33,778 nucleotides of DNA from positions 1 to 33,778 of IMG/VR virus record IMGVR_UViG_3300042339_001587. One strand, written 5' to 3'. This document shows, piece by piece, positions 1 through 33,778 of the stretch (within the stretch, counting starts at the first letter, position 1; each line of letters opens with the position of its first letter). Source of the DNA: a virus. Position numbers and translations under genes: made by a program. A model generated the notes under the pieces. That model had not been told where the DNA came from. It made no database searches and saw only the letters and a list, made by a program, of their open reading frames with translations.

Positions 1-1
1 C

Positions 2-622
2 GTTTACGAGGATAAGCAGAGACTTGCCGAAATGGTAGCCAATATTCGCAATTTGCGTGTTCCAAACTTTGAGATACTCATTGTTGGAGGTGGGGACTCA
101 TCGGGAATAGACGGACAGGACATTGTAAAAATTGACTTTAATGAGTCAGTCAAGCCAAAGTGGATTACAAGGAAAAAAAATATTCTTGTACAACATGCAA
201 GATACGAGAACATTGCATTAATGCATGACTATCACTTATTTGATGAAAAATGGTACGAAGAATTTAAATCATTTGGTACAGACTGGGATATCTGCTCATG
301 TCCTCAGTACTTAATTAATGGCGCTAGAAACCCAATGGACTGGTCGTTATGGGACAAACCAGGACACGGTCAAGCATGGTCACTTGACTACAACGACTGG
401 ACGCAAACTCAATACATGTATATATCTGGTGGTTTCTTTATTCTTAAGAAACATGTGATGCTTGAAGAACCCCTTGACGAATCACGTGGATGGAACGAAG
501 CAGAAGATGTTGAATGGTCAATGCGTGTTCGTGATAAGTATGTAATGAAGTGCAATGGAAAAAGCATTGTTCGTCACAATAAGTGGCACAGGCATGCAGG
601 ACCTAATCCAAATGAAAAATAA
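2..622 (+). CDS. Glycosyltransferase, GT-A-like, C-terminal part (partial at left edge)
   Basis: The frame is open to the left edge (the codons before the first ATG at 32 read through), so this is the 3' part of a longer gene. The end of the protein carries a GWNEAEDVEWSMRVR stretch. This resembles the acidic 'ED-x-EWS-x-R' motif near the end of family-2-like glycosyltransferases, where it helps form the acceptor and metal site. The visible part also has many Trp, Tyr and Asp residues, as in GT-A enzymes. The donor-binding N-terminus is outside the window, so neither sugar nor acceptor can be named. It overlaps the next gene by 11 bases and is the first visible gene of a four-gene sugar-modification operon. 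Likely role (inference): transfer of a sugar made by the neighbouring enzymes to a phage structure, DNA or host envelope. Confidence 0.7.
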   Translation, partial: VYEDKQRLAEMVANIRNLRVPNFEILIVGGGDSSGIDGQDIVKIDFNESVKPKWITRKKNILVQHARYENIALMHDYHLFDEKWYEEFKSFGTDWDICSCPQYLINGARNPMDWSLWDKPGHGQAWSLDYNDWTQTQYMYISGGFFILKKHVMLEEPLDESRGWNEAEDVEWSMRVRDKYVMKCNGKSIVRHNKWHRHAGPNPNEK

Positions 623-1985
623 CTTTCTCGTCATCTTTGACCTTGACGGTGTTTTGATTGAATCACGCGACGTTCATTACGATTCACTGAATATTGCCTT
701 AAGCAGGGTTGATGTTAAATACATAATTTCGCAAGAGGAACACCTATCCAAATATGACGGTCTTGGGACAACAACAAAGTTGAAGATGTTGACTGAAGAA
801 AAAGGTCTCCCAGAATCGAAACATCAGCAAATCTGGGAAGACAAGCAAAAAGCAACTCTAGAAATACTCTCAGATTTCCCCAAGAATTACGTAGCAATTG
901 ACATAATGCAGACCCTCAAAGAAAAGGGCTGGCGCATTGCTGTTGCCTCGAACGCCATACGAGATACGGTCATAACCGCCCTAGATGCAATTGGTGTCCT
1001 CAAATACGTCAGCTACATAATGAGCAACGAGGACGTAAGAAACCACAAACCACACCCAGAGATGTACTGGAAATGCATGGTCTCCCTTGATGCAGTTCCT
1101 GCTAATACTATAATTATTGAGGATTCCCATATCGGCAGGGAGGGTGCGCTTAGTTCTGGCGCAAACCTTCATGCAATAAAGAATGCTGCCGACCTTAACA
1201 AGGAACGTTTAATCCGTTTTGTTGATGAAATAGAAAATAGAGGCAAAAAGCCTGTTGCGTGGAGGAATGAAAAAATGAATGTTTTAATACCGATGGCAGG
1301 AGCCGGCTCCCGATTTGCGCAAGCTGGGTACACGTTCCCGAAGCCCTTGATTGATGTTAATGCCAAACCAATGATTCAGGTAGTTGTCGAGAACCTAAAC
1401 ATAGATGCGCACTTTATTTTCCTTGTACAAAAAGAGCACTACGAAAAATACAACTTGAAACAGGTTCTGGGACTCATCAAACCAGGGTGCGACATTGTCC
1501 TGGTTGATGGAATGACGGATGGCGCTGCTTGCACGACATTATTGGCATCTGGATTGATAGACAATGAAGAACCATTATTAATGGCGAACTCTGACCAGAT
1601 AGTCGACTGGAATAGCAACGAGTGTCTTTACGCATTTGGGGCTGAGGGTATCGACGGTGGAATACTTACATTTAAGGCAACTCACCCAAAGTGGTCTTAC
1701 GCAAAACTTGGTGACGATGGTCTTGTAGATGAGGTTGCAGAAAAGAACCCAATTTCAGATAATGCAACTGTTGGAATTTATTACTGGAAGCATGGCTCTG
1801 ATTATGTTAAATATGCAAATCAAATGATTAAAAAAGACATTAGAACCAATAATGAGTTTTATGTCTGCCCAGTATTTAATGAAGCCATTCAGGATGGCAA
1901 AAAGATTCGAATTAAAGAAGTCCCTAAAATGTGGGGAATTGGAACGCCGGAAGACCTGAATTACTACCTGGAGAACAACAAATGA
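612..1985 (+). CDS. Bifunctional HAD-family phosphatase / sugar-phosphate nucleotidyltransferase
   Basis: One 457-residue protein with two enzymes in tandem. Residues about 1-215 form a HAD-superfamily subfamily-I hydrolase: motif I is DLDGVL near residue 10, followed by a helical cap, a motif II-type VASNA, a lysine-bearing NHKPHPEMY and the acidic motif IIIEDS. It resembles beta-phosphoglucomutase and phosphoglycolate phosphatase. From residue 222 a nucleotidyltransferase domain begins with IPMAGAGSRF and FPKPLIDV, the NTP-binding and catalytic signature of glucose-1-phosphate thymidylyl- or related transferases; it also has MANSDQIVDW, the metal-binding acidic site. The two domains could dephosphorylate or isomerise a sugar phosphate and then activate it as an NDP-sugar; the actual sugar is unknown. 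I chose ATG 612 over an in-frame ATG at 555 because 612 overlaps the previous stop and places the HAD motif at the usual distance from the N-terminus. No stop or frameshift separates the domains. Confidence 0.85.
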   Translation: MKNNFLVIFDLDGVLIESRDVHYDSLNIALSRVDVKYIISQEEHLSKYDGLGTTTKLKMLTEEKGLPESKHQQIWEDKQKATLEILSDFPKNYVAIDIMQTLKEKGWRIAVASNAIRDTVITALDAIGVLKYVSYIMSNEDVRNHKPHPEMYWKCMVSLDAVPANTIIIEDSHIGREGALSSGANLHAIKNAADLNKERLIRFVDEIENRGKKPVAWRNEKMNVLIPMAGAGSRFAQAGYTFPKPLIDVNAKPMIQVVVENLNIDAHFIFLVQKEHYEKYNLKQVLGLIKPGCDIVLVDGMTDGAACTTLLASGLIDNEEPLLMANSDQIVDWNSNECLYAFGAEGIDGGILTFKATHPKWSYAKLGDDGLVDEVAEKNPISDNATVGIYYWKHGSDYVKYANQMIKKDIRTNNEFYVCPVFNEAIQDGKKIRIKEVPKMWGIGTPEDLNYYLENNK

Positions 1986-2584
1986 AATCGGTAATTGTTG
2001 AAGTTGGTGCCAACTACGGAAATGACACAGCAAATTTTGTTAACAATAAAAACAATGAAGTCTGGGCATTTGAACCAACCCCGGAGCTAATAGAGCACTT
2101 ACTAAATAGGTTCAAAGACAACAACAATTTCCACCTCATTGGCAAGGCTGTCGACATGGAGGAGACAACAAAAGTATTCAATATTGCTGGAGGCGGAGAT
2201 TGGGGATGTTCATCCCTTTATGAATTCGCTGATGACATTCACGAAAAGTGGGAAGGTAGACCAGATTTCCAGGTGACGCATACTGTCGAAGTACAAACCA
2301 TAAGACTTGATACTTTCATACTGGAAAATGGAATTGAGAAAATTGATTACCTATGGGTGGATGCGCAGGGAAATGATTTTAAGGTTCTCAAGAGTCTTGG
2401 GGACAAGATAGATATTGTTTTAAAAGGAAAATGTGAAGGTGCCTATACGGTTGACCTTTATAAAACCGATGAAAATAGGGTTGAAGATATTGTTTCTTGG
2501 CTTCAGTCAAACAAATTCTCGTGTAATGTCATTCCTGATAATGTCGGTAAAGAAGCAGACATTCACTTCTCGAGGGATTTATGA
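1982..2584 (+). CDS. FkbM-family SAM-dependent methyltransferase
   Basis: A 200-residue protein that starts with VIVEVGANYGNDT, the glycine-rich SAM-binding motif I of class-I methyltransferases, followed by VWAFEPTPE, the acidic end of strand 2 that in the FkbM family reads 'EP'. Later, IRLDTFI and IDYLWVDAQGND match the conserved C-terminal FkbM block (D-x-L/F ... K-x-D-x-E/Q-G). Family members usually O-methylate sugars, glycans or small hydroxyl groups, so its place among sugar enzymes makes methylation of a sugar the likely job. The start at 1982 shares an ATGA overlap with the preceding stop, the same arrangement as the next junction, so translation is probably coupled. An upstream in-frame ATG at 1931 lies inside the preceding gene and is less likely. 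Confidence 0.85.
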   Translation: MKSVIVEVGANYGNDTANFVNNKNNEVWAFEPTPELIEHLLNRFKDNNNFHLIGKAVDMEETTKVFNIAGGGDWGCSSLYEFADDIHEKWEGRPDFQVTHTVEVQTIRLDTFILENGIEKIDYLWVDAQGNDFKVLKSLGDKIDIVLKGKCEGAYTVDLYKTDENRVEDIVSWLQSNKFSCNVIPDNVGKEADIHFSRDL

Positions 2585-3855
2585 TTTACATATCACATAG
2601 AGGAAACCTGAACGGTCCAAAGCCAGAACTCGAAAATCACCCAACATATATAGAGGAAGCAATTGCACACGGATTTGATGTCGAGGTTGATTTGTGGGTT
2701 AATGAATCAGGTTCCTTTCTAGGTCATGATGGTCCACAATATCTAGTTCCGCATGAATGGCTAATTGACAGAACTGACCAAATATGGATTCATTGTAAAA
2801 ATTCAGAATCATTAGCTTTTGCTATGAGGCATAATTTGCATTGTTTTTTCCACAATACGGACGACTACACGATTACTAGCAGAGGCTACATTTGGGCATT
2901 TCCTGGAAAGAAGAGGAGTTCAGAGAAGTGCATCAAGGTGCTTCCAGAATTATCCTGGTGGGAGATGGACAATGATTGGAAGATTCAGTACTCAGGCGTT
3001 TGTTCAGATTTTGTTGCAGAGTTGAACAAACCCAAATACAAACTATCCGAATCACCCGTACTAAAACCAATTGATTATGATAAGCATTTTGTTATAGGAA
3101 CTCCACTAGTTGCCTGGAAGTGTGACGCAAAAGAACATATGGACTGGCTCGCCGACAGGGTTGAGATTTGCAGAAAGTTTCCAAATGTAAAATGGTTTGC
3201 GGCCTTTGAGCTAGACGGCAGAGGCATAGAGCCATTTACCGAAGTGATTGAAGCACTGAAGGAAATTAATGGCGACTACTGGACGTATTCAATAAATGAC
3301 ATGCAGAAAAAAGTCGAATCCGGCAATAGGTGGATTCGAATAGAAACTGGCAGAAATCTAATAAGAGAGTTCGCCCAAAGACACAGAATAACCAGTGGAC
3401 ACCACTGGGGTGAAGATTGCACTGAACTAAACTATGGAGTCGCGAATTATTCTGCAGTGTTATACATAGATTCAGACATGTCAATTGATTCTTCGACTAT
3501 AGAAAAAATGCTTGAAGTAAATAGACCGTTAGTGGGTATGAATGTCCCTGCATACTGCCTATCCGGAGCCGTTGTTAACGAGAATCCGAGAATCGAAGAA
3601 CACTGGACCACTGCGGGGGCACTTCTGGTTAATGCACCTGCCTTCTATGACCTCCCTTGGTCTCACAACGCATACCTAAACCTAAGCGACGACCCAACAT
3701 TCCAGTCAATGGCCGAAAGGCTTCTCCGTAGAGAGGGGACTGAGAATCTTGATTCCACTTACGGTATGACATGGGTAAGGAAAGATGGAGAAGCAAAGCA
3801 TCACGGAAGACTTGAGCCAGTAGAAAAAAGAAAAATAGCAGATAGGGATATTTAA
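2581..3855 (+). CDS. Phosphodiesterase-like (SHRGN) domain fused to glycosyltransferase-like domain
   Basis: A 424-residue protein. The first 150 residues open with YISHRGN, then GFDVEVDLW, LGHDGPQY, IWIHCKN and FFHNTDDYT. These His/Glu/Asp positions recall the TIM-barrel glycerophosphodiester phosphodiesterase superfamily (HRG...E-x-D...H-D-x). Members of this subgroup turn up in surface-polysaccharide loci, with no function known to me. From about residue 165 the second domain has AVLYIDSDMSID near residue 295, a DxD-like metal site of a GT-A glycosyltransferase, and a later WTTAGALLVNAPAFYDLPW stretch typical of the acceptor half of such folds. It begins in an ATGA overlap with the methyltransferase gene. 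It ends 17 bases before the end of the opposing small gene, with no hairpin visible between them. The diesterase assignment is weaker than the glycosyltransferase one. Confidence 0.65.
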   Translation: MIYISHRGNLNGPKPELENHPTYIEEAIAHGFDVEVDLWVNESGSFLGHDGPQYLVPHEWLIDRTDQIWIHCKNSESLAFAMRHNLHCFFHNTDDYTITSRGYIWAFPGKKRSSEKCIKVLPELSWWEMDNDWKIQYSGVCSDFVAELNKPKYKLSESPVLKPIDYDKHFVIGTPLVAWKCDAKEHMDWLADRVEICRKFPNVKWFAAFELDGRGIEPFTEVIEALKEINGDYWTYSINDMQKKVESGNRWIRIETGRNLIREFAQRHRITSGHHWGEDCTELNYGVANYSAVLYIDSDMSIDSSTIEKMLEVNRPLVGMNVPAYCLSGAVVNENPRIEEHWTTAGALLVNAPAFYDLPWSHNAYLNLSDDPTFQSMAERLLRREGTENLDSTYGMTWVRKDGEAKHHGRLEPVEKRKIADRDI

Positions 3856-3872
3856 TGTCAAAATGTTTACAT

Positions 3873-4148
3873 TTATTTTTTTAAATCTTTAGTTTCAATT
3901 TCCGAAGCTAATGTGCCGCCAAATATCTTTGAGATAGAAGGCAGGCCAATATCCGAGATACGTTTTGCAACAGGCTTTACTAGCTCCGAGAGACTGTCTG
4001 TTGAGTTTGGCGTAATCGTCACGCTGTACGGCTTGGGAAGATTATGCTGACTCATTGCCAGGCGCATATGCTCAACCTCTGACCTTAATACCTCTATCTT
4101 TTGATTCAAATCTGCGATTGAGTCTTGCGTGTCTCTACTGTTGTCCAT
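3873..4148 (-). CDS. Small coiled-coil protein, unknown function
   Basis: A 91-residue protein that I do not recognise. Residues about 8-35 form a heptad-like stretch (IADLNQKIEVLRSEVEHMRL) that should make a short coiled coil. The rest is rich in Ser, Pro and Lys with no enzyme motif, signal peptide or membrane segment. It is the last gene of the minus-strand block and lies 14 bases after the nuclease gene, so it is probably co-transcribed with it. Size and coiled coil would fit a small virion or scaffold accessory protein, but nothing shows this directly. Confidence 0.6.
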   Translation of the reverse strand: MDNSRDTQDSIADLNQKIEVLRSEVEHMRLAMSQHNLPKPYSVTITPNSTDSLSELVKPVAKRISDIGLPSISKIFGGTLASEIETKDLKK

Positions 4149-4162
4149 CAGGAAATACTACC

Positions 4163-4564
4163 TTACTTGGACTTGAATTCGGTCCATGTTTTATCGCCTA
4201 CGCCAAAGTACTCACGAGCATAGCCGGACTGGATTATGTCTTTGTTTAGACAAGCAGTAGATGGGTCTTCTATTTTGTCTGAGCTGTATATTCTTGCAAG
4301 AATACGACCATACTTGTCATTCTTGTCTGGGATTGTGTTAACAAAAACCCACTTATGGTTTGTCAGCCAGTCTTGTGTGAATGATTTGGCCTTCAGGCCC
4401 ATTTCTTTTTCTGCTAGGTCTTTAGTTCTTGACTCTGGTGTATTAATTCCATAAAGTCGAACTCTCATTTTGTGGTGAATGTTAAAACCAAGGTCAACCA
4501 TAATCTCGATAGTGTCACCATCAATAACTTTTAAAACTGTAGCTCCATACCAAAATCTTTCCAT
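4163..4564 (-). CDS. Staphylococcal-nuclease-like (SNase/thermonuclease) protein
   Basis: A 133-residue single-domain SNase. It opens with VLKVIDGDTIEI (calcium-binding Asp in the DGDT turn, near residue 17), followed by VRLYGINTPES, where Arg36 and Glu44 match the catalytic Arg35 and Glu43 of the staphylococcal enzyme. DKYGRILARIY supplies the second catalytic Arg (Arg87). The Asp that follows the 'RLLLV' strand in the classical enzyme is Asn here, a common variant in the family. There is no signal peptide, so it should act in the infected cell (or be packaged), cutting DNA or RNA. The start ATG overlaps the preceding stop by one base (TAATG), giving coupled translation with the Cys4 gene. 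Host DNA breakdown or nucleotide recycling is the likely role. Confidence 0.9.
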   Translation of the reverse strand: MERFWYGATVLKVIDGDTIEIMVDLGFNIHHKMRVRLYGINTPESRTKDLAEKEMGLKAKSFTQDWLTNHKWVFVNTIPDKNDKYGRILARIYSSDKIEDPSTACLNKDIIQSGYAREYFGVGDKTWTEFKSK

Positions 4565-4947
4565 TATTTTTTAACCTTCTTTATCATTCCATCCACGATG
4601 CCACTTACGACTCCGTCTGGTATTACGGCAAACCTGCATCTACCATTCGGTTCAACGCTTTGCTTAATAATCTTGCAAGAGCCATTGCCCTCGTAGAGAG
4701 CACAGTTGGAGCATTTGACTCCTATTTTTGCAACTTCGTTTTCTCGTGCATCGATATATCCGGCCCATATACCAGTTTCGTCTTCATTAAACTTCCCATA
4801 CTTCTGGGCAATTTTCAGTAATGAATCAGCCAACTCTGCTTCTTCTGCGGCAAGTTTTGGTTTTTGCTCCATTTTTTCAACCTCTACAAGAATAGAGTTA
4901 TCTCCACTTACTAGGTTTTGTATAAGTTGTAGAATTGGATTTTGCAT
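4564..4947 (-). CDS. Four-cysteine (possible metal-binding) phage protein
   Basis: A 127-residue protein with a helical, acidic N-terminal half and a compact C-terminal Cys cluster spaced C-x2-C-x8-C-x12-C (CSNC ... SC ... GRC). Such spacing would suit a zinc ribbon or a small iron-sulfur site. The segment GIWAGYIDARENEVAKIGVKC just before it looks like a structured linker. I recognise the general type from phage structural regions, but cannot attach a family name safely. It lies between the dioxygenase gene (17 bases upstream) and the nuclease gene (1-base overlap). A metal-dependent structural or DNA-associated role is an inference. Confidence 0.65.
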   Translation of the reverse strand: MQNPILQLIQNLVSGDNSILVEVEKMEQKPKLAAEEAELADSLLKIAQKYGKFNEDETGIWAGYIDARENEVAKIGVKCSNCALYEGNGSCKIIKQSVEPNGRCRFAVIPDGVVSGIVDGMIKKVKK

Positions 4948-4964
4948 GCAGTAATTATCTCATA

Positions 4965-5498
4965 CTAGATAGCGTCTATGATTAGGTGTATTCGGTCGGT
5001 GTTTCCAAGGTTTTTGACACTGTGGTATCTGTTGACATTATCTATCACCCAAATTTCTCCTGCGTCAAGATTCATTGACTCGTCCCCAACTTTAAAAATG
5101 CATTCTGTGTTTGTTATTACGGGGACATGTATTCTGTGGGTTTTTGCTGTCAATGGACCCCTATCCCTGTGTCTGGGGATAACCGTGCCGGCCCTAAGCC
5201 TGGTCAGCATTGCTTGCTGTACTGTGACATCACCAATATGTTGTTTTGCATAGAGCAAAACATCGTCTATGTACACACTAAACCGTTCGTGGTTTTCGTG
5301 CAAAACACTTGAGTTGAGCCTATGCTTCAAATCGTAGACCAAAGGTATTGTGTCGGTATTTTCTGCAGCTGCACCACCAGCTGTTTTGCGTTTTTTATAA
5401 GCCAACCAGTCCTCTTGCGTTATAGGCAGAACGCTTTTGAGTAAGTTTTCAAAAAGGGGCATTTTGCCTATGTATGAAAATGCTTCATTTTCTTTCAT
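4965..5498 (-). CDS. Aspartyl/asparaginyl beta-hydroxylase-like 2-oxoglutarate/Fe(II) dioxygenase
   Basis: A 177-residue double-stranded beta-helix enzyme. PRHRDRGP holds the H-x-D iron ligands (His110, Asp112 from the chosen start), NRYHSVKN holds the distal iron-ligand His159, and the Arg in DRIHLIIDAI fits the 2-oxoglutarate carboxylate. THRIHVPVITN is the conserved strand of the Asp/Asn hydroxylase family. The enzyme would hydroxylate Asp, Asn or a related residue in a protein, using 2-oxoglutarate and O2; the substrate is unknown. I chose ATG 5498 because a GAGAAG ribosome-binding sequence sits seven bases upstream. An ATG at 5513 and a TTG at 5522 lie further up, and the TTG runs into the terminator. 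It is separated from the capsid gene by that terminator, so it needs read-through or its own promoter. Confidence 0.85.
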   Translation of the reverse strand: MKENEAFSYIGKMPLFENLLKSVLPITQEDWLAYKKRKTAGGAAAENTDTIPLVYDLKHRLNSSVLHENHERFSVYIDDVLLYAKQHIGDVTVQQAMLTRLRAGTVIPRHRDRGPLTAKTHRIHVPVITNTECIFKVGDESMNLDAGEIWVIDNVNRYHSVKNLGNTDRIHLIIDAI

Positions 5499-5520
5499 GC
5501 TTAATCTTCTCATATATAGC

Positions 5521-5557
5521 AAAAAACCCGCTCACTCCCGAAGGAATGAGCGGGTTT
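5521..5557 (-). terminator. Rho-independent terminator with UUCG tetraloop after the capsid gene
   Basis: On the minus strand the stem AACCCGCTCA pairs with TGAGCGGGTT, extended by UUCC/GGAG pairs (one G-U) around a C(UUCG)G loop, and followed by a run of six T. The UUCG loop and the T tract read correctly only on the minus strand, so it ends the capsid transcript 15 bases after the stop codon. Confidence 0.92.
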
Positions 5558-5571
5558 CCGCTTAATAGCTA

Positions 5572-6891
5572 TTAGGCTTCTGGAGCGGCGTCGAAGGTTA
5601 CCTTCACGAACGACTCTGGACGCTTGACAGCAAGTGCCAAACGTTGTTCAGCCAAGATGACAACTGCGTTTCTTACGAAGAAGTCCGAATGCTGCTCGCT
5701 GATGCGAATCGATGCCTGCTCACGGTCATACAACTGTGCGCCGGTGCCGAATGCTCCAACAAGTGCTGTGCCTTCTGCAATTGCAGGGCTCTCAACAACT
5801 GGGAGTCTCCACACGCGTGGCTCGCCACCCATTGCCACTGACACAGCGACCAAATATTGGCCGTTGCTGTCCTTGGTCAATTCAATCTTTTCCCAGTCAA
5901 GTGGGTTAAGAACAACGCCGGTTGGCTCGTAGTATGCCAAGAAGGACAAGGTTGCAGCGCGACGAATCGCATCTGCCATCGTGTCTACAACTGGCAGATT
6001 TTCGCCGTCTGACCAGTCGTAGGTTTGGATGCCCGATGTCTCAAGAACGCCGGTCAGGTTTTCGCCTGTGCCGTCGCCGTTCAGAATCTGGTCATCTTCC
6101 TGCAAACGAAGGCCGTACATCAGCTCGTTGTCGATGATTGAGCGCAGTTGTGGCTCATCGGCGAGAACGTTTCTGTGTGCTGCTTCCCAGTGAGCAAGCG
6201 TGCGTACTGGAGCCTGTTGGCCAACAAATACGAAGCTTGATTGTGGCTTTGCACCAAAGTTTGCACCTGAACGCTCTGCAACAGATGACGCACTGTTTGT
6301 ACCGCCACCAGTTGACGTGAAGCCAAGGTGCTGGAAGTATTCAATGACAGCTGCTGAAGTTGTGCGGGCTGGGAACAAGTCACGAACACGCTTGGTACGC
6401 ATTGGAGGCGTAACAATTGGGTCTCTTTGAATTGTTCCGAACGAGCCAGGAGTGCCTGATGGCAATGCTGAGTAAACGTCCTTAACGTTGTAGCCGGTGA
6501 GCGAAGTGTTCATCTGGAAAGCTGATGGCATGTTTGCGCCATTCTTTCCACCTTGAAGCGACTTGAACTCAGCCGAGTTAACGAATGCGTCTCCAATGCT
6601 CATATGACGCTCTGTCTGTGCGCTGAATGCGCCAGCTGCTGCTGCTGCTGCTACAGAGTCCGATGATTGTTGCGAGCCCCATTCCTGGACACCCTTCATT
6701 GACTCAAGGCCCTCGATGAGGCTCTTGATTTCGCGGATGTCGCCCATGTTCTTATCAAAGGCTGACTTCTGCTCTGCGGACACAACAACTGTACCGTTGT
6801 CAACTCTGAACGAGTCGGCAATTGTCTTGTTGTCGGCCATTTTTTCTCTTAGAGCTCCTTGAAGCTCTCTTACGCGTGAATCGTCTGACAT
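5572..6891 (-). CDS. HK97-fold major capsid protein
   Basis: A 439-residue protein with the layout of HK97-type capsid proteins. Residues about 1-75 are a charged helical region (scaffold or delta-like domain). An Ala-rich linker (six-plus Ala near residue 80) follows, then the N-arm, an E-loop-like PMRTKRVRDLFPA stretch, and a P/A-domain core. In that core are YEPTGVVLNPLDWEKIE, GAFGTGAQLYDRE and a C-terminal VRNAVVILAEQRLALAVKRPESFV, the usual end of this family. It assembles the icosahedral head. The helical region and linker suggest proteolytic trimming during maturation, as in relatives. The start has a GGGAG ribosome-binding sequence eight bases upstream. It is bounded by a strong terminator and a 129-base intergenic stretch, unlike the overlapping genes before it, which fits separate high-level expression. 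Confidence 0.93.
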   Translation of the reverse strand: MSDDSRVRELQGALREKMADNKTIADSFRVDNGTVVVSAEQKSAFDKNMGDIREIKSLIEGLESMKGVQEWGSQQSSDSVAAAAAAGAFSAQTERHMSIGDAFVNSAEFKSLQGGKNGANMPSAFQMNTSLTGYNVKDVYSALPSGTPGSFGTIQRDPIVTPPMRTKRVRDLFPARTTSAAVIEYFQHLGFTSTGGGTNSASSVAERSGANFGAKPQSSFVFVGQQAPVRTLAHWEAAHRNVLADEPQLRSIIDNELMYGLRLQEDDQILNGDGTGENLTGVLETSGIQTYDWSDGENLPVVDTMADAIRRAATLSFLAYYEPTGVVLNPLDWEKIELTKDSNGQYLVAVSVAMGGEPRVWRLPVVESPAIAEGTALVGAFGTGAQLYDREQASIRISEQHSDFFVRNAVVILAEQRLALAVKRPESFVKVTFDAAPEA

Positions 6892-6910
6892 TTTTTTTCT
6901 CCCTATTGAG

Positions 6911-6938
6911 ATTTTGGTTATGAAATTGTTTGTGTCAA
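6911..6938 (-). promoter_or_regulatory. Possible sigma70-type promoter before the capsid gene
   Basis: In the 129-base gap 6892-7020 the minus strand has a perfect TTGACA at 6933-6938 and, after 16 bases, CAAAAT (4 of 6 to TATAAT) at 6911-6916. It lies about 20 bases before the capsid start codon, leaving a short leader with the GGGAG site. The weak -10 makes this only a candidate. I see no other feature in the gap. Confidence 0.35.
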
Positions 6939-7020
6939 CACTGCTCAGGTAAGCACCCAGCGTCGTATGCCTTAGTTACAAATTTAACACGCCAAAAAGT
7001 TATGTAGGGAATGTATGTTA

Positions 7021-7227
7021 CTAAGAGGGTATGTCAATTATTGCGCCAATTTTTCTAGCTTCAGCAACGCTCAAATTGACTATTTTTAGCATTTCCTGAT
7101 TTTCCTTATTATCCAGAAGTCCGGCTTCCTCAAGGGAATATCCGTTCATGGCGGCCAAAAGCAAGGCCTCAATTGGGTTTATCCCTTCACGGGCCATTGG
7201 GTTGCCAAAACTGTTCATTTTTGCCAT
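7021..7227 (-). CDS. Small hypothetical protein between the giant gene and the capsid gene
   Basis: A 68-residue protein that I do not recognise. After a short N-terminus it is mostly helical (PIEALLLAAMNGYSLEEAGLL, then NQEMLKIVNLSVAEARKIGAII). It has no Cys cluster, membrane span or catalytic motif. It starts nine bases after the stop of the giant gene, and the AGGAAGGTAG at the end of that gene could be its ribosome-binding site, so it is likely translated from the same message. Location directly before the capsid gene would fit a small head-assembly protein, but this is only position-based. Confidence 0.6.
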   Translation of the reverse strand: MAKMNSFGNPMAREGINPIEALLLAAMNGYSLEEAGLLDNKENQEMLKIVNLSVAEARKIGAIIDIPS

Positions 7228-7236
7228 GATTAGATA

Positions 7237-10200
7237 CTACCTTCCTTTGTCAAAATTGGCAAAATCAAAGAGTTTGGGGTCCATTACTTCCAACTGCTCG
7301 TTAATTGCCCTTCGAGCAACCATTATTGGGTTCATCGGGTCATTTGTTGTGTCATAGACAAACAGCTCATCAAAGAAAGCGTCAAGGTTTGGTAATTGAA
7401 AGTAAAGATTTCTGTTTATCACTGGAGGAATCCAATCAGGGACCATTCTTCCAGTTCTTTCAAATCTTTCTGCGTTTCTTTTTAGAATTACATCATCTGG
7501 TGAAAAGAAGTAGTGGGCAACAATTTTGTACCCCGCCTTCCTCCAGTTAATCAGGTCTTTGTTGCCGTCGTTGAACTGACCACTTGTATCGTAGGTCATA
7601 TCAATTCCTTCGGAACTGGCTCTTCTCATTAATGAAGCCGCCAGAGCACGAGATTCTGCGTGAGTTAAGTTGGCAGCGTCGGGAAGTTGTCTTTCGTACC
7701 AGTAGCGTGCTTCCGGCATAACCATTTTTGCATCGTCTGGGTCAATAACTACAGCATCGTTGTATGAGGGTATCCCCGAAAATCCAGAAGTTCTGGCGAT
7801 AGTTTTTCCAGTTCCCGAAGAACCACCAAGCACATAAACGGTTGGCTGTTCTTTTCCTTCATTAAATTCGGGCTTTGAAACTCTGGAAATACTATTCTCC
7901 ATATACGGAATCCAGAGTCCGTTGTATCTATCATCGGAAACTTTATTCCCACTAAGTCTATATTTTTGAGATGTAGGAATTGGACTAGAAGAATTAAGTT
8001 CATCAATCGAGTATCCAGATTGATAGTCAAGAAGTCCAAGGTCTTGAGCTAGTGACTTGTCGACTATTGGTCTTGATGGTCTTGCCATTTTGCCAACAGG
8101 ACCATCTGGATTCCATGAGTCGCTCTTAAATTCTGCACCCCACGGCATTAAAGGATGTGGCATCTTGTCGTTGGGCAGGAATTTTTCTGCATCTTTTTCA
8201 GAACGTACTTTGTTTATTCTTGCAAGTATTCTTTGATTTCTTATTCTTTGAGCTTTTGCAAGTATGTTTAGTCTCAGCGCTATTGATAGTCTCAAGTCGC
8301 TAAATGGGTCTGCGGAGTTTGAGCCTTCGTAATCTTTGCCCATTTTGGCAACAGCTCTTCTCAACCACTCAGCATGTCCAAATGCGATTGGATATTTTCC
8401 TCTTGCTATGTCTTCAAGTGGTACCCAACTTGCAGCTTTTGCGTCTGAAGCAGCTGTTACATTTGAATCCCATGGAACAATAAACAAACCGGCACCAACT
8501 CTTGCACCTTTTACAAACCTAGGGTCCCAGTCTGGTGAGGTTATTATGCCAAGCGGTCTTGCTTCGATTGAAGACTCAAGGTCAATACCAACCTCTTCCA
8601 GTCCTTCTCTTGTGGCGGTAGTCATGTAGTCTTCGCTGCCATCTCGCAGTCCACCGACAAGTGCTTTTGCGTTTGTGAATGGTCCACTCTTCCTGTCAAT
8701 CATGAGTACTTCAGCAGAACGCAAATCATTGTTGTTCATTCTTACGATTACGGCATCCGATGCCTGCATCAACCTGTTCTTGGCAAGTGACCAGTTGTTC
8801 GTTGACCATTCAACATCATCGTCATCGCCAGATGTAAGGTTTTTGCTTATATCTAGCGGTGAGTACTTTGATACCGTGTAGGCGGCTCTTCTTAGGCTGT
8901 CCGAAGCGATGTCTCTTGTTCCATAAACAGATTCGTAGTACTCGTCCTGAGGTTGCATCGTAGGCATGCCGTATATGCCTTCATAGGACTTAATTAAACC
9001 ATCAAATGTTGACATTCTGCCGGTTGGTGAATCATCATTGAATAGCTCAATGTGCTTGTCATTGTTAAAGAGTGATTTTGCTTTAGCAATAATGTCTGTG
9101 TAATCCTTGTAATCCTTGCCAGAACGGTCAATCATTGCATCTATCAGATTTGAACGATATGCAATTGCTCCAATAATATCTGATGGCTCTTCTCCTATTT
9201 CTCCATATATAAGCGAGGAATTGGTAGGAAGAATCGAGTCTGAAGAAAAAGGTGATGTTCCTTCTCTGAAGTCGTTTGCTGAAATACTCTTATCTGCAAC
9301 ACCAGAAACATACAAGTCCATCAGTCTCTGTAGTTCTTGTACTTGCTCCGAGTCGGAGGCTGTATTGTTTCTGATTCCAGGGTTTCTGTCTTTGTTGAAC
9401 CATAGGTTTGATGCGTTTTCATCAGCTCTAAGCGCTTCAATTTCTCTATCCCTTTGCAAAGTAGCATCTCTCGCAATACCCATTTTCCCAATTGGGCCAC
9501 TCTCGTTGGGGAATCGACCCATTGAGAATCTCTTCATTGTGGAAACACTCTCTGCAAGTAGCTCTGACTTGCTGGTTCCAAGAGACTTTAGAATTTCGGA
9601 AAGACCATCATCTCTTCCATCTTTTGCTCTGGCAATTGAAGCAATTAAGTGTTCTGTATCAATTATGTTTTCACCACGATTAAGGGCTTCCCTTACTGAG
9701 TTAATCATTGTTTTTCTAGCGCTAAAACTCAAAGAAGCAACTTTCCCTGAATCATCACTCGTGCTTGGGGTTAATGTTTTACTTATTGCGTCACGTAGGT
9801 CGTTAACACTAATACCCAGTCTATTAAGCACTCTTCCGGCAATGCTTTGGTTAACAGACTTTTTACCGATGTTTTCTCTTGCAAGACCAAGCAGTAGGTA
9901 GGGTATTGTTACCTCACTGGACTTACCAAGTTTTGCTTCTTCGTGAGCGTGCACAACAGACATGATGTTTGGTTTGGTGTATCTATTCAGTGCCATTTTG
10001 CCTATGGGACCATCACCAGGTGGAACAATTCTGTCATCATTTATTTCCGAAGATTCGCCAAAGAAATTTTTAGGTATTTCATCTGCCGATGAGTAGTATT
10101 CGTATGTCAAATCTTCATAACCGTTGTCATTTAGCCAAGAATCAAAAGTTCTTATATTTTTGAAATCTGTTGAGAATGTAGAAGCTGGAGCAGCATCAAT

Positions 10201-13200
10201 GACTTCTCGTTTGTATCTTGGCATTAATGAATTTCTTCGTGTTTTTTTGTCTTCCGCTTTAATAAATTGTGCAATTTTTTCAAAAGCGTCACCTACGCTC
10301 ATAGCAGAATCAAAAAATTTCAAGTATTGAGCAAATTCGTTTTGTACTAAATTTAACATAAGGGTTTTTGCATCTTTAAAATTGGGATTATAATCTGTTG
10401 CATTACCCTGAAGCGCTTCAAAAATTTTCATCGCAATTCCGTCAATTGTGTCGGCGATTTGCTGAGCACCAATTTCTTCGGCAAATTGTTGTAATTCTGC
10501 AAGAAGGCCAACTGTTTCAGATGCGTTTTCAGGATTCTCCTGTAATTTTTTTATTTCTTCAAAAACTTTGTCTAATGGTTTTAATGATTCGTCTAATCTG
10601 CCACGAGTTTTTCTTAAATTGTTAATGGCAGATGTATTTTTTGCTAATTCCACATACTTTTGATATGCGGCTTTAGCTGCCCCATCAAGAGAATCTATTC
10701 TTTCTTGTGTAAAAGTATTTATTTTCTCATATCTTTCTGCTTGCTCTGGGGTAAGCAGTGACTGTATGTCTCCAGAAATTACTGGGTATGCATCTGATGA
10801 ATTTGACCAATTTACCCATGGGAAATATGAAGACATTGTCATATTTTCCGAAACTCTCGTCCTGTTTTCTTTAAGAGAATCAACTTCTCCTCTTAGGAAA
10901 CCGCTCAGCTGAGAGTAGGCCTGATTGAGGGCAAGCTCGTCTTTATTTAGAGATGTTCCACCAGACGGGGTTATTCCAAAAAGCTGTCTGAGAATTACGG
11001 AGGCATTTTCGTCTGGTGATTCAGCAATTGACTCAGTGAGTATTCTCATGTATTCAGAGAACTCTCCACCAGAATCCATTGATAGAATGTCTTTTGTTGT
11101 GATTGGCTCAGTCGTTGATATTTGGCCGTCTTCACCCTGCCACCAATAAGCATCTGGAGATTTTTCGTAAGAATCATACAGGGATTCAACTTCTTCTTCC
11201 GTGCCAGGTCTAGCAAACCATTTAACTGCCTTATTGTATGGTCTTGAATCCTCCATGCCGCTGTAAACAATGTCCGGGCCGTATATGGAGAATTTTCCAT
11301 CTGCTGCTTTTCTTGGAGCAACCGAAAGCATATTAAACGAATCATCTGAAAACTTTGAATTAGTTGAAGAAAATTCTATTGCGTCAGCAAAAAGGGCAGC
11401 CATTGTTTCGCCAATGTCCTTTGTGGAGTCATACCATCTTTCGATTTGCTCTGGATTAAGACGAACAAAACTGTCACCTTTTTCTCTAGATATATCCTCA
11501 AGAACAAATGATGAATCGGCTTCGTCATATATTGCTTTGAAAATTCTGTCAAAATACCATCCGAGCATCTGGTCGTCCGCAACTGTTCTGCCAGTAAATT
11601 GATTATTGGGAAACATTGCACTATTGACATCATTCACAACATCAATCATCATTGAGTGAATTGCCGACATGGCCTGCGCAGCTTTAAATTCACGAGCTGT
11701 AGCTGTTCTCATCCACTCTTTTATTTTGTTTCGGGAATCCTCATTTAGTCCTATTTTTTCAAGTTCTGAATCTCTGGACATCAAACGAACTGCATCATTA
11801 ATCCAGCTTGAGTCCCCAGGAACAAAACCCGATGTAACCCTTCCAAGAGAACGATAAATCATCATGATTTCTTTTGCAATTGGACTATCAAGAGATGTGA
11901 TTGACTCAACATCAATAAAACCTGGTTGGTATTCTCGCTCTAGTGCGCTATCTCCTCTTTCAGAATACCCATCTGGTCCGAACTCTTCAATTGCCTGCTG
12001 TTCGGCGACCATCTGCTTGTAGGATTCGCCCATCATGTGCCGCATTGACCTAATCAATCCAGGGAATTGATTTGCTCTAATCATTTCATTTACTGGCTTG
12101 GTTCTGTCTTTTTCTGATTCTGCATAAACGCTTGGGGCGTCTTCTTCTGACTCAACCGAGGAATCAAACAGCTCTCCACCATTAACATGATATTTGAGCA
12201 AATCTACAAGACCTGGGAACCATTTATCCAAAGCTTCTTGGTCTTTGGGTTCTCCGTCTGAGAACCTACGTGCTTCAATTGGCCCATGAAACGGGCTTCC
12301 AACCATAACCGGTGGTGAATCTGGAAGAAATACTCCAACTTCTGGATTTTCCGAGTCCCATTCTGGGGTTGGGCCATTTGACTGGGAGGCATCACTTGCT
12401 ATTCTTCGATTTGACATTGCACCCGAAGGGCCAGAAGCCATTTCTTCATATGCATTTCTAAACGACTGCCTAGGTCTTGCGTTTTCTTCTTTTGGCTGAA
12501 TTACCGAGTTCAAAGCAGCTGCGCCTATTCCATACTTGCGCATTGCTTGTCTCTTTGACATTCCGGATTCTATGTCATCAACGATTGCTTTTCTATTCTT
12601 TGCAATCCATTCTTGTGAGCCAATAGAGGATGGGGCCATACCGGACTTCCTCAGTTCATGAAGAAGATTTCTTACCGTGTTTGGGTTAAATCCAGTTGTT
12701 TCAACAATCTCAGATTCGCTATACCCTGCTTTAGCGAAAGATGCAACAGTTTCCCTTCTTGATTCTGGCATTAAAGAAGACATAAATTTAGAAACTTCAT
12801 CAATGCTTGGATTCTTTTTTCCAACTTGTTTGTAGAAATCTTCAAGCTTCCCATTGGTCGCAAGTTTTCTAGCAGTTGCCATTTTGGGGTTAATTGCGCG
12901 CCCAAGTGCTCCCGATATTTCCGAATCATTTTGTCCTGATTCAATTGATTCAAACACTGGCTTCATTTCTGACCAGTTGCCTGAAATCCAAAGAAGGTCG
13001 CCATCCGGGCCATTTTTCTGTTCTGACGCAGCATATGTAGGCCATATATTTTCTGGATTTTTTCCTATTGAGTAAGCAAGCTTTCTAGCAGCATTAAAAG
13101 AAAGATTGAATTTACCACTTCTAAGTTTTTGGGCAATAGCTGGCGATGTGTTTAAAAATACCGCAAAATTTTCATCATTAAGAGTTTGCAAGTTTGGGAT

Positions 13201-16200
13201 AGATTCAATAAACTTTGATGTTGACAAAAATCCAGTTCTAATTAAGTCTGAGTCCTTTAGACCCCTCCAGGAGAATGTCGGGCTGACTCCATTTTCGTCA
13301 CTTGAATTTGTTCCATAGATATCTTTGTCTAAGTTTGCTTTTTTCAAAGCTGAAGCAATGGCTCCGTATGGGCCATCCATTGAACCAGATGATTCGATGT
13401 CTTCTGCATTTCGCTGCGCGGCAAAGCCTCTGGCTCGAGCGCCCATTCTCTGCTTTGCTTCATCCGAACTGAGCCAATCCTGTCTTTCTCCATATGTCAT
13501 GTAGTCCCAGTCGGCGGGCATTGGTGAACTTGCCCGGATAGCGGTTGGCACCGGCCTTGGAGTTCTATTTTCATCATTTAGTAAAGCCTTGTAAATAGAC
13601 TTGGCTGAATCCTGACTAATACCAGTCAGGCCTGCTGCAACACGGGGAACCATGTTTGGGTAGTCTGAAAAAAGTCTCATTGCTCTAGATATTTTTTCTC
13701 TTACAGAATCTAATAACTCATCATTAAGTGTAATTAGCTTGGCTGCAGAACCCATTCCCCTTATTTTTGTAATTTCTGGAAATTCTTCATTTAGAATTTC
13801 GTACGACGAAGCAAGGGTGTTTGTTGGTGCTAATTCGTTAAATCTTTTCATCATCTGCGAGTATGATTTTCTAAATTTGTTAGCTTTTTTGGAAGCATCA
13901 ATTGCGTTTATAAGTCTTGTCTGGCTAAAACCGTATTTATTTATAAGTTGTCTAAGGGTCAGTTTTTGTATATCGTGTTTAACATTCGCCAAAAGTGATT
14001 CCCTAATTGCTGCAATTGAAAAAATCTCCGTAATCGGCATATTGTTTTTTCTTGCAAGGGAATATATATCCGCACCACCATCTATTTCGTTAAGAATTTG
14101 AGATGTCCTCGATGGCATTCCTGGCGAAGTCGTAAAATATGCCTTCAGTAATGGAATCCATTCTCCCTGCTCGTTGAGAATCTCTATTGTCTTAGGGGAA
14201 ATATTTGCATCAGATAATTCAATTGTTGAATAATCTGGACTTCTGCTAAGTCCGTCCCAGTTTTTTTCTTTTTTTGCATAGTGTCTATTTAGGGTGGAAA
14301 TCATATCTGCGTCGGGCATGATTCTCATAGTAACTATCCCATCAAATTGACGTGGAGCCTGTTCGTCCCATATTGCGGGAGTTGATGCAAGCCATATTTT
14401 CCCGGATGGAACTTTTTTGGTTTTGTCAATAGGCGACTGCGAGCCGTCTATGCGCATGGCATCACGGCTGTTTAAACCATTTTTGATGATTGATGGTACT
14501 GCATCCACATTTGCCTGATGATAAACAGGCATACCCTGAACCCACTTATGGTTATTGCCTTCGTCGTTTGTCGATTTACCGCCAGGATTTATTACAAAAC
14601 CGCCAACCCGTTCAACTTCTTTGCGTAATGCATCGTAATAAATACGCAGTCTCTTGTCGGTTGGTGGGAGCATCTCCTCATACCCAAAATACCCACTTGA
14701 TTCAGGCTCCAAGGTAACTGATGGGTCATCATATGGCCGTATGACATATGGACCAATTGGATTAGGAGTTAACTGAGGGGTATAAGAAGCATTAACTAGG
14801 CTTCTAATATCGTTTTCGTTTTCAAATGCAAGCATTTTGCCAATTGAGCGATTGTATTCATCTTGCAATACGCTCTTGAGCACTTCGGGAATGTCCTGTA
14901 TTTCGTTTGACAGACCCCTAACCGCCCCGACCGGAGAAGACTGGACGCTCTGTCTGTAGGACTCAATTCTCTGTCTTGCCCGAGCAGTTCTATTCTCTAC
15001 TAGGTCAATTGTTTGTATTCCATTAACAGAACGCAATTGAGACAAAATCACATTACTTAATGCTTTTTCTTTTTTGGTCATTGATATATTGAATGGAGTA
15101 TAAACATTTGAAGTATCATCAACATTTTCATCAAAACCACTCACCACACCAGATTCACCAAATAAGCGACCAATTTTTTTCATACTACCGACAGGACCAG
15201 AACCAGCTACTCCGTCGCCGTTATTGTCGGCAAGATTCTTCATTGCTTCGTTTACCGCTCTTTGGGCCATCAAGACATTCATATATCTTGCTGAGTCTGC
15301 AACCATGTCTTTGAGCTCTGCTGCTCTTTTCTGTAGCTCATCTTTTTGCACCATTATGTCGTATCTAGTGCGAGAACTGGCTTCTGCTTTTGTAGAAAAT
15401 GATTGTATTTCGGCTTGCATTTGAAGAATTTGTGGACCGTATCGAGAATCCCATTCTTGTATTGAAATTAGATAATCTCTTGGAGCTATTGTTCTTGAAC
15501 GAATTTTTTCTTTTTGGTCTGCTATAAACATTTCTCTTGCTTTTATCAATGATGCAGTTGCGCTTACTCTTGAAAGAATTTGGGAGCGTATTCTTTCCTG
15601 GTACTGGCGTGATGTTCTGTCTGCCGCATCATCAAGCTCATTTATGGCATTGTCAATGTCGTATATTTCGCTAATCAAATCACCCGAATTTTGCGTAATC
15701 TCAATAACTCTTGCCAAAGCTTTTACTCTTGATTCTGCCTGAGAACGAGAATCAGATGCATTTTTTGCGGCTCTTATTACTGAATCAAGGTTATCTATTT
15801 GCCCATTTTCACGAAGTGCGGATTTTATTCCAGCCAAGACTGCATCCGGGTAGTATCCATCACGCAAACCTATTTCTGATTCGCTAAGCATTAAACCAGT
15901 TGTCATGTCGTTTAGCCAGCCATCGCGGAGAGCTTTGCTTGACTTTGCTTTTGAGCGAGCTATTTTTTTCTGTTTGTCAAGTTCTATTTTTTCAGTAGCA
16001 CTAAGCCTTCTTTGCGAAGAAAATGAACTTATTCCGAATCTACTGCCGCCCGACCTGTATCTTTCGGGAACAATAGGAATACTTATCGATTCGGCAGCCC
16101 TCATTGACTCTTCAAGGTCCTCACCCTCAATCCAGCCACTTTGATTTTGAACATAAGTCAAAATCTTGTCCATGTCAATAAGCCCGGGTTCGTTATTGAT

Positions 16201-19200
16201 TAACCCAAGAAGATTTTGTGCATCTGTTCCATATCTTCCATTTTCACCAAACCAATCCCTAGTAAAGTGGTTGTTGTTTCCGCCGATAAATGACTCATAT
16301 CTTTCATTCAGGGCGGATGCTATTGGGTGTCTATCTGGATTAAAGTTTGATGGACGTAGTGATTCGTCTTCATCCATTTCTGGGTTATATGGTATTAACT
16401 CATCTTCTGCACTTGCTGATTCCCCTCCAATAAGTCTTTGTGGAATATAAACAAGCTTGCCACTCTTCATTCTTCTAAACTCGCTGTTTTCGAAAAGCTC
16501 ATCAACACGCTTGTTTATTTCGGCAACATACGAAGCCTCAATTCGTGGGTCAATTCCATCATCAATAGAGTCTGTATAGAAGAATCCTCCAGGTGTTTCC
16601 AAGCCAAGTTTTCTAAGTTCAAGCGCTGCCGCTTGCTCAACATATGCAAATTCATCTTGTGCTTTTTGGTCATGTTTTTTATGAGGGGTTAAGTTCGCAT
16701 CAAGAAGTGCCTCGGCTTTTTCGGTTAAGCCATCTGGCTTTCTTGCCATTGAGCCGACAGGACCAAATGGGTCATTATCCTCCCAGTCGTCTGGCGCATC
16801 AGCAAATTCACCCCCTTGAGATGTGCTTTCATCTTTGGTGTCACCAAATTCTTCTTCTAATTTACGAAGAATTTCAAGTTCCTCTGGAGACATGTTTCTA
16901 TACTCACCCAACAAATCAGAAACGGCTTCATCCATTTTGTCGCCTGCATCATTTAGTATCTCGGAGAGTTCATTGTCAATTCTCTCAAGTTTTCTTTGCT
17001 GTATGGATTTTGGGGTTTTTTCTAAATCAATTTTTCTCAAAGCTTCGGTATATTCTCCTTTTACGAGCAAAGACCTGCCGCCGGAAAGGAAATATCCGAC
17101 AAGGGAAACATACTCCTTCTTTTCCTCTTTGCTTAAACTTTCCAATGAAGCTACGCCAAAAGAGTTTTCAATTGCATCGGAAATTAACATATTTACGTCA
17201 TCGGCGGAGTATCCGTCTGCATCAACGAAACCACCCAAACCATAAATGGAATTCTTGAACTTATCCTCAAGCCTATTTAGTACTTGCTGTGCTCTTTCCG
17301 CAGAAGCTTTTTGATTTCTTTTTCTAATAAATGAGCCTGGTCCAGTTCCAGTGACTCTATAAAAACTTGGGAATATGTATTTTGCCCAGAGTTTTCTTAC
17401 CTGTTCTTCTGTGAGTGAGTCAATTATTTCTTTTGCGGACTCTGACGTTCCGTCATATTTTGATATTAATTCTAATTGTTTTTTCTCGAGTGCGCTTTGT
17501 GTTTTGCCGGCGGTGGTTGGTTCAATATAAATACCTCTAGAACCAATTCCGTCTACTGGATTTGTTTGAACAAATTCCTGTATTTGTTTTTTTATTTTTT
17601 CAGGAGATTCTTCAGAAAAATTAATTTCTGCAAAAGCAATTTCTGCGAACAATTTATTAATTTGATTTTTTTTGTCGTTTTCAAAAACTTTTAGTAAATC
17701 GGATGTTTCGTTATTTGCAGAAAACAATGGTGCTGCCGTGTTGAACCACAATTTTGAGACCGGCTGCGTAGATTCTGAATCGCCAACATATCTAGAAAGA
17801 GATTCATATGCATCTTCTTCTTCAATTTCACTATTTTGTATTTTTCTCAGCAATTCATTTGTTCCATCGGGGAGAAGGTCGGCAACTTCTGTCAAATGTT
17901 GTCTTATCTTGTTTCTTCCATCTTCCGTCTGCGAAAGTTTGGCCATGGCTACGGATGTTTGTCTAATTAACGAAGCTCTTTGCACTTGAAGATTTTGAAT
18001 ATTAAAAGAATTTTTTGCATAATCAGAAATAGGGAAAGATTTTCTTAGGGAATCAAGCTGTTGTTCCGACATGGAATCAACTAGCTCTTTTGCGGAAGCC
18101 AAAGTTCCATCAAATGCTTCTATCAATATGTCTTGACTCATTTGCTCTGGGGTTTTTATAGAACTAGAAGAACCGTCTTCTTCAGGAACATTAATTTTTG
18201 GAAGAGACTCTACAATTCTTAATATTTCCTGTCTTGTCTCTTCTGGGTCTGAACCAAGCAGCTCGCCACCAAGCATTGAAACCAGGGTTTCTCTGTCTAG
18301 CGCATCTTCGACTTGTGCAACAGCAGCCATTTCTTTTGGTGAAAGTATTTCGTTTAAGTCTGAATCAAGCATTTCCGGCGGCCATGAGTCTGGATAATTT
18401 GGAGTAATCTCATCTCCACGAGCAGCTTTGGATAAAGCAGTTCTAATTTTTGACTCAAAATCACTGATTGATTCTTCTTTTTCTGTATCGGGGAATTTTG
18501 AAGATATTTCCTTAAACATGTCCATGGCAGCTTCATCCCCAAGCGACCTAATGTATAACGAAAGATTTCCAGACTGTCTCTCCGCAAGAGGGCGATAGGC
18601 ATTGGTTAGGTCAAATGGCCCAAATCTAACCCAGTCCTCTTCAACTACATTCTCAAGCTCCTGACGAGCCCATTGCACTTTTCTATAGGCATCTTCTTCC
18701 TCGGGGGTCATATCTTTTGCTTTTTGCATGGAGCGAAGAATGCGTGCAGCTTCAAACTCGTCTCTGAGTATTTCGCTTGGCTTCTCCCCAGGCAAACTCA
18801 TTCTTCCCACCGGCCCAGTCTCTATCAGCTGCGAGCCACCAGAGACCGAGGTGTAGTTGTTCACCGTGTTGATAACTTCTTCAACTGCATCATCGGTCCA
18901 AAGCTCGTAGCCATTTTCTTTGGTGCTAAGGAGTTGTTTTATTTCTCCAAAATTAAGAACTCTTGTTCCATCGTTGAGCATTGAAACTATTTCCACAGCT
19001 TCGGTAACTTCATCACTAGTCAAACCGTCAAGTTTTGATGACTCCGGTTTTAGATTTTTGATGATTCCAGGAAAGTTTTCTTGCAGGAACTTTAATAGCT
19101 GCTCACGGTTTGCAATCTCCGGCAATGCCATTTCTTCGGCATTTTGGTTAAAAATATTAGATAGTGACTCAATTGAATGACCACGATTCAAAAGAGAAGG

Positions 19201-22200
19201 CTGTATTCTCCTAAAGAAGTCATTTGCAAGACCTCTCATTGTTAGCGGGAATTCGGCCTCGGCCGTTGCTGCACTTTCTTTTTCTGCTGGATATTGTGCT
19301 TTCGGCACTTTCCCGCCGGTTATACGTGAAACAAAATCATAAACATCACGAATGCGTTTTCTGAGTTCATTTCTCATTTCTGTGTCGTTGTTATTTAGGC
19401 CAAACCTAACACCAACGGTTTTTCCATCATTAGTGTCAATTGTGATAAATGGGTTTCTTATCCACGATTGATAAATTGCCTCAAATGTTTCTGGATTTAA
19501 TTCTGGGTGTATTGCTCCCAGAATTTTCTTAATAGTGTTTGCGTCTGCATTCACATCACTAGGGCTGGTTGCAAACTTGACCAATTTATCACCATGAAAA
19601 GTTACAAAAAACGGATGTTTTTCAAAAGTTTCTCCATAGACGCCAATTTCTTCCAACAACCCGGAAGAGTCTAATTCTTGCGTTTTTCGTAACCTTGAAG
19701 GGAAAGATGCGCCATTTGGTTTTCTGATAAAGTTTTTGATTAATCTATTTTTGTCAGATGTCGTCAGGTATTTGAGTCTTGAACTTTCATTTTGCCAATT
19801 AAAAGTTATGTCATTTCCAGGGAAACTTACAAGACTTGGATTGTTGGAGCTAAGTATTTCGTCGGCCTTTTGATTGCTTTCGTCAATAGCAACCCACCTA
19901 TTCTTGAACTCTTCGGTGAGGTGAGAGTCCTTGTTCATTTCTGCTGTATCAAGCCTCGTAGGAGAGTATCCAGCCGCCATACTGCCAACTGGTGACGAGT
20001 CTCGTGTTTCTTGTCTTGTTCTGGAATTTGCTCTGCGACGTTTTCTCTGGATTGAATCAAGACTTATCATTCCAAAAGCTTCTGCATAATCTTTGTCGTA
20101 TTTTGCCTTCATTACATTTGCAAATCCGTCAAAAACTGGACGCATTCTTTTCCTAGTTCTTTCGGAAATACCTTCTTCAAATGCGTCGTCCATGTGGCCT
20201 GAAATTGTTTCAAAAAGACTTGCGAGAACCCTACTGTTCATCCATCCTTCTGAAATTATGTCATCAAGTTCTGATTCAAGTTCTTTTAATTTTGAAACTG
20301 GGTTCCTATCTGCAACGGAATCAAAAATAATACTCTGTGATTTATTTTCAAAAGCGTTTAGTCTACCTCTAAGGGTTTTGTATTTTTTATTTTCTGTTGC
20401 TTCGTATGCTTCTTGAACACCCATTCTTCCGACTGGGCCGTTTGCAATTAATTCGGACAGTTCTTTATTGTTACCTGGTCTTATTCTTGAATACTGTGGC
20501 AAGTATGTTTCTGCCCAATCAAGCAATTCGTTCAATACCTGTCTGGCCTGTGAACGCTCCTTGCCGTTTCTTGAGTTTGCTGTAGCTATCGCAAGAAGCA
20601 TTGTTATTGATTTGAGTAATCCTGGGCTATCCCCAAGTGCCGAAGTTGGTCTTTTTGGGTTGTAGAAATCAAGTGAAAGGGTTCCAGTTTTCTGGTCGTA
20701 CGATTTTGCATAATCAGCAAGCTTGAGGGTATTGTTGGCAACCCTCTCCCTTAGTGTCAGCATCAATTCGGATATCTCGCCGAATACTTCCTGCTGACTT
20801 GCATCAATGGAATTCGCTATGTCTAAATTTTTTCTATTTTTTTTATTTCTATAATCCAAATACATGCTTGATTGTGCGTAATTCGCAAGGGGGCTCCAGG
20901 AACCAGACTTTCTTTTTTCTCTTGAATATTGAAAACCGGAACGATTTGCCATTGCCCCGCTAGGACCCCATGCAAAAGGGGCTCCATCCATATACTCATC
21001 AACCATCTCAGAAAATGATTCTCCATTTTCTTCCAATATTTCAGACGCCACGGAGTTGTTGATTTGTTTTACATTGGTCGCTATTGTGTCTACTTCGTCG
21101 CCATATGCACCAAGAGTTCTTATTGCTGTGCCTATTATCCCGAGAGCGTTTATAAGATGTTCGTTTCTTTCAAGAACCGTATTTCTTTTTGAGTTATCTT
21201 GCTTATCTGCCATTATTGCAAAATCAATAAAAGAACTACCTGGTTGGTCGTATCTATTAAGTTGCCTTCTTAGTTCGACAGTCGGTACTTCGTTGGGGTA
21301 ACGAGGAGAAGCTTCTCGTTCGCTAATCTCCGAAAGCCATGTGTCTGGAAACAGGTATGAAGCAATCTTGAACGCAGTGTCTTTTGCGGTCTCCTGACTG
21401 TCTCCGACGAGACCGTCAATAGCAAGTTTTCTTGCGTTGGTGTGCGAGTTATTCCATATCTCTTCAAGTTGCATGTCCCTAAGATTTAGTGATGAAACAA
21501 ATTGTTCAATAGGGTGAGATAAGGCTTTTACTATTGAATTCCCGTATTGCAACGGGTAGCTCGGATGCATAAAAGATGGCGGCAGAGTCAATTTAAGGTC
21601 TTCAGAATCTCCCATGCCAAGCTCTTGAAGAGTATCTAGGAGGTCTCTGGACGCTATTGTTTCGTTGTCAGTCCATCGAGACATATCTTCTTGAGCTGAA
21701 TTAACCAACATTTCGGCCATGTCTTCGTCTAAACCAAGAAATCTTGCTCTTTGCTCTGGTGTCATTTTTTTCAGAGCGTTGTATGTTCTTGAACTCTTAC
21801 CAAATTTTAGGTACGATTCCCATGTTTGCGAAATTCCGTCTCTGTTCATCCAGCCATCAAAAAAATCGGGCGTGTAAAGCGCTCCGGCCAAATCTAATAA
21901 ATTTATTTTTCCACTTGACAACCCTGTTACGCGCTCCGCTGTTTGAAATGCACCATCAAGGGAAAGTGGTTGCATTTCATCAATGAAACTATTCGCCTGA
22001 TTGTTGCGTCTAAACAAACCGCGCTTAGAAAGCCTTTGGGCAAAACCAATCAATTCTTCATCTGACAACTTTGACAGCACTGCAAGCCTACTGGCAATTT
22101 TAACATTATCTCTTGAATCTATGCTTCTTACAAATTCAAAATTATTAATTGGCAAATTAGAATCTGTTTCTTGACTTAGTCTTTCTTGTATTTTTTCTAC

Positions 22201-23892
22201 AGCAATTTCTTTATTTGATGAAATTACCTTGGAGCGAGCCCTTGATAGGGCTTCCTTGTGGTCAACTAGTACTGTGTCAAGAGCATCTGCGAGTTCTGCA
22301 AATCTAAAAATAACAAATGATGAATCTGCGTTTTCTGCAAATTTTGGTGTGTATGTGTCGCTTCCCTCGTTGGCGGTTGGGAATCCGCCACGCATAAACA
22401 TTGACATCGCAAATGCATTAAAAACTGCGCCAAGTAGAGATTTGTCTAGCTGTGTTCCTGCTTGCTCGTCGGAAAGTTCTCTTATTTTTTCCGCAAAACC
22501 AAAAAGACTGCGGAACATTTGATGTCTTACTAAGTCGTTCATCGTTTCGGTTGGTTTTTCTCCAAATATCATATAAGATGGAAAATAATCTTCTATTGTT
22601 GCAACTTGCATTGATTCAAATATTGCTCTAGAACCGAACGATGCAAGCGAATCTCCAGATTTCAAAAAATTTACCATTGCCACAGAGTCGTCAAAACCCA
22701 CATCGCTTGGAAGTCCATAACTCCCATAATTGGGATACATGCCGTCCAATACACGCAATCGTGCGTTTTGTCCATCCCCTATTGATATGGATGCTATTTT
22801 TTGGTACTCATTAAGTGCTGCATCAAAATCAATTTCTTCTAAGTCCGAAGACCTAAGTTTTTGTAGAAAAAGTGATGCAATTTCTTCAAATTCTGTGTCC
22901 CACCACTCTGTGGCTGCTTTTGCAGTTTCTTCGTCAAACAGCTGTGATGCAAGTCCTTCTTGTGAAATAATTGATTTAAGTTTTGCCAAACCCGCTTCAT
23001 TTGCTTTTTTTGTCGTTTTTTTGATTTCTTCTACATAGTAGGAAGAATCATTAAATCTTTCCTCGCCATACATTATGTCTAGTATTTTGTTTCTTAATAT
23101 TGACTCTTCTGGAAGGTCAAACTCTTCTGGAACCTTGCTGGCATAAGAGCCGTATTTTCTTTCCCCTACTGGCTTGTGTCCAAAAGAAATTGCCCCGACC
23201 GGACCTGTTGGTTTTCCTTCGGCTGCGTCTGGTTTCGGACGAAGCTTATTTGGTTCTCTTGGCGCCCTAGGTCTTTCCGTGGGCGACATCCTTGGTTTTG
23301 GCATTTCATCAATGTCTACTTCGGGTAGGGCTGGAGTTATTCTTGGTTGGGGTTTAACGATGTTTTCAAAATTTGTGGTTGCTGCTTCAACCGCACCTTC
23401 AACCTGATTGCCCCCAGGCGTAGGGTCGGGTATTCCACGCCCAAAGTTTATTTCAGCAATACCCTCAAGGACCAACCTGTCCTTGTCTGCGTCAACAGCC
23501 GTTGTCGGGTCCATGTTTCTTGGAGTAACACCAATTGCCTGACCAACATTTGGTCCAAGAGCCTTTTCTTCAATTGTCTTTTTGTTTATTACACGTCTAA
23601 CTCTTTGCGCAAAATCTCTGTCTTGGTTTCTTCTGCCAAGCGGGCTCTGACCGGTCACTCTTCTGTAGTCTGATTCATTGGTGCAGGGCATCCATACGAA
23701 ACCGCCGGTTGTCGAGTTGTACTGCCTAATTCCAATGCAGCCCAGCTGTCTTGCTCTCTGTCGTGCTACTTCTTTGTCTGTAAACGCATCAATTGAGCCT
23801 GGTCTGATTGACCTTGAGCCAAAGCTGAGAGACTTCTCTTGACTCTCGTTCTCTATAGGGCAACAGTCGCCCTGCTCAAAATCGTTGGTCAT
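7237..23892 (-). CDS. Giant multidomain phage protein (5551 aa), candidate polyprotein of effector domains
   Basis: One unbroken reading frame of 5551 codons (roughly 600 kDa). The motif [GS]-P-x-G-x-[MIV] occurs 14 times, at residues 230, 976, 1152, 1300, 1693, 2377, 2899, 2986, 3507, 3821, 4628, 4799, 4955 and 5264, and divides the chain into 15 segments that I label A to O. Recognisable segments are: A, Cys-module N-terminus; F, internal duplication; G, coiled coil; I, ADP-ribosyltransferase-like plus helical repeats; J, helix-turn-helix units; L, double Clp N-domain; N, NUDIX hydrolase; O, zeta-toxin-like kinase. The position between head-operon genes and the capsid gene, and the mix of domains, match phage 'polyvalent' proteins, which are thought to be packaged and injected with DNA. 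Processing at the motifs is my inference. The start ATG is preceded by GAGGGAAAA, and no internal stop or frameshift is seen. Codon use looks like that of its neighbours. Confidence 0.9.
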   Translation of the reverse strand: MTNDFEQGDCCPIENESQEKSLSFGSRSIRPGSIDAFTDKEVARQRARQLGCIGIRQYNSTTGGFVWMPCTNESDYRRVTGQSPLGRRNQDRDFAQRVRRVINKKTIEEKALGPNVGQAIGVTPRNMDPTTAVDADKDRLVLEGIAEINFGRGIPDPTPGGNQVEGAVEAATTNFENIVKPQPRITPALPEVDIDEMPKPRMSPTERPRAPREPNKLRPKPDAAEGKPTGPVGAISFGHKPVGERKYGSYASKVPEEFDLPEESILRNKILDIMYGEERFNDSSYYVEEIKKTTKKANEAGLAKLKSIISQEGLASQLFDEETAKAATEWWDTEFEEIASLFLQKLRSSDLEEIDFDAALNEYQKIASISIGDGQNARLRVLDGMYPNYGSYGLPSDVGFDDSVAMVNFLKSGDSLASFGSRAIFESMQVATIEDYFPSYMIFGEKPTETMNDLVRHQMFRSLFGFAEKIRELSDEQAGTQLDKSLLGAVFNAFAMSMFMRGGFPTANEGSDTYTPKFAENADSSFVIFRFAELADALDTVLVDHKEALSRARSKVISSNKEIAVEKIQERLSQETDSNLPINNFEFVRSIDSRDNVKIASRLAVLSKLSDEELIGFAQRLSKRGLFRRNNQANSFIDEMQPLSLDGAFQTAERVTGLSSGKINLLDLAGALYTPDFFDGWMNRDGISQTWESYLKFGKSSRTYNALKKMTPEQRARFLGLDEDMAEMLVNSAQEDMSRWTDNETIASRDLLDTLQELGMGDSEDLKLTLPPSFMHPSYPLQYGNSIVKALSHPIEQFVSSLNLRDMQLEEIWNNSHTNARKLAIDGLVGDSQETAKDTAFKIASYLFPDTWLSEISEREASPRYPNEVPTVELRRQLNRYDQPGSSFIDFAIMADKQDNSKRNTVLERNEHLINALGIIGTAIRTLGAYGDEVDTIATNVKQINNSVASEILEENGESFSEMVDEYMDGAPFAWGPSGAMANRSGFQYSREKRKSGSWSPLANYAQSSMYLDYRNKKNRKNLDIANSIDASQQEVFGEISELMLTLRERVANNTLKLADYAKSYDQKTGTLSLDFYNPKRPTSALGDSPGLLKSITMLLAIATANSRNGKERSQARQVLNELLDWAETYLPQYSRIRPGNNKELSELIANGPVGRMGVQEAYEATENKKYKTLRGRLNAFENKSQSIIFDSVADRNPVSKLKELESELDDIISEGWMNSRVLASLFETISGHMDDAFEEGISERTRKRMRPVFDGFANVMKAKYDKDYAEAFGMISLDSIQRKRRRANSRTRQETRDSSPVGSMAAGYSPTRLDTAEMNKDSHLTEEFKNRWVAIDESNQKADEILSSNNPSLVSFPGNDITFNWQNESSRLKYLTTSDKNRLIKNFIRKPNGASFPSRLRKTQELDSSGLLEEIGVYGETFEKHPFFVTFHGDKLVKFATSPSDVNADANTIKKILGAIHPELNPETFEAIYQSWIRNPFITIDTNDGKTVGVRFGLNNNDTEMRNELRKRIRDVYDFVSRITGGKVPKAQYPAEKESAATAEAEFPLTMRGLANDFFRRIQPSLLNRGHSIESLSNIFNQNAEEMALPEIANREQLLKFLQENFPGIIKNLKPESSKLDGLTSDEVTEAVEIVSMLNDGTRVLNFGEIKQLLSTKENGYELWTDDAVEEVINTVNNYTSVSGGSQLIETGPVGRMSLPGEKPSEILRDEFEAARILRSMQKAKDMTPEEEDAYRKVQWARQELENVVEEDWVRFGPFDLTNAYRPLAERQSGNLSLYIRSLGDEAAMDMFKEISSKFPDTEKEESISDFESKIRTALSKAARGDEITPNYPDSWPPEMLDSDLNEILSPKEMAAVAQVEDALDRETLVSMLGGELLGSDPEETRQEILRIVESLPKINVPEEDGSSSSIKTPEQMSQDILIEAFDGTLASAKELVDSMSEQQLDSLRKSFPISDYAKNSFNIQNLQVQRASLIRQTSVAMAKLSQTEDGRNKIRQHLTEVADLLPDGTNELLRKIQNSEIEEEDAYESLSRYVGDSESTQPVSKLWFNTAAPLFSANNETSDLLKVFENDKKNQINKLFAEIAFAEINFSEESPEKIKKQIQEFVQTNPVDGIGSRGIYIEPTTAGKTQSALEKKQLELISKYDGTSESAKEIIDSLTEEQVRKLWAKYIFPSFYRVTGTGPGSFIRKRNQKASAERAQQVLNRLEDKFKNSIYGLGGFVDADGYSADDVNMLISDAIENSFGVASLESLSKEEKKEYVSLVGYFLSGGRSLLVKGEYTEALRKIDLEKTPKSIQQRKLERIDNELSEILNDAGDKMDEAVSDLLGEYRNMSPEELEILRKLEEEFGDTKDESTSQGGEFADAPDDWEDNDPFGPVGSMARKPDGLTEKAEALLDANLTPHKKHDQKAQDEFAYVEQAAALELRKLGLETPGGFFYTDSIDDGIDPRIEASYVAEINKRVDELFENSEFRRMKSGKLVYIPQRLIGGESASAEDELIPYNPEMDEDESLRPSNFNPDRHPIASALNERYESFIGGNNNHFTRDWFGENGRYGTDAQNLLGLINNEPGLIDMDKILTYVQNQSGWIEGEDLEESMRAAESISIPIVPERYRSGGSRFGISSFSSQRRLSATEKIELDKQKKIARSKAKSSKALRDGWLNDMTTGLMLSESEIGLRDGYYPDAVLAGIKSALRENGQIDNLDSVIRAAKNASDSRSQAESRVKALARVIEITQNSGDLISEIYDIDNAINELDDAADRTSRQYQERIRSQILSRVSATASLIKAREMFIADQKEKIRSRTIAPRDYLISIQEWDSRYGPQILQMQAEIQSFSTKAEASSRTRYDIMVQKDELQKRAAELKDMVADSARYMNVLMAQRAVNEAMKNLADNNGDGVAGSGPVGSMKKIGRLFGESGVVSGFDENVDDTSNVYTPFNISMTKKEKALSNVILSQLRSVNGIQTIDLVENRTARARQRIESYRQSVQSSPVGAVRGLSNEIQDIPEVLKSVLQDEYNRSIGKMLAFENENDIRSLVNASYTPQLTPNPIGPYVIRPYDDPSVTLEPESSGYFGYEEMLPPTDKRLRIYYDALRKEVERVGGFVINPGGKSTNDEGNNHKWVQGMPVYHQANVDAVPSIIKNGLNSRDAMRIDGSQSPIDKTKKVPSGKIWLASTPAIWDEQAPRQFDGIVTMRIMPDADMISTLNRHYAKKEKNWDGLSRSPDYSTIELSDANISPKTIEILNEQGEWIPLLKAYFTTSPGMPSRTSQILNEIDGGADIYSLARKNNMPITEIFSIAAIRESLLANVKHDIQKLTLRQLINKYGFSQTRLINAIDASKKANKFRKSYSQMMKRFNELAPTNTLASSYEILNEEFPEITKIRGMGSAAKLITLNDELLDSVREKISRAMRLFSDYPNMVPRVAAGLTGISQDSAKSIYKALLNDENRTPRPVPTAIRASSPMPADWDYMTYGERQDWLSSDEAKQRMGARARGFAAQRNAEDIESSGSMDGPYGAIASALKKANLDKDIYGTNSSDENGVSPTFSWRGLKDSDLIRTGFLSTSKFIESIPNLQTLNDENFAVFLNTSPAIAQKLRSGKFNLSFNAARKLAYSIGKNPENIWPTYAASEQKNGPDGDLLWISGNWSEMKPVFESIESGQNDSEISGALGRAINPKMATARKLATNGKLEDFYKQVGKKNPSIDEVSKFMSSLMPESRRETVASFAKAGYSESEIVETTGFNPNTVRNLLHELRKSGMAPSSIGSQEWIAKNRKAIVDDIESGMSKRQAMRKYGIGAAALNSVIQPKEENARPRQSFRNAYEEMASGPSGAMSNRRIASDASQSNGPTPEWDSENPEVGVFLPDSPPVMVGSPFHGPIEARRFSDGEPKDQEALDKWFPGLVDLLKYHVNGGELFDSSVESEEDAPSVYAESEKDRTKPVNEMIRANQFPGLIRSMRHMMGESYKQMVAEQQAIEEFGPDGYSERGDSALEREYQPGFIDVESITSLDSPIAKEIMMIYRSLGRVTSGFVPGDSSWINDAVRLMSRDSELEKIGLNEDSRNKIKEWMRTATAREFKAAQAMSAIHSMMIDVVNDVNSAMFPNNQFTGRTVADDQMLGWYFDRIFKAIYDEADSSFVLEDISREKGDSFVRLNPEQIERWYDSTKDIGETMAALFADAIEFSSTNSKFSDDSFNMLSVAPRKAADGKFSIYGPDIVYSGMEDSRPYNKAVKWFARPGTEEEVESLYDSYEKSPDAYWWQGEDGQISTTEPITTKDILSMDSGGEFSEYMRILTESIAESPDENASVILRQLFGITPSGGTSLNKDELALNQAYSQLSGFLRGEVDSLKENRTRVSENMTMSSYFPWVNWSNSSDAYPVISGDIQSLLTPEQAERYEKINTFTQERIDSLDGAAKAAYQKYVELAKNTSAINNLRKTRGRLDESLKPLDKVFEEIKKLQENPENASETVGLLAELQQFAEEIGAQQIADTIDGIAMKIFEALQGNATDYNPNFKDAKTLMLNLVQNEFAQYLKFFDSAMSVGDAFEKIAQFIKAEDKKTRRNSLMPRYKREVIDAAPASTFSTDFKNIRTFDSWLNDNGYEDLTYEYYSSADEIPKNFFGESSEINDDRIVPPGDGPIGKMALNRYTKPNIMSVVHAHEEAKLGKSSEVTIPYLLLGLARENIGKKSVNQSIAGRVLNRLGISVNDLRDAISKTLTPSTSDDSGKVASLSFSARKTMINSVREALNRGENIIDTEHLIASIARAKDGRDDGLSEILKSLGTSKSELLAESVSTMKRFSMGRFPNESGPIGKMGIARDATLQRDREIEALRADENASNLWFNKDRNPGIRNNTASDSEQVQELQRLMDLYVSGVADKSISANDFREGTSPFSSDSILPTNSSLIYGEIGEEPSDIIGAIAYRSNLIDAMIDRSGKDYKDYTDIIAKAKSLFNNDKHIELFNDDSPTGRMSTFDGLIKSYEGIYGMPTMQPQDEYYESVYGTRDIASDSLRRAAYTVSKYSPLDISKNLTSGDDDDVEWSTNNWSLAKNRLMQASDAVIVRMNNNDLRSAEVLMIDRKSGPFTNAKALVGGLRDGSEDYMTTATREGLEEVGIDLESSIEARPLGIITSPDWDPRFVKGARVGAGLFIVPWDSNVTAASDAKAASWVPLEDIARGKYPIAFGHAEWLRRAVAKMGKDYEGSNSADPFSDLRLSIALRLNILAKAQRIRNQRILARINKVRSEKDAEKFLPNDKMPHPLMPWGAEFKSDSWNPDGPVGKMARPSRPIVDKSLAQDLGLLDYQSGYSIDELNSSSPIPTSQKYRLSGNKVSDDRYNGLWIPYMENSISRVSKPEFNEGKEQPTVYVLGGSSGTGKTIARTSGFSGIPSYNDAVVIDPDDAKMVMPEARYWYERQLPDAANLTHAESRALAASLMRRASSEGIDMTYDTSGQFNDGNKDLINWRKAGYKIVAHYFFSPDDVILKRNAERFERTGRMVPDWIPPVINRNLYFQLPNLDAFFDELFVYDTTNDPMNPIMVARRAINEQLEVMDPKLFDFANFDKGR
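7240..8085 (-). other. Segment O of the giant protein: zeta-toxin-like P-loop kinase
   Basis: Residues 5270-5551, the C-terminus. Walker A GGSSGTGKT at 7801-7827 (residues 5356-5364) after VYVL. Then AVVIDPDDAKMVMPE, LTHAESRALAASLMRRA, DMTYDTSGQ and KRNAERFERTGRMVP, the order of motifs in zeta toxins and related polynucleotide or nucleotide-sugar kinases. Zeta toxins phosphorylate UDP-N-acetylglucosamine, so a cell-wall or nucleotide target is possible. Confidence 0.8.
8086..8103 (-). repeat. Motif copy 14: GPVGKM
   Basis: Residues 5264-5269 of the giant protein, between the NUDIX and the kinase segments. Confidence 0.85.
8104..9012 (-). other. Segment N of the giant protein: NUDIX hydrolase domain
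   Basis: Residues 4961-5263. The Nudix box G-x5-E-x7-RE-x2-EE-x-G-I is complete at 8584-8652 (residues 5081-5103), with GGLRDGSED and ATREGLEEVGI as its ends. A preceding strand (DAVIVRMNN, AEVLMIDR) and a following VGAGLFIVPW complete the fold. Probable role: hydrolysis of a nucleoside-diphosphate-linked compound (NAD, ADP-ribose, cap or NTP). Confidence 0.85.
9013..9030 (-). repeat. Motif copy 13: SPTGRM
   Basis: Residues 4955-4960; directly before the NUDIX segment. Variant with Ser first and Thr third. Confidence 0.8.
9031..9480 (-). other. Segment M of the giant protein: unknown
   Basis: Residues 4805-4954, between the Clp N-domain and the NUDIX segment. Acidic and helical, no known motif. 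Confidence 0.4.
9481..9498 (-). repeat. Motif copy 12: GPIGKM
   Basis: Residues 4799-4804; end of the Clp N-domain segment. Confidence 0.85.
9499..9993 (-). other. Segment L of the giant protein: double Clp N-domain without an AAA+ motor
   Basis: Residues 4634-4798 contain two Clp repeats: about 4642-4704 (HAHEEAKLGKSSEVTIPYLL ... VLNRLGISVNDLRDAI) and 4723-4783 (ARKTMINSVREAL ... DTEHLIASI ... ILKSLGTSKSELL). This is the substrate- and adaptor-binding N-domain of ClpA/ClpC-type unfoldases. The whole fold fits exactly between two motif copies, with no Walker motif nearby. Confidence 0.75.
9994..10011 (-). repeat. Motif copy 11: GPIGKM
   Basis: Residues 4628-4633; start of the Clp N-domain segment. 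Confidence 0.85.
10012..12414 (-). other. Segment K of the giant protein: unknown, the longest segment
   Basis: Residues 3827-4627, 801 residues between two motif copies. It contains aromatic-rich patches (SPDAYWWQGEDG, SSYFPWVNWSNSSDAY) and a helical C-terminal third with coiled-coil character. No family recognised. Confidence 0.4.
12415..12432 (-). repeat. Motif copy 10: GPSGAM
   Basis: Residues 3821-3826; between the helix-turn-helix segment and segment K. Confidence 0.85.
12433..13356 (-). other. Segment J of the giant protein: array of helix-turn-helix units
   Basis: Residues 3513-3820. At 12640-12753 (residues 3714-3751) a clear helix-turn-helix: AGYSESEIVETTGFNPNTVR. A second follows at about 12505-12603 (SGMSKRQAMRKYGIGAAALN). 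Residues about 3570-3625 look like an XRE-type unit (SPAIAQKLRSGKFNLSFNAA). A likely DNA-binding effector. Confidence 0.6.
13357..13374 (-). repeat. Motif copy 9: GPYGAI
   Basis: Residues 3507-3512; one of the copies with Ile in place of Met, so no start codon is present. Confidence 0.75.
13375..14919 (-). other. Segment I of the giant protein: ADP-ribosyltransferase-like domain plus helical repeats
   Basis: Residues 2992-3506. Around residues 3121-3240 MPVYHQANVDAVPSIIKNGL (VYH at 3123-3125), then SGKIWLASTPAIWDE and later STIELSDANISPKTIEI. This resembles compact phage and toxin ADP-ribosyltransferase or Tpt1/KptA-like folds, with a 'YH..' strand, an 'I-x2-GL' helix and a 'iw-lA/fs' strand. 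Catalytic Glu not identified with certainty. Following residues 3250-3440 hold repeated helix-turn-helix-like units (for example LRQLINKYGFSQTRLINAI). Confidence 0.45.
14920..14937 (-). repeat. Motif copy 8: SPVGAV
   Basis: Residues 2986-2991; the most divergent copy (Ser first, Val last). Confidence 0.6.
14938..15180 (-). other. Segment H of the giant protein: short spacer-like unit
   Basis: Residues 2905-2985, the shortest segment (81 residues) between two motif copies. Basic, helical second half (RTARARQRIESYRQSVQ). If the motifs are cut, it would be released as a small peptide. Confidence 0.4.
15181..15198 (-). repeat. Motif copy 7: GPVGSM
   Basis: Residues 2899-2904; follows the coiled-coil segment G after a Gly/Asp-rich linker. 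Confidence 0.85.
15199..16746 (-). other. Segment G of the giant protein: C-terminal coiled coil
   Basis: Residues 2383-2898. The second half (about 2650-2890) is rich in Lys, Glu, Gln, Arg and Ala with heptad-like spacing and should form a long coiled coil. The first half is mixed with no recognised family. Confidence 0.45.
16747..16764 (-). repeat. Motif copy 6: GPVGSM
   Basis: Residues 2377-2382; follows a very acidic linker. Confidence 0.85.
16765..18798 (-). other. Segment F of the giant protein: helical with an internal duplication
   Basis: Residues 1699-2376. Two related stretches, at about 18034-18130 and 17374-17473, share the pattern x-DGT-x2-SAKE-[LI]-[VI]-DS-[ML]-[ST]-E-[EQ]-Q, so part of the segment arose by duplication. 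Very acidic near the end (EFADAPDDWEDNDPFG). No enzyme motif seen. Confidence 0.5.
18799..18816 (-). repeat. Motif copy 5: GPVGRM
   Basis: Residues 1693-1698; between segments E and F. Confidence 0.85.
18817..19977 (-). other. Segment E of the giant protein: unknown mixed alpha/beta
   Basis: Residues 1306-1692. It has strand-rich parts (HPFFVTFHGDKLVKFA, PFITIDTNDGKTVGVRFG) unlike the helical segments beside it, so it probably contains a folded alpha/beta domain. I cannot assign a family. Confidence 0.4.
19978..19995 (-). repeat. Motif copy 4: SPVGSM
   Basis: Residues 1300-1305; follows an Arg-rich tail. Confidence 0.8.
19996..20421 (-). other. Segment D of the giant protein: unknown, basic C-terminal end
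   Basis: Residues 1158-1299. Helical, with KLKELESELDDII as a likely short coiled coil, ending in an Arg-rich stretch (RKRRRANSRTRQ) just before the next motif copy. Basic tails next to a possible cleavage site could bind DNA; function unknown. Confidence 0.4.
20422..20439 (-). repeat. Motif copy 3: GPVGRM
   Basis: Residues 1152-1157; between segments C and D. Confidence 0.85.
20440..20949 (-). other. Segment C of the giant protein: unknown helical
   Basis: Residues 982-1151. A basic N-terminus (SREKRKSGSW, NKKNRKN) followed by helices; LLKSITMLLAIATA is hydrophobic but too short and interrupted to be a confident membrane span. No recognised domain. Confidence 0.4.
20950..20967 (-). repeat. 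Motif copy 2: GPSGAM
   Basis: Residues 976-981; between segments B and C, same six residues as copy 10. Confidence 0.85.
20968..23187 (-). other. Segment B of the giant protein: unknown, mostly helical
   Basis: Residues 236-975, one of the two longest segments. Predominantly charged helices with scattered aromatic patches (for example YPNYGSYGLPSDVGFDD). I see no known catalytic motif, Cys cluster or membrane span. Confidence 0.4.
23188..23205 (-). repeat. Motif copy 1: GPVGAI
   Basis: Residues 230-235; ends the N-terminal Cys-module and Pro-rich linker. Ile in place of Met. Confidence 0.75.
23206..23892 (-). other. Segment A of the giant protein: Cys-module N-terminus plus Pro-rich linker
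   Basis: Residues 1-229. Residues 50-70 read LGC-x-G ... GGFVWMPC (Cys52, Cys70), matching a module at the start of the 279-aa protein encoded just upstream. Residues about 185-229 are Pro/Arg/Lys-rich and probably disordered, leading to the first motif copy. The module could be a shared packaging or assembly tag. Confidence 0.6.
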
Positions 23893-23950
23893 TTTCCCTC
23901 ATGGTCTCACTAATTTGAAGCGCGTTTATCGTACCAACAAATATAGCCGA

Positions 23951-24790
23951 CTATTTCTCATTCAGGTATAAGCCCTTGTGGGATTTGAGTTTCCTTCTTG
24001 ATGGGACCCTGTGTTCAATGTCAATAAGTTTAGATAAAACTGGCGCAGAAACAATTCCACCACCATCAAGTGAGGATATTCCAACAGGACCACGTTCATT
24101 GAGTTTTTCCCAATTAGCACCACGGAGTTTTCTTTTTGCTTTTCTTGGGGAGCCATTGTCTATTGACTCAAGTCGTTCTACTATCTTGGATTTAACCAAG
24201 ATTATCGGTTGGTGAGATTTTGTGGATTCTCGCCTTGCCTGCGCAGCGGCTTCGGTATTTCTTACAAACTGTTGACCGGAAACGCTGCCTTTTCTTTTCT
24301 TTTTGTTTGTGGCCAATTTTTGTCCAGGCGTAAGTTTTGCCCAAGCTTTTGATGGAAGGTACCTTCTTGTTCCACCAGTCCTTATTGCGGGCTTACCGTC
24401 AGAGGTTGTCCATTTTTCTTTAGTCCATTTAGAAAGAGACCTTTGCTTTTTGTCTTTTCCGCCCTTGTATCCGCCACCTCTTTTTTTATACTCTTGTGCT
24501 ACAAGCTGGGCTTTTCTGGCTGACCATTGCCCAGGTTTTCCACCTCTTGAGCCAGCCATAATCCTGTTTTTGATTCCTTCTCTTAATTCAGGCTTTGTGT
24601 AGTTGGATGATTTTTCCTCCAACTCCGACTTTTCCAAAAAAGAGTCGTTTTCTGCCTCGTTGCTCAGTCTTTGGAGTGTTTGCATGTCAGCGCACGGCAT
24701 CCATTCGCCTTTTTCATTTTTATGTGCTCCACGGCACCCCATGTATCGAGCAATCTTTAAAACTTGTTTTTTTCTGTCAGATTCGTTCAT
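23951..24790 (-). CDS. Basic protein with N-terminal Cys module and DUF5872-like domain
   Basis: A 279-residue, strongly basic protein. Residues 16-33 read YMGCRGAH ... GEWMPC (Cys19, Cys33), the same module as near the N-terminus of the giant protein. Residues about 66-180 carry GSRGGKPGQWSARKAQLVA, GGGYKG, SLSKWTKEKW, RRYLPSKAWAKLTP and ATNKKKRKG. From memory this matches DUF5872, a domain of unknown function found in some phages and in algae and their viruses. A GPVGIS copy lies at residues 234-239. The high Lys/Arg content suggests nucleic-acid binding. The start codon overlaps the upstream stop (ATGA), and the giant gene begins 58 bases downstream, so the two are probably co-expressed and perhaps co-packaged. 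Confidence 0.75.
   Translation of the reverse strand: MNESDRKKQVLKIARYMGCRGAHKNEKGEWMPCADMQTLQRLSNEAENDSFLEKSELEEKSSNYTKPELREGIKNRIMAGSRGGKPGQWSARKAQLVAQEYKKRGGGYKGGKDKKQRSLSKWTKEKWTTSDGKPAIRTGGTRRYLPSKAWAKLTPGQKLATNKKKRKGSVSGQQFVRNTEAAAQARRESTKSHQPIILVKSKIVERLESIDNGSPRKAKRKLRGANWEKLNERGPVGISSLDGGGIVSAPVLSKLIDIEHRVPSRRKLKSHKGLYLNEK
24074..24091 (-). repeat. Motif copy in the 279-aa protein: GPVGIS
   Basis: Residues 234-239 of the neighbouring protein, 40 residues before its C-terminus. It keeps GPVG but has Ile-Ser afterwards, so it may be a relative rather than an active site. Confidence 0.6.
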
Positions 24791-25209
24791 GTTGGAATAT
24801 CCGCATCGCCGTCCCAGTACGAAAATGACTGAAGAACAGACCTGTCATCCCCAATACCGATATCTTTTGAAAACTGCAAAGCTGCTTTTTCTGGAGTAAT
24901 TGACATTGACCTGTATATATCCGCTTCCGAAATTTCCGCATCAAATTTTTCTTCAATGCTAGAAAATTTATCGTAAGCTTTATCTCCATATGTGTAAAGT
25001 GACCACTCTTTTTCAATTTCTCGTTTAAAGTTTTTCCCTACAGTAGAATCCCTGTAGGACAGTGGGGGAAACTTTGCAAATTCCATCATCGCCACAAAGT
25101 CTTCAGTCATCTTCTCGATTGCGTTGTCAAGAATTAAAATTTCATTTTTAGATAAAGAATTTTTATCTTTTATTGCTTTTTTAAAAAGCTCCTGTGTGTC
25201 TGTTTCCAT
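24787..25209 (-). CDS. Hypothetical helical protein
   Basis: A 140-residue protein, mostly charged and helical (ELFKKAIKDKNSLSKNEIL, NFKREIEKEWSLY, FSSIEEKFDAEISEADIY), ending in an acidic tail. I recognise no domain. It starts nine bases after the stop of the 1446-aa gene and its stop overlaps the next start (ATGA), so it belongs to the same operon. A role as a small partner of the large neighbouring proteins is possible but not shown. Confidence 0.6.
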   Translation of the reverse strand: METDTQELFKKAIKDKNSLSKNEILILDNAIEKMTEDFVAMMEFAKFPPLSYRDSTVGKNFKREIEKEWSLYTYGDKAYDKFSSIEEKFDAEISEADIYRSMSITPEKAALQFSKDIGIGDDRSVLQSFSYWDGDADIPT

Positions 25210-25218
25210 TATTTGCGC

Positions 25219-28200
25219 CTATCGCTTGTACGGTGTGTGTGTCGTTCCATCTTTTTTGGTTACTACAATTCTTCCCAGCAACTCTTCTGAATCCTCAATT
25301 GATGTTGCCTCATTTAGCAGAATCAATCCACTTCTATTTGTAACCATTATATGGTTTTCTTCATCGTATTTGCCAGGGGCAATACGTAAATATTGCTTAA
25401 CTGGGTCAAGGTTGAATGCCCCCGAACTGCTACTCAGGTATAAATCAATACCAAGTATCGGTGCAAAAAGCACTTCATCATCAAGGTGACGTATATATTG
25501 CTGACCCCTAAACAGGCGTTTTACCTGCTCGTCCTCATCTGTAAGCCCCATTGCGTAAAGGGCATTTTTCGCAATTTCTAGCTGTACATACCATCCAAAT
25601 ATTTCATTTCTTGTTGCGGCAAACCAGTCTTGCCCACCAATTATATTTTCAAGATAATCTGTTCCGGAGAAGGTTCTAGCCATATAATCTGGAACTTCAA
25701 ACAAGAATTCATTGCCGGCTGGCCTGTTTGATGACAAGCCAGCCATAATTGACGTATAGAGAGCTTGTACCGAGGCGGGGTCTGACCAAATAGCATTCCC
25801 AGGCATCGGAAGTGCATTAACTGATATTTGTCCCCAATATGTATCCGCATTGTCGTCGCTGTATCTCTCACCGCCATGTTTTGCATGTCCATCTTCGCGG
25901 GTTATTTTTGCATTGAGAAAATTCGTCAAGGTTTTTATTTGACTCGCCAGAACATTCATTTCCGAACGACCAGTTATTCTTCCAGTGCGCGGTACTAGGG
26001 CGAGTATCGTAGCCATGTCCTCCCTGTTACCGTGATATCCAGTCATGGGTCGAACGGCAGAGGAGAAGTTGTCGCCCTCTCCACCTGCAGAAGCACCTTC
26101 TCCTGCGGTTACATACCTGTCCCTGAATATGTAGTCCAATACCATTTCTTTTTGGCTTTTGCCAGTTTTGGCTCTTTGTATTCCTCTCACTATAGGAATA
26201 AACATTGGCTGGTCGTTATCATCAAACATTTTCAAAAGCGACTCAGCTTCATCGGTGGAAACAACAACGGTAGGCTCGTTGTATCCGTTTAGGCCATGAA
26301 CCGCAGTGTGTGATGCTTTATCGTAATTATTTAGATTCTCTAGAGTTTCGTAGTGAATCATTGAATCACGAGCTATTTGTACTGTATTAAAGAAATCAAT
26401 TTGATTTTCCGACAAAGTTGATGTTTGATATTCTTCACCTGGCTGCAAAACTAATGGCTGCTGTTCAAAAAGACCCAATGTTCTGTTTGTGTTAAAAATA
26501 CTCATTATGTCGTCGGGTGTTCTCAGGATTAAGTTACCATCTTCACCTTTTAGTGGGGCAAGCAGTGTCGGGTCAACTCCGCCGACTACTCGGGTTCCAT
26601 CTTTTTGTGCTTTCACTCTTGCAACAGCCAGCTTGTTTCTTATTCTCGCAGAATTCACCATAGTTTCTCTAATGGATTCCCTTATTCTTGGGAAAACAGA
26701 AGGAAATACTTTTTCTGATATTTCTTCAAGCGACTCTGCCAGTTGTGCATTGAGGACAAATTCTCTTCGTTGTCTCTGATTATTCTTAGGAGTTCTTCTC
26801 CAATCGGACAAGGCTGAGTCTCTTGAGCTGACTGCGTCAGAATGGGCCCTCTTTAGTTCCTGCCATGCCTTGTACCATGCGTTTCCATCGTTTGATGCCA
26901 ATGCTCCGTTTATTGCTTCCATCACCTTGGAAGCATCGGTAACCGCATAGCTCCAACCAACATTTTTGTCTTTTGCAATAAACAGTGGAAGAGATGGTGC
27001 CTTGTCTCCATCCATACCTGAAACTGCAGAGCCATTCCTGGAATAACTTCTTCTTGTACTGAAGTACTGGTCACCATCTGCGTTTCTTACTGAATCTGGT
27101 GTTCCTGGTGTGCCGTCTGCGTTTGGTGGTATATCAACAATTATTAAACCCGGATATTCTTTTTTGACTCTGTCTGGCAGGCTTTCCCAGATGGCATCTC
27201 TTGATTCTTTATATGAGCCCACGCTGAATTCGTGAGTATTGGGAGCCAAAGAAATAAAACGGTCCTGTCCGCCAGGACCGCCGACACTTGATTTTATCTT
27301 TGGATAAGAAATTATTTCCGTACCAGTCTTGGCCGACCTTTGCATCTGAGGGTATGGTTGCATCGGAGTGAACTCGGTATCTATTGATATCGGGAAATCT
27401 GCATAATCCTCTTGATACTGACCAGATATTGGGTCACGCAATAGACCTGTGTATTCCTCAATTACGTATCCAGCGTTTTCTGAAGCATCCTGCGTTCCAT
27501 GTTCAACAGCAGGAATGACGACATTTGTAACTTCATCATTTGTTGGGTCAATAGCAGAGTTAACATCAAGCACTTCTGGGGTATCTGTTTCCGTTGAAAC
27601 AGCATCAACATCATCCGGCGCTGTCGGTTGTGGGGCAACATCTTGAGCGTCTGGTGGGTTTGTGTCAACTGGAAGGTTTGGCTGATTTGTTTTCTTAGGT
27701 CTTTTTGGGGCAGTTGGCGCAGATGGTTTTTGTCTTGGTGTTTGAGTTTTGTTTTTTGAAAGCAAGCCGGCATCTTCCAAAATCCATTCCCTCAAACCAG
27801 GCTTGAGAGACGCCCAGTCGGACTTTTTGTTTTTTGGGTAAAGCGGTTCTGTCGTGTCAAGGAAGTCGTCAATTACGACTATGTTGTGTGCTTGGTTTTT
27901 TATTATTGCAGCTTTTCTTGGTTGGGTTTTTGCCAAATTTGACATCCATTGGTCAATTGACTCTTCGGTTAGGTCATCTGATGGATTCAGTCCTATTCGT
28001 TTTCTCCAGCCATTCTCAAGCCTTGCTCTGGCTTTTTTCATTGAGTCTTCTATTGAAGTTTGTTCTGCTGGGGTATAGGCATCCCAATCTTTTATTGTTT
28101 TTGCAACTCTTTGCGATGGGACTATATTTCCATACATCAAACTACGAGGGTTTGTTTTGCTTAGGGAAACAGACCTGGCTCGTTGTCTAACGCCAACAGG

Positions 28201-29559
28201 TTTATTATTTTTTGCGGATTCATTTGGGAGTACAGAATAATCAGTTTTTGGTTTGCTGAGTCTGTTTGCAAGTCTGTCTAGTCTTTGTGCGGCCCTAGAG
28301 CGCATTGACTCACCAGAACTGTCTGGTGTTTTGCCAATTTTTTTGCGCTTCTTATCTCTTCTTCTGCTTGCTTCAAAAGCATCATCTGGAGTTAATGAAC
28401 GACTTCTAATCTTTTTGTCAATTGGAGAAATTTTTGGATTTTTGCCTTTTCTTACTCTTCTGTTTGAACTTGGCAAAATATTTTCACCGTCTTCATCGGG
28501 CTTGACATCGGCCGGAGCCGGAGGAAGGGAGAGTTGCTCTCTGGCTCCAGAACGTTGTTCTGCGCGTCGTGCTGTTCTTGAAGTAACAACATCTGCTTCA
28601 TCAAATTCTTGTTCATTCAATTTTGGTGCAACTCTTTGACCACTTACCCTGTCCGCAAAGCGAGCAATTCTTTCAGCACGAGAATTTCTTCTATTTGAAC
28701 GTGCTTTAGGCTTTGGTATGTACGTGTCAACAATGTCGGTTTCTATAGGCTCTTCAAGTTTTGCAAGTCTTCGTTCTGTTCTTCTTTGTTGTGAACGAAT
28801 TTTGTTGGCCTGCGTCCTTGAGGCTCTCGCTAGTGATTGGGCAGAACGAAGGTCTCCTCTTGCTTCTAGCAATGCCCCACGTCCACCAAGGGGTGTGTTC
28901 GGGTCGCCACCAGCGAGGTCTATAAGCCTTGAGCCGAGCCGTCTAGCCATTCCTGGCAAACAGCCTCGTCCGAATCTGTTTGTGAACTGTCCTGCGCTGT
29001 CTCCGCTAGTTGGCGGGCATCTCCAGGACCCACCACCTGGACTGTCTGGGTCCCACACAGCCCTTACCCCCTTCACTCCAAGCAAGAGGGACGAAGAGGC
29101 CTTATCTGATGTAAATGCTTTTGCTTTGAAGTTTACGGCGCTTTGTTTGAACTGAACCTCGATAAGACTTAGTGCCACATCGGTTATTGGCCACTCAGAT
29201 ATGAGCTCATACTCAGCTTCTGATGAGAATTCATCCATGTCTTCAGGGAGGGATTTTTTCTCAATTTTTAAAACAGGCTCATCAATAAGATTCTTTAGCT
29301 TATTGAGAGTTTTAGGAGAAAGTATTTCTGATATTAAAGAAAGTGATTCGTCGTTGAGCATTTTCTCTTTTTCAAAATCCAAACCAAAGTCAAGAGAATC
29401 CAGGATTTCTTGTCTGGTTATTCTTGCCCTGTTCGCCCATGAGGCCCAATCATCTGCCTGGCTTGTATTTCCTATACATGTTGGTCCATTTTTTGATACG
29501 ACAATTGCGCCATATGGGACTTTTGTATCAGAATCTCTAATTAGCGTGAATTTACTCAT
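25219..29559 (-). CDS. Large phage protein (1446 aa) with shared Cys module and possible ADP-ribosyltransferase domain
   Basis: The order of parts is: an N-terminal region; KQSAVNFK at residues 138-145; a WRCPPTSGDSAGQFTNRFGRGC box with Cys181 and Cys200; a long basic, probably disordered region (about 220-600) with repeated RR and SRR; a Pro/Asp-rich linker (about 620-720); and a folded C-terminal half. In that half MFIPIVRGIQ (Arg1125), a Gly/Ser-rich GEGDNFSS and MATILALVP resemble the R-S-E order of ADP-ribosyltransferase toxins, but the final catalytic Glu is not certain. KQSA and the Cys box are also in the 686-aa protein. The reading frame allows an upstream TTG, but ATG 29559 lies in the ATGAGTAA overlap with the previous stop and is preferred. 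Probably a packaged or head-associated polyvalent protein. Confidence 0.75.
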   Translation of the reverse strand: MSKFTLIRDSDTKVPYGAIVVSKNGPTCIGNTSQADDWASWANRARITRQEILDSLDFGLDFEKEKMLNDESLSLISEILSPKTLNKLKNLIDEPVLKIEKKSLPEDMDEFSSEAEYELISEWPITDVALSLIEVQFKQSAVNFKAKAFTSDKASSSLLLGVKGVRAVWDPDSPGGGSWRCPPTSGDSAGQFTNRFGRGCLPGMARRLGSRLIDLAGGDPNTPLGGRGALLEARGDLRSAQSLARASRTQANKIRSQQRRTERRLAKLEEPIETDIVDTYIPKPKARSNRRNSRAERIARFADRVSGQRVAPKLNEQEFDEADVVTSRTARRAEQRSGAREQLSLPPAPADVKPDEDGENILPSSNRRVRKGKNPKISPIDKKIRSRSLTPDDAFEASRRRDKKRKKIGKTPDSSGESMRSRAAQRLDRLANRLSKPKTDYSVLPNESAKNNKPVGVRQRARSVSLSKTNPRSLMYGNIVPSQRVAKTIKDWDAYTPAEQTSIEDSMKKARARLENGWRKRIGLNPSDDLTEESIDQWMSNLAKTQPRKAAIIKNQAHNIVVIDDFLDTTEPLYPKNKKSDWASLKPGLREWILEDAGLLSKNKTQTPRQKPSAPTAPKRPKKTNQPNLPVDTNPPDAQDVAPQPTAPDDVDAVSTETDTPEVLDVNSAIDPTNDEVTNVVIPAVEHGTQDASENAGYVIEEYTGLLRDPISGQYQEDYADFPISIDTEFTPMQPYPQMQRSAKTGTEIISYPKIKSSVGGPGGQDRFISLAPNTHEFSVGSYKESRDAIWESLPDRVKKEYPGLIIVDIPPNADGTPGTPDSVRNADGDQYFSTRRSYSRNGSAVSGMDGDKAPSLPLFIAKDKNVGWSYAVTDASKVMEAINGALASNDGNAWYKAWQELKRAHSDAVSSRDSALSDWRRTPKNNQRQRREFVLNAQLAESLEEISEKVFPSVFPRIRESIRETMVNSARIRNKLAVARVKAQKDGTRVVGGVDPTLLAPLKGEDGNLILRTPDDIMSIFNTNRTLGLFEQQPLVLQPGEEYQTSTLSENQIDFFNTVQIARDSMIHYETLENLNNYDKASHTAVHGLNGYNEPTVVVSTDEAESLLKMFDDNDQPMFIPIVRGIQRAKTGKSQKEMVLDYIFRDRYVTAGEGASAGGEGDNFSSAVRPMTGYHGNREDMATILALVPRTGRITGRSEMNVLASQIKTLTNFLNAKITREDGHAKHGGERYSDDNADTYWGQISVNALPMPGNAIWSDPASVQALYTSIMAGLSSNRPAGNEFLFEVPDYMARTFSGTDYLENIIGGQDWFAATRNEIFGWYVQLEIAKNALYAMGLTDEDEQVKRLFRGQQYIRHLDDEVLFAPILGIDLYLSSSSGAFNLDPVKQYLRIAPGKYDEENHIMVTNRSGLILLNEATSIEDSEELLGRIVVTKKDGTTHTPYKR

Positions 29560-31612
29560 TTGATTGCCCAATGTACTTCTTTAGAAGCGATACTGATGTT
29601 GAGAGTTTTCTAATTCTAACTTCAAATAAAGACTTCATAATATCTATGTGTTTTTTTTCTGATTCGCTCATTTGTCCATCAATTGATGCCCTGTTTGCAA
29701 AATCGTCAAAATTAAAAGACCTTGCTCTTTCTAGCAATTCGTCCAACATTGATAAAGCTTTACTTCTCTGGTTTTTTCTTAGTTTTTCAAAATAATCCTT
29801 ATATGTCAATTTATCACTTTCCTGGAGTATTGCGGCAATCGGCATATTTATTCTATCGGATTGATTTTTTCTACTTGAGCCGGAAAGTCCTGAGTATATA
29901 GAGGGGCTTGCAAAAGTTCTTTTTTTATTGCCAGTTAGAATTGTATAGATTGAAGAAGGATTCCTCATTTTGGAGTCAGTTAACAAATCTGATATAAAAA
30001 GTCTTGACATATCGGATGTGCTTGCCATGTTCATTGAGGCTGTTCTCGTAGAGCGAGATGTTGCAACGGAGTCGTTTGGATAAGAAACAAGGTATCTTCG
30101 TCTTGAGCCTTCTCCAGAAAACCAAATATCCGGCGAAAGCATACCTAGGTGTGATTGAATTTCAGATGAAAGCATCGCGCCGAGGTGTTCGTATTCGAGA
30201 GTTGGCGAGACTTCATATATCTTCTGTCTTCCAATTTCGTGTTCGATTAATCTGTTGTTTATTTTCCTAGTCTCTACGGATTTGCTTTTTGCAAGTGCCG
30301 TCCCCCGGAGGCGAGGCTGAATGTTCCCAATTTGTCCACCAGAGTTAATTAACTTTACGGCTTCAGAAAGAGACTCAACAAAACCAGACTCATCTTCTAT
30401 CTGTGTTTTTCTTTCACTCAAAACAGCTTTTGGATATTTAATAAAAGCCTCGTGATGCCATCTCCTCATTTGTTTTTTTGTTTTATTATCTGGCATAAGG
30501 ACTTCTATAACATCATTTGGATTTTTTATGTTTTCAAATTTTTGTTCGTAAGCGATTGCGCCGTTCATTTCGGCCGCTATCATTTCAAGTCTTGAAGCTG
30601 GATTCTGCCCCATCTTCATTCTCTCTGCATCAGCTACCGTTCTTCCAAGTTTTCTTCTTTCGCCCGAAGTAAGATTTCTTTTTTTGCGTAGAGAAATCGT
30701 TGAGCCGTCTGGCAAAACATAAATGACACTATTTATTCCGGTATTTGAAAGCATTCCAAGCTCTGTTTTGCCTATTTCGCTTGCGGATACAACTTTCTGG
30801 ATGTAGGCTGCGGCCTCCATATCCCTGTTGTCCGGAACGGTTCTTAGGACACGAGAAGAAACAACTGGGGTCAAAACAACCCCATCCCTTCTCACAATCC
30901 TTGAAACACTTCCCGAAACCAGTCTCATTTCCTGAACAACATTTGCTATTGCTTTTTTGTAAGCATCAAAATTCATCCGTGAAACTTTTGGAATTATTAT
31001 ATTTGGCTGTCTTATCAATGAAACCTGATTGTTTCCAATTAGTGGTTTTATGACTCGCCCAGCTGTACTAATTTCTCGTGGGGTATTTCTTGAGGCAAGT
31101 TCTGATACATTCTGCAAACCTGAAGCTATTGATGTTGCTAGCTCAAAAAGTCTTTTGCCACAGGTGGTGTAAAGCTTGTCCGTGAACCTACCGCCAAACT
31201 GAAAGCCTTCAGGGCATCTAAAACCACGCTCAGGCTTCGGGAAACCACCAGCACTTGCTCTTGCGAGCGGGTTTGGTATTCCACTTCCACCAGGCACCAA
31301 CATTGACCAAGCAGCAGAGCGCAATGGGTTCTTTAGGTCACCCGGCAAAACCGAGCTTACCAGTGACTGAATTCCCTGTCCAATTGGGTTGTCACTGCTT
31401 GCTATACCAGCCTTCACCGAAATAGAACTTTCTTTTGATAGGGACATGTGGGCTCTGCATTTAAACTCAATTGCGCTTTGTTTGTCTGTTACTGCAACCA
31501 ATGGACATTTGACCACATTTGGGCGCGTAACAGCAATTGCTGGCATTAGTGTTCTATTTCTGGTAACACTTTTCTTATCGCACGCAGCGCATTCGGCGGT
31601 TTTTTTATGCAT
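29552..31612 (-). CDS. Phage protein (686 aa) with Cys-rich N-terminus and possible kinase-like C-terminal half
   Basis: The N-terminus has Cys8 and Cys11 (CAAC), Cys36, Cys52 and His55, which may bind zinc. KQSAIEFK at residues 44-51 and the box FRCPEGFQFGGRFTDKLYTTC (Cys133, Cys151) match the 1446-aa protein, so the two share an N-terminal module. The middle (about 300-340) has VIYVLPDGSTISLRKKRNLT. The C-terminal half contains EYEHLGAMLSSEIQSHLG, then SRRRYLVSYPN and LFISDLLTDSKMRNP. This order loosely recalls HipA/FAM20-like kinases (helix, 'lv' strand, 'D-L-x-N-x-D-R'), but the catalytic Asp-Arg is replaced, so activity is doubtful. ATG 31612 is used because it overlaps the previous stop (ATGCATAA); a TTG one codon upstream is the alternative. 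Confidence 0.7.
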   Translation of the reverse strand: MHKKTAECAACDKKSVTRNRTLMPAIAVTRPNVVKCPLVAVTDKQSAIEFKCRAHMSLSKESSISVKAGIASSDNPIGQGIQSLVSSVLPGDLKNPLRSAAWSMLVPGGSGIPNPLARASAGGFPKPERGFRCPEGFQFGGRFTDKLYTTCGKRLFELATSIASGLQNVSELASRNTPREISTAGRVIKPLIGNNQVSLIRQPNIIIPKVSRMNFDAYKKAIANVVQEMRLVSGSVSRIVRRDGVVLTPVVSSRVLRTVPDNRDMEAAAYIQKVVSASEIGKTELGMLSNTGINSVIYVLPDGSTISLRKKRNLTSGERRKLGRTVADAERMKMGQNPASRLEMIAAEMNGAIAYEQKFENIKNPNDVIEVLMPDNKTKKQMRRWHHEAFIKYPKAVLSERKTQIEDESGFVESLSEAVKLINSGGQIGNIQPRLRGTALAKSKSVETRKINNRLIEHEIGRQKIYEVSPTLEYEHLGAMLSSEIQSHLGMLSPDIWFSGEGSRRRYLVSYPNDSVATSRSTRTASMNMASTSDMSRLFISDLLTDSKMRNPSSIYTILTGNKKRTFASPSIYSGLSGSSRKNQSDRINMPIAAILQESDKLTYKDYFEKLRKNQRSKALSMLDELLERARSFNFDDFANRASIDGQMSESEKKHIDIMKSLFEVRIRKLSTSVSLLKKYIGQSNE

Positions 31613-32210
31613 CAAATTCTTCTAGTTCCCAATTTTCGTCGTTTGATATCCAACTAGAAAAATCATGCTCCATGGATATGAATTGTTCAAGCACCTTGAA
31701 TGCGTGGTCCCAGTCTTCGTTCGTAACCACAGGAACAAACGGACCATCATTCATTGCAGTATTGCCCGAGGCTATTGCGGTTTTTCGACCAGCACGAGAT
31801 GTAATTTTTTTAATTCTATCGTCAAATTCTTGGTCATTCCATATAGAGCCTTTTGCAATCCCACGAAGTTTTTTTCTGCAGTTTTTCATGCCTGGATGAT
31901 GGCAACCCTCGTTTGGCCATAGGCCTGTGGTCTCATGGTGAAGCCATGCGCAAATATTGTTCAGCGGGTAAAGCTCTGGGTGGTCAGCAAGAATAACCCT
32001 ACATCTTCTGAAACCGCCTGGCTTTTTCATAATTGGTCGCCAGTATCTCAAGAGTCGCTCAAGGTTGCCACGTCTTGGACCACGGCCCCTTAGTAGGTCT
32101 CCAGTGATTCTTTCCTGCGGTATGGCATCTGGTGGGACGGCAAGTTTTTCTGATGTGTTGCCAAGATTTTTTATTACAAGGCGGTCAGGTATGTAGTTAT
32201 TTTCATTCAT
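31605..32210 (-). CDS. Conserved-looking Cys/His-rich phage protein, unknown function
   Basis: A 201-residue protein. Its centre is a dense cluster of Cys, His and Trp (FRRCRVI, NNICAWLHHETTGLWPNEGCHHPGMKNCRKKLR split over residues about 65-115), which suggests a zinc-binding fold. The N-terminal part is basic (LLRGRGPRRGNLERLLRYWR) and the C-terminal part acidic (DENWELEEFDA). I recall similar small proteins in actinophage head regions, but cannot name a family. Its start overlaps the upstream gene by eight bases and its end overlaps the next by eight, so it is tightly coupled. Confidence 0.7.
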   Translation of the reverse strand: MNENNYIPDRLVIKNLGNTSEKLAVPPDAIPQERITGDLLRGRGPRRGNLERLLRYWRPIMKKPGGFRRCRVILADHPELYPLNNICAWLHHETTGLWPNEGCHHPGMKNCRKKLRGIAKGSIWNDQEFDDRIKKITSRAGRKTAIASGNTAMNDGPFVPVVTNEDWDHAFKVLEQFISMEHDFSSWISNDENWELEEFDA

Positions 32211-32628
32211 TGTCTTGACTCTCCGAATTATTGATTTTTTCTAAAACTTTATTTAATTTCTCAATCATTGAATCACCCAAAAGAAGCGATTCTCCAATAT
32301 TCATTTTATTGTCTTTTGCTTCAAGGTAGTCGTTTTTTTCATCCATTAATCTATTGGCTTCAATTGAGTTAATTATTTTTTTTGTTGTCTCGGATGAATC
32401 CTTATAAATTTCACTAACGAGCAGGTTCTTTATTCTTTCCCTAGTGGAATCTGCCGGCTGCCAGTTGTTTGAAAATCTGTCAACAATTCCTATTTTTTCA
32501 TCAAACTGACCATGCTCAACCGTGCCGTCAAACCCGCTCTGCTCAATCAACTCCTTTATTGGAGTATTTTTTATTCTGTCAAGCAATTCGACGAAATCTC
32601 TGTCTTTATTTTTACTCGTGTCTTCCAT
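32203..32628 (-). CDS. Small acidic helical protein, unknown function
   Basis: A 141-residue protein with Lys/Glu/Asp-rich helices (RDFVELLDRIKNTPIKELIEQ near the start, SMIEKLNKVLEKINN at the end), suggesting a coiled coil or scaffold-like nature. No motif recognised. I chose ATG 32628 over an upstream ATG at 32664 because it is one base after the previous stop and has AGGGG seven bases upstream; the earlier start lies inside the metallopeptidase gene. Position among head genes is the only hint of function. Confidence 0.65.
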   Translation of the reverse strand: MEDTSKNKDRDFVELLDRIKNTPIKELIEQSGFDGTVEHGQFDEKIGIVDRFSNNWQPADSTRERIKNLLVSEIYKDSSETTKKIINSIEANRLMDEKNDYLEAKDNKMNIGESLLLGDSMIEKLNKVLEKINNSESQDNE

Positions 32629-32629
32629 C

Positions 32630-33778
32630 TTACATCCCCTTGTTGCTTCCTGTAGCCCATTCAATCATTTCTGAGTGAAGCCTATCAAGAAGGTCTTTCT
32701 CTTGTTCCGAGAACTGTGCAAGCGAATCAGCACCTTCAAGCATTTTTGCAACATGCAGCTCTGCGTACCCCTCGGCGTTCGAGGCCGCATAATTTTTTGC
32801 TGGTTTTGTGCCGGGGTAATATGCCGGGCCAGCATAGATGGATATATATGGCAATAGTGCAGAGATAGAAGCAATTTCTTCATCTGAAAAGTTTTTCCAA
32901 CCATTATTGTTTTGTCTAACCATTAGCTCGTTTACATACATTAATAGCTGCTGATAAAGACCGTCGTCATTTACTTTATCAATTACTGAAGCAACATATT
33001 TTGCTTTATCAAACTTTCCATTTTCGTCAAACCAATCCCTTTTTCCGTAAATGGCCCCAGCAAAATTTTGCATGAACTCATCTATTGCATTTTTGTTACC
33101 AGTTAAAATATCCGTCAATAAATAATGCATTCTGTCAAAACCGAATGTTTGCTTGTTCAGCCATTTGAGAATTGGCACCATATTCTGCAGCTTGGTCTGA
33201 AACTTTTCCATCATCTCCTCTGCCTGAACAAGCTGTCTGTCCATCATTGACAAAGTTGCCCGCATTGATTGGAGTACCTCCAACGACTCGTCTTGGCTTG
33301 GTTTGAGTATTGAACTCAAAATTGAATTTATAATAGAATCTAAGCCGGACTCAAGCGAAAGAGCGTTGTCCATGCTATTTCTTACATCTAACTCACTTGT
33401 TCCAGACATTGAAGAGGAAATACTTTCATTGAAAGTTTTTATTTTTGCATCAAGTTCTTCCCTTTGTTCAATCATTTTGGGGACATCTCGCAGCATTGCA
33501 TCGTGTGCCATTTTTGTTTGTAGTGCATCCATTACTTGGTCAACAACAAATTTCGTTGCGTACATATCCGAGATATCTTCCATAAATGGAGAACTCATTC
33601 CGGATTCAATTGCTGACAATTCTGCTACGGCTAAACGAAATTCTCTGGCGGAATTTAAACCTTTCCCATAGTTTTTATTTGAAGCATTTGTTGAATTACG
33701 CCAATCACCAACTTGGTCGAGTAGGTGTCCAAATTCGTGAACCCCAACCAAAAATGTAGAAACTTTTAGAATTTCGTC
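32630..33778 (-). CDS. Zincin-like metallopeptidase, C-terminal part (partial at right edge)
   Basis: The frame is open to the window edge (a TTG at 33751 is an internal codon rather than a true start), so the N-terminus lies outside. Close to the edge HEFGHLLD (33725-33739 for HEFGH) is the HExxH zinc motif of zincins, preceded by a hydrophobic strand (VSTFLVGV). Far downstream NAEGYAELHVAKML could supply the third, glutamate ligand. Between them are long helices (residues rich in Leu, Met, Glu). Such zinc peptidases are common in phage polyvalent and head-associated proteins. A portal or MuF-type region may precede it outside the window. It could be the enzyme that processes the giant protein, but nothing in the sequence proves this. 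Confidence 0.75.
   Translation of the reverse strand, partial: DEILKVSTFLVGVHEFGHLLDQVGDWRNSTNASNKNYGKGLNSAREFRLAVAELSAIESGMSSPFMEDISDMYATKFVVDQVMDALQTKMAHDAMLRDVPKMIEQREELDAKIKTFNESISSSMSGTSELDVRNSMDNALSLESGLDSIINSILSSILKPSQDESLEVLQSMRATLSMMDRQLVQAEEMMEKFQTKLQNMVPILKWLNKQTFGFDRMHYLLTDILTGNKNAIDEFMQNFAGAIYGKRDWFDENGKFDKAKYVASVIDKVNDDGLYQQLLMYVNELMVRQNNNGWKNFSDEEIASISALLPYISIYAGPAYYPGTKPAKNYAASNAEGYAELHVAKMLEGADSLAQFSEQEKDLLDRLHSEMIEWATGSNKGM

Follow-up and report, generated by a model that had tools for sequence, protein, structure and literature searches.

The DNA analyzed here (the window) was the whole of the IMG/VR virus record IMGVR_UViG_3300042339_001587, 33,778 bases in length. Its edge carries an ORF of 382 residues on the minus strand (32630..33778), whose 5′ end is cut by the record edge and which has no true start codon within the record. 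The motif HEFGHLLD (33716..33739, minus strand) begins at residue 14 of this ORF, that is, the record stops 13 residues ahead of HEFGH. As judged from the sequence and from invariant alignment columns, its two His are predicted to be zinc ligands and its Glu the catalytic residue, with an Asp three residues on, and a Glu in the downstream SNAEGYAE (32759..32782, minus strand) is the presumed third zinc ligand. In an alignment of nine sequences of this zincin module (designated module B), the window included, columns H329, E330, H333 and D336 were invariant, as were N649, E651, Y653, A654 and E655, which make up an N-x-E-x-Y-A-E present in 9/9 sequences; the distance from HE to the downstream E was 316–409 residues in the eight homologues measured. 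These invariant residues exclude a chance match of HEFGHLLD and confirmed that the zinc motif is intact, as the first-pass annotation had stated; a matching glutamate lies downstream, and the zinc peptidase is real. With respect to the features by which Iyer et al. (2017) recognize zincin-like MPTases, HExxH is present in module B, and so is, judged by conservation, the Glu ligand on the next conserved helix. Module B also has, as the invariant D336, the Asp three residues after HExxH that marks the phage-type zincin clade in the excerpted text of that paper (PMC5512222). A conserved His at the end of strand 2, also characteristic of that clade, belongs to a part of the module absent from the window copy. 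Profile searches of the window ORF gave weak sub-cut-off matches, in Pfam to families that are not peptidases and in PHROGs to unnamed entries (best E 0.024 and 0.03), and the full-length gene described below also gave weak sub-cut-off matches only (best E 0.051).

The other genes discussed here lie on the minus strand as well. A conserved 201-aa protein (31605..32210), used as an anchor, has 63% mean column identity in 12 sequences, with many invariant Cys, His and Trp; it had no Pfam match at E ≤ 1, and its PHROGs matches were all of unknown function. Next to it are a conserved 687-aa protein (29552..31615), which has a homologue in 32 of 33 sequence sets, the window included, and is missing in the truncated G003, and a 1450-aa protein (25219..29571) that bears no motif site. 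The 279-aa protein (23951..24790; Pfam DUF3721 and DUF5872) carries one site of the GPVG type (RGPVGIS). Ten motif sites of the extended pattern were found in the 5551-aa giant protein (7237..23892), at residues 230, 1152, 1300, 1693, 2374, 2899, 2986, 4628, 4799 and 5264, and its Clp_N, NUDIX and Zeta_toxin matches all fall between motif sites. The HK97-type major capsid protein (5572..6891; Pfam PF05065, 149 bits) is without a motif site.

The full-length gene and its operon in relatives

Relatives were collected by querying viral_contigs with the 201-aa neighbor, which gave 291 related stretches, 80 of which were kept. For the S78 search 42 records were chosen, and 39 were examined further (G008, G015 and G034 were left out), many of the 39 being covered only around the operon. 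A gene block recurred in nearly all of 32 records compared, with the portal in 31, the S78 protease in 31, a 500-aa protein in 32, the 201-aa protein in 30 and the 687-aa protein in 31. In tblastn searches of 50,697 phage records, no match was obtained for the ORF, the full-length gene, part of the giant protein or the 201-aa protein, and the capsid protein was matched. A scan of bacterial genomes turned up a single contig (L209, 12 kb, placed in a Phycisphaerae MAG) with a 56% identical relative of the 201-aa protein beside large ORFs; this is possibly a phage contig in the bin, and it names no host.

The first relative found in viral contigs, locus L002 of G001 (a 173,962-base record, 174 kb), matched all 382 residues of the window ORF with 79% identity. 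There the full-length gene encodes 1748 aa (L002:5903-11149; 1759 from stop to stop) and contains a second zincin, designated A (DHELNH...NEAMAELG), which precedes the HEFGH module, as well as a CGPG...FTNIFGIGC stretch ahead of that module. Two motif sites, hereafter words, lie inside the gene, SPVGAI and GPLGKI, and the second directly precedes the module whose later part corresponds to the window ORF. Among homologues, the words directly before module B are GPLGKI, GPLGKM, APTGSM, GPFGSM and GPMAAM. The position of the module behind the second word of the 1748-aa gene shows that the HEFGH gene is a module of a larger chain and not a stand-alone peptidase at the operon head. Since zincin A lies in the same gene ahead of module B in G001, its place for the window would be beyond the contig edge. 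An EF-hand-like loop (DGDNDGSVQD) was also seen in the L002 gene shortly before a word, and similar loops recur in several large operon proteins, including those of G016 (DGDGDGxVQDxTxFERP) and G025.

In G001 (lengths from stop to stop), the operon starts with a portal carrying a MuF domain (750 aa), followed by a 3190-aa protein with matches to S78 prohead protease, DUF6321 and sigma-70 region 4 and with 10 words. The S78 match (PF04586) scored 43.4 bits against a cut-off of 21 and covered residues 30-173; S78 is likewise fused to a word-bearing chain in G013 and G030. Genes for proteins of 168 aa, 515 aa and 870 aa (3 words) and the two-zincin protein (2 words) come next, then the counterparts of the window's 153-, 201-, 687-, 1450-, 140- and 279-aa proteins, and finally a 5347-aa giant (10 words) and the major capsid protein. 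The two-zincin gene is thus a multidomain chain encoded between the portal-MuF and capsid genes. In the zincin-less G023, G033, G039 and G041, a single ORF of 666-785 aa contains both the S78 protease and the 201-aa protein, which are encoded separately in the other records examined; the fusion ties the 201-aa protein to the protease or to the core of the prohead.

The first-pass annotation had placed the peptidase at the head of the operon, upstream of all motif-bearing proteins. The head position is a contig-edge effect, as the ORF is open at the contig edge and the full gene in G001 is preceded by genes on the same strand. The upstream position holds within the window, for the giant and the 279-aa protein, but not in G001, where the 3190-aa and 870-aa proteins lie ahead and the two-zincin gene itself bears two sites. 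The domains recognized in the window giant and in the large proteins of G001, G009, G013, G030 and G036 included Zeta_toxin, NUDIX, Clp_N, DnaJ, sigma-70 region 4, KTSC and pentapeptide repeats, an effector-like set that, by its domain matches, would suit ejected proteins.

Zincin modules A and B

HExxH with a downstream ExxAE was found in 26/26 zincin A candidates, of which 19 make up one sequence cluster and the other 7 were identified by where their genes lie; G013 has HEPKH, with its Glu placed by alignment. In G033, G039 and G041, the gene in the place of zincin A has a short N-terminal match only and no HExxH. Profile searches with 18 zincin A stretches gave no peptidase family at E ≤ 0.01, and in the profile comparison of zincins A and B only 50 columns around HExxH aligned (probability 66%, E 5.7e-5). 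A further zincin-like family (HEFFHxxLGQGFTRHGE) was noticed near the C-terminal end of another large protein in G010, G013, G017, G018 and G019 (HEMFH in G019).

Module B was detected by profile search in 9/39 records (G001-G004, G010, G013, G014, G017 and G018), with only its first part in G003, where the contig ends. The AlphaFold2 models were weak, with a mean pLDDT of 65.9 for module B and a still lower 55.6 for zincin A. Foldseek gave no match at E ≤ 0.001 with the module B model (pLDDT 65.9), and a second structural search with the zincin A model (pLDDT 55.6) gave no row at Z 5 or more. In the second search with module B, the only recognized zincin among the 50 matches listed was anthrax lethal factor (chain residues 554-776), which aligned over 193 residues with Z 9.1, an rmsd of 5.2 and 14% identity to model residues 43-694; this Z is tied with unrelated coiled-coil rows and lies in the range where the tool warns about helical models. 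The match agrees with the sequence signs but proves no fold, and the helix-flanked three-stranded sheet of zincin-like MPTases (Iyer et al. 2017) is thus at most hinted at by this one match.

These results bear on the possibility that module B does no processing and acts instead as an effector, which would be released at the word preceding it and ejected to cut a protein of the host. Such a role is an option given for domains of this kind in the excerpted text of Iyer et al. (PMC5512222), and it fits the start of the module directly behind a word in homologues, the anthrax lethal factor match, and the occurrence in 9/39 records only, as expected of an accessory effector. Its structural argument is weakened by the coiled-coil ties and the helical-model warning attached to Z 9.1. 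We consider it a reasonable possibility short of an even chance, and an effector role of module B is not exclusive of the explanation preferred below.

Lineage-specific words and their association with zincins

Counts of over-represented patterns in the large proteins showed that most lineages have a different word. These were GPVGxM (G001-G003), PSGSM (G004), LSGSM (G007), ISGRM (G009, G022), PTASM (G010), GLxGAM (G012), DSGAM (G013), EAGM (G014, G017, G018), I[ST]GKM (G021), GLRSxT (G024), RGMASR (G028), GMRSR (G030), GFSSxT (G035), STRS (G036) and SMRS (G040), among others. The word is largely uniform within one phage and differs between lineages, with roughly 10 to 40 sites per phage where it is clear. 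In G001, 26 sites were counted in 16,051 operon ORF residues vs. 3 in 40,025 other ORF residues, with a pattern slightly wider than that of the per-protein counts given above, and the strict GP[VI]GxM occurred 12 times in the operon vs. none elsewhere.

The words were spelled by many different codon combinations: 11 at 11 GPVG sites in G001, 18 at 27 GMRSR sites in G030, and 30 at 33 STRS sites in G036. This synonymous variation indicates selection on the peptide; it also ruled out, together with the lack of Met in some words, that they are internal starts with Shine-Dalgarno sequences or DNA repeats. The word was moreover found to change in place. The giants of G001 and G004 are 36.8% identical, and between these two phages the word is switched with its position kept at 6/10 sites of the giant and 7/11 sites of the S78 protein (strict pattern); between G004 and G010 the position is kept at 5/9 sites. 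None of 87 word sites, from eight proteins of six sequence sets (window, G001, G009, G013, G030 and G036), lay inside the Pfam stretches considered, vs. 6.1 expected, the overlap being counted for only the best stretch of selected domain families. The flanks of the words were somewhat richer in disorder-promoting residues (0.675 vs. 0.63).

These properties could also be those of words that remain uncut and serve as docking or packaging tags, or as constrained linkers, that recruit chain segments into the prohead. The location outside recognized domains, the slightly disorder-prone flanks, and the near confinement of the G001 words to the portal-to-capsid operon would all suit such elements. 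However, many sites of a phage have changed together and in place, which calls for a reader that has changed with them, and the conserved portal, capsid and 201-aa proteins do not look like one; a packaging tag would also presumably need few copies. Uncut words are regarded as rather unlikely.

For the co-occurrence count, a zincin was taken as HExxH followed by ExxAE within 60-420 residues, in a protein of at least 600 aa, and some zincin was found in 32/39 records. One of two broad word classes, which were defined after the words had been seen, exceeded all 40 shuffles in 30/32 zincin-bearing records and in 0/7 zincin-less ones. The zincin-less G026, G031, G033, G039 and G041 were covered whole, G023 nearly whole, and G027 over 40 of 129 kb. 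The two misses were the 18-kb fragment G006 and G014; the latter has a word of its own, EAGM, at 18 sites vs. 0.23 expected. Four records (G016, G018, G025 and G042) passed by one site only; of these, G018 has 24 EAGM sites, while G025 has no coherent word despite two HExxH sites. In a blind count on seven records added once the first words were known, a word was found in 5/6 with a zincin (not in G025) and none in the zincin-less G027. In the zincin-less G026, one narrow pattern (STRS or [ML]RSR) reached 2 sites vs. a shuffle maximum of 1; word counts for this record excluded its proteins with collagen-like repeats.

With locally shuffled proteins as the background, another blind count flagged the zincin-less G026, G033, G039 and G041, with patterns of other kinds (RCPxG, ARRLA, ERxAxR and LNSxxS); this count, in which masked stretches were read as letters in several records, was excluded as a test. 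A first scan had suggested that G006, G011, G016, G029 and G038 are zincin-bearing and wordless, but by class-based counts G011, G016 and G029 do have words, as do G006 and G038, though with a weak signal.

The co-occurrence of peptidase and GPVG-motif proteins that the first-pass annotation had proposed to look for thus extends to zincins generally (30/32 vs. 0/7), but not to module B (9/39). For module B itself, the refuting case named in the first-pass annotation was found: phages such as G009, G021, G028, G030 and G036 lack the module although their large chains carry many words. At the same time, the giant head chains punctuated by a lineage-specific word that travels with zincins form a stronger pattern than could be seen from the window alone.

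The zincin-less records lack giants as well as words, and in a quick tree of the 500-aa protein all 26 zincin-bearing records fall in one clade (SH-aLRT 91). A single joint gain could therefore explain the co-occurrence without any enzyme-substrate tie. This is one argument for regarding the locus as an ordinary conserved head-operon gene, misread at the contig edge, in which zincin and motif are unlinked; the other is that the head-of-operon impression was indeed an edge effect. Such an explanation leaves the lineage-specific words and their in-place change unexplained, and we judge it clearly improbable.

Candidate proteases and comparison with known systems

The explanation we prefer, to which we assign a probability of about 0.4, is that a zincin encoded in the operon, more likely A than B, cuts the words, which would be processing sites specific to each phage in packaged polyproteins. 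The window ORF is the C-terminal module (B) of a two-zincin protein of about 1750 residues, encoded in the head operon of a family of uncultured tailed phages. By or behind the portal-MuF and S78 genes, this operon encodes giant proteins, the largest of about 5500 aa, in which effector-like domains follow one another, with sigma-70 region 4, NUDIX, Clp_N, DnaJ and zeta-toxin kinase in one or other giant. The head would take up the giant chains as polyproteins, and cutting at the words would split them into separate modules for ejection, most likely by zincin A, which would lie in the same gene beyond the window edge. Module B, as it starts right behind a word, is probably a released piece too, and might act as a second protease or as an effector. 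Many words contain Met, and Ile, Leu or Val replaces it at some sites. A hydrophobic P1′ preference is common to many metalloproteases; words of the Met type would suit it, while STRS, without a hydrophobic residue, does not.

The first-pass annotation had proposed the HEFGH peptidase as the processing enzyme of the motif-bearing chains, with other proteases outside the window as equal candidates. The general link between zincins and words supports the first proposal in part, but a general processing role of module B is unlikely. The second was borne out by the S78 prohead protease in the operon of relatives such as G001. In a rival explanation, head maturation would include cutting of the words by this S78 protease, which in G001 forms the N-terminal domain of a chain with words, and the zincins would be cargo. 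This is suggested by PF04586 matches above the cut-off in 38/42 records and by the fusions to word-bearing chains in G001 (3190 aa), G013 and G030. The prohead protease gp245 of SPN3US offers a parallel, as it cuts several head proteins at one motif according to the excerpted text of its description (PMC10052503). However, across lineages with very different words the identity of the S78 core to the G001 core is 64-100% (31 records compared), and the word-less G023, G026, G031, G033, G039 and G041 keep S78 at 68-80% identity. The capsid protein is 70-94% identical to that of the window, and its N-terminal arm is nearly constant across lineages and carries no word. Apparent S78 swaps in G004 and G039, seen in a tree of the first 330 residues, were not borne out by the cores, which share 86% and 80% identity with the G001 core; the sequence following the domain is not homologous and had misled the tree.

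If the words change, the enzyme that reads them would be expected to change as well, which favors zincin A over S78. S78 and the capsid arm are conserved, while identity to the L002 stretch is only 12-26% for zincin A stretches other than the closest pair; for S78 this comparison used a trimmed core, and for the zincin a long stretch whose flanks are poorly conserved. From these rates we infer that zincin A is the better candidate for the cutter, and we consider cutting of the words by S78 unlikely.

If the words are cut by a zincin of the operon, each lineage might have a private, fast-changing cleavage code, in which the zincin and its many word copies turn over together; we put this forward tentatively and as doubtful. 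As capsids 70-94% identical to the window's go with unrelated words, each phage might cut only its own polyprotein, for example in co-infection, and an exchanged module would have to adopt the local word, a suggestion that is equally speculative. Such words would represent a natural library of protease-substrate pairs whose specificity was switched many times in place, with many internal replicates, so that the joint specificity change of a processing protease and all its sites would become testable. The modules ejected into the host could then be read off from the words, and the published idea of zincins as processing enzymes of polyvalent phage proteins would gain sequence support. In the titles and abstract openings searched, no description of lineage-specific words of this kind was found.

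Anthrax lethal factor has an HExxH and a distant Glu. Module B resembles lethal factor-like gluzincins in this arrangement and in the one structural match (Z 9.1 over 193 residues). It differs from lethal factor in the low identity (14%), the long helical insert between HExxH and Glu, and its location in a phage head operon without a delivery-toxin context.

The closest description is that of polyvalent phage proteins by Iyer et al. (2017), whose excerpted text reports zincin domains in such proteins, proposes self-processing of the chains, and gives P1 DdrB as a processed example that is cut before packaging (PMC5512222). By its sequence features the window's gene appears to fit the zincin kind of these polyvalent proteins: large multidomain chains encoded among virion genes, with at least one HExxH...E zincin and the phage-type Asp. 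Unlike those proteins, for which the excerpts of that paper describe no repeated punctuation motif, the chains here are marked by a lineage-specific word, and their operon has an S78 protease that in G001 is fused to a word-bearing chain. The words can further be likened to the cleavage motif of SPN3US, in which packaged head proteins share a short motif cut by gp245, with several copies in one propeptide (PMC10052503). In the excerpted account of SPN3US head maturation, 14 protease sites cut by gp245 were mapped in nine proteins, whereas here 10 or more sites lie in single chains, relatives use different words, and there is little variation in S78.
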